A DNA stretch of 64,000 nucleotides, taken from the NCBI GenBank assembly GCA_025463005.1, contig JAOAPR010000097.1, positions 62,001 through 126,000 of the forward strand. The letters are read 5' to 3'. The notes below the pieces were generated by a model. That model searched no databases, was not told the origin of the DNA, and saw only the letters and a program-made list of their open reading frames with translations. This DNA is from Bryobacterales bacterium (GTDB taxonomy: Bacteria > Acidobacteriota > Terriglobia > Bryobacterales > Bryobacteraceae). A program made the translations under genes and the position numbers. Positions within the stretch are counted from its first letter, which is position 1. Each line of letters opens with the position of its first letter. Shown here piece after piece: positions 1 through 64,000 of the stretch.

Positions 1-3000
1 TGCAGTGTTGCACCCGCTCGAACATTCCCTTGCCCGGTAGGCCAGCTCCATTACACCCCGGCGCTCACCTGCGGATGCGGGTCAAGAATAGTGGAGTTGC
101 TTTATTGCGAGCCGTGCGGCGAGGTGTTCCTGGGAGGCTACAGGAGGCGGGACGTCAACAATCCGAACGAGTGGTATCTAAGTCCGGACCATCCGGACCT
201 GGAGGCCTCGCCGGACATGGCGTCAGTTGACCGTGATTATGCGAGATACGCTGTATTTTGGCCCGCCGAGAACGGGACGCAGCCAGCTACTCCTCAGTGG
301 ACCCAGGATGGTGTTCAGCGGCGGTGGCAACCGGCGTCTTTCATTCCAGCAGAAGGCAAGGTCGTGCACGGCGGAGGCGCTCAGGCAAGGCGGGGATTCT
401 TGTACCATGTCCCGCAGATGCACGGGGCCAACGGCGAAATTTTCGATCCCCGTCCGCAAGGGCTTGCGGCAAGCGCAGGCAAAGCGTATCCGTCCCGTTG
501 CCCCCGGTGCGATACGAATTGGGTGAGGCGAAACATCGGATCGCCAGTGAGGACGCAGCGAACCGGCTTCCAGAAGTTGGCACAGATTCTCTCAGATGTT
601 TTGCTCCGTGAAGTAGGTTCTGAGAATCCGGGCGGGCGAAAATTGGTTGTTTTCTCCGACAGCCGGCAGGACGCGGCAAAATTATCCGCCGGTATGAGGT
701 TCGCCCATTACAGGGACTCTGTTCGCCAGGCGCTCGCTGCGGCCTTGGTTCATCAAGGCGCTGGTGTTCTGGCTTTCATCAAGCAACTCGGTGGTCAAAC
801 GCTGACGCCGGAAGAGCAAACTGCCGCTAATGCTTTTGAAGCTGACTATCCGGCCGAGATGGGTACTCTATCGATGGCCCAAGGCGCGATGGCAAACCGG
901 CCGTCGCCGGCCTTTCCGCCGTTGACTTATCAGCGGGCCGCTCAACAGATTCAACTCCGTGCTGTCCAGGGACCTCACCCGATTTCCCAGCTCGCCATAG
1001 ATGTGTCTTCGCAGTTGTTACGACAAGGTATCAATCCCGGAGGCTTCACCCAGCGGGTCCTTTGGACGAATGTAGATGATCAGGAGGGACACTGGCGGGA
1101 CCTCTATAACTGGCCAGCAGGAATGGAACCGGCGGCGAAGCCAAACAGCCAGCTTGATGCAAACCAGCAAATTCATCTGACGCGCATAAGAGATGAGTCC
1201 CTTGAAGAACTGATGGACATCGTTTTTGCATCTGGGCAACGCAGCTTGGAGTCCTTATGCATTGCGCTGCCTACGACCGATCGCCTTCGCTTTCCCGCAC
1301 CGAACGCGGATGTGCAAGAGGCTGCCGATGGCATCATTCGCCTTTTGGGGTCGCGCAAGAAGCTTTCTTCGCATGATTGGGCTTCACCCCCACAGAATAC
1401 GCCTGCCTACGTGCGGAACTACTTGCAGGCCGTTGCCAACCGCAGGGGACTGAGTGCCGCGACGCTTGAAGCAGATGTGATTACTTACCTAACCAATTCA
1501 GGCTGTCTTACTCAGTTCATTCTGCAAGCCACAGCCTTATGCCTCCTTCCGCCCGGAGCCGGGGCGCAATTCTATGAATGCCCCCGTTGCCGGAGAATTC
1601 ATCTCCATCCCGCAGGCGGCGTCTGTACCGATTGCCTGACGACGTTGAGCCCCCCGCAGCCACTCACATCGGCGCAGTTGATTTCTGATTACTACAGCTA
1701 CCTTGCTACCCAAACTGACGAGCTGTTCCGCCTGAACTGCGAGGAACTCACGGGCCAAACAAATAAAGCTGACGGACGTACAAGGCAAAGGCTCTTCCAG
1801 AATGTCGTATTACCAAACACTGAAAATGAGCGGACCGATCCCATCGATTTATTGAGCGTCACCACGACGATGGAAGCGGGCGTGGATATCGGGGGGTTGT
1901 TGGCCGTCATGATGGCAAACATGCCGCCGATGCGGTTCAATTATCAGCAAAGAGTGGGCCGCGCCGGACGGCGCGGCGCGGGCCTCTCTGTTGCGCTGAC
2001 GCTTTGCCGAGGCCGCAGCCATGACGATTATTACTTTCAGCGGCCGCAACGCATCACGGCGGACCCGCCGCCGCAGCCCTATGTTGATGTCGAACGGCGG
2101 GCGATTATTCTGCGTGTGCTCGTCAAAGAGGTTCTAAGGCAAGCGTTTGATGCGCTTAATTTGTTCGGGGGTGCGACAGACAGTGTTCACGGCGAGTTTG
2201 GAAGCGCAGCGCAATGGAGCCAGCCGCTTCCACCTGTTCAGCCCGGCGGACCGCCCGGACTAAGCGTCGAGCAAGAGGTTTCAGCCTGGATTCAGAACAA
2301 TCAGGCCGCAATCGCTCACACCACGGACGTTCTTCTAGCTTATACAGATCCAAATCTTATCGCGGCGCGCCAGAGCCTGATTGATTTCGTGAACAATCAG
2401 CTTACCGGCCAGATCACAGCGGCAGCCAACGATCCGATGCTTGCTCAGGACGCGCTAAGCGAGCGCCTGGCGAACGTAGGTCTTCTTCCGATGTTCGGTT
2501 TCCCGACCCGCGTACGCTTTCTCTTCCATAAGAAGCCGTTCGCGGGGTACGATTGGCCGCCCGAGCAAGGCATCGTCGACCGCGATTTGGACATGGCAAT
2601 CAGCCAGTTCGCGCCGGGCGCAGAAACGGTCAAGGATGGCCTGATTCATACCTCGATAGGAGTCGTGAATTACCGCCCTCAAGGAAATGTGGTCATCGAG
2701 GAACCGAACCCGCTTGGGCCGCCCCGGCCCATCGGCTTCTGCCGGAGTTGTCAAGCCGTGGACGTGCAACCAACCGCTGCAGCAACATGTCCCGTTTGCG
2801 GAGCAACATCGCAGCAACGCCCTGGATATGAAGTTATCCAACTCTCGCAGCCTCTTGGGTTCAGAACCTGGTTCCGTAGGAACGAAGATTTCGACGGTAT
2901 CTTTGAATGGACGCCCAGAGCATCGCGGCCAAAGATGGGAGCCACGCTCCAGCAACTTACTCCAAGGGCGAATTTTGGCATTTGGGCTGGCCCCGAAACC

Positions 3001-3906
3001 ATTTTTGTGGTGAACGACAACGGCGGCCGATGCTTCGACTTCGCCAAGCTGGATCAGAGTGAAACATGGGTCACACGCGAAGCCCTCACGAATATCGGCA
3101 TCAACAATCCGCGGATGGATATGGCGACCGGCCTTGACAGGCGCGCCCTCGCATCTATTAAACCCACGGACGTCATGGTGCTCGGAATTCAATCTTGGCC
3201 TGCGGGCATAATCTACTCGCCGCTCGATGTAAATGGCAGGGCAGCCCTTTACTCTTTGGGGTTCATGATGCGCCGCGCTGCTGCCGTCCGCCTGGACATC
3301 GACGAACGTGAACTTAAGGTGGGGCTGCGTGTCATCCAGGATGCGAATGCCCAGGTCAGAGGCGAAATTTTTATCTCCGACAGTTTGGAGAATGGCGCTG
3401 GTTACAGCTCTCATTTGGGAACGCTCAGTGAGGCCGAAAGCCTTTTGAATTTTCTTATCGGTCAGGGTGACCCCAGCTTTTACGGGCCTCTGGTTTTGCC
3501 GGCGCACGAAGGTGTCTGCCAAACGTCCTGCCCTGATTGCCTCCGCGACTTCAGCAATCTCGCGTTCCACAACATCCTCGATTGGCGGCTTGGACTGGAT
3601 CTGGCGCGCCTCGCGCTCGATCCAAACGCGCCAATCGATTTCACAGTCCCGTACTGGCAGAACCTGGCCGCGACGGCTCCTGCGGCCTACTTCGCTGCTC
3701 AATCACAATGGCAGTGCGTCACATTCGCCGGCGTTCCCGCCGGTCGGCGGGGCAATCTCATCGAGATCATCGTGCATCCGCTTTGGAACACAGACCCTAA
3801 CAACTTCTGCGCACAGCTGAATGCGGCTCATGCCCAAGCCCAGGCTGCTGGAGCACAAACAATCCAGTTCAAGTCGATCTTCGAGGTTTTGCGGAGACCT
3901 TATTGA
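1..3906 (+). CDS. DUF1998-type helicase (DruE/DISARM-like), 5' end cut by window
   Basis: Probable ATP-dependent DNA translocase of an anti-phage system. The frame is open from base 1; a GTG at 91 is possible, but the zinc ribbon (CGCG then YCEPCG) spans it, so the gene starts outside the window. Counting from the GTG, the second helicase lobe begins near residue 188 (VVFSDSRQDAA), followed by motif V (VTTTMEAGVDIGG, near 590) and motif VI (QQRVGRAGRRG, near 620). Extra CxxC pairs lie near 495-516 and 884-900. The C-terminal CQTSCPDCLRDFSN near 1143 is typical of DUF1998. Walker A and DEAH are not visible and should lie upstream. Helicase and DUF1998 in one chain fits Druantia DruE better than the split DISARM DrmA/DrmB; the assignment is inference. 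Confidence 0.85.
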   Translation, partial: CSVAPARTFPCPVGQLHYTPALTCGCGSRIVELLYCEPCGEVFLGGYRRRDVNNPNEWYLSPDHPDLEASPDMASVDRDYARYAVFWPAENGTQPATPQWTQDGVQRRWQPASFIPAEGKVVHGGGAQARRGFLYHVPQMHGANGEIFDPRPQGLAASAGKAYPSRCPRCDTNWVRRNIGSPVRTQRTGFQKLAQILSDVLLREVGSENPGGRKLVVFSDSRQDAAKLSAGMRFAHYRDSVRQALAAALVHQGAGVLAFIKQLGGQTLTPEEQTAANAFEADYPAEMGTLSMAQGAMANRPSPAFPPLTYQRAAQQIQLRAVQGPHPISQLAIDVSSQLLRQGINPGGFTQRVLWTNVDDQEGHWRDLYNWPAGMEPAAKPNSQLDANQQIHLTRIRDESLEELMDIVFASGQRSLESLCIALPTTDRLRFPAPNADVQEAADGIIRLLGSRKKLSSHDWASPPQNTPAYVRNYLQAVANRRGLSAATLEADVITYLTNSGCLTQFILQATALCLLPPGAGAQFYECPRCRRIHLHPAGGVCTDCLTTLSPPQPLTSAQLISDYYSYLATQTDELFRLNCEELTGQTNKADGRTRQRLFQNVVLPNTENERTDPIDLLSVTTTMEAGVDIGGLLAVMMANMPPMRFNYQQRVGRAGRRGAGLSVALTLCRGRSHDDYYFQRPQRITADPPPQPYVDVERRAIILRVLVKEVLRQAFDALNLFGGATDSVHGEFGSAAQWSQPLPPVQPGGPPGLSVEQEVSAWIQNNQAAIAHTTDVLLAYTDPNLIAARQSLIDFVNNQLTGQITAAANDPMLAQDALSERLANVGLLPMFGFPTRVRFLFHKKPFAGYDWPPEQGIVDRDLDMAISQFAPGAETVKDGLIHTSIGVVNYRPQGNVVIEEPNPLGPPRPIGFCRSCQAVDVQPTAAATCPVCGATSQQRPGYEVIQLSQPLGFRTWFRRNEDFDGIFEWTPRASRPKMGATLQQLTPRANFGIWAGPETIFVVNDNGGRCFDFAKLDQSETWVTREALTNIGINNPRMDMATGLDRRALASIKPTDVMVLGIQSWPAGIIYSPLDVNGRAALYSLGFMMRRAAAVRLDIDERELKVGLRVIQDANAQVRGEIFISDSLENGAGYSSHLGTLSEAESLLNFLIGQGDPSFYGPLVLPAHEGVCQTSCPDCLRDFSNLAFHNILDWRLGLDLARLALDPNAPIDFTVPYWQNLAATAPAAYFAAQSQWQCVTFAGVPAGRRGNLIEIIVHPLWNTDPNNFCAQLNAAHAQAQAAGAQTIQFKSIFEVLRRPY

Positions 3907-3972
3907 TGAGGACTGCTGCCGTTGCAAATTCACGGGTATGGTGTAAGGTGGTGAAGACGAACCCGCCCACAT

Positions 3973-4167
3973 ATGAAGGCGAAAAAAACGCATTGAAAAA
4001 GGACGGGCACTCAAAGAAGCGCTGCCGTCCGTGCGTCAACCAGCTTTCCACCCGTCGTCTGCGAAACCCTGGAGCTGATCGCGAACAAGGTTTCTTCGGC
4101 GTGGGTAGTGCGCGAACCGGCGGAAAGATACATGGCGGACAAATGGCCTTTGTTCGTCAAAGCGTAG
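3973..4167 (+). pseudogene. Ribbon-helix-helix regulator remnant with in-frame stop
   Basis: One frame reads MKAKKTH, then TGA at 3994-3996, then stays open to TAG at 4165-4167. The part after the stop contains SFPPVVCETLELIA and SAWVVREPAERYMADKWPLF, which resembles small ribbon-helix-helix DNA-binding proteins often found beside restriction or defence genes. Compared with that family from memory, a few residues appear to be missing in the loop before SAWVV. No alternative start follows the stop. It ends 25 bases before the methyltransferase start, where a controller gene would be expected. A sequencing error at the TGA is the main alternative. Confidence 0.5.
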
Positions 4168-4192
4168 TCACTAAAGCAAGGGAAGATCAAGC

Positions 4193-5146
4193 ATGGGGCT
4201 AACGTCGTTGGAAATGTGCGCTGGTGCGGGCGGCCAAGCCCTGGGCTTGGAACGCGCGGGCTTCTCGCATGAGGGATTGATCGAGATCGACAAACATGCG
4301 TGCGCTACTTTGAGACTGAATCGCCCCAAGTGGCAGGTCTACGAGGAAGACCTTGAAGAGTTCGACGGCCGTCCCTTTAAAGGGATTGATTTGCTGGCCG
4401 GCGGATTGCCTTGCCCGCCGTTTTCGGTCGCAGGCAAGCAACTGGGGAAGAAGGACGAGAGGAATCTCTTTCCCGCTGCGATCCGGCTCGTTGATGAAAT
4501 CCGGCCGCGCGCGGTGATGATAGAGAATGTGCGGGGCATTTTGGGCGCGCCATTTGAAAACTATCGGCGCTATATAGCCGTGCAGTTTAAGAAACTCGGT
4601 TACGAACCAGGATGGCAGCTCGTCAACGCTGCTGATTTCGGCGTGTCGCAGGTGCGCCCGAGGGCGGTATTCGTCGCCATAAGGAAGGAACGGGCCGACG
4701 GCTTCGACTGGCCATCCGCCCAAAAAAAGAAGCCGCTAACGGTCGGCGCGTGTCTTTACGACCTGATGTCCGAAAGGAAATGGAGAGGTGCGAAGGCATG
4801 GCGGGATAAGGCTTGCGCCATTGCTCCCGCCATCGTTGGAGGATCAAAAAAACATGGGGGTCCAGACCTCGGGCCGACGCGGGCCAAACAGGCTTGGGCT
4901 GACCTTGGCGTCAATGGGCACCTCGTCGCAGACAATCCTCCGGAGCGTGATTTTGTCGGTATGCCCATACTCACTGTTAAGATGGTCGCCCGGCTGCAAG
5001 GCTTCCCCAACGGCTGGCAGATTTCCGGCGTGAGAACCCAGGCGTACCGGCAAGTCGGCAACGCATTTCCGCCGCCAGTCGCTTATGCCGTCGCCGCGGA
5101 AATCGCCGTTTGTCTAGCAGCACGCCGGCTCGCGAAGGTCAGCTAG
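4193..5146 (+). CDS. dcm: DNA (cytosine-5-)-methyltransferase
   Basis: Transfers a methyl group from S-adenosylmethionine to C5 of cytosine in a specific DNA sequence. The 317-residue chain has the family motifs in order: motif I CAGAGGQALG near residue 8 (SAM binding), motif IV GGLPCPPFS with the catalytic Cys near residue 75, motif VI ENVRG, motif VIII QVRPRAVFVA, and motif X YRQVGNAFPPPVAYAVA near the C-terminus. The target-recognition region between VIII and X is short, so specificity cannot be read. It lies in line between the helicase and vsr, with 10 bases before vsr. In this setting it probably marks self DNA for the helicase system, and Vsr repairs the resulting T:G mismatches. Confidence 0.93.
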   Translation: MGLTSLEMCAGAGGQALGLERAGFSHEGLIEIDKHACATLRLNRPKWQVYEEDLEEFDGRPFKGIDLLAGGLPCPPFSVAGKQLGKKDERNLFPAAIRLVDEIRPRAVMIENVRGILGAPFENYRRYIAVQFKKLGYEPGWQLVNAADFGVSQVRPRAVFVAIRKERADGFDWPSAQKKKPLTVGACLYDLMSERKWRGAKAWRDKACAIAPAIVGGSKKHGGPDLGPTRAKQAWADLGVNGHLVADNPPERDFVGMPILTVKMVARLQGFPNGWQISGVRTQAYRQVGNAFPPPVAYAVAAEIAVCLAARRLAKVS

Positions 5147-5156
5147 TGGGGCGGGG

Positions 5157-5609
5157 ATGGATAGGATCAGCCCGGAACGGCGCAGTGCAAATATGCGGCG
5201 CATTCGCAGCAAGGACACTAGTCCCGAGCTTATCCTGCGGCGCTTGATCCACCGCCTTGGGTATAGATTCCGGCTCCATCGTAAAGACCTTCCTGGCCGT
5301 CCGGACATTGTCTTTCCGGGGCGTCGCAAGGTTATTTTTGCGCACGGCTGCTTCTGGCATCAGCACCCCGGTTGCCGGGAAGGCCGTATACCCGGCTCGC
5401 GGCTCGATTATTGGGACGCAAAGCTGAAGAGAAATCAGCTCCGCGATGCGGCGAGCCGGGCTCTCCTCGAAGAGCAAGGGTGGAAGGTGCTTGTCATCTG
5501 GGAATGTGAGCTGAAGGATGTCGCCAGGGTAACGAAAGTGGTAAAGCGGTTCCTCGGACGCGCGCGGTCGCAAGGATCGACCGCTCAAGCCAAGAGCGTG
5601 CAGCGGTAA
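5157..5609 (+). CDS. vsr: Very short patch repair endonuclease Vsr
   Basis: Nicks DNA 5' of the T in T:G mismatches made by deamination of 5-methylcytosine. The 150-residue protein has the N-terminal RRSANMRRIRSKDTSPE block, the catalytic Asp in LPGRPDIVF, and HGCFWHQHPGC plus WEC, which carry the catalytic His and zinc ligands known from E. coli Vsr. ATG follows a G-rich stretch (5148-5155) 10 bases after the methyltransferase stop, so the two are probably co-transcribed. Family length is normal; the basic, Ser/Gln-rich C-terminal tail is not distinctive. Confidence 0.95.
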   Translation: MDRISPERRSANMRRIRSKDTSPELILRRLIHRLGYRFRLHRKDLPGRPDIVFPGRRKVIFAHGCFWHQHPGCREGRIPGSRLDYWDAKLKRNQLRDAASRALLEEQGWKVLVIWECELKDVARVTKVVKRFLGRARSQGSTAQAKSVQR

Positions 5610-5612
5610 CGA

Positions 5613-6464
5613 ATGGCTGATGAAAAGAAGATCGGGACGAATTGGCAGGACGACGAACTCGATGCGATCGTCGGCGACTACTTCGCCATGCTCTCCTCCG
5701 ACCTTTCCGGACGCCCATACGTTAAGTCCCGGCATAGTGCAGTTCTTATGGCCCAGATTGGCCGGACGCACCGCTCCGTTGAGTTCAAGCATCAGAACAT
5801 TTCAGCCGTGCTGGATGAACTCGGTATGCCCTGGATTCCCGGATACAAGCCGAAGCGGAATTACCAGAACGCCATCTTCGATGCCATAGACCGCTATCTC
5901 ACCGAACATCCGGCCATTCTTGAGCTTGTTCCGGCCACATCAACGGCAATCTCTCTAAGCGCAGAAATTTTCGTAACCCCGCCTGCAATCAGAGAGGTCA
6001 GCGAGCCGGCTCCCGAACCCTTACGGCGTCTCATCCGGAAATTCGACCCGGTGGAACGGGACCATCGCAACCGTTCGCTTGGCAAGGCCGGAGAAGAATT
6101 CGTTGTTGAGCTTGAGCGGCGGCAACTCGCTGGAGCTGACCGCGCGGACCTGGCCCGGAGAGTCCGATGGGTTTCTGCAGAAGACGGAGATGGGGCTGGA
6201 TATGATGTGCTGTCTTTCGACATGAACGGGCGCGAGCGATTGCTGGAAGTAAAGACCACGAATGGCTCCGCCCGAACGCCATTTTTCCTGACCCGTAACG
6301 AGTGCGACATGGCTATTGAACGCCCGGCGGACTGGCGCATCTATCGCGTTCACCTTTTCGCTAAGGAGCCACGTATTTTTACCATCGCGCCGCCGCTGGT
6401 AGATTCAGTAACTCTCAGTCCGGAGACCTGGCGCGCATCTTTTTTCACTCGCATGCCGGGGTAG
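5613..6464 (+). CDS. DUF3883 domain protein, nuclease-like fold
   Basis: Probable nuclease or DNA-handling component of the helicase-methyltransferase system. The C-terminal 110 residues match the DUF3883 pattern: LGKAGEEFVVELE near 155, then GDGAGYDVLSFD and RLLEVKTT near 200-215. This Glu...Asp...Glu-x-Lys layout is that of PD-(D/E)XK nucleases. The N-terminal half (to about 110) is a separate helical domain with IGRTHRSVEFKHQNISAVL, seen ahead of DUF3883 in related proteins. The start lies 3 bases after the vsr stop. Cleavage activity is inferred only. Confidence 0.82.
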   Translation: MADEKKIGTNWQDDELDAIVGDYFAMLSSDLSGRPYVKSRHSAVLMAQIGRTHRSVEFKHQNISAVLDELGMPWIPGYKPKRNYQNAIFDAIDRYLTEHPAILELVPATSTAISLSAEIFVTPPAIREVSEPAPEPLRRLIRKFDPVERDHRNRSLGKAGEEFVVELERRQLAGADRADLARRVRWVSAEDGDGAGYDVLSFDMNGRERLLEVKTTNGSARTPFFLTRNECDMAIERPADWRIYRVHLFAKEPRIFTIAPPLVDSVTLSPETWRASFFTRMPG

Positions 6465-6503
6465 GTGCCGTGCGTCCATTTTGACGTAGGATGGAACGTC
6501 GCC

Positions 6504-6586
6504 ATGCCGGAAGATAAACTGACCGGCGCCGTCGAGAAATTCCTAAACGAGCCGAAGTCGATGGCGGACCGCAAGTAGGCCCTCAT
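6504..6586 (+). pseudogene. Degenerate partial copy of the downstream coiled-coil gene
   Basis: A 24-codon frame (ATG 6504 to TAG 6578) ends in the words VEKFLNEPKSMADRK. The intact small gene downstream reads VEKLLAEAKAFEDRKQALI. At DNA level 6531-6586 matches 6845-6900 at 42 of 56 positions without gaps, and a CAG Gln codon there is TAG here. This points to an old tandem duplication, one copy of which has decayed. A functional 24-residue peptide cannot be excluded. Confidence 0.5.
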
Positions 6587-6811
6587 GCAACAGCGCCAGT
6601 ACCCATTGAGAAGTCAGGGTAGTTGTCGCGAAAGGGATCGTCACCCGCATGGGCCGAGACTCCGGCGGCCGCTTCGCGGCAATCAAAAACCGGAGGTTCG
6701 GTGAGCCGCCGTAGCGTAGCGAAGGCGGGCGAGTAGAGCCTGGTCCGCGCATCTGCACGGATTCGCCCCGGTCAAGCGCGCAGGCGCGATCTGCGGGTAA
6801 AATGGAATGCG
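6587..6811. other. Non-coding gap with a short coding-like stretch
   Basis: No convincing gene. A plus-strand frame ending at TAG near 6718 reads GRDSGGRFAAIKNRRFGEPP and looks mildly protein-like, but has no clear start or family. It may be more debris of the duplicated small gene. Confidence 0.3.
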
Positions 6812-7069
6812 ATGCGGAATTCGGATGACAACCGGGTTGATGATGTCGAGAAGCTTCTGGCGGAGGCGAAGGCGTTTGAAGACCGCAAGCAGGCCCTCAT
6901 CGCCGAGCTATTGAAGCAGAAGCAAGCGGCCATTGCCGCGTTCGACGAGAAGCTCGCGAAGCTTGGGCATCACGCCGATAGTTCCGGCAGGACGAAGCGG
7001 AACCACCACAAGAAGCCAACTTCAGCCGCCGGGAACCAGTCTCTCCCGAAAAGTGACAAGAAATCCTAG
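6812..7069 (+). CDS. Small charged coiled-coil protein, unknown function
   Basis: An 85-residue protein I do not recognise. Residues 8-50 form an amphipathic helix or coiled coil (VEKLLAEAKAFEDRKQALIA, then LLKQKQAAIAAFDEKLAKLG). The rest is basic and probably disordered (KRNHHKKPTS, ending KSDKKS). This composition resembles small nucleoid-binding or H-NS-like proteins, but the C-terminal H-NS DNA-binding motif is not visible. It lies downstream of the DUF3883 gene on the same strand, with a decayed partial copy between them. The start could also be the ATG at 6801 or 6806. Confidence 0.55.
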   Translation: MRNSDDNRVDDVEKLLAEAKAFEDRKQALIAELLKQKQAAIAAFDEKLAKLGHHADSSGRTKRNHHKKPTSAAGNQSLPKSDKKS

Positions 7070-7120
7070 TGAAATTTCGACTGCCGCGCGTCACGCCGCA
7101 ATACTCAACAAGGAGTGTTG

Positions 7121-7174
7121 ATGGCCATCGCGACCGGCAGGTCCCGTTCCCAGGTCGCGGCAAATGCTTGTTAA
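7121..7174 (+). CDS. Possible 17-residue peptide with strong ribosome binding site
   Basis: AAGGAG at 7110-7115 stands 5 bases before ATG; the frame encodes MAIATGRSRSQVAANAC then TAA. It could be the truncated front of a lost gene or a leader peptide. No family is recognised. Confidence 0.2.
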   Translation: MAIATGRSRSQVAANAC

Positions 7175-7223
7175 TGGGTGAGAATGATCAGGGCGTATGC
7201 GTCCCTTATGTTGGAGCGGTTCG

Positions 7224-8141
7224 TCAGGCCGTTTGTTCGTCAGCGGGTCTCCCCGGCGGTGAAGCCTTCGACGGATTGGGAATGTAGGCCTCGTTTGCTT
7301 TCAGCGCATAGTCGATGAGGAAAGCAACCATTTCGTCGAAGGCATTCTCGGAAATGTGCTGGTAGGTACCTGTGTGAATGACTTCTGGTTTGCCGGAGTA
7401 GCTCCAATTGATATTTGGTGTTTGACGGACGAACGCCGCGTAGCGCACCGGATCAACGCCGAGCATGGATGCATTCGCGCGCGCGGTCAACTGGCCCAGG
7501 AACGAATGGAGCTGGCTTAAGTAATTTCCCCATCCCGCCCTGGCTATATCGCCGGAAAGGCGTGGCTCTGGCGGGGCCTGAAGAAAAGCCAGTTTCTTTC
7601 CAACCGGGTTCTGAAGTTTGTAAAGCGCGATCTTGAGATCCGTTAGCGCGCCCGCCTTATCTGAGGCAAATTTCGCCTGACCATCACGCAGTAGCGAGCG
7701 CACTTCTGAATCCGGTATCAAATCGAGAAGGGAAATATCGGGATAACTGACGCTGCAATACGCCTGAAGGACGTTCTCGAAGAAGCCGCGCACTCTGGGT
7801 AGGAGGTCGCGCACGACTTGAGGGTTCGGCACATTTCCGTAATGTTTGAATCCCACTCGAAGCTTGTTCAGTGAGTCCATCGGTATGCGGTCTGGGGGTT
7901 CCGGTTTCCCGGCATCGCGGACCAGTGGCCAGAAGTCCATAAACTCGCGGTTCTTCTTTGGGCTAATCCCCAAATGATCGAGGACAGCCAGCATGAGAAG
8001 CTCAACTGCGTCATGCATGAGCAGCACCGAAATGGCCAGGCTCATCTCGCCTGTTTCCTCCTGCATGCGGCTTGCGCGCTCAAGGACGTATTTTGCGTTG
8101 AGTACTCGTTTCTGAATATCTAGAAGCATGGCGTTTCCCAT
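7224..8141 (-). CDS. HEPN-like domain protein, partner of STAND NTPase
   Basis: A 305-residue, mostly helical protein. Near residue 96 the sequence LNKLRVGFKHYGN contains R-x4-H, the signature of HEPN ribonucleases, preceded by two helices rich in Leu and Met (LAISVLLMHDAVELLMLAVL) as in HEPN bundles. The second half (150-300) is not recognised. It lies 96 bases downstream of the large NTPase gene on the same strand. An internal ATG at 8129 has a better spaced GGGA and may be the true start. Working as an RNase effector or toxin in a defence pair is inference from motif and context. Confidence 0.6.
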   Translation of the reverse strand: MGNAMLLDIQKRVLNAKYVLERASRMQEETGEMSLAISVLLMHDAVELLMLAVLDHLGISPKKNREFMDFWPLVRDAGKPEPPDRIPMDSLNKLRVGFKHYGNVPNPQVVRDLLPRVRGFFENVLQAYCSVSYPDISLLDLIPDSEVRSLLRDGQAKFASDKAGALTDLKIALYKLQNPVGKKLAFLQAPPEPRLSGDIARAGWGNYLSQLHSFLGQLTARANASMLGVDPVRYAAFVRQTPNINWSYSGKPEVIHTGTYQHISENAFDEMVAFLIDYALKANEAYIPNPSKASPPGRPADEQTA

Positions 8142-8160
8142 GGTTATGGTTACGATAACC
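8142..8160. repeat. Small inverted repeat before the HEPN-like gene
   Basis: On the minus strand GGTTA-TCG-TAACC forms a 5-bp palindrome followed by ATAACC, right before the first ATG of the HEPN-like gene. It could be an operator or a small hairpin affecting start choice; it is too short to be sure. Confidence 0.25.
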
Positions 8161-8237
8161 CGATTGATCCTTCAAGAGCCCGTGGAGGCGCCCTTCCTCT
8201 GACAATCCTGCTCGCGCGGCCTGACGCGACCACCGCG

Positions 8238-11200
8238 CTAGCGATAGATGTCACTGAGCCGGTACGTCAATTGATGGGCACTCGGCCATCCTACGCGGAC
8301 AAACACATCAAGTATTTCCATGAGCACCGCGTGGCATTCGGGATTGTCTCGCAACAGGGGCCGATATTCCGCGAGATAACGCTCGACGATGCGCACGATG
8401 ACTTGTTCTCCGAGCTGTTCGTATTGATATCCGTGGGCGCTGCTTGCTCTCACGACCTGCCCAATCAGCAGAAGAACCTCGGCCGGATCGACGGGCACGA
8501 AATAGGCGAGAGTTTCGATCACCTGATGCGCGGTATGCGGATGCCACATCGATGCAAGCTTTTTGAGAAGCGGCTGCACGAGATGGTAGAACTCCGGCTC
8601 GACGGGCAGCGGGCTGTCTTTGTCCGCGCTAGATGCACCGGAAATCAGGTAAACGCGCAACGCGATTTCATCCGCTATCCTGAAAAGCTCGCCGTATTGC
8701 TCCTGTTCCGCCTCAGGCCATGTGCCGAGAGGCTTGCCGCTGAAGCGGGCCTCCATTTCTTGCGCAGCAACCACCGACGCATCCAGAATGCGTTCGAGGA
8801 GCGCGGCGGAGGTCTTGCGGGTTTCCTCCTTTTCGTCCTTGAGGAAGCCGCTCAAATCGAAAACCACATGCCGCAGGTCGCGCGCATGCTGCGACGGCGC
8901 TGCGATCATCCGCTCGATGACGGCTCCGCTGAGCGATTCCTTGTACCAAACCATCAAGCTGATAAAGATATTGCTGCATTGGTCGCGAGCTTCCGTAACG
9001 CGGTTCCCGTCGAAGGGCATCCGGTCGAAGATATTCAGCGTGAGGCCTGCGACTTTCGGCGGGTCGACGGACGCGGCCCGTTGCAAGACGCCGAGTGTCG
9101 CCTGAAGCACTTCTCTATGCTCTTCCTTTTGCGAGAACTGCTCAAGAAACTGCCACATGAGGTCGCGTTCCGTGTGGTAGAGGTCAAGAAGACGATAGGC
9201 GATCTGGAACCGGACGCTCGCGACGGGGTCTGCCGCAAGTTGGACGATAACCGGTCGAAGCTCAGTCGCCATGTCGGGGTCGCGGCGGGCCAACCGCATA
9301 AGAGCCTGCGCGCCCTCGATACGCGGCGCATTGAACGAAATCGCTTCTTCGGTATCATTACCTTGTTGGGTGTCAGGCTCAGGCTGGCTGTCGCCAACGG
9401 CGCCCAGAACGATGCTTCTGATGAGCGCGAGCGTTTCCTGGTCCCATTTATATTCATTGCTCCGCAGAATGACGGCGGCGGTCTGGACGAGGTCAACGAA
9501 GCCCTGATTGCGGAGTTCCTGATGCACCTGCTGAAGCGCAACCGCCTCCGCATTGAGTGCGCGAACTATTGGAAGAATGGCTGCAATGCGGTCAGGCGGT
9601 GGCGCCCCGTTGAGGAATTCGCTATTAAACGCGCCGAGCGGCCGCATGAGGTTGCGAAGTCGCTGATGTTCCGGATCTTCCAAGGGAACGCCCTTATCTC
9701 GTAGGTACTCTTCCGGGTCGAATTCTCCTCCACCATCGGTGACCACGATGCCTCGGTCAGGCCTGTTCTCGGGCGGCCCCCCGCTTGAGTCCAAGGCATC
9801 CCGACGGGCGGTCGCCTCCGGAGTAATGAAAAGGGTGCGGTGGATGCAGCCCAGCAAGCGGTCGCGCGTCCTGTTCGCAGCCTCGACGCGCTCGGCAATC
9901 GCCTTGGTGGGAATTCCCATGATCGCTTGCTCGACTTGGGCCTTTTCAGTTTGGTCCAGCAGCGGGTAAATGGCTTTGATAAACGCGCCTGCTAAGCGCG
10001 TCGTGTCACTCTCGGTGAGAATGGAGTCGTCCCAGGCGAGCGAGCGAATTGAGCGCCCGATGGTCGTTGGATGCTTGGTTCCGGTCGAGAGCAGAACCCG
10101 CCAAATCGCAGCCGGTGGTTGATGCGCTGCGACATCCTGCACAAGCTGTTGAATAAGGCCCGCATCCGTCTGGGCTTCCAAATAACGCTCGAACGCCTGG
10201 AGCATTTTGAGCGGATTGTCATTTTGCGAAACACCGTTTGCCCATATGGCGCTCCCGTCGCGGATAAGGCTACTTTGGCATCCGTCGAGACTGACGGGCA
10301 TAGTGCCGTCTGCGAATTTTTTCTTGGCCTTGACGTAATGGCCAGTGATGTTCAGGAGCGCATCAAGGGCCTGTCGTGGGGCGGCGGTAAGGAAATGCGG
10401 AAAATACTCGCCAAGTTTCCACAAGCCGCTCTCGTAATCCTGTTTTCGATTGGAAAACATCGGGAGAATCTGGCTGTCCCCCATTGTCGTCTTGGCGTCG
10501 CTCTTGTCGGCATTTTCAAATCCGGCTACGTACAGGTCGCGGACGAATTGGGGATTGACAGTCATGAGAGATACCGCGTTCCGGGAGAGTGCCGGGAATA
10601 TACGGTAGCCGTGCTCTCGCAGGTAGTCTGCCGAGAGGCACTGGCGGAGGACAGAAACGGAAGCGGTGGGGTCGCTTTCGACCGTCTTGGTCACGGCGGC
10701 GATGCAATTCACTGCGAGCAACCAGTTGAAAGGCGTCGTCTGAAGAGAAAATGCTAGAAGGCGTCGCGCAACCGCGCCGACGCAATTCTTGTCGCGCTCG
10801 CTCAGGCGCGCCGTGTTTTCGCTCAGGAAGATAACATAGGGCCGTACCGCATGACTGAGGGGGACCGTGACGTTGGCCGTAGTGAGATCAAGGAACTCCG
10901 CCCACGGTCCGGGACGAGGCCGCCCTGTGGCCGTGCCATGCGTCAGCAGCGTAGCGAGGATGTGTTGAAGCGCGGCTATACCGGTCGCTGAGCGGGAAGG
11001 ATCGTCAAGGCAGTTGGCCAACGGCTGAGTCTGAGCGAGCGTCGTGGCGTGAAGCGCGACCACGCTCGGACCGAGGAGCTTGCCAACTTCGTTGAGAGGC
11101 GAAGTCAACGCGCGGAACGTGAGGTCCCAGAAGGCCGCCAAATCCCGGTGCCAGAGCCTCTGCAAATGTATCTCGATGCTGGGCCGAATCGCGATGAGAA

Positions 11201-13106
11201 GGTCAGCCTGCTTGGCGAGCAACTCGATCAGTCCGGCGCCTTCGGGCGGCACGTAAAGCCGGGCGACGGCATAGTCGTAAAGCAGGTGATGCGGGAACGT
11301 CAAAAACTCGCGTTGGGCCGCTCCGGCTTGTGTCGCCCATTCCGCGAGAACATGCGTGCTGAGCAGGTCGTCGAGAAAGGTCCCGGAGGCGGCATCATTG
11401 GCGATGGCTGCCGTGCGCGCCGTGCGCAGGGACCGGCGCGCAACCATTTCAGCAGTGACGCGGCGGAGCACCAGTTCCCGCGCGTCGCCTTGGGCGTCAT
11501 GCCGGATAATGCGTTCTTGCCAATATCTGTCGAGAAGCTCGACTTGCGTTCGAACGGGCTGAAGTTCTTCCGCGGTGATGCCGGCATCGAGCAACTCAGA
11601 GAGGAGCCGGAGGTTGAAGGGCAGATGCAGAAGCTCCTGAAGGGCGGCTTGTGCCTGCGACACCAGGGCTCCGAGAGCCGGAGACTGGCTTTGCAACTGG
11701 ACGAGCTCGTCGTCGCTCAGCGCCGGGATGTTGACGTGTCGCACGGCGGCGAACTCGGCATCTTTATACTGCGCGCTAGCGGGCGTTCCCCTGAATAGCC
11801 TCTGGAGATTCGAATTGTAGCGGAGGTCGAATTTTCGTACCGAAGCAATGACATGCCATCGACTGTCGGCACCGATGGCCTTGCCGATGATGGTCTGAAG
11901 GGTCTTAATCGCTCCTTCGCTGCGCGCGGCGTCCAGTGCGTCGATAACGAGATAGCCCGGTGCCGTGCCGGGCCACGCGGCGAGCACGGTGAGCAGCTCG
12001 TGCGCAAGGTTCAGTTCAATTCTCAATGCGCCGGTACTTGCCGCCTCGATCTGGTCCACGGCAAACAGGACCACATCCGCGCCCTGCTGGACCAGGTCCT
12101 GAGCGAATTCGTATAGAGCACCCGATTTTCCGGCGCCTGGCACCCCGAGAACAAGGAAATGTCCCTCCGACGCTGCCTGTCGCAAGTCATCTGCCGCAGC
12201 GCGACGTATGGTGATTTCGTGGCCTTTGACCCGGATGCGCGAGAAGTCGATGAGACCATGAAGCGTTGCGGCCGTATGGTCTTGCAAACGCTTGATGTCG
12301 GCCTGAAAACTGCGCGGTGCCTTTATCGCAATCCCTGCGTCGGTGAGAGTACGCTGCAATGCCGCGCGGTCCGCGCGTTGGGCGTTGACGGCGTAACCCG
12401 CCGTAGCCGTAATCAGTGTGTTCCACGCCGCGTCGGCCATGGCGGGATCGGCGAGAATGCTGGCCCGAAGAAGTTGCTTTGCTTCCCGCTCGGAATGTCC
12501 GTCTTGATCCACGTCGAGAATCTGGATGCGCGCAAGCCTGACAATATTCAGGATGTCGGCCGTGGAGGGATCGCTACCCGCTTCATCCCGCCATGCGCGG
12601 ATGATGTGCTCGCGGAGCACAGACGCGGCGTCGTTTTCATCCTTGTTTCCCGAGGTCCATTCCTGGTCGGGAGACGAGGATGATCGGACGCGGGTGAGGA
12701 ATGCGGGAAGATGGGTTTTGATCGGAGCCGAACTCAGGGAACTTGTCGTAATAACCAGCCGGTCTTTCGCCGGGTCAAGCGGCGGCTGGGCCGCGCGGTA
12801 CTCCCTTACGAACTGCGAAATAGCGGTGCCGAGTTGAGAGTCGGCTGCGGTTTGAAGGCTGAGGCTGTGTTTCGCCTGCGACAGTACTGAAGCACCTGCG
12901 GAGGTCGCGACGGCGAGGTCGTCGACGGCATGGGCCGTCTCGGCCTGTAGTGACTCCATGGTGACGGAAGCTGGAAGGTCCAGCGGAGGAACAGCATCCT
13001 GCTCCGCCAGGATGTGAACGGCGAACCACGCCGCGACGCGATTCTGGTAATTGGTTCCAGCATGGGTTGCTGTGCCGCCGCCGCTGCCTTGCTGATCTTT
13101 CGCCAT
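8238..13106 (-). CDS. Giant STAND-like NTPase with N-terminal nuclease-like domain
   Basis: A 1622-residue protein likely to act as an intracellular sensor-effector against phage or plasmids. Residues 15-85 carry GTNYQNRVAAWF, then VDDLAV and QAKHS, the order of a restriction-fold nuclease of the DUF4297/Cap4 kind (Asp...Gln-x-Lys). Walker A (GVPGAGKS) lies near 318 and Walker B (LVIDALDA) near 386, followed by the helical region usual in STAND ATPases (LLHLPFNLRLLSELL, FPHHLLYDYAVARLY). The remaining 900 residues look like helical HEAT-type repeats, probably the sensor. Nuclease plus NTPase plus repeats is the Avs-type plan; no close named family is recognised. Confidence 0.75.
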   Translation of the reverse strand: MAKDQQGSGGGTATHAGTNYQNRVAAWFAVHILAEQDAVPPLDLPASVTMESLQAETAHAVDDLAVATSAGASVLSQAKHSLSLQTAADSQLGTAISQFVREYRAAQPPLDPAKDRLVITTSSLSSAPIKTHLPAFLTRVRSSSSPDQEWTSGNKDENDAASVLREHIIRAWRDEAGSDPSTADILNIVRLARIQILDVDQDGHSEREAKQLLRASILADPAMADAAWNTLITATAGYAVNAQRADRAALQRTLTDAGIAIKAPRSFQADIKRLQDHTAATLHGLIDFSRIRVKGHEITIRRAAADDLRQAASEGHFLVLGVPGAGKSGALYEFAQDLVQQGADVVLFAVDQIEAASTGALRIELNLAHELLTVLAAWPGTAPGYLVIDALDAARSEGAIKTLQTIIGKAIGADSRWHVIASVRKFDLRYNSNLQRLFRGTPASAQYKDAEFAAVRHVNIPALSDDELVQLQSQSPALGALVSQAQAALQELLHLPFNLRLLSELLDAGITAEELQPVRTQVELLDRYWQERIIRHDAQGDARELVLRRVTAEMVARRSLRTARTAAIANDAASGTFLDDLLSTHVLAEWATQAGAAQREFLTFPHHLLYDYAVARLYVPPEGAGLIELLAKQADLLIAIRPSIEIHLQRLWHRDLAAFWDLTFRALTSPLNEVGKLLGPSVVALHATTLAQTQPLANCLDDPSRSATGIAALQHILATLLTHGTATGRPRPGPWAEFLDLTTANVTVPLSHAVRPYVIFLSENTARLSERDKNCVGAVARRLLAFSLQTTPFNWLLAVNCIAAVTKTVESDPTASVSVLRQCLSADYLREHGYRIFPALSRNAVSLMTVNPQFVRDLYVAGFENADKSDAKTTMGDSQILPMFSNRKQDYESGLWKLGEYFPHFLTAAPRQALDALLNITGHYVKAKKKFADGTMPVSLDGCQSSLIRDGSAIWANGVSQNDNPLKMLQAFERYLEAQTDAGLIQQLVQDVAAHQPPAAIWRVLLSTGTKHPTTIGRSIRSLAWDDSILTESDTTRLAGAFIKAIYPLLDQTEKAQVEQAIMGIPTKAIAERVEAANRTRDRLLGCIHRTLFITPEATARRDALDSSGGPPENRPDRGIVVTDGGGEFDPEEYLRDKGVPLEDPEHQRLRNLMRPLGAFNSEFLNGAPPPDRIAAILPIVRALNAEAVALQQVHQELRNQGFVDLVQTAAVILRSNEYKWDQETLALIRSIVLGAVGDSQPEPDTQQGNDTEEAISFNAPRIEGAQALMRLARRDPDMATELRPVIVQLAADPVASVRFQIAYRLLDLYHTERDLMWQFLEQFSQKEEHREVLQATLGVLQRAASVDPPKVAGLTLNIFDRMPFDGNRVTEARDQCSNIFISLMVWYKESLSGAVIERMIAAPSQHARDLRHVVFDLSGFLKDEKEETRKTSAALLERILDASVVAAQEMEARFSGKPLGTWPEAEQEQYGELFRIADEIALRVYLISGASSADKDSPLPVEPEFYHLVQPLLKKLASMWHPHTAHQVIETLAYFVPVDPAEVLLLIGQVVRASSAHGYQYEQLGEQVIVRIVERYLAEYRPLLRDNPECHAVLMEILDVFVRVGWPSAHQLTYRLSDIYR

Positions 13107-13251
13107 TTAAATCTCTTTCGGAAAATGCGTATACCCCGGAATGCACTTATACGCACCCGCCGCTCAGATGGATCAGAAGAATTATTGTCCCATCGCTTGT
13201 TGCGAGATGTCGCCTGGTTCGGCAGCCGAAGAGACCGGAGCCCCCGAAGAT

Positions 13252-13527
13252 CTATCGTTCGAAGCAATCGACGTTTCGCTGCGTGTCGATGTTTTGAACC
13301 TCGTCGACAACAATGCAGGAGTCGTCGCGCCGGGTTTCGAAGCGGCTTGACATGCCACAGCCCGCGGCGATGACAGTGAACATTAAAACCACGAACATAA
13401 ACCTCCCACGTCTCGTGTTCCGGGTGGAACGTATCCTGGGGACGTTCGCATGAGACGTCCGATAATCTTCCGGACGGGAGGGAGGTTCGATGATCGTTCC
13501 GGGACTCAGCAGCGCGAAATAAATCAT
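13252..13527 (-). CDS. Possible small lipoprotein or membrane peptide
   Basis: A 91-residue frame with a good ribosome binding site (AGGAG six bases before the ATG at 13527). Internally it reads MFVVLMFTVIAAGCG, a hydrophobic segment with a lipobox-like AAGC, followed by a short polar tail. The first 40 residues are basic and Pro-rich, unusual ahead of a signal peptide, so translation may begin at the internal Met. It lies upstream of the NTPase gene, near the right end of the defence island. Confidence 0.35.
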   Translation of the reverse strand: MIYFALLSPGTIIEPPSRPEDYRTSHANVPRIRSTRNTRRGRFMFVVLMFTVIAAGCGMSSRFETRRDDSCIVVDEVQNIDTQRNVDCFER

Positions 13528-13586
13528 GGTTGACTCCTATGGATACGAAACCGTGCCGTCGCCAGTGACGAAAGGCCAAACAGATT

Positions 13587-13774
13587 TTTGTACCGATTTT
13601 GTACCGAGGCCCTGCTTTTGAGGCCTTTGATGACTTCGACGACTTCTTAGAATCAATAAGTTATAGAACTTCAGAAACCTGTCAAGTTCGTGGTTCGAGC
13701 CCATGCCGGGGAGCCAAACCTTTTGTTTCAGTGAGTTATAAACGATTTTTGGGATGGCTGTACGGATTTTGTAC
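13587..13774 (+). repeat. att-like site 1: tRNA 3' end with arm repeats
   Basis: The core 13681-13716 is a tRNA 3' end: T arm CGTGG/TTCGAGC/CCATG, acceptor strand CCGGGGA, discriminator G, CCA. The arm TTTGTACCGATTTTGTACC starts at 13587, 94 bases before the core. The other arm TGTACGGATTTTGTAC is at 13759-13774. Core and both arms recur at site 2, and core plus left arm at site 3, with the same spacing. The 5' part of the tRNA is absent. This is the pattern left by integrases that target tRNA 3' ends; it separates the defence island from the redox cassette. Confidence 0.8.
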
Positions 13775-13898
13775 ACCGGTTCGCTTCTCGTAAATAGTTG
13801 CTGCGATAGCCCTTAGGTGTCAGGGCATGGATTTCAAAATCGAATCTACGTCAAGACGCTACCGCCCCCTTCGCCGACGGAAACTTCAGCCGACAACA

Positions 13899-14783
13899 CT
13901 ACAGCCGAAGAGTGTTGATCAACGCAGACAGCGCGGCCGGTTGCTGGCGTCGGCTCGGGTAATAAAGAAAGAATCCGGGAAACGGTTGGCACCAATCCTC
14001 CAGTACGCGGATGAGCTCGCCGCTCGCCAGAGGCTGAGCAACTTTATCCTCCCCTACGAAAGCGATGCCTATGCCATCAAGGGCGGCGCGGATAACGATC
14101 TCTACGTCGTCAACGATGAGCGGGCCGTTAACAGCAACGGAGAGGGAGTTTTTACCTTTGTCGAATTCCCATCGGTAAATGCCTGCCGTTCCATGCCGGA
14201 AGTTGATGCAGCGGTGCTTAAGCAGATCGTGCGGCGTTTTCGGCTTCGGATGCGCTTTAAAATATGCGGGCGAGCCCACGATGGCCGCGCGATGATCCTT
14301 GGACACCCGGACCGCGATCATGTCCTTCTGGATGTATTCGCCGAAATGAATACCTGCGTCGAAGCCCCCTGCCACGATGTCGAGGCGGCTGTCGTCAGCG
14401 GTGATATCGAGCACGACGTCGGGATAATCGCGCGTAAACGTCGCCAGTTTCGGACCGAGGACGGCGGTTCCGGCAACGCGTGGCACCAGCAATCGCAGGC
14501 GGCCCGCGGGCTTGTCGCGTAAGCCGGAAAGTTCGCCCAGGACATCCTCGACGTCGTTTAGCGCCGGGCGCAAGCGCGTCAGGAGCAGCTCACCCGCTTC
14601 GGTGGGCGCGACGCTGCGCGTCGTGCGTGAGAGGAGACGCACCCCTAAATCCTCCTCCAATCCCCGGATGGCGTGGCTCATGGCCGAGGGAGAGACGCCC
14701 AACCGTTTGCCCGCCTTGGTAAAGCTACGTTCCTCAGCGACCGCAAGGAAAACGGCCAAAGTGCTGAGATCGCTTCGTTCCAT
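13899..14783 (-). CDS. LysR-family transcriptional regulator
   Basis: A 294-residue regulator with the LysR winged helix-turn-helix at residues 1-62 (FTKAGKRLGVSPSAMSHAIR; LEEDLGVRLLSRTTRSV) and a substrate-binding domain from about 90 to the end. The subgroup features (RLLVPRVAGTAVLGP, DAGIHFGEYIQKDMIAVRVS) match LysR members that control short-chain dehydrogenase or oxidoreductase genes. It is divergent from the SDR gene with 172 bases between them, the usual arrangement for regulating the neighbouring operon and itself. The inducer is unknown. Confidence 0.92.
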   Translation of the reverse strand: MERSDLSTLAVFLAVAEERSFTKAGKRLGVSPSAMSHAIRGLEEDLGVRLLSRTTRSVAPTEAGELLLTRLRPALNDVEDVLGELSGLRDKPAGRLRLLVPRVAGTAVLGPKLATFTRDYPDVVLDITADDSRLDIVAGGFDAGIHFGEYIQKDMIAVRVSKDHRAAIVGSPAYFKAHPKPKTPHDLLKHRCINFRHGTAGIYRWEFDKGKNSLSVAVNGPLIVDDVEIVIRAALDGIGIAFVGEDKVAQPLASGELIRVLEDWCQPFPGFFLYYPSRRQQPAALSALINTLRL

Positions 14784-14955
14784 TTGTGAATACCTCTCAT
14801 AAGCCTTTGTCTTTAATACATACTACTCAAAAACGCCATTCGGGCATACCTTGGAGTTGAGGGATGAGGAAGGCGTTGGAAAAGACGGGCATCGAAGAGA
14901 TGGGACGCACTCCTGGTTTCGTAAAACGCGTCGCCTCAGAAAAAAGGATTAGGTT
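14784..14955. promoter_or_regulatory. Divergent LysR/SDR intergenic control region
   Basis: This 172-base gap holds both 5' ends of the divergent pair. The part next to the LysR start is AT-rich (around 14795-14832), suiting a LysR-type operator. AGGATTAGG before ATG 14956 is the SDR ribosome binding site. No exact operator can be proved by eye. Confidence 0.4.
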
Positions 14956-15717
14956 ATGAACTTGTCGTTTGAAAACAAAGTCGCACTCGTCACCGGAGCT
15001 GCCTCTGGCATGGGCCTCGCTACGGCGGAGGCATTTGCTGCTGCCGGCGCAGCCGTGGCGCTCGTCGATATCAACGAAGCCGCGGTGCGGAAAGTCGCGG
15101 ACCGACTTGCTGGCGACGGATATAAAACCACCGCCATACCTTGCGATGTTACCGATGAAGCCCAGGTCAAAAGGATGATCGAACAGACCGTGTCTGCATT
15201 CGGGCGCCTGGATGCTGCGTTCAACAATGCCGGCGTGCAGAGTCTTGCGGTTGAAACCGCCGATTCGACCAGCGAAGAGTTCGACCGCGTGAATGCAATC
15301 AATCTCAAGAGCGTGTGGCTCTGCATGAAATACGAATTGCTTCAGATGCGCAAGCAGGACGGTGGCGCGATCGTGAACAATTCTTCCATCGGAGGCCTCA
15401 TCGGCATTCCAGGCCGGGCCATCTACCATGCCACCAAACACGGCGTCATTGGGCTAACGAAGAGCGCTGCCCTTGAATATGCGGCGCGAGGCATCCGCAT
15501 CAATGCCATATGCCCCGGCGCCATCGAAACGCCTATGGTTGCGGCCATGGTCGCCAAAGAGCCGGAAACGATGAAAGACATCCTGAAGGAACAACCAATC
15601 GGGCGGCTCGGCAAAGCTGAGGAGATTGCTTCGGCTGTGCTGTGGCTTTGCAGCCCCGGCGCAGGCTTCGTGATCGGACACGCGCTCGCTATCGACGGCG
15701 GATATACGGCACGTTAG
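14956..15717 (+). CDS. Short-chain dehydrogenase/reductase (SDR)
   Basis: NAD(P)-dependent oxidoreductase of the classical SDR family, 253 residues. Cofactor motif TGAASGMG near 12-19, NNAG near 89, catalytic Ser in NNSSIGG and Tyr/Lys in YHATK near 156-160, then PGAIETPM. Asp in LVDI after the second strand suggests a preference for NAD(H). It is the first gene of a plus-strand set (SDR, cupin, CMD, tautomerase, two alcohol dehydrogenases, SDR). The substrate is unknown. A fragment of a close paralogue survives at about 20.0 kb. Confidence 0.92.
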   Translation: MNLSFENKVALVTGAASGMGLATAEAFAAAGAAVALVDINEAAVRKVADRLAGDGYKTTAIPCDVTDEAQVKRMIEQTVSAFGRLDAAFNNAGVQSLAVETADSTSEEFDRVNAINLKSVWLCMKYELLQMRKQDGGAIVNNSSIGGLIGIPGRAIYHATKHGVIGLTKSAALEYAARGIRINAICPGAIETPMVAAMVAKEPETMKDILKEQPIGRLGKAEEIASAVLWLCSPGAGFVIGHALAIDGGYTAR

Positions 15718-15848
15718 TTTTCGTGGCTCGTTGGTCGGCCAAGTGCTCCGGAGAAACTTATGCAAAAGCGTCAAGCGGAAAAAGCAATCCCGAAGTCTCG
15801 GACATCGACACTGGCTGAACGTGGAAGGACCTAGCAAAGGAGTTTGAA

Positions 15849-16259
15849 ATGGAAATAAAGCGAAACGGATCACAACCCTCGCAAAAAGGACCGGACGAAT
15901 ATTTCACCGGAACAGTCCGGGTCGATCCGCTTATCCAGGCCCAGGAACCCTCGCGTGTCGCTGCAGCATCTGTAACATTTGAACCCGGCGCACGCTCCGC
16001 ATGGCACACGCACCCGCTCGGGCAGTCGTTGATCGTGACCGCGGGACTTGGCTGGACCCAATGCTGGGGAGGTCCTATCGAGGAAATCCGGCCCGGGGAC
16101 GTGCTCTGGTGCCCGCCGGGCATCAAGCATTGGCATGGGGCCAGTCCGAAGACCGCCATGACGCACATTGCTATCCAGGAGCAATTGAACGGCAAAAACG
16201 TTGATTGGCTGGAAAAGGTCACCGACGAGCAATACCTGGCTGGCCCCCAGAATAAGTAA
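15849..16259 (+). CDS. Cupin-domain protein
   Basis: A 136-residue single-domain cupin. Motif 1 is [17 protein letters not shown] with metal-ligand His residues, and motif 2 is [22 protein letters not shown] stands in front of the ATG. In many bacteria such cupins sit next to carboxymuconolactone decarboxylase-like genes, as here (14 bases to the next start), and the pair is often LysR-controlled with SDRs; the reaction is not established. The N-terminal [15 protein letters not shown] is repeated in a broken copy at 19949. Confidence 0.88.
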
Positions 16260-16272
16260 TAAGGAGCAGATT

Positions 16273-16638
16273 ATGCCAGATGAACCAGATAACGCGCGCA
16301 AGGCTTTCGGCCACATCGCGCCCGCGCTCGCGGAAATTACCGACAAGGTGCTGTTCGGCGAGGTATGGGAGAGGCCGGGCCTATCGCCGCGCGATCGCAG
16401 CTTGATTACCGTCGCGAGCCTCGTTGCTCTCTATCGCACGAACGAGCTTCCCTTTCATTTGAAGAAGGCACTCCAAAACGGCGTCACTCGGGATGAGCTG
16501 ATCGAGGTCATCACGCATCTGGCCTTCTACTCGGGCTGGCCGACCGCAAATACCGCGCTTCCGATCGCCCAGCGCGTGTTCGACGAGGCCGGAATTGCCC
16601 TTGACCGGCACGAAAACGCAGACCCTGGGAAAAAGTAG
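16273..16638 (+). CDS. Carboxymuconolactone decarboxylase-family protein
   Basis: A 121-residue CMD/AhpD-fold protein. Typical features are FGEVWERPGLSPRDRSLITVA, LPFHLKKALQNGVTRDELIEV and HLAFYSGWPTANTALPIA. The AhpD CxxC pair is missing, so it belongs to the decarboxylase-like branch rather than the peroxidase branch. ATG 16273 is chosen because AAGGAG lies at 16261-16266; a longer upstream frame overlaps the cupin. It is probably translated with the cupin and tautomerase. Confidence 0.9.
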   Translation: MPDEPDNARKAFGHIAPALAEITDKVLFGEVWERPGLSPRDRSLITVASLVALYRTNELPFHLKKALQNGVTRDELIEVITHLAFYSGWPTANTALPIAQRVFDEAGIALDRHENADPGKK

Positions 16639-16644
16639 AGCCTT

Positions 16645-16872
16645 ATGCCCCATGTCATCGTCAAGCTCTGGCCAGGGAAATCAGAACAACAGAAAGCGCG
16701 TCTCGCCGAAAAAATTGCCAAGGACGTGATGGACGTTCTGAATTACGGAGAAGAATCGGTCTCGGTCGGTTTTGAAGAAGTTAAATCACAGGACTGGAAA
16801 GAAAAGGTGTACACCCCGGACATTCAGGCCAAGTGGGACCAGATCTATAAGAAGCCGGCATACGAGATGTGA
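16645..16872 (+). CDS. 4-oxalocrotonate tautomerase-family protein
   Basis: A 75-residue tautomerase. Pro directly follows the initiator Met ([20 protein letters not shown]), giving the N-terminal catalytic proline once Met is removed; the helix and second strand ([15 protein letters not shown]) fit the family. It begins 6 bases after the CMD stop. Together with the CMD and cupin it suggests handling of keto/enol intermediates, possibly from aromatic or unsaturated compounds. Confidence 0.88.
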
Positions 16873-16912
16873 AGCGTTGCAATCGAAAGCATATGAAAGG
16901 CAGGACAAGACA

Positions 16913-17932
16913 ATGAAGGGAACAGTTCTTTACGGACCCGGCGACATTCGGTTCGAAGACCGCGAGACGCCGAAGATTGTCGAACCAACGGACGCGCTCC
17001 TCCGCCTCACCGCGACCTGTGTCTGCGGATCAGACTTGTGGCCGTACCGCGGCTTGCAGCCAATCGACGGACCGACGCCGATGGGCCATGAGTACTGCGG
17101 CTTCGTCGAAGAGGTCGGCAGCGCGGTCAAATCCATCAAGCCGGGGCAATTCGTCGTCGGCTCGTTCGCGACGTCCGACAACACCTGTGCGCATTGCCGG
17201 TACGGTTACCAGTCTTCGTGCGTCCATCGTGAGTTCATGTTGAGGGCGCAAGCGCCGTTTCTGCGTGTGCCTCAGGCGGACGGCACGCTCGTGGCGACGC
17301 CAGGCGGAATTCCGTCCGACGACTTGGTGCCGAGCCTGCTGGCCTGCTCGGACGTACTGGGTACGGGCTGGTTCGCCGCCGATGCGGCAAACGTCAAGCC
17401 GGGAGTGACCGCGGTTGTGGTCGGCGATGGGGCGGTCGGGCTTCTTGGAGTCCTTTCCGCCAAGCAAATGGGAGCGGAGCGCATTATCGCCATGAGCCGT
17501 CACGAATCCCGTCAGAAACTCGCGCGCGATTTCGGCGCGACCGACATCGTCGCGGAGCGCGGCGAAGAGGCGGTGGCCCACATTAAGGACCTGACGAAAG
17601 GCATCGGCGCTGACTCTGTGCTCGAATGCGTTGGCACACAGGAATCGATGATGCAGGCCATCGGCGCCACGCGTCCCGGCGGTTACGTGGGGTATGTTGG
17701 CGTGCCGCACGGTGTCGAGCTCAAGGGCGAGCAATTGTTCTACCGCCACGTACACCTGCATGGCGGCCCCGCCCCGGTCCGGCGCTACCTTCCCAAACTG
17801 ATCGACCTTGTCCTGAGCGGAACAATCAATCCCGGAAAGGTCTTTGACCTGGTGCTCCCGCTGGATCAAGTCGCGGAAGGCTATCGGGCCATGGATGAGC
17901 GGCGCGCGATCAAGGCGCTGCTGCGACCCTAG
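16913..17932 (+). CDS. Zinc-dependent alcohol dehydrogenase (MDR family)
   Basis: A medium-chain NAD(P)-dependent dehydrogenase, 339 residues. Catalytic zinc ligands lie in CVCGSD near 37 and GHEYCG near 58; structural-zinc cysteines lie in CAHCRYGYQSSC near 91-102; the Rossmann motif is VVVGDGAVGLLGV near 165. ATG 16913 gives the canonical MKGTVLYGPGDIRFE start; a longer frame overlaps the tautomerase and is unlikely. Its place in the cassette suggests oxidation or reduction of the same substrate series. Confidence 0.92.
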   Translation: MKGTVLYGPGDIRFEDRETPKIVEPTDALLRLTATCVCGSDLWPYRGLQPIDGPTPMGHEYCGFVEEVGSAVKSIKPGQFVVGSFATSDNTCAHCRYGYQSSCVHREFMLRAQAPFLRVPQADGTLVATPGGIPSDDLVPSLLACSDVLGTGWFAADAANVKPGVTAVVVGDGAVGLLGVLSAKQMGAERIIAMSRHESRQKLARDFGATDIVAERGEEAVAHIKDLTKGIGADSVLECVGTQESMMQAIGATRPGGYVGYVGVPHGVELKGEQLFYRHVHLHGGPAPVRRYLPKLIDLVLSGTINPGKVFDLVLPLDQVAEGYRAMDERRAIKALLRP

Positions 17933-17963
17933 TCACGACACAACGTTTATATAGAGGTTAGAC

Positions 17964-19139
17964 ATGGACCCATTAATTGACAATTCCAAACGAGAGTTTC
18001 TCCTCCGATCCGCAGTCCTGTGCGCAGGCTCGGTTCTTGGGGGCTCGCGCACCCTTTTTGCCCAACAGCCGGCGGCGCAGGGAAGCGGTCCGTATCCGAC
18101 GGAAGGAATGGCCGGGTATTCGGCGACGGGACCGCTTAAAGTGCTCAAGTTCCAGCGTCGGGCTCTCGGCCCGAAAGACGTCGCGATCAGGATTGACTAT
18201 TGTGGCGTGTGCCATTCTGACATTCACACCATCCACGGGGACTGGGGCAAGATCCAGTACCCGCAAATCGTGGGCCACGAACTCGCGGGGGAGGTCGTAG
18301 CCATTGGCACCGGTGTGAGCAAGTTCGACGTGGGCTCGCGTGTGGGTGTAGGAACGATGGTTGACTCTTGCAGGCATTGCCCCGAGTGCGCGCGCGGAGC
18401 TGAGAACTACTGCGAGAACGGCAACACGCAGACCTATGGGTCGAAAGATCGTGACGGATCGATCACTCAAGGCGGCTATTCGAAATTCATCGTCGTTGAC
18501 GAAGATTTCGTCCTTAGCATCCCGGCTTCAATCGACCTTGCCGAAGCGGGTCCGTTACTATGCGCCGGCGTCACGACCTATTCGCCCCTTCGCCACTGGG
18601 GTGTGGCGCCCGGAAAGAAGGTCGCGATCGCTGGATTAGGTGGTTTGGGACACTTGGCTGTGCAGTTCGCTACCAAGATGGGAGCCGATGTGACGGTGGT
18701 GACGACGTCGCCGGACAAGGTAGAAGATGCGCGCCGCTTTGGCGCAAAAGACGTTCTCATCAACAAAGACGGCGTTGATTTCTCAAAATACAAACGAGCC
18801 TTCGATTTCATTCTGGATACTATTCCCTACCAGCACGACCTGGACCGGTTCATTCCGCTGCTCAAGAGGGATGCAACTCTCTGCCGTGTCGGCGTCGGAA
18901 AACTCACGACGCCAAATCAATACGGCCAGATGACCACGGTACTGACCAGAACTGCCCTCGCCGGCTCAAACACCGGCGGCATTCGTGAGACCCAGGACAT
19001 GCTGGAGTTCTGCGCTGCTCAAAAGATCAAACCCCAGATCACAAAGATACCCATGGGCGGAGTCAACGACGCCTGGTCCAAGGTGATTGCGAAACAGGCA
19101 AGGTACCGTTTCGTTATGGATATGAATATGAACGGCTAA
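17964..19139 (+). CDS. Exported-looking zinc alcohol dehydrogenase (CAD-like)
   Basis: A 391-residue member of the cinnamyl-alcohol-dehydrogenase-like MDR group: CGVCHSD near 79, GHELAGEV near 100, structural-zinc CRHCPECARGAENYC near 134, and Rossmann GLGGLGHLAVQFA near 220. Unusually, the first 36 residues look like a Tat-type signal (SKREFLLRSAV, hydrophobic stretch, then LFAQQ). These enzymes normally use cytosolic NADP(H), so export would be puzzling; the Lys-Arg in place of Arg-Arg also makes the signal weak. It follows the first dehydrogenase by 31 bases. Confidence 0.9.
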   Translation: MDPLIDNSKREFLLRSAVLCAGSVLGGSRTLFAQQPAAQGSGPYPTEGMAGYSATGPLKVLKFQRRALGPKDVAIRIDYCGVCHSDIHTIHGDWGKIQYPQIVGHELAGEVVAIGTGVSKFDVGSRVGVGTMVDSCRHCPECARGAENYCENGNTQTYGSKDRDGSITQGGYSKFIVVDEDFVLSIPASIDLAEAGPLLCAGVTTYSPLRHWGVAPGKKVAIAGLGGLGHLAVQFATKMGADVTVVTTSPDKVEDARRFGAKDVLINKDGVDFSKYKRAFDFILDTIPYQHDLDRFIPLLKRDATLCRVGVGKLTTPNQYGQMTTVLTRTALAGSNTGGIRETQDMLEFCAAQKIKPQITKIPMGGVNDAWSKVIAKQARYRFVMDMNMNG

Positions 19140-19186
19140 CGGGGTACATACACTCTGCGCTCGGATTTTCACAGTTTTGAGGTTGC

Positions 19187-19876
19187 ATGAAAAGAACAAT
19201 TCTTGTTACCGGCGGCAATCGGGGCATTGGCCTTGCCATTGCGCGCCAACTCGCCGAACTTGGGAATGCGGTGCTCCTCGGATCGCGTGATCTCATGGCC
19301 GGCGAAAACGCCGCGAAATCCCTTCGTAGTCTCAACTTCGACGTCGAACCGGTGCATGTTGATCTTAACGATGCGGCAGCGATCGACGACGCCATCACCG
19401 GCATCGGCAAGTCTGGCCGCCAGATCGACACATTGGTCAATAACGCTGGAGTATTGCACGAAAAGCCGCTCCTCGAACTGACGGATGCAGAGATCGGCGA
19501 CTCGATTGCCGCGCACCTGACGGGTCCCCTTCGGCTCATCCGCTTGCTGGCGCCGAACATGATTGCGCGCGGATACGGCCGGATCGTCAATCTCTCATCC
19601 GGCTGGGGGTCATTCGCCGAAGGCATGGGCGGACCCGGCATGTATGGCGTGACGAAAGCCGCGCTGAACGCGCTCACCGTACGGCTCGCGAAAGAGCTTC
19701 CGTCCGCGGTCAAGGTGAACGCGATGTGTCCCGGCTGGGTGCGGACGCGGATGGGCGGAGATGGCGCGATGCGAAGCCCTGAAGAGGCAGCCGATACAGC
19801 AGTCTGGCTCGCGACATTGCCGGACGATGGTCCGACCGGCGGTTTTTTTCGGGACCGAAAGCCAATCGAATGGTGA
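19187..19876 (+). CDS. Short-chain dehydrogenase/reductase (SDR)
   Basis: A 229-residue classical [11 protein letters not shown] near 8, NNAG near 86, catalytic Ser in NLSSGWG and Tyr/Lys in YGVTK near 152, then [10 protein letters not shown]. It is of the carbonyl-reductase-like short type (ASRDL-like second strand, GSRDLMAGE). It lies 47 bases downstream of the exported-looking dehydrogenase. It ends [12 protein letters not shown], a usual C-terminus for this subgroup. Confidence 0.92.
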
Positions 19877-19948
19877 CGACTGACAACCGCTTCCGATGAG
19901 CAGGGCCGCCAAAGGCTAATCAAGCAAAAATGCCAATAGCAAAGGAGA

Positions 19949-20102
19949 ATGAACGTGGAAATCAAGAGATACGGTTCGAAGCCGTCCGGAAAAGGTCCAT
20001 CGGACTGAGGAGATCGCTTCGGCTGTCGCCTGGCTCTGTTCGGATGCGGCCTCATTCATGACAGGACACGCCATGGTCGTCGACTGCGGACAAACGGTGT
20101 AA
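19949..20102 (+). pseudogene. Chimeric debris: cupin start joined to SDR end
   Basis: From ATG 19949, preceded by AAAGGAG, the frame reads MNVEIKRYGSKPSGKGPSD then stops at 20006-20008; this mirrors the cupin start [19 protein letters not shown]. From 20004 another frame reads TEEIASAVAWLCSDAASF and ends GHAMVVDCGQTV with TAA at 20100-20102, mirroring the SDR end (KAEEIASAVLWLCSPGAGF...GHALAIDGG). So a second cupin-SDR unit, with the cupin first, lost everything between these points in one deletion. Neither part can be functional. Confidence 0.75.
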
Positions 20103-20132
20103 GCCACCGGCAATGTAAACGTGGAGAGTTCA

Positions 20133-20657
20133 ATGACCATGCAGAGATTTTCGCCTCACACCCGAACTGGAGCGCGAATGACCGGATCGAGCCCCGCGCA
20201 TTCTGGAGAGAGAAACCTGCATTTGACCGTGCTTATGCTGGCAGCTTGCCTCGTGCTTGGTTTAATTCCGCAGCAAGCTTCTTCTGAAGGGACACCTGAC
20301 ATGAAAATCAACATAACTGTCTCCGGCAAGACCGTGACTGCGACGATCATGGACAACCCGACCGCAAAGGACTTCGTTTCTCTGCTTCCCTTGACCATGT
20401 CTATGAAGGACCTCTTCGGGCGGGAGAAGTTCGGCCATTTGCAAAGAGCGCTTTCAGGAAAGGGTCCGCGCACGAGCACGTATGAGGTTGGCGACATCGC
20501 CTACTGGTCTCCGACTCACGATTTCGCGGTTTACTACCACCAGGATGGGGAGACGATTCCGTCGCCAGGAATTATACCGATCGGAAAAATCAAAGGTGGC
20601 GCGGAAGTCTTCAACGTGCCTGGCTCTGTGGAAGTGACCATTGAGATTGCCAAATAG
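20133..20657 (+). CDS. Secreted cyclophilin-like fold protein
   Basis: A protein of 174 residues from ATG 20133, chosen because GGAGAG lies just before it. A hydrophobic segment (LTVLMLAACLVLGLIPQQAS) near 30-50 looks like a signal peptide, though the charged region ahead of it is long. The mature part (MKINITVSGKTVTATIMDN, DFVSLLPLTMSMKDLFGREK, DIAYWSPTHDFAVYYHQDG) matches the bacterial cyclophilin-like family, small beta-barrels of unproven activity often found beside oxidoreductases. Its leader GTGGAGAGTTC-ATG is almost identical to that of the next gene. Confidence 0.85.
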   Translation: MTMQRFSPHTRTGARMTGSSPAHSGERNLHLTVLMLAACLVLGLIPQQASSEGTPDMKINITVSGKTVTATIMDNPTAKDFVSLLPLTMSMKDLFGREKFGHLQRALSGKGPRTSTYEVGDIAYWSPTHDFAVYYHQDGETIPSPGIIPIGKIKGGAEVFNVPGSVEVTIEIAK

Positions 20658-20720
20658 AGGTTAGCTAGGCGCAGGCCGCCGGACAAGGTGATAACCAGGG
20701 TTTCAAATGTGGAGAGTTCG

Positions 20721-21713
20721 ATGAGTATGCAGCGTGTGATCGTCAATGTCTTCGGCGGACCGGACCAGTTGACGGTTGAAGAAGTGACCGAACCGCTGCG
20801 GCTGGGTCCGGGGCAACTGCTCATTGATGTGGAAGCAGCAGGCGTCAACTACCTTGACATATATCAGCGTAAAGGCCTCTCGCCGGTTTCGCTGCCCTTC
20901 ACACCGGGATTGGAGGGCGTCGGGCGGGTGCGCGAGATTGGCGAAGGCGGCGCCCGCAACAGTCTTGCCGTCGGAGACCGGGTGGCATGGATCAATTCGC
21001 CCGGAGTCTATGCTAGTCAGGTCCTTGTCCCCGCTGCAGAAGCGATTCCTGTGCCACAGGCCTTTACGACGGCGCAGGCTCTCCTGTTCCAGGGCATCAC
21101 GGCGCAGTACCTTGTGAGCGAATACCGCATGGTGCGTCCTGGCGACCGGGTGCTCGTCCACGCGGCGGCGGGCGGCGTTGGGCAACTCCTGGTTCAATGG
21201 CTCAAGCATCTCGGAGCCTGGGTCGTCGGCACCACATCCAGTGATGTCAAAGCAGCCGCTATTCGCGCCGTTGGCGCAGACGCTGTCATCAACTACGGAC
21301 AGGATTACGGGTTCCTAGACGAGTTGCTGTCGTTGACAGGCGGGAATGGTGTGGACCTTGCCTTCGATGCTGTCGGCGCGGCCACTCTCGCGACAACACT
21401 GAAAGCGCTGGCAAGAGGCGGGACCGCCGTTTCCTACGGCTCGGCATCGGGACCTCCGCCTGCCATCGAACCGCGGCAGCTTGTTCCGAAGTGCGCGCGC
21501 CTCGCCGGCGCGGCGCTTTTCACTTATGTCGCCGACCCCTCCGAGCTTCAGCGGCGCGCAGCGGTCGTTGTGGATGCAATCCAGTCCGGCTGGCTGCGCA
21601 TGGGCGAAGGGACGGCCTACGCGCTCGCAGACGTCGCAGAAGCGCACCGCGCCATCGAAGGGCGCGGAACACAAGGCAAGCTTTACCTCACGCCGAAACC
21701 GAAAACACCGTAA
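20721..21713 (+). CDS. Quinone oxidoreductase-type MDR enzyme
   Basis: An NADPH:quinone reductase-like protein of about 330 residues. The zinc-free MDR pattern is clear: AGVNYLDIYQRKG near 37, PGLEGVGRV, and Rossmann HAAAGGVGQLLVQWLKHLGA near 140. ATG 20721 is preferred over the upstream start at 20688 because GGAGAG precedes it by 4 bases and because the 24-base start region repeats that of the cyclophilin-like gene at 21 of 24 positions. It fits one-electron-safe reduction of quinones or enones in a detoxification cassette. Confidence 0.92.
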   Translation: MSMQRVIVNVFGGPDQLTVEEVTEPLRLGPGQLLIDVEAAGVNYLDIYQRKGLSPVSLPFTPGLEGVGRVREIGEGGARNSLAVGDRVAWINSPGVYASQVLVPAAEAIPVPQAFTTAQALLFQGITAQYLVSEYRMVRPGDRVLVHAAAGGVGQLLVQWLKHLGAWVVGTTSSDVKAAAIRAVGADAVINYGQDYGFLDELLSLTGGNGVDLAFDAVGAATLATTLKALARGGTAVSYGSASGPPPAIEPRQLVPKCARLAGAALFTYVADPSELQRRAAVVVDAIQSGWLRMGEGTAYALADVAEAHRAIEGRGTQGKLYLTPKPKTP

Positions 21714-21737
21714 ACACAAGCACCGCAGGAAGTCGAA

Positions 21738-22418
21738 ATGAGACCCCACATTATTTGCCACATGCTCTCCTCCGTGGATGGGAAGATCGATGGCGCGTCT
21801 CTCAAAGCGGTCACCACTCCGGTGGACTACGAGGCAACCGGCACGAAGCTCGAAGGCGACGCCTGGGTCTGCGGGCGCACAACCATGGAACAGCACTTCG
21901 CTGAGGATGAGCCCTTCTTGTCCGCGTCGAACCGTCCCGCAGGACCGCAGCCGGTGCACGTCGCGCGCAAGGCGAAATCGTATGCGATCTCTGTTGACAC
22001 CACCGGCAAACTCCGGTGGGCCAGCGGCGATATTGACGGCGATCACCTAATTTGCATTGTGAGCGAACGCGCGCCGGACGACTATCTTTCGATGCTCGGG
22101 GACACTGGCATCTCTTACGTCGTGGCCGGCAAGTCCGCGGTTGACCTTGTCAAAGCCGTGAACCTACTCGGCGAGCACTTTGGAATTCGGCGGTTGCTGC
22201 TCGAAGGCGGCGGTCACATCAATGGCGCATTCCTCCAGGTGGGCCTTGTCGATGAAGTGAGCCTGTTGCTGGTGCCGGGCATCGACGGACGTCGCGAAAT
22301 TCCGGCGGTTTTCGACGGCATGGACTCCGCACGTAAAGCCGCTGTCCCGCTCAAACTCAAATCGATAGAACGCCGCGATAAAGACGCGCTCTGGCTTCGG
22401 TACGAAGTTGTCCGGTGA
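21738..22418 (+). CDS. RibD C-terminal / dihydrofolate reductase-fold protein
   Basis: A 226-residue stand-alone reductase domain of the RibD-C family. Key features are HMLSSVDGKIDG at the N-terminus, WVCGRTTMEQH near 45, and the nucleotide-binding LLLEGGGHINGAFLQVGLVDE near 155. Such proteins use NADPH; the true substrate is usually unknown outside riboflavin synthesis, and no deaminase domain or rib genes are nearby. It ends the redox set. Confidence 0.9.
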   Translation: MRPHIICHMLSSVDGKIDGASLKAVTTPVDYEATGTKLEGDAWVCGRTTMEQHFAEDEPFLSASNRPAGPQPVHVARKAKSYAISVDTTGKLRWASGDIDGDHLICIVSERAPDDYLSMLGDTGISYVVAGKSAVDLVKAVNLLGEHFGIRRLLLEGGGHINGAFLQVGLVDEVSLLLVPGIDGRREIPAVFDGMDSARKAAVPLKLKSIERRDKDALWLRYEVVR

Positions 22419-22563
22419 ACGCCCGCATCGACAAAACAGCCGTCCAGCTTTGGATCACACGCGCCCAGCTTGCCAAACACGGCGTAGTGTCTTTATACAA
22501 ATAATATAAATATGGCATCCGATTAGCCTTACGCCTGTGTTAACCATCTAGACCAAAACATAT

Positions 22564-22592
22564 TTGACATAATCGCGCGAATCGCATATAAA
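22564..22592 (+). promoter_or_regulatory. Strong sigma-70-type promoter
   Basis: TTGACA at 22564-22569, exactly 17 bases, then TATAAA at 22587-22592, close to the ideal housekeeping promoter. It lies in an otherwise gene-free gap (22419-22790) and would drive the two small genes from 22791, leaving a leader of nearly 190 bases. No riboswitch was recognised in that leader. Confidence 0.55.
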
Positions 22593-22790
22593 TGATTCCA
22601 CGCAAGGCGTATTACCACGGCGCGTCGGTTTCCACTTGTTTCACGACCGCCGGTAGATCGCGCCACCTGCAAAAACAACCTTCGTTGTCGCTTCTTTGTT
22701 GCGATGTTTGCGATGGCGGCCCCGGGTTGTTTGCATCTCGCCGACGCGAACATCCATTCGTTGTTAACGTTTAACGCGTTGAGGAGAACT

Positions 22791-22976
22791 ATGCCCTACG
22801 TACACGGACGCAATCCCGCAGACGTCAAAACGGATCGTTTGCTTCGCAAGATCTTCGGCCTTCAGCCAAAGCCCACGATGGCGAAAGTAGCGATGCCGAA
22901 ACCGGTGAAGATTCCCCAGCCTGCGAACCAGATCACGGTAAAATTCCCGGATTCCCGCCAGGAAACGTCGCGTTGA
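22791..22976 (+). CDS. Small Pro/Lys-rich protein of unknown function
   Basis: A 61-residue protein (MPYVHGRNPADVKTDRLLRK start) with a good GAGGAG site before the ATG. The middle is rich in Lys-Pro (MAKVAMPKPVKIPQPAN). No family is recognised. Its TGA overlaps the TTG start of the repeat-protein gene, so the two are translationally coupled. The near-consensus promoter upstream suggests strong expression. Confidence 0.6.
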   Translation: MPYVHGRNPADVKTDRLLRKIFGLQPKPTMAKVAMPKPVKIPQPANQITVKFPDSRQETSR

Positions 22977-23836
22977 AAAGCATCTTTGCAAAATCTTCCC
23001 GCCGCTCCAAAGCGGAGACTACCCTGAAACGTTTGGGGATAGAGTACGAGAAGCGTCCCGATGGCACCCTGTTCGTGCCGGGAGACGTGCATCTCTCATG
23101 CAAGGGCTTGGGCTCGCTTCCAGACCTGTCCTCCGTTGCAGTTGGCGGTTCATTCCATTGCGACACCAATAAGCTGACTTCGCTCCGAGGCGCTCCGCAG
23201 ACCGTCGGGGGCAGTTTCAATTGCATCGCCAACCAGCTGACCTCACTTGAAGGCGCACCGCGCGATATTGGACTGGATTTTAATTGCGGCTACAACCAGC
23301 TGACCTCGCTCGAAGGTGCACCCCATTCAGTTGGTTGTTCCTTCAGCTGCGACGGCAATAAACTGACCTCGCTCAAAGGCGCCCCCTTTACGGTAGGAAG
23401 TTTCTTCAGTTGCGGCCATAATCATTTGACCTCGCTTGAAGGCGCACCGCAGACCGTCGGGGGCGACTTCACCTGCTGTGGCAACAAGCTGACGTCGATG
23501 GCAGGAGCCCCGCGCATCGTCAGGGGCGACTTCGTTTGCCATGATAACAAGCTGACGTCGCTGGACGGCGCTCCGTCTTCCGTGGGCGGCAGGCTCATTT
23601 GCTGCCACAATGAGCTTGCTTCGCTTGTCGGCGACCCGATGAAAGTCGAGAGCGCCCTCGATTATTATTCCTGGGCCGCAGTGAAGGAAAGGTTGCGCAT
23701 GGCGCCCGTGATCCTGGCGCGGCAGGGACAACCAGACTTAGACGAGATGACGGCGCTGCAGAAACCACTAACGGTCAAAAAGCCGCTCAGCCTGAAAACG
23801 TCGCGCGGACGGCAGCCCCACTGGTGGAGTCGCTGA
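22973..23836 (+). CDS. Phage-type leucine-rich repeat protein
   Basis: A 287-residue protein with TTG start overlapping the previous stop. After a short N-terminal region (LKRLGIEYEKRPDGTLFVPG), residues 66-230 consist of eight 21-residue repeats of the form N-x-LTSL-x-GAP-x2-VGG-x-F-x-C. This Leu/Cys repeat is common in phage and prophage genomes, where its job is unclear; binding of a host or phage protein is likely. The C-terminal 55 residues are basic and unrelated. It lies inside an integrated element, which fits a mobile origin. Confidence 0.8.
   Translation: MKSIFAKSSRRSKAETTLKRLGIEYEKRPDGTLFVPGDVHLSCKGLGSLPDLSSVAVGGSFHCDTNKLTSLRGAPQTVGGSFNCIANQLTSLEGAPRDIGLDFNCGYNQLTSLEGAPHSVGCSFSCDGNKLTSLKGAPFTVGSFFSCGHNHLTSLEGAPQTVGGDFTCCGNKLTSMAGAPRIVRGDFVCHDNKLTSLDGAPSSVGGRLICCHNELASLVGDPMKVESALDYYSWAAVKERLRMAPVILARQGQPDLDEMTALQKPLTVKKPLSLKTSRGRQPHWWSR
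23168..23655 (+). repeat. 63-bp coding tandem repeat (LRR units)
   Basis: About eight in-frame units of 63 bases, each encoding a 21-residue leucine-rich unit with central LTSLxGAP. Units differ at many positions, so the array is old rather than a recent slippage product; the last unit (NELASLVGDP) is degenerate. Confidence 0.8.
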
Positions 23837-23837
23837 C

Positions 23838-24232
23838 ATGGTTTTCGCTTTCAAAAAGCCGCCGACCGAATCCCGGCAAGCCCTGAAAGAATGGGGCATA
23901 CCCTACAAAAATCGCTGGGACGGAACGCTGTTCGTGCCGGGACAGTCGATGGTGCGCTCCGGATATATAGCACTCCGCAACTTGAACAGCGCTTGGCCGC
24001 GGGGCATGTCAGGCACGCCGGAAAGACCGGTGTGCGGCGGAAGATCTTCCGGATTGATGCACCCATCGACCGCGACGCCTTCAGCCTTGTCGCTCAAGCC
24101 TTCTTCATCTGGAACGATGACCTGAAAACGTATTTCAGCGAAACGCTGCCGGTCAAGCCATGGAAATCTTTGTACCGATTTTGTACCGAGACCCTGCTTT
24201 TGATGCCTTTGAGGACTTCAGTGACATTGTAG
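23838..24232 (+). pseudogene. Frameshifted paralogue of the repeat protein's N-terminal region
   Basis: From ATG 23838 the frame reads LKEWGIPYKNRWDGTLFVPG, matching LKRLGIEYEKRPDGTLFVPG of the upstream repeat protein, but then loses sense. A second frame becomes protein-like from about 23970 (IYSTPQLEQRLAAGHV, then APIDRDAFSLVAQAFFIWND) and runs to TAG near 24232 inside att site 2. No LTSL repeats are present. A frameshift, perhaps with deletion, lies around 23940-23970. A real programmed shift is less likely. Confidence 0.55.
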
Positions 24233-24355
24233 AATCAATAAGTTGTGATGGTGCAGAATCTTGTCAAGTTCGTGGTTCGAATCCATGCCGGGGAGCCAAC
24301 CTTTGAATTCAATAGTTTAGAAGACCGCTGCTATTTTTCTGTACGGATTTTGTAC
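24169..24355 (+). repeat. att-like site 2: tRNA 3' end with arm repeats
   Basis: Core 24263-24298 matches site 1 at 34 of 36 positions and has the T loop TTCGAAT. The left arm TTTGTACCGATTTTGTACC starts at 24169, again exactly 94 bases before the core; the right arm TGTACGGATTTTGTAC is at 24340-24355, 42 bases after it (43 at site 1). Similarity continues to a GCATGGATT...AAAATCGAATC block at 24412-24432, as at 13825. It separates the redox cassette from the 1 kb segment. Confidence 0.8.
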
Positions 24356-24511
24356 CGCGCGTCGATAGCACGCGGCGTGAACTCACTGACGCTATTAGAT
24401 GAGCGCGCTGAGCATGGATTCGAAAATCGAATCCGACAAATGCAATGACGCGTTGAGAGGTTTGCCGCCCAGCGGCTTCCAATAGGCCCTGTACGTGTCA
24501 TAGGATTCCCA

Positions 24512-25027
24512 TCATCTCCGGGAACCACGCACACATAGCGCTCTCTTGTTGGTGTAGAACCAGAGTTCGTCACCGTTGAAAACCCGCCCTTCGTTGAAAT
24601 CGAAGCGTGACGCATACCCTGAAGGACGCCCTCGATCATCCAATAAACGAGTACTGCTCCATTGATTACCGGTCAAGAACAAGTTCCCCTTTACGTGAAA
24701 TGTGAAAGGTCTACCTGCACCTGGGCCGGCTCGTCCTCGTGCGGTGGCGTTCTTGTCGTAGATTCCTTCCAGCTCCCCGATCGCTGCGAGCCGCCAGTCA
24801 GAGTACCCGGCCAATCGCAGATCGCGGCAGTACTTCATCGCCTTGTTCCAACTCAGGTCTTTACCGTTGTCGCTCCCGGCCCACATGAGTCCAGTAGAGG
24901 GATCGGTCCAATACCCGCTGGCTTGAGTTTCCTGTGCGTGCCCGTGTTCCGCCGCGGAGGACAGGCCCCAGGCGATCATGGCGGCAGCGAATAGCGGCAC
25001 CTGGACAAGCTTCGATGGCCGGTTCAT
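24512..25027 (-). CDS. Exported DUF1566 protein
   Basis: A protein of 171 residues from ATG 25027, chosen because GGAGCAGG precedes it and a signal peptide then follows (VPLFAAAMIAWGLSSAAEHG, cut near HAQ). The mature part has WTDPSTGLMWAGSDNGKDLSW, KYCRDLRLAGYSDWRLA and ELEGIYD, the DUF1566/Lcl pattern of secreted, possibly surface-binding C-type-lectin-like domains. It is the only gene in a 1 kb segment between two att-like sites, so it may be cargo of a minimal mobile element. Confidence 0.85.
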   Translation of the reverse strand: MNRPSKLVQVPLFAAAMIAWGLSSAAEHGHAQETQASGYWTDPSTGLMWAGSDNGKDLSWNKAMKYCRDLRLAGYSDWRLAAIGELEGIYDKNATARGRAGPGAGRPFTFHVKGNLFLTGNQWSSTRLLDDRGRPSGYASRFDFNEGRVFNGDELWFYTNKRALCVRGSRR

Positions 25028-25202
25028 GATGCCTGCTCCAAATTTGAGAAAGGACGAGACGCCGTATTGCAAGAGCTCACCATGTCGAGGATCTTCAACG
25101 GAAGATCGGTTTGCATTACGTTTAGTAAAACACAACGCTCGTCCATTGCAGGATGTCTACGCTCCCAGGGCAGGACTGTGGGAGAACGGCGAAACTTTCT
25201 GA

Positions 25203-25330
25203 TGTACCGATTTTGTACCAGGTGCTTGCTTTTGATGCTTTTGACGACTTCAGTGTCTTTGTGAAATCAATAAATTATGCAACATCTAAAGCCCGTCAAT
25301 AATGTGGTTCGAATCCATGCCGGGGAGCCA
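25203..25330 (+). repeat. att-like site 3: end of the tRNA-linked array
   Basis: Left arm TGTACCGATTTTGTACC starts at 25203 and the core 25295-25330 ends with the same tRNA 3' sequence (GGTTCGAATCCATGCCGGGG then AGCCA). Arm-to-core spacing is again 94 bases. No arm repeat follows the core, unlike sites 1 and 2, which suggests the chromosome resumes here, as expected of the distal attR. Confidence 0.75.
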
Positions 25331-25474
25331 CGAAATCCGGTGGGAATCCACCCTGGGGTCAAAGCACGCTCTCGCCGTGAAGCGTCCGCTTTGGCGCAAG
25401 ATCCTTTGGCATTTCCCGATCGTTTGCGATCGCAGAGCCGAAGAATCAAATTGCGTGGGACACTCGAAGATTGA

Positions 25475-25984
25475 ATGGACGACCATCGGCCACTTTGCAC
25501 CTCGCTTCTAGCGAAGATCCACGAGCAATTCGAGCGAACCGGCCACCTGATCAACCTCCTTCCGGCAGACCGGCTGGACTGGTCGCCGGCCATTCCGGGT
25601 ACTTGGCCACTGGGTATGCTCCTTGGTCATCTCCTCGATTGCGCGGCCGGATTCTGCGCAGCTCTGGCCGCTTTCGAACCTCAGCGTCTGGCCCATTTCG
25701 CCCAACTCCGGGAACTACCGGTGAATCACCGCTGCTCGCCTGCGGAGGCCGCTAGCCGAATGGTGATTTATCAGGGACACGTCGAGGATGGCTTCGCGCG
25801 GCTTACCGACGTTGACCTCGGCCGGCAACTGTCCACCGTCTTCGTGAACCAGGGGGAAAGTCTTCTGACTCTGCTATTGGGGAATCTGGAGCACCTCATC
25901 AACCACAAGCACCAGTTGTTCACGTACTTGAAGCTGCTAGGCGTGGAGGTGACCAGCCGGGATCTTTATCACTTTCGCGGATAG
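25475..25984 (+). CDS. DinB-superfamily protein
   Basis: A 169-residue four-helix protein of the DinB/YfiT metalloenzyme-like superfamily. The helix with LLGHLLDCAAGF near 50 and the later NLEHLINHKHQL near 140 supply the His residues that bind a metal in this family. Members include thiol transferases and stress proteins; the role here is unknown. It is the first gene after the last att-like site and so probably backbone. There is no strong ribosome binding site. Confidence 0.85.
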   Translation: MDDHRPLCTSLLAKIHEQFERTGHLINLLPADRLDWSPAIPGTWPLGMLLGHLLDCAAGFCAALAAFEPQRLAHFAQLRELPVNHRCSPAEAASRMVIYQGHVEDGFARLTDVDLGRQLSTVFVNQGESLLTLLLGNLEHLINHKHQLFTYLKLLGVEVTSRDLYHFRG

Positions 25985-25986
25985 AG

Positions 25987-26649
25987 TCATGCCGGAAGCA
26001 CATCCGCGAATACGAATCCATCACGCTCCACCACTTCGCCCGTCTGCACGCTGATTGGCCCCGAGAACACTGGCGCATCATACACAAATGTGTGAAACTC
26101 TCCGTTTTCGCCGCAAGGATCGATCCCTGGTGGCAGCGCCTCCAGCAACCGCTGATCGTAATCGCGGCCGGCGAACGATTTCTCCAGCTTTGATGGGTCC
26201 ACGCATGTAAGCTTGGCCTTCAGGCCTGCGGCAATCATATCCCGTCCTAGTTGACCCGTGGGAATTTGCCAGACCGGAAACAGCGGTTCGAGGCCAGTGC
26301 CCTGCAATTGCCGGACGCGGTAATCGCGAATGTCCTCAAGGAAAAGGTCTCCGAACGCGACAGCCGTGATTCCTTCAGCCCTTGCGCGCTCGCAGACGAC
26401 GCGCATCCGCTCTTCGTAACCCACATTGGAGCACGGCCACGGCAGATCCACTGCCCACAGTGGGATGCCGATCCGCTCGACCTGGGCCTCAACCAGCGAC
26501 CGCCGCACGGCATGCATCGCCACGCGGTTTGCCGCGGAGTTGAACGTCGTGAGCAGAGCCGCCACTTGAATGTCTGGCCGTTGGCGCAGCAGGTGCAGCG
26601 TCCAGGCGCTGTCTTTCCCGCTGCTCCACGATAAGAGAACCTGTTTCAA
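25987..26649 (-). CDS. Diphthine-ammonia ligase-like ATP pyrophosphatase
   Basis: A 220-residue PP-loop ATPase: SWSSGKDSA near residue 8 is the pyrophosphatase loop, and GENGEFHTFVYDAP near 180 is the signature of the family related to eukaryotic diphthine-ammonia ligase. Bacteria lack diphthamide, so the bacterial role is different and unknown; a link to cobalamin handling is suggested by the neighbouring BtuF-like gene, whose 3' end overlaps its start by 4 bases. Confidence 0.85.
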   Translation of the reverse strand: MKQVLLSWSSGKDSAWTLHLLRQRPDIQVAALLTTFNSAANRVAMHAVRRSLVEAQVERIGIPLWAVDLPWPCSNVGYEERMRVVCERARAEGITAVAFGDLFLEDIRDYRVRQLQGTGLEPLFPVWQIPTGQLGRDMIAAGLKAKLTCVDPSKLEKSFAGRDYDQRLLEALPPGIDPCGENGEFHTFVYDAPVFSGPISVQTGEVVERDGFVFADVLPA

Positions 26650-27596
26650 GTTCGGCTCACGCTCGCGTGCCCTTGGTCACGCGCCGCGGGCGATCCTACC
26701 CAGCGCCAATGAACGCCTTCGGTCGCCGCGCCGAAGAGAACGCCGTGCAGAATCTCGGCGATGATCTCCGCGGATTGGGATACGGTCATTCCGGAGCGGT
26801 TGAAGAACAGATTTCCGTCGGCGAACGCGACGTTGCCTTTGCGAACCGCCTGAAGTTCTCCCCACCATGGATTTCGCTCTAACACTGCTTGTTCCTGGAG
26901 GGTCCGCTCCAAGTTAAATCCGCAGGGCGCGATGATCAGGTACTCCGGATCGGCATCCCGAACATGCTCGGCAGGAATGGCGGTCGAATATTCGCCCTTG
27001 CGCCCTAAAAGAGGTTCGCCGTTTGCGATTTCTGCCAACTCGGGAGCCCAGTTCCCCATGACGAAAACCGGGTCCGTCCACTCCACGGCGACCACGGTTG
27101 GCCGGCGGAACGGTGCCGCCCTCACTCTAACCTTATCCAGCCGGCCTCGTTCGTTTCTAACCAGGATCTCTCCCTCCTTATCGAGACCGAGGGCTTTAGA
27201 GATCAGCAGGATGCTTTCGAAGATTTCGTGTAAAGAAGAGGCTGATAGTGCCAGTTGGCGTGTAGCGGGGGCGCCAGCTCCGCTGCGCTCGATATCGCCA
27301 GGAGTGACGGCGCACACTTCACAGTGCGCCTGGGTGATCAGCAGGTCGGCCTTCAGTGCTTGGATTAATTCCGCGTGTACGTGATACAGAGGCTCCCCAG
27401 CCCGGAGCCGGCGCCTAACCTCTGCGTCGATTTCCCTGCTCGAAACGGACACATCGAAGGCGGGTGAGCTACATGCCGGGAGCCGCCGCACCCAAGACGG
27501 GTTGTCGCACTCATGGGATCGCCCTACCAGCATTTCGCGCGCGCCTAGAGCACAGACGATTTCCGTAGCACTCGCCAACAGGGAAACGACTCGCAC
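26646..27596 (-). CDS. BtuF-like periplasmic-binding-fold protein
   Basis: A cobalamin/Fe-siderophore type binding protein of 316 residues: VRVVSLLASATEIVCALGA, LVGRSHECDNP, then a long helix and a second lobe (PEYLIIAPCGFNLERT, NVAFADGNLFFNRSG). I choose GTG 27596, which lies one base after the stop of the upstream membrane gene (TAA-C-GTG), over an ATG at 27662 inside that gene. From this start there is no signal peptide, so it may be cytoplasmic, as in many stand-alone BtuF-like proteins. It overlaps the PP-loop gene downstream. Confidence 0.85.
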   Translation of the reverse strand: MRVVSLLASATEIVCALGAREMLVGRSHECDNPSWVRRLPACSSPAFDVSVSSREIDAEVRRRLRAGEPLYHVHAELIQALKADLLITQAHCEVCAVTPGDIERSGAGAPATRQLALSASSLHEIFESILLISKALGLDKEGEILVRNERGRLDKVRVRAAPFRRPTVVAVEWTDPVFVMGNWAPELAEIANGEPLLGRKGEYSTAIPAEHVRDADPEYLIIAPCGFNLERTLQEQAVLERNPWWGELQAVRKGNVAFADGNLFFNRSGMTVSQSAEIIAEILHGVLFGAATEGVHWRWVGSPAARDQGHASVSRT

Positions 27597-27597
27597 G

Positions 27598-28113
27598 TTA
27601 CACGGTCTGTTGGGCGGGTTGCAAGCAACGGCTAAGAATAGCGTAGCCGCCGAACATCGCAAGGGCGTAGAATGCGTCGCCTAATACCTGATTCTGGTAG
27701 AAAGGTATCCCAGCTGCATACGAAGCCGTCAAGCCGGCGATGGTATGCGGATATAGCTGCTTACTCATAGCCCAGACCATAAAGTTGGTGATCACGAAGA
27801 ACGACAAACTGGACGCGAGTGCCGTTGCGATGGTGGGGCCCACGCCGCTTCGATTACGGATTAGCCTGCCGAGCAGCACTGGAATCAGCGTTGCCGCATA
27901 TACGTACCAGAAACCAGAATAGAAGCCCATGACGGCATCGCTCAGGGCAAGAGCAGACATGGTCGTGAGAATACCTGTGCTGGTTTTTCGAGCGTGACTA
28001 CCCGCGAACAGTCCGATGGCCATCATCGGAGTGAAATTCCAGGGATGGGGTAGAAGCCGGGCGAACGCGCCCAAAACAACCATTCCTATCCACAGTCGTT
28101 TTGGAATTTCCAT
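27598..28113 (-). CDS. DUF6580-type integral membrane protein (ECF-S-like)
   Basis: A 171-residue protein with about five membrane segments (LWIGMVVLGAFARLL, MMAIGLFAGSHA, ILTTMSALALSDAVMGFYSG, ATALASSLSFFVITNFMVWA, DAFYALAMFGGYAIL). The NFTPMMAIGLFAG motif marks the DUF6580 family, related to S components of vitamin transporters. GAGGAG is present before the ATG. Coupling to the BtuF-like gene suggests cobalamin or a related corrinoid as ligand. No cobalamin riboswitch was found upstream (28114-28386). Confidence 0.8.
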   Translation of the reverse strand: MEIPKRLWIGMVVLGAFARLLPHPWNFTPMMAIGLFAGSHARKTSTGILTTMSALALSDAVMGFYSGFWYVYAATLIPVLLGRLIRNRSGVGPTIATALASSLSFFVITNFMVWAMSKQLYPHTIAGLTASYAAGIPFYQNQVLGDAFYALAMFGGYAILSRCLQPAQQTV

Positions 28114-28386
28114 CTCTCATCTCCTCTCATTATTGTAGTTCTTCTTGCGATACTTCACGGCTGTGTTGCGGCGTATCCCGCAAGGAAGCAACGACGGCAA
28201 TCGAACGAAATGCAGAGACGCATCTGCAGAAGTACTGCCGGAAAGTTGGATTGGGGACGAAACAGTTCCCGACCAGGTTGGATCTACATATTCGTGTAAA
28301 CCTGCTTGCGGCCTCGTCTCGCTTCCAGCGAAGCTGCGGCGAAACAACTTGACCGCGCTGCCAGCCGGCAAAACAATCGAGGATCC

Positions 28387-28971
28387 ATGACACACCAACA
28401 CGCCGATGTCGAACAGCCTCCGGAAACTATATCTACAACCGGGCAAGAGAACCGTACACCAGTAACTCTCATCGTCAATGGCGCCCGTCACCAAATCATA
28501 ATCGAACCGCGCGTTAGCCTCCTGGATGCTCTGCGCGAGCGGCTTCATCTCACGGGCACGAAGAAGGGCTGCGATCAAGGCGCTTGCGGTGCCTGCACCG
28601 TTCTTATAGACGGTGAACGCATCCTCTCCTGCCTCGCGCTCGCGATTCAGTACGAAGGCCGCGAAATTACCACGATAGAGGGTCTTGCCCGGGATGCTTC
28701 GCTTAGCCCACTTCAGGAAGCGTTCGTTGCGCAGGATGGATTTCAGTGCGGCTACTGCACATCGGGTCAGATCTGTTCGGCGGTGGGAATGATGCACGAA
28801 TTCGATAGCGGTATGCCGAGCGCCGTCACACGGGAAATGACCTCCGGCGCGATCGAATTTACTCAGGAGGAGATCAAGGAGCGCATGAGTGGCAATCTGT
28901 GCCGCTGCGGCGCTTACGTCGGGATCTGCGAAGCCATTCGCGAGACGCATCATGCCGGAGCATCTCGATGA
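28387..28971 (+). CDS. Molybdenum hydroxylase 2Fe-2S subunit (PaoA/YagT-like)
   Basis: Small electron-transfer subunit of a xanthine oxidase-family enzyme, 194 residues. Plant-type cluster motif GCDQGACGACTV near 68 with a further Cys near 91; second cluster motif [15 protein letters not shown] near 120 and NLCRCGAY near 165. ATG 28387 is used; the open frame extends 27 codons upstream. Unlike E. coli PaoA no Tat signal is seen, so the complex is probably cytoplasmic. It overlaps the FAD subunit gene by 4 bases (ATGA). Confidence 0.93.
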   Translation: MTHQHADVEQPPETISTTGQENRTPVTLIVNGARHQIIIEPRVSLLDALRERLHLTGTKKGCDQGACGACTVLIDGERILSCLALAIQYEGREITTIEGLARDASLSPLQEAFVAQDGFQCGYCTSGQICSAVGMMHEFDSGMPSAVTREMTSGAIEFTQEEIKERMSGNLCRCGAYVGICEAIRETHHAGASR

Positions 28972-29960
28972 AGAATTTCGCCTACACGAAAGCCTCAACT
29001 TCCAGCGAAGCTGTGAATCTGCTCGAGAGCTCCGTTGGAGGTAAATTCCTCGGCGGGGGAACCAATCTGGTCGACCTGATGCGCGAGAATATCGAGCAGC
29101 CCGACAGCCTGGTCGACATCTCCAGCCTGCCCCTTCGCGACATCGTGGAGAATCCGGACGGCAGCGTCACGATCGGCGCTTCAGCGAAAAATAGCGCGGT
29201 AGCAATAAATGGCCCGATTCGCCAACGCTTTCCCGTGCTCTCCCAGGCCATCCTCTTTGGCGGCTCCGGCCAGATCCGCAACATGGCGACGGTCGGCGGT
29301 AACCTCATGCAGCGCACCCGCTGCTACTACTTCTACGACCACGCCTCACTGTGCAACAAACGCACGCCGGGAGCCGGTTGTGATGCTATCCACGGTTTCA
29401 ATCGCATGCACGCGATCCTCGGCACGTCGTCCCATTGCATTGCGGCGCATCCCTCCGATATGTGCGTCGCTCTCGCCGCGCTTGATGCGACTGTCGAGGT
29501 CGAAAGCCGGCGCGGCAAACGCTCCATCCCATTTGTCGATTTCCATCGGCTTCCGGGCGATACTCCGCATCTCGAAACCGAACTGCAGCCGGGCGAGCTG
29601 ATCACGGCAGTGACTATCCCCAAGCTCGAGGCCGCGCGCCGCTCTGTCTATCGCAAAGTGCGCGATCGCTCCAGTTACGGTTTTGCTCTGGTCAGTATCG
29701 CGGCGATTCTCGAAATAGTGAACGGCACCATCACGACCGCGCGACTCGCCCTCGGCGGTGTCGCCCACAAACCGTGGCGCGCGTTCCCGGCTGAAGAACT
29801 CCTGCAGGGGAACCCGGCTAACGATGAAGTCTTTCGACGCGCCGCCGATGGGGCACTCGCTGGTGCGCAGGGCTTCCATTACAATGCGTTCAAAATCGAA
29901 CTCGCGAAACGGGTGATTGTCAGTACATTGTCCGAGCTCGCCCAAAACGAAGGTGCATGA
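28968..29960 (+). CDS. Molybdenum hydroxylase FAD subunit (PaoB/YagS-like)
   Basis: A 330-residue FAD subunit of the xanthine oxidase family. FAD-binding LGGGTNLVDLMR near 25 and SGQIRNMATVGGNLMQRTRC near 105. After it come cysteines in LCNKRTPGAGCDAI and SSHCIAAHPSD; in E. coli PaoB these hold an extra 4Fe-4S cluster, so one is likely here. The start ATG overlaps the previous stop, and its own stop overlaps the next start, as in a tightly coupled operon. Confidence 0.93.
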   Translation: MKNFAYTKASTSSEAVNLLESSVGGKFLGGGTNLVDLMRENIEQPDSLVDISSLPLRDIVENPDGSVTIGASAKNSAVAINGPIRQRFPVLSQAILFGGSGQIRNMATVGGNLMQRTRCYYFYDHASLCNKRTPGAGCDAIHGFNRMHAILGTSSHCIAAHPSDMCVALAALDATVEVESRRGKRSIPFVDFHRLPGDTPHLETELQPGELITAVTIPKLEAARRSVYRKVRDRSSYGFALVSIAAILEIVNGTITTARLALGGVAHKPWRAFPAEELLQGNPANDEVFRRAADGALAGAQGFHYNAFKIELAKRVIVSTLSELAQNEGA

Positions 29961-32254
29961 TGAGCATCCTGATGACATTGGTTCAGACGGCCGCGCGCTT
30001 CATGCCGGACGCCAAACGGGATCCGCTGATTGATTCACACGGTTACGTCGGCAAGCCCCTCGATCGCGTCGATGGCCACTTGAAAGTCACCGGTGGCGCT
30101 CGCTTCGCCGCCGAATACGCGCTTGACGACATGGTGTACGCCGAGCCTGTATTCAGCACCATCTCCAAAGGAAAAGTCCGGCGCCTCGACACTTCGGTCG
30201 CCAAACGCTGTCCAGGCGTGATCGCCGTACTCACCCCGCACGACATGCCGCGCCTCAAAGCGCCTACGCTGGTCGATTTTTCCAAGCTAGATAAAATCGC
30301 CGCCAGCAACTTGCCGGTTTTTCAGGACGATCGCGTTTACTGGAACGGCCAGGCGGTTGCCCTCGTGGTCGCCGAAACGCATGAACAGGCGCAAGAGGCG
30401 GCCACGAAGGTGCACGTCGAATATGATATCGAAGACTCGAATGTTTCCTTCGACGCGAACAAGGCTAGGGCGACCATGCCCAAAGATGTGTTGGGCGAGC
30501 CTCCCGAAATCAAGATCGGAGATGCGGAAAAGAATCTGGCGGCGGCGCCTGTCCGAGTAGACGCTGTCTACCGCTCGCCGTATTACAGCCACAGCGCCAT
30601 CGAGCCGCACGCCACCATTGCGGTCTGGGAGGGCGACGACAAGATAACTGTGTTTGACTCCACCCAGTTCGTGGAAGGCTACAGGAATTCGCTCGCGCAC
30701 GTCTTCGGTATTAAGCCGGAAAATATTCGCGTGCTCGCCCCCTTCGTCGGCGGCGGCTTTGGCGGCAAGGCCGGGTTTTGGTGGAACACGGTGCTCGCGG
30801 TCGCGGCTGCGAAAATCGTAAAACGTCCGGTAAAGTTCGCGCTTTCCCGGGAAGGCGTTTTCCGCATCGTGGGCGGCCGGACCATTGCTGAGCAGCGCGT
30901 GGCGATTGGCGCCACAGTTGACGGCCACGTCCAGTCGCTCATCCATACGGGAGTCACTGCAACGCCTTCTCACGCGCGCTATGCCGAGCAATGCACCTTC
31001 CCCACACGCCATCTGTACGCTACGGACGCTCTTCACATCGCTCAATACGTTGTCGACCTGGATATGGTTGCGAACACGTGGATGCGCGCTCCGGGCGAAT
31101 CCATCGGAACGTTCGCGGTCGAATCCGCTCTAGATGAGCTCGCGGTTGAACTGAGGATGGACCCGATCGATCTTCGTCGCAATGTCGAACCCAAGCGCGA
31201 TCCCACCAAGGACAACGAGTTCTCCAGCCGCCACCTTCTCGAAGCTTACGAACGTGGCGCCGCTAAATTCGGCTGGGCGGCCCGCAATCCCCAGCCCCGC
31301 AGTCAGCGCGATGGCTCATGGCTGATTGGGCAGGGGGTCGCTACCGCGTACTATCCGGTCTTGCGATTGCCGGGGGCAGCGCGCGTCCGCGTCAATGCTG
31401 ACGGTATCGCTACGATACATACCGCCGCGAACGAGATGGGGATGGGTGTCGCAACGAGCCAGCTCCAGCATGCAGCGGACCGGCTGGGAGTGCCTCTCCA
31501 ATGCATTGAGTTCAACTACGGCGATTCTGAGATGCCATCATCACCGATGGCCGGCGGCTCCTGTCAAACCGTGAGTATTGTAGCCTCCGTTCGCGCGGCA
31601 GTCGAAAAGCTGCATCGCGAACTCCTGAAACTGGAGCAGCAGGACCCCGCGTCTCCGCTGAAACGCGCAAAGTACGATGACATTGTAGCCCGCGACCGCG
31701 GACTTTTCCTGGCATCCGAACCATCGCGCGGAGCCACCTACGTCGACATCCTCCGCCGGGCCGGCAAACAGCATGTCGAGGCCGAAGGAACCTCCGCGAT
31801 GCCCATGGAAATGATGAAGTATTCCATGGCTTCCTATGGGGCGCAATTCTGTGAAGTTCGCGTCAACGACATCACAGGCGAAGTTCGGATCGCGCGCTGG
31901 CTGGGGTCATTCGATTGTGGAACCGTCCTCAACCCCAAGACTGCGATGAGCCAGCTCCGCGGCGGCATCATCATGGGAATCGGCATGGCACTCACCGAAG
32001 AGGTACTCGTCGATGACCGCAGCGGACGAATCATGAATGCATCGCTGGCCGAATACCACGTGCCGGTGAACCTCGACGTGCCGCACATCGACATCCTGTT
32101 CAATGACATTCCCGATCCGCACACGCCGTTGGGTGCACATGGCATCGGCGAGATCGGCATTACAGGCGTCGCTGCGGCCATCGCGAACGCGGTTTACAAC
32201 GCCACCGGCAAGCGCATACGTAGTCTGCCGATCACACTAGATAAGTTGCTATAG
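29957..32254 (+). CDS. Molybdenum hydroxylase catalytic subunit (PaoC/YagR-like)
   Basis: The 765-residue molybdopterin subunit that hydroxylates an aldehyde or N-heterocycle. Cofactor and active-site regions include FVGGGFGGKAGFW near 260, MRAPGESIG near 375, GGSCQTVS near 530 and the catalytic Glu in GIGEIGITG near 732. Family length is normal. Substrate cannot be read. No XdhC/PaoD-type cofactor-insertion chaperone lies beside it. It converges on the kinase-propeller gene with only 10 bases between. Confidence 0.93.
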   Translation: MMSILMTLVQTAARFMPDAKRDPLIDSHGYVGKPLDRVDGHLKVTGGARFAAEYALDDMVYAEPVFSTISKGKVRRLDTSVAKRCPGVIAVLTPHDMPRLKAPTLVDFSKLDKIAASNLPVFQDDRVYWNGQAVALVVAETHEQAQEAATKVHVEYDIEDSNVSFDANKARATMPKDVLGEPPEIKIGDAEKNLAAAPVRVDAVYRSPYYSHSAIEPHATIAVWEGDDKITVFDSTQFVEGYRNSLAHVFGIKPENIRVLAPFVGGGFGGKAGFWWNTVLAVAAAKIVKRPVKFALSREGVFRIVGGRTIAEQRVAIGATVDGHVQSLIHTGVTATPSHARYAEQCTFPTRHLYATDALHIAQYVVDLDMVANTWMRAPGESIGTFAVESALDELAVELRMDPIDLRRNVEPKRDPTKDNEFSSRHLLEAYERGAAKFGWAARNPQPRSQRDGSWLIGQGVATAYYPVLRLPGAARVRVNADGIATIHTAANEMGMGVATSQLQHAADRLGVPLQCIEFNYGDSEMPSSPMAGGSCQTVSIVASVRAAVEKLHRELLKLEQQDPASPLKRAKYDDIVARDRGLFLASEPSRGATYVDILRRAGKQHVEAEGTSAMPMEMMKYSMASYGAQFCEVRVNDITGEVRIARWLGSFDCGTVLNPKTAMSQLRGGIIMGIGMALTEEVLVDDRSGRIMNASLAEYHVPVNLDVPHIDILFNDIPDPHTPLGAHGIGEIGITGVAAAIANAVYNATGKRIRSLPITLDKLL

Positions 32255-32264
32255 CCGCGACGGA

Positions 32265-34970
32265 TTATTTTCCTATCGGAATGCGTCGATGTACTTCGTC
32301 TAAGAAGTTCAGCAGAAAGGTGACGTGGACCGAACCTTTGTCTTCCGCTTCCTGCTCTCGCGCTGGGAACACCACGAAATGTTTGCCGTCTGGGGCCAGG
32401 TCCCAGTTTGAATCTCCGGTGGCATCATTCATCTTGGCGCTAACGGCCACGCGGGGCTTGGCGGATGAGAATGAGTCCGCCGTAGCGGTGTAATCGGCGG
32501 CCATGATAGCGCCGTCTCCAAGAGCTTGGTAAAACAGCGCATGCCCGTTGCGGGACCACCTCGCGTATTTGGCGCCCCCGCTTGAGATCTGCCATTTGCC
32601 GCCCGGCCCAGGAAACGGCCGGACGTACACCTCTCCGATTCCGGACTCGGTGGAAGTATAGGCGATCCAACGACCGTCGGGCGAGAAAGCCGGATCGTGC
32701 TCATTGGCGGGCGTGCGCAGGAACAACTCCGGTTTCCCGGGCTTCGGATGCTCCGGGTCACTCAAGTCCAGGGCGACCGTCCAAAGATCATAACCAGTTT
32801 CGCGGCTTACTCCGGTATACGCGAGACGCCGGCCGTCGGGGGACAGGGAACCAGGAATCAACTCGTTCTCGCTTTCTAAAAGCTTTTGAACTTCGCCAGC
32901 CCCGTCGCTTCGGATCCACTGGATGGAGCTGATGCTGGATGAGCGCGCCTCGAACACGATGTATTTTCCGTCTGGACTCCATAGAGGATAGAGGCCGCCT
33001 TGCGCCGTGTAGGTGAGTCGCGACATACTCTCGCGCTGCAAATCGTAAGTCCAAACGTCCATGTCCTTGCCGGTTTCAAGAGAGATCGCCAAACGGCGGC
33101 CGTCCGGAGAAATTCGGGGCGTGTAGTAGGCACCTGGCTTCTCAAGCAGCCGCTGCGTCTTGCCGGAGCTATCGAGCCAGCTGACTTGCCAGGTTTGGGC
33201 GACTGCCTTGCCGCTTCGATAGACCAGAGCGCCTGCCAGGGCGGCGACGTCCAACTGGCCTCCAGCGGTGGTGGGATCGCTGGCCACGTCATCTAGGATG
33301 GGTACAGGCGTTCCCTGAAGTTCCAACCGGTTCAGGTCGAGGGGCGCACCAAATAAAGTGCCGTGGTGGATGAAGACCAGGCTCCCCTGTGAACCATTGA
33401 TCGGAAGATATCGCCCGAAGTAGCCGCCGTGCCACAGCGTTTTTCTCTGGTTGTTTTTGAGAGAGAGCACTTCGATGCTGGCGTCATCGAAGGCGCTGAT
33501 GTTTTTGCTCGCGGTGAACAGGATGGTCTGGCTGCCGGGTAAGACCTGTGGCCATCGATGCGTGGCTTCGCCTGGGCTCAACGTGGTGACCGGGCGGGCC
33601 GCTCCACCTTCGGCTGGAATACGCGTGAGGCCGGCCGTGTTGACCAGTTCCGCGACGATGGTTCCGTCGTCGCCCCAGCCAGCGCCGCGAGAGTTGGAGG
33701 AATCCGCCAGGACTACGGGAGCACCCCCCTGCACCGAGATCTTTTGCATCTTGTTATCGGCGAAGAATCCGATCCACTGGCCGTCGGGCGAGAAGAACGG
33801 GTCGATGGCGTTTTCCGTGCCGGCAAGAAATGCGGCCTTGGCCTGATTGAGAGGCCGCGTGGCCAGAACCTGCTTTCCATCCGGGCTGCGGGCCGAATAC
33901 GCCAGCCGCGTAGCGTCGAGCGAGATGGCCGCAGTGATATTGCCGGTCGCCACGGCTTCCGGCCCCAGGTCGACGCTAAAGCGCATTAGCGGACGATCCG
34001 CGGGCACGGCCGAGCGCCACGGCGCCCAGAATGCAACCGCAGCGGCGACTGTCATCACTCCCGCCGCAATCCACGGAATACGTCCCGACAGCGAAGTCGT
34101 CTCCGGACTTATGGTCGCGTCCGGTTCCTTTCCGGCGTTCTGAATGGCGATGCGTGCCTCGCCGATATCGCGCAGTCGGGTTTTCACGTCGCGATCGAGG
34201 CAGCGCTTGACTAAGTCGCGAATTCCGCGCGGCGTGCCCGCAGGCAATTTATCAACATCAATCGGCGCGCGTAACACATCGGCCAAAATGTGCGTTACTG
34301 TGTCGCCACGAAATAGCCCCTGGCCCGTCAGCATCTCCCATAGCACGACCCCGAAGGACCAGATATCGGCTCGTTTATCGACGGGCTGACCAGCGGCTTG
34401 CTCGGGACTCATGTATCCAGCGGTCCCCAGGATCATGCCTGCTTGGGTCGCCCCGATGGTCAATGTGGGGGAGTTCCTCGGATCGCCGCTACTGGCGACT
34501 GACGCATGGCTCACGGCGGCCAGGCCGAAGTCGAGAATCTTGACGACGCCGCCCGGCGTGATCATGATGTTGGCCGGCTTAAGATCGCGATGGATGATAC
34601 CTTTGTCGTGCGCGGCTTCGAGTGCTTCGGCGATCTGGCCTGCGATGCGCAGGGCCTCATTGAGGGGGAGCGGAGCCCTGAGGATTTCCCCCGGAATCAG
34701 CTCCATAACCAGCGCACGGCCTGTGCTCGATTCTTCGATGCCGTAGATCTGCGCGATATTCGGATGATTCAGAGATGCCAGGACTCTCGCTTCGCGCTCG
34801 AATCGTGCGAGGCGTTCGGGATCGCGGGCCAGTGTCGCGGGCAAGACCTTGATCGCAACTTCGCGCTCCAGTTTGGTGTCGAGAGCGCGATACACCTCGC
34901 CCATCCCGCCTGCGCCGATGGATGCCCGTATCTCGTAAAGGCCCAGGCGCTCACCAATAGATAGAGGCAT
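32265..34970 (-). CDS. Ser/Thr protein kinase with TolB-like beta-propeller
   Basis: A 901-residue membrane receptor-type kinase. Kinase domain 1-280: IGAGGMGEVYRA, VAIKVL, HRDLKPANIM, DFGLA and SFGVVLWEMLTG. One membrane helix near 300-320 (IPWIAAGVMTVAAAVAFWAP). The C-terminal 570 residues are outside the cell in this topology and hold WD40/PD40-type blades (FSPDGQWIGFFADN, ISPDGRRLAISLE, WSPDGKYIVFEA, LSPDGRRLAYTG, FSPDGRWIAYTS). The form is very common in Acidobacteriota. Its signal is unknown. Confidence 0.95.
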   Translation of the reverse strand: MPLSIGERLGLYEIRASIGAGGMGEVYRALDTKLEREVAIKVLPATLARDPERLARFEREARVLASLNHPNIAQIYGIEESSTGRALVMELIPGEILRAPLPLNEALRIAGQIAEALEAAHDKGIIHRDLKPANIMITPGGVVKILDFGLAAVSHASVASSGDPRNSPTLTIGATQAGMILGTAGYMSPEQAAGQPVDKRADIWSFGVVLWEMLTGQGLFRGDTVTHILADVLRAPIDVDKLPAGTPRGIRDLVKRCLDRDVKTRLRDIGEARIAIQNAGKEPDATISPETTSLSGRIPWIAAGVMTVAAAVAFWAPWRSAVPADRPLMRFSVDLGPEAVATGNITAAISLDATRLAYSARSPDGKQVLATRPLNQAKAAFLAGTENAIDPFFSPDGQWIGFFADNKMQKISVQGGAPVVLADSSNSRGAGWGDDGTIVAELVNTAGLTRIPAEGGAARPVTTLSPGEATHRWPQVLPGSQTILFTASKNISAFDDASIEVLSLKNNQRKTLWHGGYFGRYLPINGSQGSLVFIHHGTLFGAPLDLNRLELQGTPVPILDDVASDPTTAGGQLDVAALAGALVYRSGKAVAQTWQVSWLDSSGKTQRLLEKPGAYYTPRISPDGRRLAISLETGKDMDVWTYDLQRESMSRLTYTAQGGLYPLWSPDGKYIVFEARSSSISSIQWIRSDGAGEVQKLLESENELIPGSLSPDGRRLAYTGVSRETGYDLWTVALDLSDPEHPKPGKPELFLRTPANEHDPAFSPDGRWIAYTSTESGIGEVYVRPFPGPGGKWQISSGGAKYARWSRNGHALFYQALGDGAIMAADYTATADSFSSAKPRVAVSAKMNDATGDSNWDLAPDGKHFVVFPAREQEAEDKGSVHVTFLLNFLDEVHRRIPIGK

Positions 34971-35044
34971 GAGGTTCCAATGATTTTACCCTAGGAGCAT
35001 GGCAAGGTACTGGTTGATCCGCAAGCGGGCATCGTTTCGCTGCG

Positions 35045-36178
35045 TTACTTCTTAGGTGCGACCATTTCCGTGATACGGCCGACGCTGGTGTCGCCTGTAA
35101 ACAGGTTGCCATGCGAATCCATGGCCATGTAGCTCGCTTCCACAAACTGGCCTTCCCCCCTCCCGGGTCCGTTACCGATCGCAGCGAGTACGTTACCGTC
35201 CCAGTCGATCTTGAAGAACTGGCCATCCTGACCAGTCGCCATCCATAGCTGGTTATGCGGGTCTACATACAGGGCGCACACGAGGTTTCTCATCTGAATG
35301 GTTTTGACGAACTTGCCGTTCCCGTCATAGACGACGATCCGATATTCCTCGCGGTCGCCGATATAAATGTTGCCATTGTTGGGATTGATGGCGAGCCCAT
35401 GGACCATGCTGAAGTGTCCCGGTCCGGCATTGTTGCCGAACCATTGCCGGATGAATTTGCCGTTCTTATCCAGGTGCAGTATGCGCGCGGCGCCACTACT
35501 GTTGCTCGGAGATTTATCGGTGTCATTGGGACTCTCGTTCGCGTGCCCCATGCCGATATAGATATCGCCATTCGGAGCAAAGGCGAGGTGCAGCGGCTGC
35601 CAGAGAAGCCTTTGTCCCTTGGCTTCATCCCAATCCCCTCTTTGTCCCTTCATGCCGAGGGTCATGAGGAGCTTCCCCTCGGGACTTAGTTTCATCACGG
35701 TATCGCCATTCTCGTCGCAGATCCAGATATTGTCCTGCGCATCGATGGCCATGCCGTGCGCCTTGTTTTGGTGGCCGATTACGTCCTCGCCAATGGTGCG
35801 GATTAGCTTGTGATTCTGGTCGAACTCAAACAGTTGCGGCTTTCCCGCGGGGTTGCGCTGAAAGGCGAAAAGGTGTTCTCTCGAATTCAGGGCGACCGCC
35901 GAGACGCCGCCCGTTAATCCGTCAGGCAAAGCAAACGGATAAGCGAATGTAAAACCCAGGTCCGGTTTGTGCTGTTCATGGATAATTACGTCGCGACCTT
36001 TTCCCCAGGCGCAAATGGGCGAGTGGGTACAGGGCTCCGCGCCCCCGTTTCCCGATCCAACCTCGACGAGTGGTTGCGGCCCGCCGGACGGTGTCGCCGT
36101 TTGAGAGAACGCCGGCGTCGCAGTAAAGCTCAGGCTCAGTGCCGCAGCGGCAGCTCCACAGAAGAAATGCGCGTTCAT
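35045..36178 (-). CDS. Exported NHL-repeat (six-bladed propeller) protein
   Basis: About 377 residues. ATG 36178 is chosen because GGGAGG precedes it and a signal peptide follows (ending ATPAFSQ). The mature part is a six-bladed propeller with NHL-type blades (HGMAIDAQDNIWICDENGDT, HLAFAPNGDIYIGMGHANES, HGLAINPNNGNIYIGDREEY, YMAMDSHGNLFTGDTSVGRI). Such proteins resemble peptidyl-alpha-hydroxyglycine lyases. It is upstream of the kinase gene on the same strand and similar to three more propellers at 45.7-48.9 kb. Confidence 0.9.
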   Translation of the reverse strand: MNAHFFCGAAAAALSLSFTATPAFSQTATPSGGPQPLVEVGSGNGGAEPCTHSPICAWGKGRDVIIHEQHKPDLGFTFAYPFALPDGLTGGVSAVALNSREHLFAFQRNPAGKPQLFEFDQNHKLIRTIGEDVIGHQNKAHGMAIDAQDNIWICDENGDTVMKLSPEGKLLMTLGMKGQRGDWDEAKGQRLLWQPLHLAFAPNGDIYIGMGHANESPNDTDKSPSNSSGAARILHLDKNGKFIRQWFGNNAGPGHFSMVHGLAINPNNGNIYIGDREEYRIVVYDGNGKFVKTIQMRNLVCALYVDPHNQLWMATGQDGQFFKIDWDGNVLAAIGNGPGRGEGQFVEASYMAMDSHGNLFTGDTSVGRITEMVAPKK

Positions 36179-36264
36179 TTCAGCCTCCCTGCGCCTTGCG
36201 CGGATCCATGAGGAATCCAGGTTCGAAGTCATGATACACCCGGACCGCCTCCGTTGGAGCCGAT

Positions 36265-37602
36265 TCAGGGAAGCGGCTTGGCCAAGTACTTCAGCTCAGG
36301 TTGCTGGTTGGTATTCACCGGCAGACGGTCGGTATTCATGAGCATGGAAACCAACTGATAGTAGCCCGCACTGACGATCAAATCCACGACACCGCGCTCG
36401 CCGGCGATGTTCTTGACCGCCGCGAATGAAGCGTCGCTCGATTGTTTAGTCTTGAATAGCTCGGTGATGAAGTTGTAGACGGCCTCCTCATCGGCCGACA
36501 TCCCTACCGGGCGCCTGCCCTCGGCGATGGCTTTAACTTTGTCCTCACTCAAACCGGCCTGCACAGCCGCCCGCCGGTGAGCGAGCCATTCGAACTGTGC
36601 GCCCCAGTAGCGCGCCGTAAGAATGATCGCCAATTCCTTGAGCTTGTCCGGAACAGACATATGGAAACGGACGCGGTCCCCCATGTCGAACAGCAGCTTA
36701 CCCCCGTCAGGGTCGCGGACGTTGATATTGAAGCTCCCGCCTGTGCCTCGTTGGGCCACTGCAATATCCGTCATTGTTTTTTGCTGAGGGGTCATTTGCT
36801 CGTAGGTGAGCGGCTTGAAGCGGTCACCACGCATGGTAAATTCCTTGCCACCGGCTGATGACTTCACCTCGGCGGGCTCGATCGCTCCTGGAATCGGCGT
36901 TGCGAATCCCATTCCGACTACCGGAAGCGGGTTTTCGAGGGGCTTCAAGTCGGGCTGCACACCTTCGGGCAAAGGATAACGGTCCACGTTGAGCAACATC
37001 GAAACCAGCCCATACCACCCACTCAACCCGACCATATCGACGACACCGCGCTCGCCATATTTGTCCTTGGCGGCCTTGAACGTGGCGTCGGTCATCTGGT
37101 GGGTGGTGAGCAGCTCGTCGATGAGGTTGTAGGCTATCTCCATCTCCGGCTTCATCCCGGTAGGACGCTTGCCTGTGGCGATGGCGTCCACGATCGCAGG
37201 GTTCACGCCGTTTTGCAGGGCCGCGGCCTTGTGGGAGTTCCACTCGTATTGCGCCATCCAGTAACGTCCGGTCATGATGATGATGACCTCGCGGACATCC
37301 CCTGGCAGGGTTGTCCGGAAACGCATCGCGCCGCCGAATTCCGCGCCTAGATCGCCCACCTCAGGGCTGCGCAGCAGAACATTGAACGGTCCCCTGACCC
37401 CGCCGCGCTCTCCGGCCAGCAGGTGATCGATCATCGTCTTCTGCTCGGGCGTCATTTCGTCGTACTTGAGCGGCTTGAACCGATCGCCCACCAGAACCAG
37501 GCTGTGGGGATCGGGAGCTTGCTTCGCCTGTTTCGGGGGCGTTTGGCCGTTTACGATTGCTATGGCGCCGATCATCGTGGCACAGAAATTCTGAAGACGC
37601 AT
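36265..37602 (-). CDS. Exported tandem carboxymuconolactone decarboxylase-like protein
   Basis: A 445-residue protein with a signal peptide (cut near VNGQ) and two copies of a CMD-like domain, about 45-225 and 250-440. Matching words are GDRFKPLKYDEMTPEQKTM / GDRFKPLTYEQMTPQQKTM and RYWMAQYEWNSHKAAALQNG / RYWGAQFEWLAHRRAAVQAG. No CxxC redox pair is present. Extracellular CMD doublets are often found with PQQ dehydrogenases and NHL proteins in this phylum, as here. Reaction unknown. Confidence 0.88.
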   Translation of the reverse strand: MRLQNFCATMIGAIAIVNGQTPPKQAKQAPDPHSLVLVGDRFKPLKYDEMTPEQKTMIDHLLAGERGGVRGPFNVLLRSPEVGDLGAEFGGAMRFRTTLPGDVREVIIIMTGRYWMAQYEWNSHKAAALQNGVNPAIVDAIATGKRPTGMKPEMEIAYNLIDELLTTHQMTDATFKAAKDKYGERGVVDMVGLSGWYGLVSMLLNVDRYPLPEGVQPDLKPLENPLPVVGMGFATPIPGAIEPAEVKSSAGGKEFTMRGDRFKPLTYEQMTPQQKTMTDIAVAQRGTGGSFNINVRDPDGGKLLFDMGDRVRFHMSVPDKLKELAIILTARYWGAQFEWLAHRRAAVQAGLSEDKVKAIAEGRRPVGMSADEEAVYNFITELFKTKQSSDASFAAVKNIAGERGVVDLIVSAGYYQLVSMLMNTDRLPVNTNQQPELKYLAKPLP

Positions 37603-37697
37603 CGTGGTTTCTCCCTGGGGGATTATATCTGACTTAGTTATTCCGGATGTGGAGCAACCTTGGGAGATGTATAATCGCGACAGATCTGAAGGCTAAG

Positions 37698-38510
37698 ATG
37701 AACAAGCGCCATTCCGGCTGGACTATTGCTCTGATGGCAGCCGGGATCTGCCTTTGTGGGCAATTCCCCAGCAGCGCGCAGGCTCCGGCGGCCGGCTCTG
37801 CCTTGCCTTCCGGAAACGCAAACTCCTTCGCGAATCTGAATCCGTTGCCTGTGGCGCCTTCAGGAGCGGCGCCGCGACTTCCTGACGGAAGAGTGGACTT
37901 CTCCGGAGTCTGGCGTCCGGCCGACGTTTCCCTGATTGAGGACATTTCCCTGGGACTAAAGAAGGGCGAAACGGTTCCTTTAAAGCCAGCCTCCGAGAAG
38001 ATCATGAAGGCCAGGTTGTCCATCGACGACCCGGAGGCGAACTGCCTTCCCACCGGTGTCCCGCGCCTGGCTCCTTATCCGTGGAGGATCGTGGAAACGG
38101 CCACGCACATGTTTTTCCTGTTTGAAGGAAACATCCATAGCTATCGCCAGATATTCATGGACGGCCGCAAGCATCCCCAGGATCCGGATCCCACATGGTA
38201 TGGACACTCTGTTGGCCGAAGGGAAGGTGACACCTTAGTTGTGGACACTGTCGGCTTCAACGACAAATTCTGGTTCGATTTCATTGGGCACCCGCATACT
38301 GAACAACTCCACACCATCGAGCGATATAGCCGCCCCGGCCTGGGAACATTGACCGAAGAGGTAATGATCGACGACCCGGGGGCCTACACGCGCCCATTTA
38401 CCATCAGTTCCTCGCATCGTATTCTGCTGAATGAAGAACTGATGGAATACGTCTGTAATGAGAATGAGAAGGACACGAAGCACCTAAGGGGACCGGCGAC
38501 GAGGCCGTAA
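37698..38510 (+). CDS. Exported protein, same family as the 39.5 kb gene
   Basis: A 270-residue secreted protein (ATG 37698; signal ending SSAQA). The mature part has RLPDGRVDFSGVWRPADV, then PWRIVETATHMFFLFE, RQIFMDGRKHPQDPDPTWYG, HSVGRREGDTLVVDTVGFND and IGHPHTEQLHTIERYSRP. This is a conserved but uncharacterised secreted family abundant in Acidobacteriota, whose members lie near oxidative gene sets. It is a paralogue of the protein at 39494-40558. The upstream frame to 37647 is rejected for lack of a signal. Confidence 0.8.
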   Translation: MNKRHSGWTIALMAAGICLCGQFPSSAQAPAAGSALPSGNANSFANLNPLPVAPSGAAPRLPDGRVDFSGVWRPADVSLIEDISLGLKKGETVPLKPASEKIMKARLSIDDPEANCLPTGVPRLAPYPWRIVETATHMFFLFEGNIHSYRQIFMDGRKHPQDPDPTWYGHSVGRREGDTLVVDTVGFNDKFWFDFIGHPHTEQLHTIERYSRPGLGTLTEEVMIDDPGAYTRPFTISSSHRILLNEELMEYVCNENEKDTKHLRGPATRP

Positions 38511-38512
38511 TC

Positions 38513-39475
38513 GTGCATACTCGTCGTACATTCCTGGCGGCGGCTGGCGGTGCTATCGTGGCCGGAATGCAGGCTCGCGCGCAATCGGCAAAACAGATCC
38601 AGACGCCGGTGCTCAATATCGGCTATGAGGAGAGCGGCCAAGGATTTCCCATCGTTGTGTTGCACGGGTTTCCGGACGACGCCCACGCCTGGGACGACGT
38701 TGGTCCGCCTCTGGCGAAAGCCGGCTATCGCGTTCTCGCTCCGTATTTGCGCGGCTTCGGGCCGACCAGCTTCCGCGATCCGGGAGTGCCGCGCATGGCT
38801 GAGCAGGCGGCCATCGGTCAGGATGTTATCGACTTCGCCGACGCATTGCACCTCGACCGCTTCGCTGTAGCAGGTTACGACTGGGGAGGGCGCGCGGCCT
38901 GTATTGCAGCGGCGCTGCATCCGGATCGCGTGAGAGCCGCCGTGCTCATCAGCGGGTATTTGATCCAGAACACGATTGATCCCGCTCCTCCATCCGCGCC
39001 GGAAACGGAAAAAAACCTCTGGTATCAGTACTACTTCAACACTGAGCGTGGACGCGCCGGTCTCGCCGCCAACCGCCGCGCGATTTGCAAGTATTTGTGG
39101 CAGACCTGGTCACCGACTTGGCACTTCGCCGACGAAACCTACAACCGTACGGCGGCTTCTTTCGACAATCCGGACTTCGTGGACTGCGTCATTCACTCTT
39201 ATCGCCATCGTATTGGAAATGCCCCAGGCGAGGCGCGATTCAAGGATGTGGAACAGCGGCTGGCGAAGCGTCCACAGATCGAAGTCCCGACGATTATTCT
39301 GCGCGGAGCAGACGACACGCTCGGCGGACGGCAGCCGGCCGAATCGGCCGACCGGGCTTCCTTCCCGAACCTGTTGGCGCGGCGCATGATCGATGGCGCA
39401 GGACATTTTTTGCCCCATGAGAAACCAGAGGCTGTTTCGTCGGCCTTGATCGAAGTTCTTGCGGCTTCAAAATAG
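38513..39475 (+). CDS. Exported alpha/beta hydrolase, epoxide-hydrolase-like
   Basis: A 320-residue alpha/beta hydrolase with a Tat signal (HTRRTFLAAAGGAIVAGM, cut near ARAQS). Oxyanion-hole region VVLHGFPDDAHAW near 48, nucleophile elbow GYDWGG with Asp near 124 (as in epoxide hydrolases and haloalkane dehalogenases rather than Ser esterases), acid in GADD near 265 and catalytic His in GAGHFLPHEKP near 300. The GTG start lies 2 bases after the previous stop, so the two genes are coupled. Confidence 0.9.
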   Translation: MHTRRTFLAAAGGAIVAGMQARAQSAKQIQTPVLNIGYEESGQGFPIVVLHGFPDDAHAWDDVGPPLAKAGYRVLAPYLRGFGPTSFRDPGVPRMAEQAAIGQDVIDFADALHLDRFAVAGYDWGGRAACIAAALHPDRVRAAVLISGYLIQNTIDPAPPSAPETEKNLWYQYYFNTERGRAGLAANRRAICKYLWQTWSPTWHFADETYNRTAASFDNPDFVDCVIHSYRHRIGNAPGEARFKDVEQRLAKRPQIEVPTIILRGADDTLGGRQPAESADRASFPNLLARRMIDGAGHFLPHEKPEAVSSALIEVLAASK

Positions 39476-39493
39476 CGGGCGGGCTGACCGAGT

Positions 39494-40558
39494 TTATTTC
39501 TTCTGACCCGGAATACCGGCGGCTTTGCGGACCGCCTTTTGGTCGTTGCCTCGCCCCCGCAACATAAAATGCGTGACCGTGCCCTTGGAATCCTTGACGA
39601 ACTCCAGCGCGTCATTCGTCACACTGGCCAGAAACGTGGTCTCCGAACGGGGTACGAATGCGAGCTTGGTAGGATTGGCGCCTTCCTGCAGGAGTAACAG
39701 ATCGCCGCTGACTGTGACCACCGCCTCGCGTCCTGGCGCGAACTCGTAGGTGCCGGCGTACCTCGCCAGGACCTCCGGCGCCAGCCTGACCCCGCCGCTC
39801 AACTTAGCGCTGTCCCGCTCATTGTCACAAACGTCCTCGAGGATCTCAGTGTCCGGGACCAGCACGTTCTCAAACCGCATGGGAACCGGCTTGGCAAAGG
39901 TGGCCGGATCGTCCAAGACCATCTCCAGTTCCATGTGTCCAAAGTCGCGCCGGTGGAAGTGTTCTGTGATCCGCAGCGATTCCGTCTGCGGATGCCCGCC
40001 CACGTCAAGCCACCCTTTGTCGTTGAAGCCCGCAGTTTCGACGATTAGTGTGTCGCCCTCCCAGTGCCCGATCGAATACCCCAGCCAGGCAGGGTTAGGA
40101 TCCTTGGGAAGCCCGCGTCCGTCCGTGAAGATGGTTCGATGCGGGCTGTTCGGCGACTCATGCATCACTACGATCAGTTGTGGCGTCTGGACGATCCTCG
40201 CCAACCCTCGATTATTGAGAAACGGCAGGCTGACAGGAAGGCAACGCGCGAGCGGGCTGTCCTTTCGGAACTCCTGGACTCGCTGCAGGCGCAGCTCCTC
40301 GGCCCGAGGGCGAATCTCGTCAGGCTTCAAGCCTGGGGCGACATCGTAGTCGTACCGGAGCTGGCTTCCCCCAGAGCGCCAGACGCCGGACAGGTCCGGT
40401 TTGCCGTCCGCCATCCGTGGGGCCGGCGCAGCGAGGTTGGCTTTGCCGTCGGGCAAGCGTGGAATCCCTGGTGTTGGGAAGTCAATCCATTGCGCGGAGG
40501 CAGTCGCAACAATCAGGGCCACCGACGCCAATGCTCCAACGAAAGGACGGTTCTTCAT
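39494..40558 (-). CDS. Exported protein with GVWR / GHWEGDTL motifs
   Basis: A 354-residue secreted protein (signal ending ATASAQ) of the uncharacterised family also encoded at 37698. It repeats the features RMADGKPDLSGVWR, RTIFTDGRGLPKDPNPAWLG, YSIGHWEGDTLIVETAGFND and VGGHPQTESLRITEHFHRRD. It has an extra C-terminal beta domain (LARYAGTYEFAPGREAVVTV), as found in proteins of the beta-lactamase-related type. It is downstream of the PQQ-cytochrome gene on the same strand. Confidence 0.8.
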   Translation of the reverse strand: MKNRPFVGALASVALIVATASAQWIDFPTPGIPRLPDGKANLAAPAPRMADGKPDLSGVWRSGGSQLRYDYDVAPGLKPDEIRPRAEELRLQRVQEFRKDSPLARCLPVSLPFLNNRGLARIVQTPQLIVVMHESPNSPHRTIFTDGRGLPKDPNPAWLGYSIGHWEGDTLIVETAGFNDKGWLDVGGHPQTESLRITEHFHRRDFGHMELEMVLDDPATFAKPVPMRFENVLVPDTEILEDVCDNERDSAKLSGGVRLAPEVLARYAGTYEFAPGREAVVTVSGDLLLLQEGANPTKLAFVPRSETTFLASVTNDALEFVKDSKGTVTHFMLRGRGNDQKAVRKAAGIPGQKK

Positions 40559-40619
40559 CGGAAGCCTCCTGTCCAGTGATTATTATGTCGTCAGGAAAGG
40601 TGGAACGCTACCCAGCCGC

Positions 40620-42812
40620 TTATCTTCGGTCGGGAAGGGCGAACACGTACAGGGCATTGCCGGTCGCCGGATAATGCAGTTCCGCGGCGACGACGGCCGG
40701 CACGCCGCGCGGGCTGCCTCCGCCATTGCTCGTGGTCACTGCCAGATACTGCTTGCCACCAGCCGTGAACGTCAGCGGGAAGCCTTGCACCGCGGCTGGA
40801 AGTCGCGTCTCCCACAGAATACGGCCTGTGCCGGCATCGAAGGCGCGGAACATGCGATCCAGGTCGCCTGCGAAGGCCACGCCTCCGGCCGTCGAGACCA
40901 CGCCGGTAAGGAACGGCGCGCGCTGTTCGTATTTCCAGATCTCGCGCATGGTCCGCACATCGTACGCCGCCAGCTTGCCGACATTTCCGTTGGTCCCCGG
41001 CATCTCAAAGAAGCGCCGCAGAGCGCCGTTGCCGCTGCCGCCGCCCGCGATTTTTTCGATCGCCTGCCCATTCATATCGAGGCAGCTCTGGCTCAACGGA
41101 ATGATCAGCCGGTTCCCCGGCGCATAGTAGGTCATCGACGGCCAGTTCTTGCCCCCCTCGGTCGACGGACATGCCGACACCCACTCGCCAACGCGCTGCT
41201 CGACGATATCGTTGCGATAGTGCGGTTCCCCCGTGCGCGGATCGATGGAATCGTACACGTTCTGGAACACCATTTCCTTGTGACCCAGATATTTTCCGGT
41301 CTTGCGATCCAGCTTCCACAGAATGCCTACCTTGCCCGCGCTGAAGACGTAGTTCTGGCCCTGATCGTCCACCAGGACACGCTCGAAAACTTCGTCCAGG
41401 TCCAGCGTTTCGCCCGGCGCGTGACTGTGATACCAGGCCAGCTTGCCCGTGTCAGCATTCAGCGCCACCGTGGAGTTGGCGTACAGCGTCGCACCATTGC
41501 CGGAGCCGCGGCTCACGCGCATCCACGGTTTTGCTTGCGCCGTGCCCCAGTAGGTCAGGTTCAAGTCCGGATCGTAGCTACCGGTGATCCAGGTTTCGGT
41601 GCCCGCCCGAAAGGTGTTCGAGAGTCCTCCCCAGGTGTCGCCTCCGGGTTCGCCTTCCAACGCCACGGTTCGAAAGCGCCACGCTTCTTTGCCGGTCTTG
41701 GCGTCATACGCGCCAATGAAGCATTTTTCTTCGCGGTACGTCGCGCAGGAGTCGCGGCCGAGTCCCTGAATTAACCGGCCTTTTACCGCGATAGGCCCGC
41801 TGGTTTCGGCGTACTCGCCTTTGGAGCGGTCGCCCATGGTGGTGTCCCAAACAACCTTGCCATTGCGGGCGTCGAAGGCCATCAGGTGCGCCTCGGCCGT
41901 GGCGACGAAAATCTTGTCATCGTAGATCGCAATGCCGCGCATGGCCGGCGCTGTGGGATTGGAACCGTAGCGATTCTCCCAGATCAGTTCACCAGTCTTG
42001 GCGTCGAGAGCCTGCAGCACCATGCCGGCGTTGTTCACGTACAGCACGCCGTTGTGTACAACGGGCGCGGGCTGGTTGCCGTTGCTCGCGCCGTCCTGCA
42101 TGGCCCAGCTCCACACCAGATGCAGGTCGTTGACGTTCTGCGCGGTGATCTGGCTCAGCGGGCTGTAGTAGGTGGCCTTGTAGTCGCGGCGAAGCATGAG
42201 CCAGTCGCCTGGATCGGGATTGCGCAGCATGGCGTCGGTAACCGGGACGTAGTTCTTGACTTCACCCGCCACGGTGATTCCGCGCGGCGCCTGCTTACCC
42301 TGGTTTTCCTGCTTGCCTGGTTGAGCAGCGGGAGTCACTGCCGCGCCCGGCTGCAAGTACGCTGCACGCTGTCCCGATGCGACGCCACGAATCGAAAAGT
42401 CGGATTCCGCGGTGAGCCTTCGATCGCCCGGCTGTGCGCTGTTGGCGTCGAGGATGAACGCGCCTAGATTGATGTAGGTCTGATCCGGGAGCGACCCGCC
42501 CGCGCCAGGGCCACCAGGAGGCATAGTCGCGCGCATGAAACCGATCAAGTCGCCGACGGTCTTGTCACCCCATTGACTCATGAAGTTCGCGCCAGCCAGT
42601 TGCGGCCCTTCGCGTCCGGTGAGATCCGGCGCATGGCAGGCGGCGCAGTTGGCTTGATACGCGGCGCGTCCCGCCGACGCTTGGTCGGCAGTGTATCGCC
42701 CCGTTTGACGCTGCTGGGTTGCGCGTTGTTGACCGACCAGTTGCGAGACAACCATCACGCCACACGCCGTAGTGACCGCGGTCCCCAGCATTATTCGAGT
42801 CTTCAATCCCAT
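40620..42812 (-). CDS. PQQ-dependent dehydrogenase fused to N-terminal cytochrome c
   Basis: A 730-residue periplasmic quinoprotein. N-terminal signal or anchor (1-30), then a class I cytochrome c domain with CAACH near 56 and Met in RATMPPGG; from about 180 an eight-bladed PQQ propeller ([99 protein letters not shown]). It oxidises an alcohol or similar substrate and passes electrons to its own haem. In most quinohaemoproteins the cytochrome is C-terminal; here it comes first. Confidence 0.93.
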
Positions 42813-42876
42813 GTCTTAACCTCCAGGCTCTTCTCGGGGAGTGCGAACACAAGGTGCCCGTCGCGTTGGGAGATCG

Positions 42877-43725
42877 TCAGCGCTGGCCTTGTACCGAAAC
42901 GCCAGGTTTCACCGTCACGGTCACGTCGCTTGACGTAAATAACTGCCCGTCGTTGGCGGTCACGCGGAGCACGTATGTGCCGGGTGCGCTGAAAGTCGCC
43001 TGGGACGTTAGAGCGACCGGTTCTCCGTGCAACACAGGACTCGCATCCGGAGTGAAAGTAACCTTGCCCGGACCACGGTATTGAATCCATCTGATTTGGA
43101 CGCCTATCGGGCGGCGAGGCTGTGCATCGCGATCCGGGTTCGAAGGCGACCGTCGATATGGTTTTGGAAGCCCGTCATCGGTGGCTGTGGCGGTCAACGT
43201 CGCTGGATTCGGTAAAGTGACGGTTGGATCGGGGCTGACAGTGAGGGCCGGAGCTTTATTGTTGGGGTCAGGAACGCCGCCGCCCATATTTTCGACAACA
43301 ACGTCCGGGCTCAGTTCCCATTCCGGCTGGAGCCACCCCTTCGCCTGATCGGTTCGTCCGCGCGAAGTCAGTGTCCAAACCACCTTCTGCTTTTTGTCCC
43401 AGTCCTTGGGCACGACTACTCTGAACAGGAATCGCTGGCGTCGCGGGTAGAAATGCGTTGGCTGACCCTTATCGCCAAACACCTCAGCTCCCACGGTGAC
43501 GGTGTTCTCGGATCCAAGCGGAATGTCGACCTCTTCCTCGTAGTTCCGGTTGAGATAGCCGAACACCAGGCTGTAGGTTCCATCGGGGTTATGCTCCCAT
43601 CCTTCAAAGACCGGAGCGACGTTCTGACCCCTTGCGAACTGAACCTGAGCGCTTAGACGAGGGCCCGGGACGCTGGCGAGGAGAAAGGCGGCGGACACAC
43701 CCAAAACAACCCAGAACCCGCGCAT
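42877..43725 (-). CDS. Exported protein with Ig/PKD-like C-terminal domain
   Basis: A protein of 282 residues from ATG 43725, chosen because a signal peptide (VVLGVSAAFLLASVPGPRLS) follows and the start is 2 bases after the upstream stop. The N-terminal half (FEGWEHNPDGTYSLVFGYLN, RQRFLFRVVVPKDWD) is a conserved Acidobacteriota secreted domain; the C-terminal part (PGKVTFTPDASPV, TFSAPGTYVLRVTANDGQLF) is PKD-like. Function unknown. It is coupled to the monooxygenase-like cytochrome gene and may act with it outside the cytoplasm. Confidence 0.8.
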   Translation of the reverse strand: MRGFWVVLGVSAAFLLASVPGPRLSAQVQFARGQNVAPVFEGWEHNPDGTYSLVFGYLNRNYEEEVDIPLGSENTVTVGAEVFGDKGQPTHFYPRRQRFLFRVVVPKDWDKKQKVVWTLTSRGRTDQAKGWLQPEWELSPDVVVENMGGGVPDPNNKAPALTVSPDPTVTLPNPATLTATATDDGLPKPYRRSPSNPDRDAQPRRPIGVQIRWIQYRGPGKVTFTPDASPVLHGEPVALTSQATFSAPGTYVLRVTANDGQLFTSSDVTVTVKPGVSVQGQR

Positions 43726-43727
43726 GT

Positions 43728-45038
43728 CTACTCCGACTTCGCGGACAATTTCTTCTTTCGTGCGTCGACTTGCTGTTTGTACTCGTCGTCCGAGAGGTAG
43801 TAATAGCTGATCCATGCGCCACCCATCTCGTCGATGGTCCGCTGCCCGTAGGTAATCAGATTGTCCGGATCCGGATTGAACTTGTTCCCGGGCGAATTAT
43901 CGTACCAGGAAGAAATGTGCAGAATGGTTCCGGCGGGCAGCAGCGGCTGGTCATCTTCCTCGTAGAGATATACGAGGTGCCAGGCAAACTGGTACTTGTT
44001 CACGCAGCTCAGCGTCTCCACCTTGTGCCCGCCGGGGTAGATCGCCTCCATGCACGATGCCTTCCCGCGGTTGTGCAGGTGCGGCTGGAACGACAGAAGC
44101 CGGGCCGGCTTGGCGAGGGTCTGGTACCCATCAAACCTTACGTTGTCAGTGTTTGGCGGGATGTCGAGATCCTTCGGATCTCCGACTTTCTCAGTCGTCT
44201 CGATGTACTTCGGCTTGTAGCCCTTGGGGTAGAGCGTAAGGCCAAGGGCCACGTTCGCGAGGGTCTCCTGGCCCGTCGAGTGGAGATGCAGGTTGAAGTT
44301 GATCTTCGTTCCGGCCTTGATCAGGCGACCCGCGCCTTCCGGAAACACGTCGGCATTCTTGCCGAGGGCGTACTCGTTGAGAAACGCTCCCTGGACGTTA
44401 TCTCCATCATCGGCATCATCCTCGTGCTTCATGGACGTAGTTACATGGTGGACCGACCGAAAACCCTTCATCGTTCTGATCTCGATCCCGCGGATATATC
44501 GATCCTCGGTCAAGCCCGAATCCACCAGAACATCTACCCAACGGTCCGCACCCTCGGCGGGCACTGCCATATCTTTCGGAAGTTGCACGATCAGATCCGG
44601 CTGCCCCATGTGCCACGTGTTGTTGTCCTCGAACTTACGAGGCGGCGGCATGTCGGCGGCATTTCCCTTCGGCGCGCCGCTGTCGGCCCACTTCACTAGC
44701 GTCGCGATCTCCCGGTCCGTCAGCGATACATCGTTCTTGAAATTATGAATGCCCACATTTTTGTCGATATACCAGGGCGGCATCTCCCGCGCGACGACCT
44801 TCTGCTTGATCGACTTGGCCCACGGCCGAGCTTCCTCATAGGTCAACAGCGACATCGGGGCGAAGGTGTCGGGCCGGTGGCATGTCTGGCAGCGTTGCTG
44901 CAGGATCGGCGCCACATCTTTGGTGAACGTAACCTGTCCCTGGGCAGGCTCCTGCGCGCCAGCCGTTTGGAGGGTCACTAGCGCAGATGTTGTAACGATG
45001 ACCGCAGACAGGATATGGAATTTGCTCGTGATTTTCAC
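43728..45038 (-). CDS. Secreted cytochrome c / copper-monooxygenase-like protein
   Basis: A 436-residue exported protein (signal ending TAGAQ). Haem c motif CQTCH near 51 within FTKDVAPILQQRCQTCHRPD. The rest resembles the copper type II, ascorbate-dependent monooxygenase fold: HHVTTSMKHE near 200, NLHLHSTG near 248 and SFQPHLHNRGKA near 315 offer the His ligands. A haem joined to this fold suggests direct electron delivery to the copper site. It is linked with the PKD-like and PQQ genes downstream. Confidence 0.88.
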   Translation of the reverse strand: MKITSKFHILSAVIVTTSALVTLQTAGAQEPAQGQVTFTKDVAPILQQRCQTCHRPDTFAPMSLLTYEEARPWAKSIKQKVVAREMPPWYIDKNVGIHNFKNDVSLTDREIATLVKWADSGAPKGNAADMPPPRKFEDNNTWHMGQPDLIVQLPKDMAVPAEGADRWVDVLVDSGLTEDRYIRGIEIRTMKGFRSVHHVTTSMKHEDDADDGDNVQGAFLNEYALGKNADVFPEGAGRLIKAGTKINFNLHLHSTGQETLANVALGLTLYPKGYKPKYIETTEKVGDPKDLDIPPNTDNVRFDGYQTLAKPARLLSFQPHLHNRGKASCMEAIYPGGHKVETLSCVNKYQFAWHLVYLYEEDDQPLLPAGTILHISSWYDNSPGNKFNPDPDNLITYGQRTIDEMGGAWISYYYLSDDEYKQQVDARKKKLSAKSE

Positions 45039-45156
45039 CTGGCCACCTCCTGGACAAGACTTTCCGGCGTCGCGGGCGCCCGCGCCCAGCCACTGCGATG
45101 TTAGACACCGGAATTCACGGTGTCAAGCCTGACAGTGCCGCAGGACCTTACCCCGG

Positions 45157-45636
45157 TTAGCTTTCTTTGCGGGGTCGACGTTTGTTCGGGTAGATAGCCC
45201 GAACCACGCTTTTGCTCTTCGTCGCGCCTTTGCCTATCGCCGGACCGGGACGCACAGCACGGGCAACCGCAGCTCTTACGAACGCCCGCATCATGGGTTT
45301 TTCCAGATCCGCCTGTTCGGAGATTCTAATGTGACGGATCCATCGGCCGGTCCCCTGGAGCACTCCCTGTGGATCCTGGAGTTCAGCTCCTCGATTGAAT
45401 CCGAGATTGACCCAACGCGCGTAAACGGCGATATGAACGAACGCATCGCTGGGCCGCCCGGTGAAAGTGTAGCCCGTCGCCACGGCATTATATGCATCGT
45501 AGATCAACTCAGTTGCGTCCCGCGCTTCCTGGAGCACCAGGGTTCGCGCCGCCAGCGCGAGTTCTTTGACGCCGGGATCGTATGGCGTCAGGAACTCTAG
45601 GTATTCCCGTTTCGGTGGATGAACTCCCGGTGGCAT
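45157..45636 (-). CDS. DUF1801-type cytoplasmic protein
   Basis: A 159-residue protein related to the DUF1801/YdhG group: ELALAARTLVLQEARDATEL, then GYTFTGRPSDAFVHIAVYAR, VNLGFNRGAELQDPQGVLQG and TGRWIRHIRI. The C-terminal 40 residues are basic. Members are small and of unknown function, sometimes linked to iron. No signal peptide. It separates the monooxygenase-like cytochrome gene from the NHL gene set. Confidence 0.8.
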   Translation of the reverse strand: MPPGVHPPKREYLEFLTPYDPGVKELALAARTLVLQEARDATELIYDAYNAVATGYTFTGRPSDAFVHIAVYARWVNLGFNRGAELQDPQGVLQGTGRWIRHIRISEQADLEKPMMRAFVRAAVARAVRPGPAIGKGATKSKSVVRAIYPNKRRPRKES

Positions 45637-45660
45637 GGTGGGGCTAACACGTGCTTCTAC

Positions 45661-46647
45661 TTACTTCTTTACGAATTTGTGTAACGCCATCGAACTCACG
45701 CCAGCCGCGTAGATATCGCCTTTGGCATCGGCGGCGACTCCCTCCGCAAGCGCGATTTGCGGGTTGGGTTCCAGGTCCGGGACAAAAGCTTTGACCGTGC
45801 CATCTTTCGCACTGCCAATCCGGATGCCGCGCTTCACGCCTGGGTTGACCTTTTCATCCGATTGCGAGTCAACCGAATATAGCGTATCGTCCTTGGAAAT
45901 CGAGATTCCGCTCGGCCGGCCGAACTGCTTCCATTGATCGATGAACTTTCCGTCCTGATCGAAGATCTGAATCCGGTTGTTTCCCCGGTCGGCGACGAAC
46001 AGGCGTCCCTTGGAATCCAGGGCAATGCTGTGCGGCGTGTCGAACTCGCCTGGTCCCGATCCCTTCTTGCCCCAAGCCTTGAGGAACTTCCCATCTTTTG
46101 AGAACTTCACGATGCGCGCATTGGTGTCCCCGCCATGTCCATCGGCGACGATGATGTCACCGTTGGCAGCGATGACCACATCGGACGGACCATTGAAGGT
46201 ATCGGGTCCACTACCGGCGACACCGGCCTTCCCAAGCGTCATGAGGATTTTCCCCTCGGGACTGAACTTGAACACTTGCTGGCCCTTGCCGTCCTTGCCC
46301 TGTGCATCGGTAACCCAGATGTTGCCATCGCGATCGATCGCCAGCCCGTGAGCCTGCACGAATCCCGTGCCGAAGCTCTTCAGCAGCTTGCCGGATGGAT
46401 CGAACTCCAGGATGTTAGGTTCGCTGCGGTGGAACACCCAGATGTTGCCGTGCGCATCCGGGTCGACAGAGATCACCTGTCCCCACTGAATACCCGCGGG
46501 AAGGTGCGCCCAGTTCTCGACCGCGCGGTACGGATTCGGGAGGCTATTGGTCGACGCTACATTGGTTTGTGCGAACGCACCGCCTGCTCCGATTACCGTC
46601 GCGATTGCTGTCAGAAACCGGAATCTCACTCGATGTGAATGCAACAT
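45661..46647 (-). CDS. Exported NHL-repeat protein
   Basis: A propeller protein of 328 residues from ATG 46647, which has AGGAGACTCC upstream and a signal peptide ending GGAFAQ. Blades include SVDPDAHGNIWVFHRSEPNI, HGLAIDRDGNIWVTDAQGKD, DVVIAANGDIIVADGHGGDT and HSIALDSKGRLFVADRGNNR. It is the last of three consecutive minus-strand genes of the same kind, each with its own signal and ribosome binding site, a recent gene-family expansion. Confidence 0.92.
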   Translation of the reverse strand: MLHSHRVRFRFLTAIATVIGAGGAFAQTNVASTNSLPNPYRAVENWAHLPAGIQWGQVISVDPDAHGNIWVFHRSEPNILEFDPSGKLLKSFGTGFVQAHGLAIDRDGNIWVTDAQGKDGKGQQVFKFSPEGKILMTLGKAGVAGSGPDTFNGPSDVVIAANGDIIVADGHGGDTNARIVKFSKDGKFLKAWGKKGSGPGEFDTPHSIALDSKGRLFVADRGNNRIQIFDQDGKFIDQWKQFGRPSGISISKDDTLYSVDSQSDEKVNPGVKRGIRIGSAKDGTVKAFVPDLEPNPQIALAEGVAADAKGDIYAAGVSSMALHKFVKK

Positions 46648-46694
46648 GATGGAGTCTCCTTGGCCTGTTAACGCCGCGCCGGACACCTTCCGCT

Positions 46695-47813
46695 CTAATT
46701 CGGATGCAGCGTGATCTTCTGGACTCTCCAGTTGCCGATCTCCCCCACGAAGAGCTCGTTCTCGCTACGGCAGCTGATCGCATTGACGGTGCCGAATTCC
46801 TTCGGCAGCTTTCCGGCTTTGCCAAACTTACCGACGATCTTCCCGCTCAAGTCCATCTTGTAGATCTCGCCGTCGACGTCGATATTCTCAGGAGGGTTCG
46901 AACTGGAGCTGTAAAGGTATTGGCGGGGTCCGGGCGTGATACAAAGCGCCGCGGGAGTACCGACATTGACGATTTGCGTCTTGAACGTTCCCTCGCCGTC
47001 GAAGACCTGAATTCTTTTGTTCCCACTATCGGCAACGTACACATTGCCCTGCGCATCGATGGCAATTCCGTGGGCAATGTTGAACTGCCCGTTCTCCGTT
47101 CCTCTTGAGCCCCAGGATTTGATGAACTTGCCGTTCTTATCAAATTTCGCCACCCGGGAATTACCGAAGCCATCGGCAATATAGATGTTGCCGGCAGCAT
47201 CCCACGCCACATCCGTCGGGCGCTGAAAGACGTCGCTCTGCTGACCGGCGCCGGGAGGTCCGCCGCGACCCCCGCGTCCTGCAGGAGGAGCAGGAGCTGC
47301 TGGGGCGCCAGCGGCGGCATTGGCTCCCGGACCGCGTCCAGCGGGAGCAGGGGCTGCCGGCAGACGCTCTGACTCGGATTTTCTGCCGAGCAACAGTTGA
47401 ATTTGCCCGTTCGGATCAAACTTGATGACCATGCTGGACATCTGATCCACTACCCAGATGTTGTCCTGAGGATCGATCCGCACCTGCTGAGCGACCAGGA
47501 ATCCGTAGGAATCCTGTCCGATCTCGCGGACAAATTTCCCGGTCTTATCGAACTGCAATAGCCGCGAGCCTCCATGGGCGAACGGGCGCGCCGTACCGAT
47601 CGAAATGGTCGGATGCCCGGTGCGCGTGTAGACGAAAATATCGCCCTTGGAGTTGGTTGCAACACCGGCTGCTTCGCCCATATGGATGTTCGCCGGAAAC
47701 TTTAGCGGTTCGGCAGCGGAATCAAAGGCGATTTCAGGCACAGGCGACTGGGCGACTGCGGAGATCGCGGAAAGGAGAGCGGCAGCGAATACAACGTGCA
47801 GATTTTGTCTCAT
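46695..47813 (-). CDS. Exported NHL-repeat protein with Ala/Pro/Gly linker
   Basis: A 372-residue propeller protein (ATG 47813 with AGGAGAGCTC; signal ending SAVAQ). Blades: QVRIDPQDNIWVVDQMSSMV, DVAWDAAGNIYIADGFGNSR, HGIAIDAQGNVYVADSGNKR. Between the second and third blades a 45-residue low-complexity linker of Ala, Pro and Gly (PAPAGRGPGANAAAGAPAAP and onward) is inserted, which the neighbouring paralogue lacks. C-terminus AISCRSENELFVGEIGNWRV is shared with that paralogue. Confidence 0.9.
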   Translation of the reverse strand: MRQNLHVVFAAALLSAISAVAQSPVPEIAFDSAAEPLKFPANIHMGEAAGVATNSKGDIFVYTRTGHPTISIGTARPFAHGGSRLLQFDKTGKFVREIGQDSYGFLVAQQVRIDPQDNIWVVDQMSSMVIKFDPNGQIQLLLGRKSESERLPAAPAPAGRGPGANAAAGAPAAPAPPAGRGGRGGPPGAGQQSDVFQRPTDVAWDAAGNIYIADGFGNSRVAKFDKNGKFIKSWGSRGTENGQFNIAHGIAIDAQGNVYVADSGNKRIQVFDGEGTFKTQIVNVGTPAALCITPGPRQYLYSSSSNPPENIDVDGEIYKMDLSGKIVGKFGKAGKLPKEFGTVNAISCRSENELFVGEIGNWRVQKITLHPN

Positions 47814-47821
47814 GAGCTCTC

Positions 47822-48865
47822 CTATCTCGACGCCGAAACTTTCGCGGACTGCGGTTTCAAGATCAGTTTCTGTACTCGCCAGGACTCGATCTCCGCAACG
47901 ACGATCTCGTTCGGGTTGCGGCAATCCATCATGTGAACCACCTGGAAGCCTCCAAATTCCTTGCTGGCATGGCCGAATCTACCGAGGATGGTCCCGTCCA
48001 ATTCCATCTTGTAGATCTCGCCGGTAATGTCCCACGAGCCCGGAGTGTTGCCGTTGGGGTTGGAGTTGGAGGTGAACAGATACTGGTGCGGCCCCGGCGA
48101 AATACAGACAGTCCAGGAATCGCCAATATTGTCGTAGATTGCCTTGGGTCCCAGGTTATTATCGAACACCTGCATCCGGTGGTTGGCGCGGTCCGCCACG
48201 TATACGTTGCCTTGCGCGTCGACCGCGATCCCGTGCGGCGTGTTGAACTGGTTAGGTTCCGAACCGGGTCTCTCACTTCCTATCTGCTTGAGGAACCTTC
48301 CGTTCTTGTCGTACTTCACCACTCGATGATTGATGTACCCGTCCGAGACGAAAATGTTTCCCTGCGCGTCCCAAGCTACGTCCGTCGGGCGCCCGAGTAT
48401 GTACTTCTCGGCAGGCACCCCGGGTGCGGGCGATTGCGCTACCAGGCCCGCGACCGCATCTGGTCTGTGGCCCAGCACCATGACGATCCGTCCAGCGGGA
48501 TTGAACTTAAGGACCATGTTCGTTCCTTCATCAACGGCCCAGATGTTGTCCTCCGGATCGACCCGCACGGAGTGCGCGAACTCGAAGCCGTAGTTTCCCT
48601 CGCCGATCTCGCGGACGTATTTTCCGTTTTGATCAAACTCAAACAAGCGCGTGTTTGCGCTGCGCGTATAGACAAACAGATGTCCCCTAGAATTGGTCGC
48701 CACGCCCATGGCCTCGCCCAGATACAGGCCAGGCGGGAGCTTCAGGAAATTGGGCACCGACTCGTAGGGGATTTCGGGTACGTTTTGCGCTTTAGCTTTG
48801 GTCTGCGCGAAGGCGGAAATAACAAAGAACATCGCGACTGCAAAGAACGTCAGAAATTGCTTCAT
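47822..48865 (-). CDS. Exported NHL-repeat protein
   Basis: A 347-residue propeller protein (ATG 48865 after GGAGGGCTCC; signal ending VISAFAQ). Blades: SVRVDPEDNIWAVDEGTNMV, DVAWDAQGNIFVSDGYINHR, HGIAVDAQGNVYVADRANHR; C-terminus MMDCRNPNEIVVAEIESWRV. It is the first gene of the three-gene NHL run and closest to the one downstream, 8 bases away. The propeller alone does not show whether it binds a ligand or has lyase activity. Confidence 0.92.
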   Translation of the reverse strand: MKQFLTFFAVAMFFVISAFAQTKAKAQNVPEIPYESVPNFLKLPPGLYLGEAMGVATNSRGHLFVYTRSANTRLFEFDQNGKYVREIGEGNYGFEFAHSVRVDPEDNIWAVDEGTNMVLKFNPAGRIVMVLGHRPDAVAGLVAQSPAPGVPAEKYILGRPTDVAWDAQGNIFVSDGYINHRVVKYDKNGRFLKQIGSERPGSEPNQFNTPHGIAVDAQGNVYVADRANHRMQVFDNNLGPKAIYDNIGDSWTVCISPGPHQYLFTSNSNPNGNTPGSWDITGEIYKMELDGTILGRFGHASKEFGGFQVVHMMDCRNPNEIVVAEIESWRVQKLILKPQSAKVSASR

Positions 48866-49010
48866 TGGAGCCCTCCTCGCGCCGGCCGACTTTGTGGGGC
48901 GAATAGCCAAACACGACTCATCAATCTATCACACAGTTTCAATGCAATTGGTGGCGCAATGTTCGATCTGCTTCTCGAGACAGCACTACAGTTGTCGCGG
49001 AATCCGCTGA

Positions 49011-50714
49011 TCAGCGGAAGGGAACCTGTACGAGAGTTCGGCCTTCGACACGCTTGCCATTACGCATTGCGGGCTTGAACTGCCACGCTGCCGCCACTTC
49101 GCGGACAGCGATATCCAGATCGAACGCAGTCGGCCCTGTGAGCTGAACATCCTTAACCTTGCCTTGTAGATCAACCGTCACGACCGCGAAAACCTTCCCG
49201 TGAAATCCGGCATAGCGCGCTGCAGGCGTGTATTCCACGGGATCGATACGTACTGCGCGTGGCCCAGTCTCTTCAATGGATTTCCGACGGGTGCTTCGCG
49301 GGCGTTCCGCATTCATCGGCGAGGGGACACTCTCCAATCGCCCGATTGCGCCGGGTCTGATTGGATTGCTAAAGGCCACAGCGGACGGCAGCCTTCCAAG
49401 CCACTTCGCCAGGGGCTTCCGAAGACCAAAGGTCCCGAAAATACATACCAGGACGCTCAAGGACACAAGGGTGCCACGACGAAACTCGAGAGTACGCTCC
49501 GCGAGAATGCCGAGCTTACTGCGCAGACTACACAGGGCCAAACTAAAGCGCGATCGCGCCGCTCGGACGCGGTTTGAGACGATTTCAAAATGCGATGGGA
49601 GCGCGCGCGTGGCTTTCACCGCAAACCGTGCCATTGCGCCGAACGTATTGCCGATCCGGCGCCAAATCGATCTAAAAGGCGATGCGGCGGACTGGTTAGC
49701 GTTCAGTCCTGTGAGCGACCCCTTGAGAACAAGATGCATTAACGCGTCTGTGTCTGTGGATAGCGGTGAGTTCGATATATTTGCTGGAGCCGGTCCGTCA
49801 GCCTGATTGAATCCCGCCGGCACCAAGCCATGGCGCACCAAGAAAGCTGTGTCCAACCGTACGGGGTCGTCCTTTTCGACCTTTTGTGCCCACTCGTGCA
49901 GACTCCACTCAAGGCGTAGATTCCTGCTTACGGCGTCAAGCATGTCGAGCGTCGTTATCTTGGTCCCCACCGCAAATGCTGTTAGCAGCAAGTTGTCGCA
50001 TATCGTATTGATGACGCGCGGTATCCCGTTCGAGCGCACGTGAATCTCCGCCAAAACGTTCGGGGGGAAAACGGTCTGCTCCGGCATTCCGGCCCAATTA
50101 AGCCGCGCGGAGATGTAGTTGTATGTTTCCGACTCGGTGAATGGATGCAGGCAGCACCTATACGCAATCCGTTGTTTTAGAGGCCGTAATACCGATGTGT
50201 CCAGCTTGGATTCAAACTCGGGCTGGCCCGCCAGCACGATTTGCAACAGCCTGCCGCGCCGGTCTTCAAGGTTCCCGAGCAGCCGGATCTCTTCAAACAC
50301 ATCCGAGCCGAGATTCTGAGCCTCGTCCACGATGAGAACCGTGGTCCCGCCGAAGCGAGCTGTGTCAAGAAGCAATCCGCGAAGCTCGCGCAAAAGCTCC
50401 ATCTTCGATTTCGGGTCGCATTGCAGATATAGATTGGAGCCGATCAATTCCCATAGTTGATTGGCGTCGATGCGCGAATTGAAAAAGAATAGGCAGTCGA
50501 TGTGCCGCGTTTGCAAGAAATCCCGGAGGCAATTGAGCAGGGTAGTCTTGCCGGTTCCGGGCTCGCCGGTGAGCGCGATCAACCCCTTTCGAAACTGCAC
50601 ACCATAGATCAGGCGCGCCAGCGCTTCATCGTGTTGCCTGCTCCGACAAACTAATGCCGGATCGGGACCAACACTGAAGGGTTCCTCCCGAAAGCCCCAG
50701 AACGCGCTGTACAT
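49011..50714 (-). CDS. ExeA-type AAA ATPase fused to TonB C-terminal domain
   Basis: A protein of about 567 residues. ATG 50714 gives the usual ExeA start (MYSAFWGFREEPFSVGPDP); a GTG at 50741 is an alternative. AAA domain to about 275: GEPGTGKTTLLNCL, VLIVDEAQNL, LAGQPEFESKLD and RSNGIPRVINTICDN. A membrane helix lies near 415 (LVSLSVLVCIFGTFGL), then a Pro/Arg-rich linker and a TonB-C domain (VFAVVTVDLQGKVKDVQLTG, VAAAWQFKPAMRNGKRVEGR) in the periplasm. The layout suggests ATP-driven work coupled across the membrane to a secretin or envelope structure. Confidence 0.88.
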   Translation of the reverse strand: MYSAFWGFREEPFSVGPDPALVCRSRQHDEALARLIYGVQFRKGLIALTGEPGTGKTTLLNCLRDFLQTRHIDCLFFFNSRIDANQLWELIGSNLYLQCDPKSKMELLRELRGLLLDTARFGGTTVLIVDEAQNLGSDVFEEIRLLGNLEDRRGRLLQIVLAGQPEFESKLDTSVLRPLKQRIAYRCCLHPFTESETYNYISARLNWAGMPEQTVFPPNVLAEIHVRSNGIPRVINTICDNLLLTAFAVGTKITTLDMLDAVSRNLRLEWSLHEWAQKVEKDDPVRLDTAFLVRHGLVPAGFNQADGPAPANISNSPLSTDTDALMHLVLKGSLTGLNANQSAASPFRSIWRRIGNTFGAMARFAVKATRALPSHFEIVSNRVRAARSRFSLALCSLRSKLGILAERTLEFRRGTLVSLSVLVCIFGTFGLRKPLAKWLGRLPSAVAFSNPIRPGAIGRLESVPSPMNAERPRSTRRKSIEETGPRAVRIDPVEYTPAARYAGFHGKVFAVVTVDLQGKVKDVQLTGPTAFDLDIAVREVAAAWQFKPAMRNGKRVEGRTLVQVPFR

Positions 50715-51021
50715 AAAGGGGTGAACCTTCTGTCCCCGCACCGCCGCGGATGCGCGAGCACCTCAACGAATCTTACGGGTGTGAAACCATTGCAAGCCTT
50801 TCGCCGCTCAGGAGAGATGCTACTTGGCTCCCGGCAGTCCGTAACTGCGTCGTCACCAGATTGATAACATTCAGCCGGTCCGGGAGCAGAGTTTCGCGTT
50901 GCGAAAGCGCATCGGGCCGTGCCGCCCATATCTGTGCATGCCAGTTCCACGCGAGAGAATCCGTCTTCTCTTTTCTGGCTGATCACTGCAGGGCAGCAAA
51001 GGCGCATGGTCGATCAGGCGA
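50715..51021. other. Gap without recognisable gene
   Basis: No frame here has both a plausible start and protein-like composition. It separates the ExeA-TonB gene from the anti-sigma-like remnant and presumably holds the promoter of the former. Confidence 0.4.
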
Positions 51022-51315
51022 CTACATCCGCTTCAAACCTTCGAATTTCCGGTGCTCGCCTTCCGCCCCGTGGCAGATCGCGCACGACTCGGCACCCTTC
51101 ACATCGAAGTCTGATACCTGGGCGTAAGTCAGCCCATGATCTTTCCAGGTGATGGTTCGGAAACCCTGCTCCGACGAGACGTAGAAGGTTACCCCCCGGA
51201 TTGATAGCTTTCGCCCAGCATGGCCAACGGCATGATGGCCGTCTGCCGACGCTCGAGGACACGGTGGAGTTCTTCAATACGACTCGAGTTTACAAACTGT
51301 TTACAACATTGCGGG
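51022..51315 (-). pseudogene. Frameshifted remnant of a haem-motif regulator
   Basis: Two minus-strand frames join into one protein-like text. Upstream: NSSRIEELHRVLERRQTAIM then PLAMLGESYQSGG before a stop; downstream from about 51190: VTFYVSSEQGFRTITWKDHG, LTYAQVSDFDVKGAESCAIC, HGAEGEHRKFEGLKRM and TAG at 51022. The break is at a run of six C (51192-51197), where one base gained or lost would restore the frame. No start codon is found upstream, so the 5' part is missing too. The text resembles the tail of anti-sigma-like proteins; CAICH is a possible haem c site. Confidence 0.5.
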
Positions 51316-51408
51316 AATTATGGCGAGCCAAAGTTGGTCCCCAAGGAAGAGCACGCTCGTGTAAAGCATGCTGACGAACTATAACGTTCATCTTTTGAAA
51401 ATAGGAGT

Positions 51409-52605
51409 ATGCAGGTGAAAACAGAAAATAATTCATTTGACGAGTCTTCAGACACGCGGACTGTGAAAGATGATGTGCAAGCAAACTGGGAACGCGTCGT
51501 CCGAAGACGCTCGTTTCTGCACGGCATCGGTGCGGCAGGCGCGATCGCGGGCGCCGCTGCGCTACCTGCCGGCACGCTGTTCGCCCAGGACAATCGCCTC
51601 TCCAAGGGCGATGCCGCCATTCTGCGGTTGGCTGCGGCGATCGAGTTTATCGAGGCTGATCTATGGCAGCAATACAACGAACTGGGTGGACAGGTCGACA
51701 ACAACGACAATCCTAATCCTGGAAACCCGGCCTACATCGCCGCACTCCAAAATCTCGATGGCGACATGCCGCAGTACATTTCCGACAATACCGATGACGA
51801 GATTAGCCATCGGAAATTCCTCAACGCTTACCTGACGTCAAAAGGCGCGCAACCCGTCGACTTCACGAAGTTTGAGACTCTTCAGCCGAGTAAAGCCGCC
51901 GGAGCTCTCGGCAACGGCCGGCTAACCAACCTGCAGATGCTCACCGTGGATACTAGCTGGTATTTCCGGTACCGCAGCACGCAGAATCCCGACCTGGGCG
52001 CCAAGTTCCCCCAACTCCTCAACATCGTCAAACAGACTGCCATACCTTTGCACAACAGCTACGCGCCATCCACCATCCAGGCGATTGCAAACATTGCGGG
52101 CATTCACTTTGCATTCATCGAGCAGGGCGGATCCAGCCTCTACCCGATTCTGGCTTTGAAGGCGACCAGCCTGGAAGTTCTGCGAATCCTGATTAGCATC
52201 GGCGGAGTAGAGATCGATCATTTCTCACTCTGGCACGACAAGATGGGCAACGCGGTTGCACCTCCGGTGGCGCCTTTGGTCGACCCGGTCACCGGACTGA
52301 CGTTCCCGAATTTTAACGATCCCGCCAGCCAGCACAACACGATGCTTTCGCCTGCCGATCAACAGGCCGGCAGTCAGATGTTTCAGACCAACCTGATCCA
52401 GCCCGAGCCATGCCAGTTCATTAGTCCGGATCTGCCTCCTTGCTCGATCATCCGGCCAACGTTATCGCCGAACGGAGGTCCCATGGCCACAGTCCAGGCG
52501 TTTATCGCTGACGGCCTGTTCATCGGCCAAAACCCGGCGTTCCTCGAGCAGCTCATGGACTTGGCGTCCGAAGCTGAGGCGGCACGCCGCGAAGCTCAGA
52601 ACTAG
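51409..52605 (+). CDS. Exported ferritin-like domain protein
   Basis: A 398-residue protein with a Tat signal (VVRRRSFLHGIGAAGAIAGA, cut near LFAQD) after a 30-residue hydrophilic lead. The mature part is a ferritin-like four-helix bundle (LRLAAAIEFIEADLWQQYNE, DDEISHRKFLNAYLTSKGAQ, GGVEIDHFSLWHDKM) with Glu and His at metal-ligand spacing, as in the desiccation-related/Ferritin_2 group. Probably involved in oxidative or drying stress outside the membrane. It lies alone between minus-strand genes. Confidence 0.9.
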   Translation: MQVKTENNSFDESSDTRTVKDDVQANWERVVRRRSFLHGIGAAGAIAGAAALPAGTLFAQDNRLSKGDAAILRLAAAIEFIEADLWQQYNELGGQVDNNDNPNPGNPAYIAALQNLDGDMPQYISDNTDDEISHRKFLNAYLTSKGAQPVDFTKFETLQPSKAAGALGNGRLTNLQMLTVDTSWYFRYRSTQNPDLGAKFPQLLNIVKQTAIPLHNSYAPSTIQAIANIAGIHFAFIEQGGSSLYPILALKATSLEVLRILISIGGVEIDHFSLWHDKMGNAVAPPVAPLVDPVTGLTFPNFNDPASQHNTMLSPADQQAGSQMFQTNLIQPEPCQFISPDLPPCSIIRPTLSPNGGPMATVQAFIADGLFIGQNPAFLEQLMDLASEAEAARREAQN

Positions 52606-52661
52606 CCGCCCAATGAACCGTGGGGCGGCGGCCGGCGCAAATTATCGTGTGTGCTGCTGCT

Positions 52662-54785
52662 TCAGGCATCCAGCTTCACGTCGCCGTCTGCGTGCCCCAC
52701 GCACGTCAGGACAAATCCTTGCGCTCTCGAATCCGGATCGAGTCCGTCTTCCGTATCCATTCGCACATTCCCTGCGAGCAGCTTCGTTTTGCATGTTCCA
52801 CACTGCCCCTGTCTGCAGGACGAAGGGATGCCGACTCCGTGCTCTTCAGCTGCCTCCAACACCGTCTGGCCATTGCGGACCAAGCATGTCTTACCTGATC
52901 GGACGAATTCGGCCAGCGCACCCGGTTCGGCTGCTACCGAATCCGCTTGAGCACTCTTCGGAGCGGAGCTGCCGAAGCTCTCCTGCATGATGCGTTCCTG
53001 TTTCACTCCCAAGCCAGTCAAAATGGCGCGACTCGCTTCCATGAACGCAGGCGGCCCGCAAAGAAAGAAGTCCGGTAACGCAGGCTGCTGGACCGTGTCT
53101 GCAATGAATTCACGGCTGACATGCCCTCGTGGTCCGGACCACTCCGGGTGCGGTTGCGATAGCAGAACACGATACTGAAAGTTCTTCAAGCGCGCCCGTA
53201 ATTCTTCCAACTCGCCTTGGAAGATGATGTCGTTGCTGGTGCGCACGCAGTACAGCAAAGTCACGTTTGTTTCCAGGCAAAGATCATCCATATACCGGAG
53301 CATCGCCATCATTGGTGTGATCCCGCTTCCGGCCGCGAGCAGAACAACGTTCTGGTGCTTGCGCTCATCAAAGCAGAACTGCCCAAAGGCGCCATTGGCC
53401 TCGACCGTCATACCAATGGACGCGCGATCGTTCAAAAATACCGACACGCTCCCCTGATTTACGCGTTTCGTTGTGATCTCGACGTAACCCGACCTTGCCG
53501 GAGAAGAACAGATCGAGTACGACCTAACGACTTTCTTCCCATCGAAGAGAAAAGAAAACGTAAGAAACTGGCCGGGACGCGCATTGAGCTTGCGGTCATG
53601 GGGGACAATAAACCGCAGGGTCTTGGAGTCCGGGGTCTGCGCGGTAATGCTAGCCAGCCGCAGGATCAACGGCCCGCTAGGGGATGAAGCCGCCGTGGAG
53701 ACAGCCCCGGTTGGTGCCTGTACTGTTCTGGCGGGGCGCCGGATAATCAGGGTCAGCATGCCCAAGCACACCAATGAGATGAAGCCGATCATCTTGCTGT
53801 CATACCGGCTGCGCGGCACCGGTTGATCCGGAGCAGAGACTTGCGTCACCATGCTCTGGCCGGCGGATGAAGCCGCGGTCGCTTGAGCCTTCCTTTCATC
53901 GACGGCATCAGGCGTTTGAGTCGCCGATAAGTAAGCGATGATTTGTTGGTCTTCACCGGGCTGGATGGCTCCCGCGCTGCCCGCAGCATAACCGACCATG
54001 CGGGTGACCGTGGCGCTCCACTCCTCGGACGTCTGCGCGGTTTTATAGACACGATCCAGACTATGGCAACGCCCGCACCGCTGATCGACGAGGGCTCTGG
54101 CAACTTCCAGGCCTGCCGCAGTCGTTGACCCTTTCGGGGCCATCTGAGACGCCAGGTAGGAAACGATGATTCGGGAATCTGCTTCCGAGATCCCTGAATC
54201 CGGCAGGGCTTTCATGCGGTTCACGGTCGCGAGCCAACCCCGTGCATCCTTCCGCGCCCCGACGATGCGGTCCAGATTGTGGCACTTGGAGCATCGTTTC
54301 TCCATTGTTGCGGCCGCCATGTTGATATCGATCGCGGCGGGCGGCAGATCGATGGCCTCGAGTGAAACGGTTTGCATCCTGGACTGGTGAACCAGAGATG
54401 GACCCGCGGTAATGCCGATAAGAACGAACGACAGAACGAAGATCACCAATCCGATCGGCATCAGCAGAGAATGGTAACTCCTGTAATAACGGGCGATCAG
54501 AACCTTCACGAAAAGAAGAGGGCTGAGGACCATCGCCAGGGTTAGGTGAATAACGGCGCCCGCCGAAGCGCCTCCGCCCACATCAAGCCGGGCGATCATG
54601 AAATATCCCATCACGCAAAATAAAGCGATGAACAGATAGCCGCCGATCCGATGAGCGGCGATTAAGCGGGTGCTTGCTTTTGAGTCCCTCACGCGGCCGG
54701 AGGCCTGGAGGATAAGCCAGACGTTTATCGCGCCAATGAGAACGAACGTTATGCCTAGCCAGACGCTTGTTGAACTATTGAGCAT
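52662..54785 (-). CDS. Membrane dihaem-cytochrome / FAD-NAD reductase / ferredoxin fusion
   Basis: A 707-residue electron-transfer chain in one protein. Residues 1-145: four membrane helices of cytochrome-like type. Two cytochrome c domains follow, with CSKCH near 165 and CGRCH near 238. After another membrane helix (MIGFISLVCLGMLTLIIRR, near 335) comes a ferredoxin-reductase unit: FAD site RSYSICSS near 430 and NAD site LLAAGSGITPMMAML near 495. The C-terminus is a plant-type 2Fe-2S ferredoxin (SSCRQGQCGTC near 665, LTCVG near 697). ATG 54785 overlaps the upstream gene's end by 11 bases. Direction of electron flow is inferred. Confidence 0.92.
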   Translation of the reverse strand: MLNSSTSVWLGITFVLIGAINVWLILQASGRVRDSKASTRLIAAHRIGGYLFIALFCVMGYFMIARLDVGGGASAGAVIHLTLAMVLSPLLFVKVLIARYYRSYHSLLMPIGLVIFVLSFVLIGITAGPSLVHQSRMQTVSLEAIDLPPAAIDINMAAATMEKRCSKCHNLDRIVGARKDARGWLATVNRMKALPDSGISEADSRIIVSYLASQMAPKGSTTAAGLEVARALVDQRCGRCHSLDRVYKTAQTSEEWSATVTRMVGYAAGSAGAIQPGEDQQIIAYLSATQTPDAVDERKAQATAASSAGQSMVTQVSAPDQPVPRSRYDSKMIGFISLVCLGMLTLIIRRPARTVQAPTGAVSTAASSPSGPLILRLASITAQTPDSKTLRFIVPHDRKLNARPGQFLTFSFLFDGKKVVRSYSICSSPARSGYVEITTKRVNQGSVSVFLNDRASIGMTVEANGAFGQFCFDERKHQNVVLLAAGSGITPMMAMLRYMDDLCLETNVTLLYCVRTSNDIIFQGELEELRARLKNFQYRVLLSQPHPEWSGPRGHVSREFIADTVQQPALPDFFLCGPPAFMEASRAILTGLGVKQERIMQESFGSSAPKSAQADSVAAEPGALAEFVRSGKTCLVRNGQTVLEAAEEHGVGIPSSCRQGQCGTCKTKLLAGNVRMDTEDGLDPDSRAQGFVLTCVGHADGDVKLDA

Positions 54786-55713
54786 GTTTTGAACGGAGCA
54801 TCGACAACACCCTCCTGGGTTCGCCGAGATCACTCCACCCGAGACCACGGGCGCGGATTACGACGAGGTCGGAGGGACGCGCAGACAACACGTCATCGGA
54901 AAAGTTCGTGGCCGGTACTTTGAGATAAAGTTCACGCAGCGCCTCATGTTCCGCTCCGGCAGTCGTGGTCGCCCACATGGATTCAAAACCTGTTAGGAGA
55001 TTGGGAAGTGCATGCCGGATCATCTCTATGAAGGCACCCACGGCGCCCACCATTACAAAGCTGTTCCAAAGGCAGCCACGGCGCATCAAGCAAGAGGCGA
55101 TCCGTCGGGACGGTTTTTCCCAGAAACGGCTGACTTCAGAGATAAGGTTGCCTGACTCACTTGCAAGAGGAGAGCCCGGTTCGATCCATCCGTAAGCTTC
55201 CTCCGGAGCTTCTGGCTCAATGCCAAGCAGGATCACACGCTCTGGATGCGACTTCGCTTGAGTAAAAGCAAAATCAATGTGCATGATGAGGGCATCATTA
55301 TTTGCGAAATGATGGTCGGATGGAAAAAAGGCCACAAGCCCGTGTGGATCCATTTGCCGTATACGCGTCAAGCTGTAGGCGATAGCTGGAGCGGTTCCGT
55401 GATTATGCGGCTGGATGAGCAGGCACGACGGAGGCACTCCGGTAATCTGACCGGCATAATAACGCTCATGCGTTCGCGTCATGACCAGGAGTGTCTGTTG
55501 CCCGAGTATCATCCGGCCGACCCGGCGCCGAGTCTGCTTCAGGAGCGTTTCGCCGCCGGTCAGTGCGCAGAACTGTTTGGGCCGGTCGTCACCGGTGATT
55601 CTCCGGGTCAAGGGAAGGAGTCGCTTGCCATCCCCACCGGCTAAAATTACTCCCCAGCGCTGGCGACAAGTGCTTTTCGAATTGCAGGGACTGCGCAGAT
55701 TAGCAGCGTTCAC
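54775..55713 (-). CDS. Mannose-1-phosphate guanylyltransferase-like nucleotidyltransferase
   Basis: A 312-residue sugar nucleotidyltransferase: WGVILAGGDGKRLLPLTRRI near 20 is the nucleotide-binding loop, DRPKQFCAL follows, then LVAFFPSDHHFANN near 125, EAYGWIEPG and RFWEKPSR, all typical of ManC-type enzymes. The C-terminal isomerase half of bifunctional enzymes is absent. Its link with the cytochrome fusion (overlapping stop/start) is odd; no polysaccharide genes are adjacent. The N-terminal 18 residues are variable and the start uncertain. Confidence 0.88.
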   Translation of the reverse strand: MNAANLRSPCNSKSTCRQRWGVILAGGDGKRLLPLTRRITGDDRPKQFCALTGGETLLKQTRRRVGRMILGQQTLLVMTRTHERYYAGQITGVPPSCLLIQPHNHGTAPAIAYSLTRIRQMDPHGLVAFFPSDHHFANNDALIMHIDFAFTQAKSHPERVILLGIEPEAPEEAYGWIEPGSPLASESGNLISEVSRFWEKPSRRIASCLMRRGCLWNSFVMVGAVGAFIEMIRHALPNLLTGFESMWATTTAGAEHEALRELYLKVPATNFSDDVLSARPSDLVVIRARGLGWSDLGEPRRVLSMLRSKHAQ

Positions 55714-55774
55714 GGATTTCCTCCTGTGCGGCGAACAGATCGGTGCGACTGTAGAGCGTGGAAGGCTGCACTGG

Positions 55775-56197
55775 TCAAGGAGTTGACAGACTCTTGAGGT
55801 ACGAGATGATAGCCACGCGCTCCTCTTGCTTGGGAACTCGAAAGGACATATCGTTATCCGGCACGACGGACTCCGTATCAGTCAGCCACTTGTCAAGGTT
55901 GGCCTCGTCCCATGTATGTTTTGCGTTTTTTAGCGCGTCCGAATATTGGAAGGTTTTGACGCTGCCCGCCGCCCTTCCCACCACACCCCTAAGGCGGGGA
56001 CCTTCATGATCGGCGTCGAGGGCATGGCACCCGGAGCAACGTCTCTGAAAGAGGGCCTGCCCATCTTCCACACCCTGCGCTTCGGCTTCGGGAGGGAGAA
56101 CCGCCCACGACAACACAAGCGCCAGGACAGCCAGAGCCATGCTTGCTGGGTGCAAAGCGTTAAATGTCCTGACAACCCGTTCTCGTTTATCGATCAT
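55775..56197 (-). CDS. Class I cytochrome c, periplasmic
   Basis: A 140-residue monohaem cytochrome c with a signal peptide (ALAVLALVLSWAVLPPEAEA). Haem motif CSGCH near 54 within LFQRRCSGCHALDADHEGPR; axial Met in DNDMSFRV near 118; final helix QEERVAIISYLKSL. It matches cytochrome c2/c550 in layout (GRAAGSVKTFQYSDALKNA). Likely a soluble electron carrier for the nearby membrane fusion or PQQ dehydrogenase. Confidence 0.93.
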   Translation of the reverse strand: MIDKRERVVRTFNALHPASMALAVLALVLSWAVLPPEAEAQGVEDGQALFQRRCSGCHALDADHEGPRLRGVVGRAAGSVKTFQYSDALKNAKHTWDEANLDKWLTDTESVVPDNDMSFRVPKQEERVAIISYLKSLSTP

Positions 56198-56233
56198 TGT
56201 GCCCCCTGGTCCTGGTTGCTGTTAGGTTCGCCG

Positions 56234-56617
56234 TTACGCCGCGTTGATCAGCAACTCGTCGAAGTCGTCCCTGTGATCGCCCTGGCTGCGGTCCACGATT
56301 TCCTGGCACTCGATGCAGAACGCCGTCCATGGCACTGCCGCCAGGCGTTTGGGGCTGATGTCCTCTTCACAATGCAGGCACACGGCAAAGCTGCCCTCTT
56401 CGATGCGCCGCAGCGCTGCGCGGACGCTCCGTAACAGATTGGAATCGCGGTCCAGATTATGGATCGCCAGTTCGCGTTCAGCAGCGTACTGCACTTCGTC
56501 GAACGCGTCAGGGCTCTTTTCGATAGCGATACCATCGCGATTGCGTACCACTTGGGCCAGCTCTGCCTGCTTGGTCTTTAGTACGTTTCTGTATTTGCTC
56601 AACTCACTCTTTTTCAT
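56234..56617 (-). CDS. TraR/DksA-family zinc finger protein
   Basis: A protein of 127 residues from ATG 56617 (AGAAGGCAG upstream). N-terminal coiled coil (LSKYRNVLKTKQAELAQVVR) then a four-Cys zinc finger CLHCEEDISPKRLAAVPWTA ... CIECQ near 89-113. The DxxDxA tip motif of true DksA is not evident (SPDAFDEVQYAAERE instead), so ppGpp-related RNA polymerase control is uncertain. It could regulate the cytochrome and sigma genes around it. Confidence 0.88.
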   Translation of the reverse strand: MKKSELSKYRNVLKTKQAELAQVVRNRDGIAIEKSPDAFDEVQYAAERELAIHNLDRDSNLLRSVRAALRRIEEGSFAVCLHCEEDISPKRLAAVPWTAFCIECQEIVDRSQGDHRDDFDELLINAA

Positions 56618-56699
56618 TTCTGCCTTCTCCTGTCTCTTCCGGTCGCGGTGTGACTTCACCATGAAGACTTCCGTGGTCGCGAAAACATTCCCGTCGTGG

Positions 56700-57239
56700 T
56701 TACTTCGCAGGCAACCTGGACCCGGAAAACCGAAGGCGTCGACGCTCGGCTTGCGTCCATTCGATGACCCGAACGGAATCGTCAGTCGACAGTTTCACCT
56801 CCGGGTAAAACACAAGATAACGGTGGAGCGGCATTTCGCGGTTTTCAATCACCGTCGCGATTGCCGTCAGAAGCAACCGCTGCTTGGTGGCGTCGAGACT
56901 CTCCCAGCGCGATAAATTCAGGTGCTCGCGGCCGCGCTTCACGTCATTCTCGATAAGCCAGGAAACAGGGGCCACATGGCTGTACCACGGCCAACGCGTT
57001 TTTTCCGAATGGCAGTTGATGCAGGCGCGAGCAAATACGTCGGCTACCGATGGGGGAATGTCCGCGCCCAGGAGCAGTGGCGCGCCGGCCCGATCCAGTG
57101 CTTCGTGGGGGAGACGATGCACAAGTACGGATGCAAGAAGCCACGCCAGAAGCAAACTGGAAACGGTAAATCTCGCACCCACACCACGCTTCAAGCGGGT
57201 CGGCCCAGGGAAGCTATGGTTTGTGACTGTCTTGCTCAC
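56700..57239 (-). CDS. Haem-binding domain protein, membrane-anchored
   Basis: A 179-residue protein with one N-terminal membrane helix (FTVSSLLLAWLLASVLVHRL) and a haem_bd domain: ARACINCHSEKTRWPWYSHV near 71 contains CINCH, with W-P-W-Y-S-x-V/I typical of the family, then SWLIENDVKRGREHLNLSRW. Periplasmic side. It sits among other cytochromes and next to the ECF sigma pair; electron transfer or haem sensing is likely. Confidence 0.88.
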   Translation of the reverse strand: MSKTVTNHSFPGPTRLKRGVGARFTVSSLLLAWLLASVLVHRLPHEALDRAGAPLLLGADIPPSVADVFARACINCHSEKTRWPWYSHVAPVSWLIENDVKRGREHLNLSRWESLDATKQRLLLTAIATVIENREMPLHRYLVFYPEVKLSTDDSVRVIEWTQAERRRLRFSGSRLPAK

Positions 57240-57279
57240 GCCTTGCTAGACATGCAAGGCTGCAAATGTATTCCCGGTT

Positions 57280-58062
57280 TCAGTGCCCCCGCAATGCTCG
57301 CGCGAACTCAAGGAGTTCAGCGTTATTCAGATCGGACACCACCCAGTAAGTCGTCTCCGCGCCGTTCCAGTGAAGGATCTGGTAACCTTGCGCGTCCTCT
57401 TCCCTGATGGTGTCATCGGCTGAGCCATGATTCGGCCATAGGAATACATTGATGTTGTGCATGCGGCGCTGGTAGACGAGCACAGCGACAGGCTGCTTAT
57501 CGACATAATCGAGTCTCCCGCCGACTAGAGTCCAACCCAGCTCCGACAAGTCCGGTACGGGTGGCGAGAAATCCAGCTTGCCCTGAAACCATGGCTTCAC
57601 GGTATGCCGGTCCGATGAAGGCACATCGATCAGATGGCCGGGCTGGAGCGAGCGGATATGACCGGCGAGCACCGCGCTAGCGATGACCTGCTCATGGGAC
57701 GAGCGCACACTATTTATTACGAGTAATACTCCGATTGTCGCCACAATTACAAGGGCGGCCGCTGCCGGAAACCATCGGAACGATCCAAGGCGAAGCGATT
57801 CGAGCCACGAAGAACGCTGGGACCGCGCTTCCTCTTTAGCGGCCTGGCGTACTGCCGCTTCAATACGCTTTGAAAAATCCGCCGAAGGATACGCGTACAA
57901 GTCGGGGTCGCGCAAAGCCGAACGCAAGGCAAGCTGCTCGTCCTGAGCCTGTCGGCAATCCCTACACTCAGTAAGATGCTTCTGGATACGGAGGCTCTCG
58001 GCGATATCTAATTCGTCGTCGAGATAAGCGGGCAGATAGATACGCGAGTCATCGCAGTTCAT
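57280..58062 (-). CDS. Anti-sigma factor with zf-HC2 domain
   Basis: A protein of 260 residues from ATG 58062, which overlaps the sigma-factor stop (ATGA). Zinc-binding zf-HC2 motif HLTECRDCRQAQ (H-x3-C-x2-C) near 30; one membrane helix near 100-120 (FPAAAALVIVATIGVLLVIN); C-terminal periplasmic sensor with LGWTLVGGRLDYVDKQPVAV and YWVVSDLNNAELLEFARAL, as in ChrR/RsiW-type relatives. Such pairs often respond to oxidative or metal stress and would hold the sigma factor inactive. Confidence 0.92.
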   Translation of the reverse strand: MNCDDSRIYLPAYLDDELDIAESLRIQKHLTECRDCRQAQDEQLALRSALRDPDLYAYPSADFSKRIEAAVRQAAKEEARSQRSSWLESLRLGSFRWFPAAAALVIVATIGVLLVINSVRSSHEQVIASAVLAGHIRSLQPGHLIDVPSSDRHTVKPWFQGKLDFSPPVPDLSELGWTLVGGRLDYVDKQPVAVLVYQRRMHNINVFLWPNHGSADDTIREEDAQGYQILHWNGAETTYWVVSDLNNAELLEFARALRGH

Positions 58063-58607
58063 CTTAGGCCGGCTCCTCCTTCGCGCTTTACGGGGTGCGG
58101 GGTTGCGAGGATGCGCCTCAACCAATCGCGGCCTCGTGACAGCCGCGACATAACCGTGCCGATGGGAACCCCAGTTGTCGCGGAGATTTCCTTGTAAGAG
58201 AGGTCTTCCATCTCACGTAAAATAACAGCCTGACGAAAGTCCGAAGGCAATTGCTCTAAGGCTTGCCTCACTTGTTCGCGATCGCAAGATATTAGCAGAC
58301 CCTCTTCCGGGTCAGGCGAACGCTCAATCGGATCCTCAAGCGCTTCCTCGAAGCCGATGGTGGCCCCTGCATTCCGGTTTCGCTTTAGCCAGGTCATAGA
58401 AGTGTTGCGCACAATCGTAAGCAACCACGGCTTGGCGTCCTCACCTCGGAAGCTCTCAAAGGCTGAGAATGCCCGCAGAAACGCCTCCTGAACGATATCT
58501 TCCGCATCCTCATGGCTCCGCGTTAACCATCTGGCGAGGTTGTACGCCGATTTGAGATGAGGCGAAATCTGTTCCTCGAAACGGCGTAGTTTCTCGTTTG
58601 ACGTCAA
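58059..58607 (-). CDS. ECF-family RNA polymerase sigma factor
   Basis: A 182-residue group IV sigma factor. Region 2: SHEDAEDIVQEAFLRAFSAF near 30-50 and PWLLTIVRNTSMTWLKRNRN; region 4: LEQLPSDFRQAVILREMEDL then SYKEISATTGVPIGTVMSRL near 130-165. The Ser/Asp/Glu-rich linker between is usual. The anti-sigma gene overlaps it by 4 bases. Downstream genes (haem_bd, DksA-like, cytochrome) may be its targets. Confidence 0.95.
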   Translation of the reverse strand: MTSNEKLRRFEEQISPHLKSAYNLARWLTRSHEDAEDIVQEAFLRAFSAFESFRGEDAKPWLLTIVRNTSMTWLKRNRNAGATIGFEEALEDPIERSPDPEEGLLISCDREQVRQALEQLPSDFRQAVILREMEDLSYKEISATTGVPIGTVMSRLSRGRDWLRRILATPHPVKREGGAGLR

Positions 58608-58775
58608 GCAGCGCCGCCTACTTCATAGACTTCTATTGCTGTCATTATATTCCCCAAATGTAAAACAAAGCGGGGACGGGCAGTCTGGTCGGTCTAACTG
58701 CCTGATGCACAAGGGAAGCTCGGACTCGGTCCGCGCGCAAGACGACGTCCGGATGGATGCTTGGCTCGCGTGGCG

Positions 58776-58810
58776 AGAAAAAGTGGGCGTGGCAGATAAT
58801 CCACGCCCAC
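58776..58810 (-). terminator. Intrinsic terminator, minus direction
   Basis: GTGGGCGTGG (58783-58792), loop of 8, CCACGCCCAC (58801-58810): a perfect 10-bp GC-rich stem. Read on the minus strand it is followed by TTTTTCTC, the layout of a Rho-independent terminator. No minus-strand gene is recognised just upstream, so it may end a small RNA or stop read-through ahead of the sigma gene. Confidence 0.55.
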
Positions 58811-59011
58811 GAGGGAAGAAAAAGCGTCTGTCGACGAGAAACGTTCTTGCATCTGTCCAGACCTGCGGTGCCGCGCAGATATTCCCGACGGCCAGCCTTG
58901 CGCCGAACCCAGGAATATTTCGACGAGTCTTGAGGTCTCTCCATTGAAGCGGCGCGGTTCTAGAACGGACCCCGCTGATACTTTTCGCACTTACAAGGAG
59001 ATAACCCGCCA
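58811..59011. other. Leader region before haloperoxidase
   Basis: No coding frame is convincing. It contains the haloperoxidase ribosome binding site (AAGGAG, near 58994-58999) and presumably its promoter. It could also encode a short minus-strand RNA ending at the terminator next to it. Confidence 0.35.
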
Positions 59012-60280
59012 ATGACAAAACTCTTAACGATGGTAACGGTGCTGTGCACAACTCTTGCGGCGCAAAGCCAGCCGGTCAATCAAGTATTGCAGTGGAACAA
59101 AACCCTGCTCGCGATCGTTCGAACGCCAGGAGCACAGCCGGCCACCATCCACCCTACCCGAAGCTTCGCGATTATGCACGCCGCGATCTATGATGCTGTC
59201 AACGCGATCGAAGGCAGCCACACGCCTTATCTGATCCAGCTTACGGGAGTTTCCCCAATAGCTTCGCAAGAGGCGGCAGCGTCGGCAGCCGCACATGAGG
59301 TCCTTTCAATTCTGTATCCGAATTTCCAGGCAACACTCGACGCGCAATTTCAGCAGTCCTTGACACAGATCTCGGGAGGAGACAAGGCAGCCGGAGTCAG
59401 TGTCGGTCAGACTGTTGCGGACCGCATCCTGGCGCTACGTAGCAATGACGGATCGAGTGCTCAACCGCCGCTGTTTGTCTTCGGAAACGCGCCGGGCGAT
59501 TACCAGTCAACACCGCCTAATTTCCCGGCGCACCCTCAATTCACTCACTGGTCCCAAGTTGTGCCATTTGCGTTGCAGCAAGCGAATCAGTTTCGTCCTG
59601 GCCCTCCGCCCTCGTTAACCAGCGACACGTACAGCGATGTTTTCAATGAAGTGAAAGCATTAGGGATCGCAAACAGCAATACCGCCTCCGCCGACCAGGC
59701 GCTGATTGGCCGCTTTTGGAATGGGGCCGTTCAGAACTACTGGAATGAGATTACCCAGACGGCAGCCGAAAACCGTAACCTGACAACGGCGCAGAACGCG
59801 CGCCTTTTTGCCGTGCTTAACCTGGCACTGGCCGACAGCGTGATTGCCTTCTACGATGCCAAATATACGTATAACTTCTGGCGCCCCGTGACTGCCATTC
59901 GGGCTGCCGATACCGACAATAACTCCGCGACATTGGCTGATCCGAACTGGCTTCCGGAGGTCGGGAACACCACGCCAGACCCTTCCTATCCGGGAGCGCA
60001 CGCGGTGATCAGCGGCGCCGCGGCCACTGTGCTGAATTCCTTTTTCCGGAGTCATCGCACCGACTTTAAGGTCACCTCCGAAGTCATGCCTGGTGTAGAA
60101 CGCTCCTTCAAGACGTTCTCGGCCGCTGCAACCGAGGCTACGCTCAGCCGAATCTTCGCCGGGGTGCATTTCCGCTCCGACCTCACCATCGGCCAGCAGC
60201 TAGGTCGCGAAGTGGCGCACTTCGTCATTGATAATTTCTTGACTCGCCTGGACCAAGACGCTGAATCCGACGACAACTGA
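59012..60280 (+). CDS. Vanadium-dependent haloperoxidase / PAP2-like, exported
   Basis: A 422-residue secreted protein (signal ending LAAQSQ). It has the vanadate/phosphate-binding motifs of the haloperoxidase-acid phosphatase family: K-x6-RP in KYTYNFWRPVTAIR near 285, SYPGAHAV near 325, and SR-x5-H-x3-D in SRIFAGVHFRSDLTIG near 385. It would oxidise halides with peroxide, or act as a phosphatase; length and export favour haloperoxidase. It lies alone on the plus strand between minus-strand groups. Confidence 0.9.
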   Translation: MTKLLTMVTVLCTTLAAQSQPVNQVLQWNKTLLAIVRTPGAQPATIHPTRSFAIMHAAIYDAVNAIEGSHTPYLIQLTGVSPIASQEAAASAAAHEVLSILYPNFQATLDAQFQQSLTQISGGDKAAGVSVGQTVADRILALRSNDGSSAQPPLFVFGNAPGDYQSTPPNFPAHPQFTHWSQVVPFALQQANQFRPGPPPSLTSDTYSDVFNEVKALGIANSNTASADQALIGRFWNGAVQNYWNEITQTAAENRNLTTAQNARLFAVLNLALADSVIAFYDAKYTYNFWRPVTAIRAADTDNNSATLADPNWLPEVGNTTPDPSYPGAHAVISGAAATVLNSFFRSHRTDFKVTSEVMPGVERSFKTFSAAATEATLSRIFAGVHFRSDLTIGQQLGREVAHFVIDNFLTRLDQDAESDDN

Positions 60281-60300
60281 CCGGAAATCCGTTGTGCGAT

Positions 60301-62454
60301 TCACGCTTCCATGAGCGGCAAACCGGGCAGCACCTTTTCGAGCGTGATAGGAAAATCGCGCACGCGCACGCCGGTGGCATTGAACACCGCATTGGTCACG
60401 GCCGCTGCGGAGCCGCAGACGCCCAGCTCACCGATGCCCTTGACGCCAAGAACGTTGGCTTTGTCGTCGAAGCCGTCCAGCAATACGGCGTCGAGCTCAG
60501 GTATGTCGGCGTGCACCGGTACCAGGTATTCAGCGAGATCACGATTCACGAACGCGCCGGAGCGCGTGTCGACGACGGCCTGTTCGTGCAAGGCATAGCT
60601 CACCCCGAAGGTCATGCCGCCGATCAACTGGGAGCGCGCGGTCTTGGGATTCAGAAAGCGGCCCGCCGCAAAGACACCCAGCATGCGCCGGAGACGAATC
60701 TCGGCCGTATCGACGTCGACGCCGACCTCGGCGAAATGGGCCCCGTAGGTGTTTAGCGAATAGGCTCTGTAGTTCGGGTCCTTCTCCATGCTGACGATTT
60801 CACCCTCCGCCTCCAAGCCCTCGGGATGATTGCGCGCGACGATCTCAGACAGCGCCTCGGATTTGTCACGTGCGGAGGCGAGCAGCTTCTCTCGCAGGGC
60901 TTCGCACGCGCGATAGACTGCTGTACTCGAGTTGGCGGCGCCCCAGGATCCGCCTGAACCCCAACTGACCGGAAAATCGGACCGCCCGATCTCGACCCGC
61001 ACGCGATCGATCGGCAGCCCGAGCCGTTCGGCCGCGACCTGCGCCAGAATCGTGTAGGTGCCGCCACCGATGTCGGTCATATCCGATTGGACCACCGCGG
61101 TCCCGTCCGGACACATCCGAACCCTCGCCTTGGCCGGTCCTTGGAAGTGCATCCGGATCGCGGCTGCCATCCCGTAGCCGACCAGCCACCGGCCCTTGCG
61201 CAGGCTGGCAGGTTGTGCGGGGCGTTGATCCCATCCGAACCGCCGTGCGCCTTCGCGCATGCACTCGACCAGACGGCGATCGCTGAACGGTATGCCGGTC
61301 TCGGGATGGACCTTGGGCTCGTTCCTGATCCGCAGCTCGATGGGATCCATCGCGAGCGCATAGGCGAGCTCATCCATCGCCGATTCCACTGCCAGAAGAC
61401 CAGGTGCCTCGCCCGGCGCGCGGACGTCTTCCCCCCGCGGAAGATCGAGCGGCGTGAGCCGGTGACTGGTCCACCGGTTGGGAGCCGCGTAGAGGGCGCG
61501 AGTCGTGGCGGCGGTCTGCTCGGCGTACTCCTCGTGCGGGCTCGTATACATGTTGACCTCGTGTGCGATCGCGACCAGCCGCCCGTCCTTCCCGGCTCCC
61601 AGACGAACCCGCTGGCTCGTCGTTGGGCGCAAGCCCATGAGATGGAAGATCTGCTGCCGGGTCAGCACGACCTTGACGGGCTCGTTCAATTGGCGCGCGG
61701 CTAGCGCAGCCAGGATCGTTTCAGAATGGATGCCCAGCTTGGACCCGAATCCCCCGCCGACATACGGGGTGACCACAAGGATCCGCTCTGGATCGATCCG
61801 CAGCGTGTTGGCGACCGACGCACGGGCGGAATCGACGATCTGGGCGCTGACGTAGAGGATCAGGTCATCGCCGCGCGGTACAGCCAGACACGCATTCGGT
61901 TCCATCGGGTGCGAGAACTGATAAGGCGTCGTGTAGCGCTGATCGACTTTGACCGCGGCGCTGTTGAATCCGGAGTCGAAATCGCCCACCGACGTTTCGG
62001 CCTCCATCCTGCCATTCACCACTTTCGGCACGTACGACTGGTCCTGGCGCGTCGCGAAGTCGTAGTTTCCCGGCTCGACGGCGTATTCGATGTCGATCAG
62101 ACTTGCTGCGGCCCGCGCCTGTTCGAAAGTCCCGGCGACCACCAGAGCCACAGGCTCGCCGTAATGGCGAATCTCGGGGTTGGTCAGCACCGGCTGGGCG
62201 CGCCAGTATAGCGAGGGGATGGACTCGTCGGGCGCTCCTTGAGCCGGCGCATTGCGATAGGTCATCACCTTCCGCACGCCCGGCGAGTGCTCCGCACGGG
62301 ACGCGTCGATCAGAGTGATGCGTCCGCGGCCGATCGTCGCACCGAGGATGAAACCGTAGAGAGGTTGGCCCGCCTCCCAATGCTCGTGGGCGTAGGTGGC
62401 TTGGCCGGTGACCTTGAACGGGCCGTCGACGCGGCTGATAGCTTGTCCAATCAT
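60301..62454 (-). CDS. Molybdenum hydroxylase catalytic subunit, second operon
   Basis: A 717-residue xanthine oxidase-family molybdopterin subunit: YVGGGFGSKLGIH near 230, VRAPGEAPG near 345, GSGGSWGAANS near 505 and catalytic Glu in GIGELGVCG near 680. It begins close to the first conserved domain (MIGQAISRVDGPFKVTGQAT), lacking the extra N-terminal 30 residues of the first copy. It follows the FAD subunit gene by 9 bases. Substrate unknown; PaoC-like aldehyde oxidation is plausible. Confidence 0.93.
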   Translation of the reverse strand: MIGQAISRVDGPFKVTGQATYAHEHWEAGQPLYGFILGATIGRGRITLIDASRAEHSPGVRKVMTYRNAPAQGAPDESIPSLYWRAQPVLTNPEIRHYGEPVALVVAGTFEQARAAASLIDIEYAVEPGNYDFATRQDQSYVPKVVNGRMEAETSVGDFDSGFNSAAVKVDQRYTTPYQFSHPMEPNACLAVPRGDDLILYVSAQIVDSARASVANTLRIDPERILVVTPYVGGGFGSKLGIHSETILAALAARQLNEPVKVVLTRQQIFHLMGLRPTTSQRVRLGAGKDGRLVAIAHEVNMYTSPHEEYAEQTAATTRALYAAPNRWTSHRLTPLDLPRGEDVRAPGEAPGLLAVESAMDELAYALAMDPIELRIRNEPKVHPETGIPFSDRRLVECMREGARRFGWDQRPAQPASLRKGRWLVGYGMAAAIRMHFQGPAKARVRMCPDGTAVVQSDMTDIGGGTYTILAQVAAERLGLPIDRVRVEIGRSDFPVSWGSGGSWGAANSSTAVYRACEALREKLLASARDKSEALSEIVARNHPEGLEAEGEIVSMEKDPNYRAYSLNTYGAHFAEVGVDVDTAEIRLRRMLGVFAAGRFLNPKTARSQLIGGMTFGVSYALHEQAVVDTRSGAFVNRDLAEYLVPVHADIPELDAVLLDGFDDKANVLGVKGIGELGVCGSAAAVTNAVFNATGVRVRDFPITLEKVLPGLPLMEA

Positions 62455-62463
62455 TAGGCCTCC

Positions 62464-63447
62464 TCATCCCACCTGTGCAACTTGAGCCAAGGTGCGGCAG
62501 AGCGTGCGCTTGGCCAGCTCGATCTTGAAGTCGTTCTGCCCCCGGCCTATAGCGTGCGTCATGGCCGCCTCGGCGGCGTCGCGATACGTAGCCATGGTGG
62601 CGGGACGTCCCATCAGCGCGGCCTCTGCCTCCACCGAACGCCAGGGCTTGGGCGCCACACCGCCGAACCCAACCCGCGCTGAAGTGATCGTGCCCCCATC
62701 CGTCGCGACGATGGCTGCCACCGAGACCAGGGCGAACGCGTACGATGCCCGGTCGCGTACCTTGCGGTAGACCTGCCGGCCGGGCGGCGGGGGAGGCAGG
62801 ACCACGCCGGTGATCATCTCGTTTGGCCCGAGAACGGTCTCGATGTGCGGAGTATCGCCGGGCAGGCGGTAGAAGTCCGCGATGGCAACGCGGCGGGCGG
62901 CCTGGTTGGCGCCGAGCAGCTCGATTTGCGCGTCCAGGACCGTCATCGCGACAGCCATATCCGAGGGATGAGTAGCGATGCAGGCGTCGCTCCCGCCCAG
63001 GATCGCGTGGCTCCGATTGAGGCCGCCGATAGCCGAGCAGCCCGAGCCTGGATTCCGTTTGTTGCAGGCAGAGGCCGTGTCGTAGAAGTATGGGCAGCGG
63101 GTGCGCTGCAACAGGTTCCCGCCGACTGACGCCTTATTGCGCAACTGGCCCGACGCGCCCGCGACCAGCGCTTGGGAGAGGAGCGGGTAGCGGGTGCGCA
63201 CGCGGCGATCGGCTGCGGTATCGGAGTTTGAAGCCTGGGCGCCGATTCGCAGTCCGCCGTCCGGCAGCTCTTCAATATCCTTAAAAGCCAGCCGGCTGAT
63301 GTCGACCAGGTGTGTCGGCTGCTCGATCTCAAGCTTCATCAGATCGAGCAGATTGGTGCCGCCGCTGATGAACTTCGCGCCGGCTGTGGACATCGCGGCG
63401 ATCGCGGCCCGTGCGTCCGTCGCACGCTCGTAGATGAAAGGCCTCAT
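62464..63447 (-). CDS. Molybdenum hydroxylase FAD subunit, second operon
   Basis: A protein of 327 residues from ATG 63447, which overlaps the 2Fe-2S gene's stop by 4 bases; the longer frame to 63666 overlaps that gene widely and is rejected. FAD motifs [13 protein letters not shown] near 26 and [20 protein letters not shown] near 107. Cysteines in [23 protein letters not shown] and [11 protein letters not shown] match the 4Fe-4S ligands of E. coli PaoB, closer to it than the first copy. Confidence 0.93.
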
Positions 63448-63986
63448 CTGCGAGCTCCTTCTGCGACATCGCGAATAGCCGCGACGATGTTCGGATAGGC
63501 AGCGCATCGACAGATATTGCCGCTCATCCGCTCGCGGATTTCCTCCGCGGTCAACTCGATCTGCTGGGATGCTACGTCCGCGGTGACGTGGCTTGGCCAA
63601 CCAGCCTTCACTTCGGCGAGCATACCGACGGCCGAGCAGATCTGGCCGGAAGTACAATACCCGCACTGGAAGCCGTCGCGCTCAACGAACGCCGCCTGTA
63701 AGGGGTGGAGCGCTTGCGGCGATCCAAGCCCCTCGACGGTTACGATTTCGTCACCTTCGTGCATGACCGCGAGCGTAAGGCAGGAGTTGATCCTGCGGCC
63801 GTTGAGCAGCACCGTACAAGCGCCGCATTGACCGTGATCGCAGCCTTTCTTTGTGCCTGTCAGGTGCAGGTGTTCACGGAGAGCGTCCAGCAGGGACGTG
63901 CGTGGATCGAGTACCAGGTTCGACGGTCGCCCGTTAACCTTGAGTTCTATCGTGTGCTTTGCTATATCGACATCAACGAGTTGCAT
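63444..63986 (-). CDS. Molybdenum hydroxylase 2Fe-2S subunit, second operon
   Basis: A 180-residue iron-sulfur subunit. [12 protein letters not shown] near 50, then the second cluster [15 protein letters not shown] near 104 and NICRCAAY near 157. AGGGGAG precedes the ATG at 63986, near the window edge, so the promoter lies outside. No Tat signal, so the enzyme is cytoplasmic like the first. The order 2Fe-2S, FAD, Mo is that of paoABC. Confidence 0.93.
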
Positions 63987-64000
63987 AAGAAATCTCCCCT

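Follow-up and report, generated by a model that had tools for sequence, protein, structure and literature searches.

The window analysed here, 64,000 nucleotides of a Bryobacterales bacterium genome (contig JAOAPR010000097.1, C235 below; window position 1 is C235:62001), contains part of what is probably a stack of three elements at the 3′ end of a tRNA-Gln(UUG) gene. The first, E1, is by its predicted genes an integrative mobilizable element (IME); as part of the same reading, E2 and E3 are probably non-autonomous cassettes stacked there with E1 and moved by E1-type integrases of helper elements. Judged from sequence comparison, E2 and E3 belong to a family of cassettes with recurring ends that is new here, and a literature search at the level of titles and abstract beginnings found no published account of it. 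The anatomy and conservation of the cassettes, their lack of PF00589 recombinase genes, their presence in several genera and the sharing of some cargo across genera are directly established.

A first-pass annotation, made from the letters alone, had described three sites with a 36-bp core derived from a tRNA 3′ end, had taken them as marks of three stacked elements, and had predicted a full tRNA gene with 5′ end TCCCCGG and a tyrosine recombinase to the left. The sites are real, being 3′ ends of a tRNA-Gln(TTG) gene, but the stretch common to all three and the tRNA is ~27–29 bp rather than 36 bp, with two differing bases at site 1. The complete tRNA-Gln(TTG) gene was found at C235:28142-28215, 33.9 kb to the left of where the window begins; its 5′ end is the predicted one, and a tyrosine integrase follows the gene directly. 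The cores lie at 13692-13716 (site 1; ~13690-13716 as part of the right end), 24274-24298 (site 2), and 25306-25330 (site 3). A left-hand arm, TGTACCGATTTTGTACC, starts at 13589, 24171, and 25203, and the fixed arm-to-core spacing described earlier was borne out, with 103 nt from arm start to GGTTCGA at all three sites. The right-hand arm, TGTACGGATTTTGTAC, starts at 13759 and 24340, 43 nt beyond the end of the core at site 1 and 42 nt beyond it at site 2, and is missing at site 3, as had been noted. Sites 1 and 2 have more sequence in common than either has with site 3. An arm scan allowing two mismatches gave five matches versus 0.02 expected, and the same five arms are the sole matches in the 6.36-Mb genome at up to one mismatch. 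A more divergent arm is present at another site, on contig C121. Between tRNA-Gln and site 1 there was neither an extra core (up to three mismatches) nor a match to our model of the right end (RE). The order is attL-E1-site1-E2-site2-E3-site3, and because the inner sites carry both arms and the outer right site only the left one, this order fits the three stacked elements of the earlier reading.

E1 spans C235:28216-75716 on the forward strand (47.5 kb), its right part being window positions 1 to 13716. Site 1 is its RE (13586-13716, forward; arm 13589-13605; 117.2 bits to the RE model, R1). The integrase directly behind tRNA-Gln scores 66.7 bits to Phage_integrase, and E1 further encodes a relaxase (PF03432), a NikA-like protein, a T4SS coupling protein, and defence cargo. 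No mating-pore gene was seen among the E1 ORFs scanned, which were part of its total. With its own integrase at a specific site and relaxase and mobilization genes, E1 is by its predicted genes an IME.

E2 occupies 13717-24298 on the forward strand (10,582 bp). Its left end (LE) at 13717-13864 (forward; 87.9 bits to the LE model, R2) holds an arm at 13759-13774 and an inverted core copy at 13825-13837. The cargo identified by Pfam is largely redox: a LysR-type regulator (13899-14783, reverse), then, all forward, a short-chain dehydrogenase (14956-15717), two zinc-type alcohol dehydrogenases (16772-17932 and 17964-19139), and a cyclophilin-like protein, a zinc-binding dehydrogenase, and a RibD C-terminal reductase (20121-22418). 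Site 2 is its RE (24168-24298, forward; arm 24171-24187, core to 24298; R1 120.5 bits). E3 follows at 24299-25330 (forward; 1,032 bp, or 1.03 kb) and is a one-gene cassette. Its LE (24299-24445, forward; R2 89.2 bits) has an arm at 24340-24355 and the inverted core GCATGGATTCGAA at 24412 in a hairpin (fold z −3.8 and −4.3). The single sizeable gene encodes an Lcl_C (DUF1566-type) protein (24512-25135, reverse; PF07603, 55.6 bits), and site 3 (25201-25330, forward; R1 109.1 bits) is both its RE and the outer attR, lacking the right-hand arm. Consistent with the first-pass description of two elements without an integrase, no tyrosine recombinase was found in E2 or E3, the sole PF00589 match on C235 (28860-29387) being inside E1. 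Pfam scans of the larger ORFs, 11 in E2 and one in E3, gave no transfer genes.

Similar ends are found again in a single acidobacterial family, flanking cargo that mostly differs; we searched 237 genomes of that family (G numbers are our working labels). R2 found 20 LEs at 40 bits or more in 12 of these genomes, 11 of them training sequences, and R1 found 23 REs at 60 bits or more in 17 genomes, 13 of them training sequences. The RE (~133 bp) consists of the arm TGTACCGATTTTGTACC, then ~85 nt, then the tRNA 3′ end; the LE (~150 bp) combines a motif of the TCAATAA type with paired GTAC arms at ~42 and ~53 nt, after which comes an inverted T-loop core. Pairwise identity is 0.70–0.71 in REs and 0.38–0.57 in LEs and ~0.18–0.22 just outside the ends; conservation stops at both cassette boundaries. 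Thirteen complete cassettes of 0.6–10.6 kb were identified in nine genomes of eight genera. None of the 13 contains a PF00589 recombinase in the nine genomes searched; other recombinases were covered through Pfam scans of larger ORFs. A Fic protein cargo is 90% identical between two genera. Some cassettes lie directly behind the tRNA with no integrase adjoining, and those of G034, G068 (contig C45), and G139 (contig C67) have weak cores or arms. Conserved ends around different cargo in related genera suggest that the cassettes may borrow a helper's enzyme.

Excision, insertion in trans, cell-to-cell transfer, and a role of the inverted core are steps that we infer. The cassettes would retain only the two DNA ends needed by the integrase, LE and RE, and an E1-type integrase would be supplied by a resident or incoming helper. 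This enzyme would join the cassette's RE and LE into a circle, which it would then insert at the tRNA-Gln T-arm; the tRNA would be restored, and elements that had arrived earlier would be shifted to the right. Transfer between cells might occur in cis with E1's relaxase. We tentatively extend this to a dedicated class of trans-mobilised cassettes, which is plausible though short of an even bet. Nothing but a left end of 150 bp and a right end of 133 bp would define such cassettes; they could shrink to one gene or none, would be kept mobile across genera by selection on the ends, and would be stacked at tRNA-Gln by the integrases of passing helpers in an integron-like exchange, with the inverted T-loop core as a cassette-specific signal for a foreign integrase.

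The inverted core, a near-exact 13-nt reverse copy of the tRNA core, is present in 20/20 cassette LEs versus 0/13 integrase-bearing tRNA-Gln left ends, a count that is partly circular since R2 was trained on 11 LEs and then found the rest. The GTAC pair (at 40–45 and 52–58 nt) occurs in 16/20 and 9/13, respectively. We also considered the whole LE as a palindrome and rejected this, as the inverted inner TTCAATAA outscored almost every shuffle in just two of 11 LEs (among 500 mononucleotide shuffles, 0 and 4 equalled the TTCAATAA score or better); the inverted-core symmetry alone was kept. A possible but doubtful alternative is that the hairpin is a transcription stop shielding cargo from read-through of the tRNA-Gln promoter rather than a recombination signal. 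Stem-loops after a tRNA were proposed as a potential terminator in the account of ICEKp1 (PMC13023037), and 7 of 12 cassette hairpins, folded as single-strand DNA, reach z −4.0 or lower. However, the other five fold weakly, no T-run follows the hairpin in the 12 stretches inspected, and a near-exact 13-nt copy of the tRNA core would be superfluous for a terminator.

E2 and E3 could also be decayed IMEs that lost their own integrase and are moved, if at all, only in cis by an adjoining ICE or IME. Elements that keep att sites and are missing the integrase are defined as CIMEs in PMC5704250, which describes the accretion of CIMEs, the usual explanation for tandems of this kind; E2 and E3 likewise keep attL- and attR-type sites without an integrase. 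Decay does take place in this family: E1-type integrases are truncated or interrupted in G198, G109 (where a contig end is also near), and G049, and in G202 a left end of the integrase type has no integrase gene with it. The arm spacing of E2 and E3 is as in integrase elements, yet their left end is a distinct class, marked by the inverted core. Independent decay is also not expected to keep ends conserved across genera around mostly different cargo, and in G202, where the contig does not reach the tRNA, a cassette lies to the left of the element that lost its integrase, on the tRNA side. We therefore regard decay as unlikely. If the array had grown because the tRNA-Gln 3′ repeats recombined homologously, E2 and E3 would need no site-specific recombinase, and a ~27-bp common core is indeed present at every junction, but the core alone would not explain ~130–150 bp conserved ends or near-fixed arm spacing, which makes this route very improbable.

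Returning to movement by helper integrases, E1-type integrases occur in 29 of the 237 family genomes. A tRNA-Gln end lies beside the integrase at 13 of 18 loci with at least 39% identity and at 0 of 12 less similar loci. One and the same type of RE follows both the E1 integrase (117 bits) and a truncated integrase in G049 with 71% identity to it (122 bits), and a weak RE (40 bits) follows an integrase of 48–50% identity in G105. An R1 scan of 12 integrase loci (L235-L246, several on short contigs) detected an RE beyond the tRNA end only in G105, so the matching of RE to integrase rests on three cases. Of the 12 genomes in which cassette-type LEs occur, 9 gave no E1-type integrase at E 1e-25, and the one in G139 is a 39% fragment. 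The helper is thus missing in many cases, and some of the cassettes may be relics left stranded. The nine cassette genomes have 4–35 PF00589 matches each, and a different integrase could be the cassette helper.

Conservation of the region in place among relatives, named at the outset as evidence against a stack, is not what three members of the genus show. In G119, G186, and G231 the DNA left of the tRNA is ~79% identical and tRNA-Gln is kept, and other DNA follows the CCA: over 4.0, 9.6, and 1.3 kb, none of the compared element DNA occurs beyond the tRNA end, the 1.3-kb comparison for G231 covering the first part of E1 only. Right of the array (25331-25984, forward), similarity to two congeners starts 121 and 298 bp from the core, and the matching DNA of G231 and G230 has no adjoining tRNA or core. 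Among congeners of G104, five have the same left flank as G104, and the DNA right of tRNA-Gln differs in each; the 0.2–6.2 kb compared from their right sides gave no blastn match to the G104 right flank and only short, scattered tblastx matches. Such differences among relatives mark the tRNA-Gln locus as a hot spot, with no clean empty site in the loci compared. Nor were excised circles seen as terminal overlaps in 21 contigs of 3–16 kb.

At E ≤ 1e-6, R1 matched 26 of 257 genomes of the order, a set with only ~20 genomes outside the window's family. Among 399 genomes sampled from the class it matched 10. In both sets every match was in the window's own family. The exact RE pattern had no match among viral contigs and occurred in 10 stretches of GTDB genomes, 8 of which are not independent of our set. 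Their titles name Bryobacterales, Solibacteraceae, Acidobacteriaceae, Terriglobia, Acidobacteria gp13 (no R1 match), and one Verrucomicrobia, possibly a mislabelled MAG (115 bits). Plasmid records gave only distant matches to the E1 integrase, all below 60% identity.

Integron gene cassettes are small recombinase-free cargo units that follow an anchored integrase in a stack of uniform orientation; each has a single attC site, and the integrase is IntI. The present cassettes are likewise small units without a recombinase, stacked in one orientation; however, each has two arm-bearing ends, and the integrase is inside a mobile element. The two-ended anatomy and the tRNA target argue against their being integron cassettes. 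Tycheposons are cargo elements that sit at tRNA genes and use tyrosine recombinases; we claim no relation to them. CIMEs and ICE-IME accretions, as described in PMC5704250, resemble our array in that units with att sites but no integrase lie in tandem, at the 3′ end of a tRNA gene, with an element that has one. Unlike them, the cassettes form a multi-genus family with its own conserved left end, go down to 0.6–1 kb, and in some cases lie immediately behind the tRNA without an adjoining integrase. The Dehalococcoides ssrA islands, in the account of PMC3146451, also form a tandem of multiple islands at a single RNA gene; they insert in the T-loop and have direct repeats, and an integration module is said to be in only some islands. 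Those islands use a CcrB-like serine recombinase at tmRNA, whereas here the integrase is a tyrosine enzyme, the target is tRNA-Gln, and the ends are conserved on both sides.

One integrase and one mini-cassette would be enough for a direct test of trans-mobilisation. The R1 and R2 models can find such cassettes, including cargo that integrase searches would not flag as mobile. If our reading is true, soil acidobacteria would swap defence and redox genes via integrase-free cassettes that parasitise tRNA-targeting integrases.

The three elements form a tandem array at the 3′ end of a tRNA gene. Contig C235 (149,808 bp, from a draft genome of 6.36 Mb; the window is its bases 62001-126000) includes an entire tRNA-Gln(ttg) gene (C235:28142-28215), and the cores at window positions 13692, 24274, and 25306 match its 3′ end. 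The first-pass annotation had predicted a full tRNA gene with a 5′ TCCCCGG, and this gene starts with that motif. The tyrosine recombinase it had sought left of the window is an integrase ORF directly after the tRNA (L014:6257-7462 in the extracted locus; Phage_integrase at 66.7 bits plus a SAM-like domain). The five arms it had claimed, short repeats flanking the cores, are likewise in place, against 0.02 expected, and TGTACSGATTTTGTAC has no other occurrence in the 6.36-Mb genome at up to one mismatch. Because arms flank sites 1 and 2 (the right ends of E1 and E2) on both sides and site 3 (that of E3) on the left only, the layout is attL-E1-site1-E2-site2-E3-attR.

Judged by its genes, E1 (C235:28216-75716) is an integrative mobilizable element, encoding the integrase, a MobA/VirD2 relaxase, a NikA-like protein, a T4SS coupling protein, a ParB-domain protein, and an ArdC-type antirestriction protein. 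Its cargo includes a DruE-type protein interrupted by the window edge (1858 aa at full length; window 1-3906 plus L013:15188-20000), a C5 methylase with Vsr, a NO VEIN-domain protein, and a PDC-M54A candidate defence protein (1622 aa; window 8238-13106) that matches the PADLOC candidate system over nearly its whole length. ORFs of 735 and 313 aa without a match adjoin the DruE-type gene and are perhaps the remainder of a Druantia system. E2 (10,582 bp) encodes LysR, SDR, cupin, three zinc dehydrogenases, a cyclophilin-like protein, and RibD_C, while E3 (1,032 bp) has a single sizeable gene with an Lcl_C domain.

The ends of these elements recur in the family. The arm pattern was found at up to one mismatch in 29 of 200 family genomes and a reversed control in 6 of 200. 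We then modelled the right end (R1, from an alignment of 13 sequences) and the left end (R2, from one of 11). R1 matched 40 of 237 family genomes at E ≤ 1e-3, its weak matches including right ends that have diverged and tRNA ends on their own, and R2 matched 18 of 237. The same genomes hold 23 right ends of at least 60 bits (17 genomes) and 20 left ends of at least 40 bits (12 genomes, 9 genera), counts that include all 13 and 11 training sequences. Taken in 50-bp blocks, the mean pairwise identity of 18 right ends is 0.71 and 0.70 inside and 0.18-0.22 outside; across the first 150 bp of the 20 left ends it is 0.57, 0.38, and 0.44, and 0.18-0.20 beyond. Another strong right end (117 bits), with an altered arm and the core CCATGTCGG, lies on a 4-kb contig of the window's genome (G000:C121:1588-1717 (-); L067), and a bare core with one mismatch lies at C299:7594. 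Near ends of this family in other genomes, a 123-126-bp stretch is 81-91% identical among G030, G049, and G094 (L187:2062-2184; L051, upstream of the left end; L261:8223-8347).

Matching left ends to right ends yielded 13 complete units of 590 bp to 10.6 kb in nine genomes and eight genera: E2, E3, three in G068, two in G030, and one each in G104, G093, G012, G202, G003, and G034. In five, a full tRNA-Gln sequence immediately precedes the unit (G104, G012, G093, the first of G068, and G003). The cargo of these cassettes is mostly dissimilar from one unit to another and comprises AbiEi/AbiEii accompanied by a weak P-loop match; Fic, paired either with PhyH or with an HTH protein of 1357 aa; a weak match of KaiC type; multicopper oxidase, chromate transporter, and MFS; molybdopterin oxidoreductase, HPP, and ABC proteins; a flavodoxin-fold reductase alongside AraC; NHL repeats; and unmatched proteins. 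The 590-bp unit of G034 lacks any ORF of 60 aa, and its core has diverged. A Fic protein is common to G068 and G202, of different genera (90.5% identity over 368 aa), and the LysR and SDR of E2 have counterparts in G068, again in another genus, at ~80% and 61% identity. The 4.1-kb cassette of G104 encodes proteins of 914 and 321 aa (L047:7363-11069) with no Pfam or PADLOC match, possibly a new defence pair given the other cargo. Searching the nine genomes with PF00589 gave no match inside the 13 units, nor did tblastn queries of the E1 integrase and the tRNA-Phe one; the E1 integrase is the sole PF00589 match on C235.

An inverted tRNA-core copy, GCATGGATTCGAA, is the feature that distinguishes cassette left ends. 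It lies ~100-126 nt from the CCA in 20/20 cassettes at up to three mismatches, a count that is partly circular because the model was trained on 11 of them and retrieved the others; the 0/13 among integrase-bearing left ends is not circular. The copy forms a hairpin with z ≤ −4.0 in 7 of 12 cases and folds more weakly in the other 5. We read it as a putative extra core-type site for the integrase; the rival reading is a transcription stop.

Relatives of the E1 integrase, the candidate helpers, were found in 29 of the 237 genomes at E ≤ 1e-25. By ARAGORN, tRNA-Gln adjoins the integrase in 12 of 30 loci; in a further one (G049) the end of tRNA-Gln sits at the contig edge. All 13 belong to the 18 loci with at least 39% identity. 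A TCAATAA-type motif is present in 12/13 integrase-bearing left ends versus 16/20 cassette left ends, and paired GTAC motifs, 40-45 and 52-58 nt past the CCA, in 9/13 and 16/20. Behind the E1 integrase comes a right end of 117 bits, behind its truncated 71% relative in G049 one of 122 bits, and behind the G105 relative (48-50% identity) one of 40 bits. In the other 11 integrase loci scanned with R1, several on short contigs, no right end was found apart from the tRNA itself. The G112 integrase, at tRNA-Phe and 23% identical to that of E1, has TGTACTGATTTTGTACC 47 nt past the tRNA. From these few cases, arms and integrase appear to be matched. The G112 integrase (L064:10107-11497) and tyrosine integrases at L149, L163, and L165, relatives of the E1 enzyme that are in part distant, lie close behind tRNA-Phe, tRNA-Glu, and tRNA-His, so the broad integrase group targets several tRNAs. 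Among the 12 genomes in which cassette-type left ends occur, 9 show no E1-type integrase at the threshold used; it is present in G000 (the window's genome), G139 (a 39% fragment), and G049. The nine cassette genomes have 4-35 PF00589 matches each, among which helper integrases may lie.

We sought empty sites and excised circles and found neither. This, and the lack of an E1-type integrase in most genomes with cassette-type left ends, counts against reading the cassettes as moved by helpers. tRNA-Gln marks a hot spot: the left flank of G104 recurs in five of its congeners and that of the window's genome in three of its own, and their right flanks differ across the 0.2-9.6 kb compared. Decay is real in the integrase/cassette family, and thus some units may be relics. 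In the congeners G119 and G186 (L227, L228), the DNA after tRNA-Gln is similar between both and lacks the family's ends; it is perhaps another kind of element.

Overall, the cassettes are probably non-autonomous and moved by E1-type integrases of helper elements, a view we hold slightly less firmly because the match between integrase and right end rests on three cases. Tandem accretion and integrase-less CIMEs (PMC5704250) have been described, as have several islands in tandem at a single RNA gene (PMC3146451), and our literature search found no description of a multi-genus integrase-less family with its own left end.
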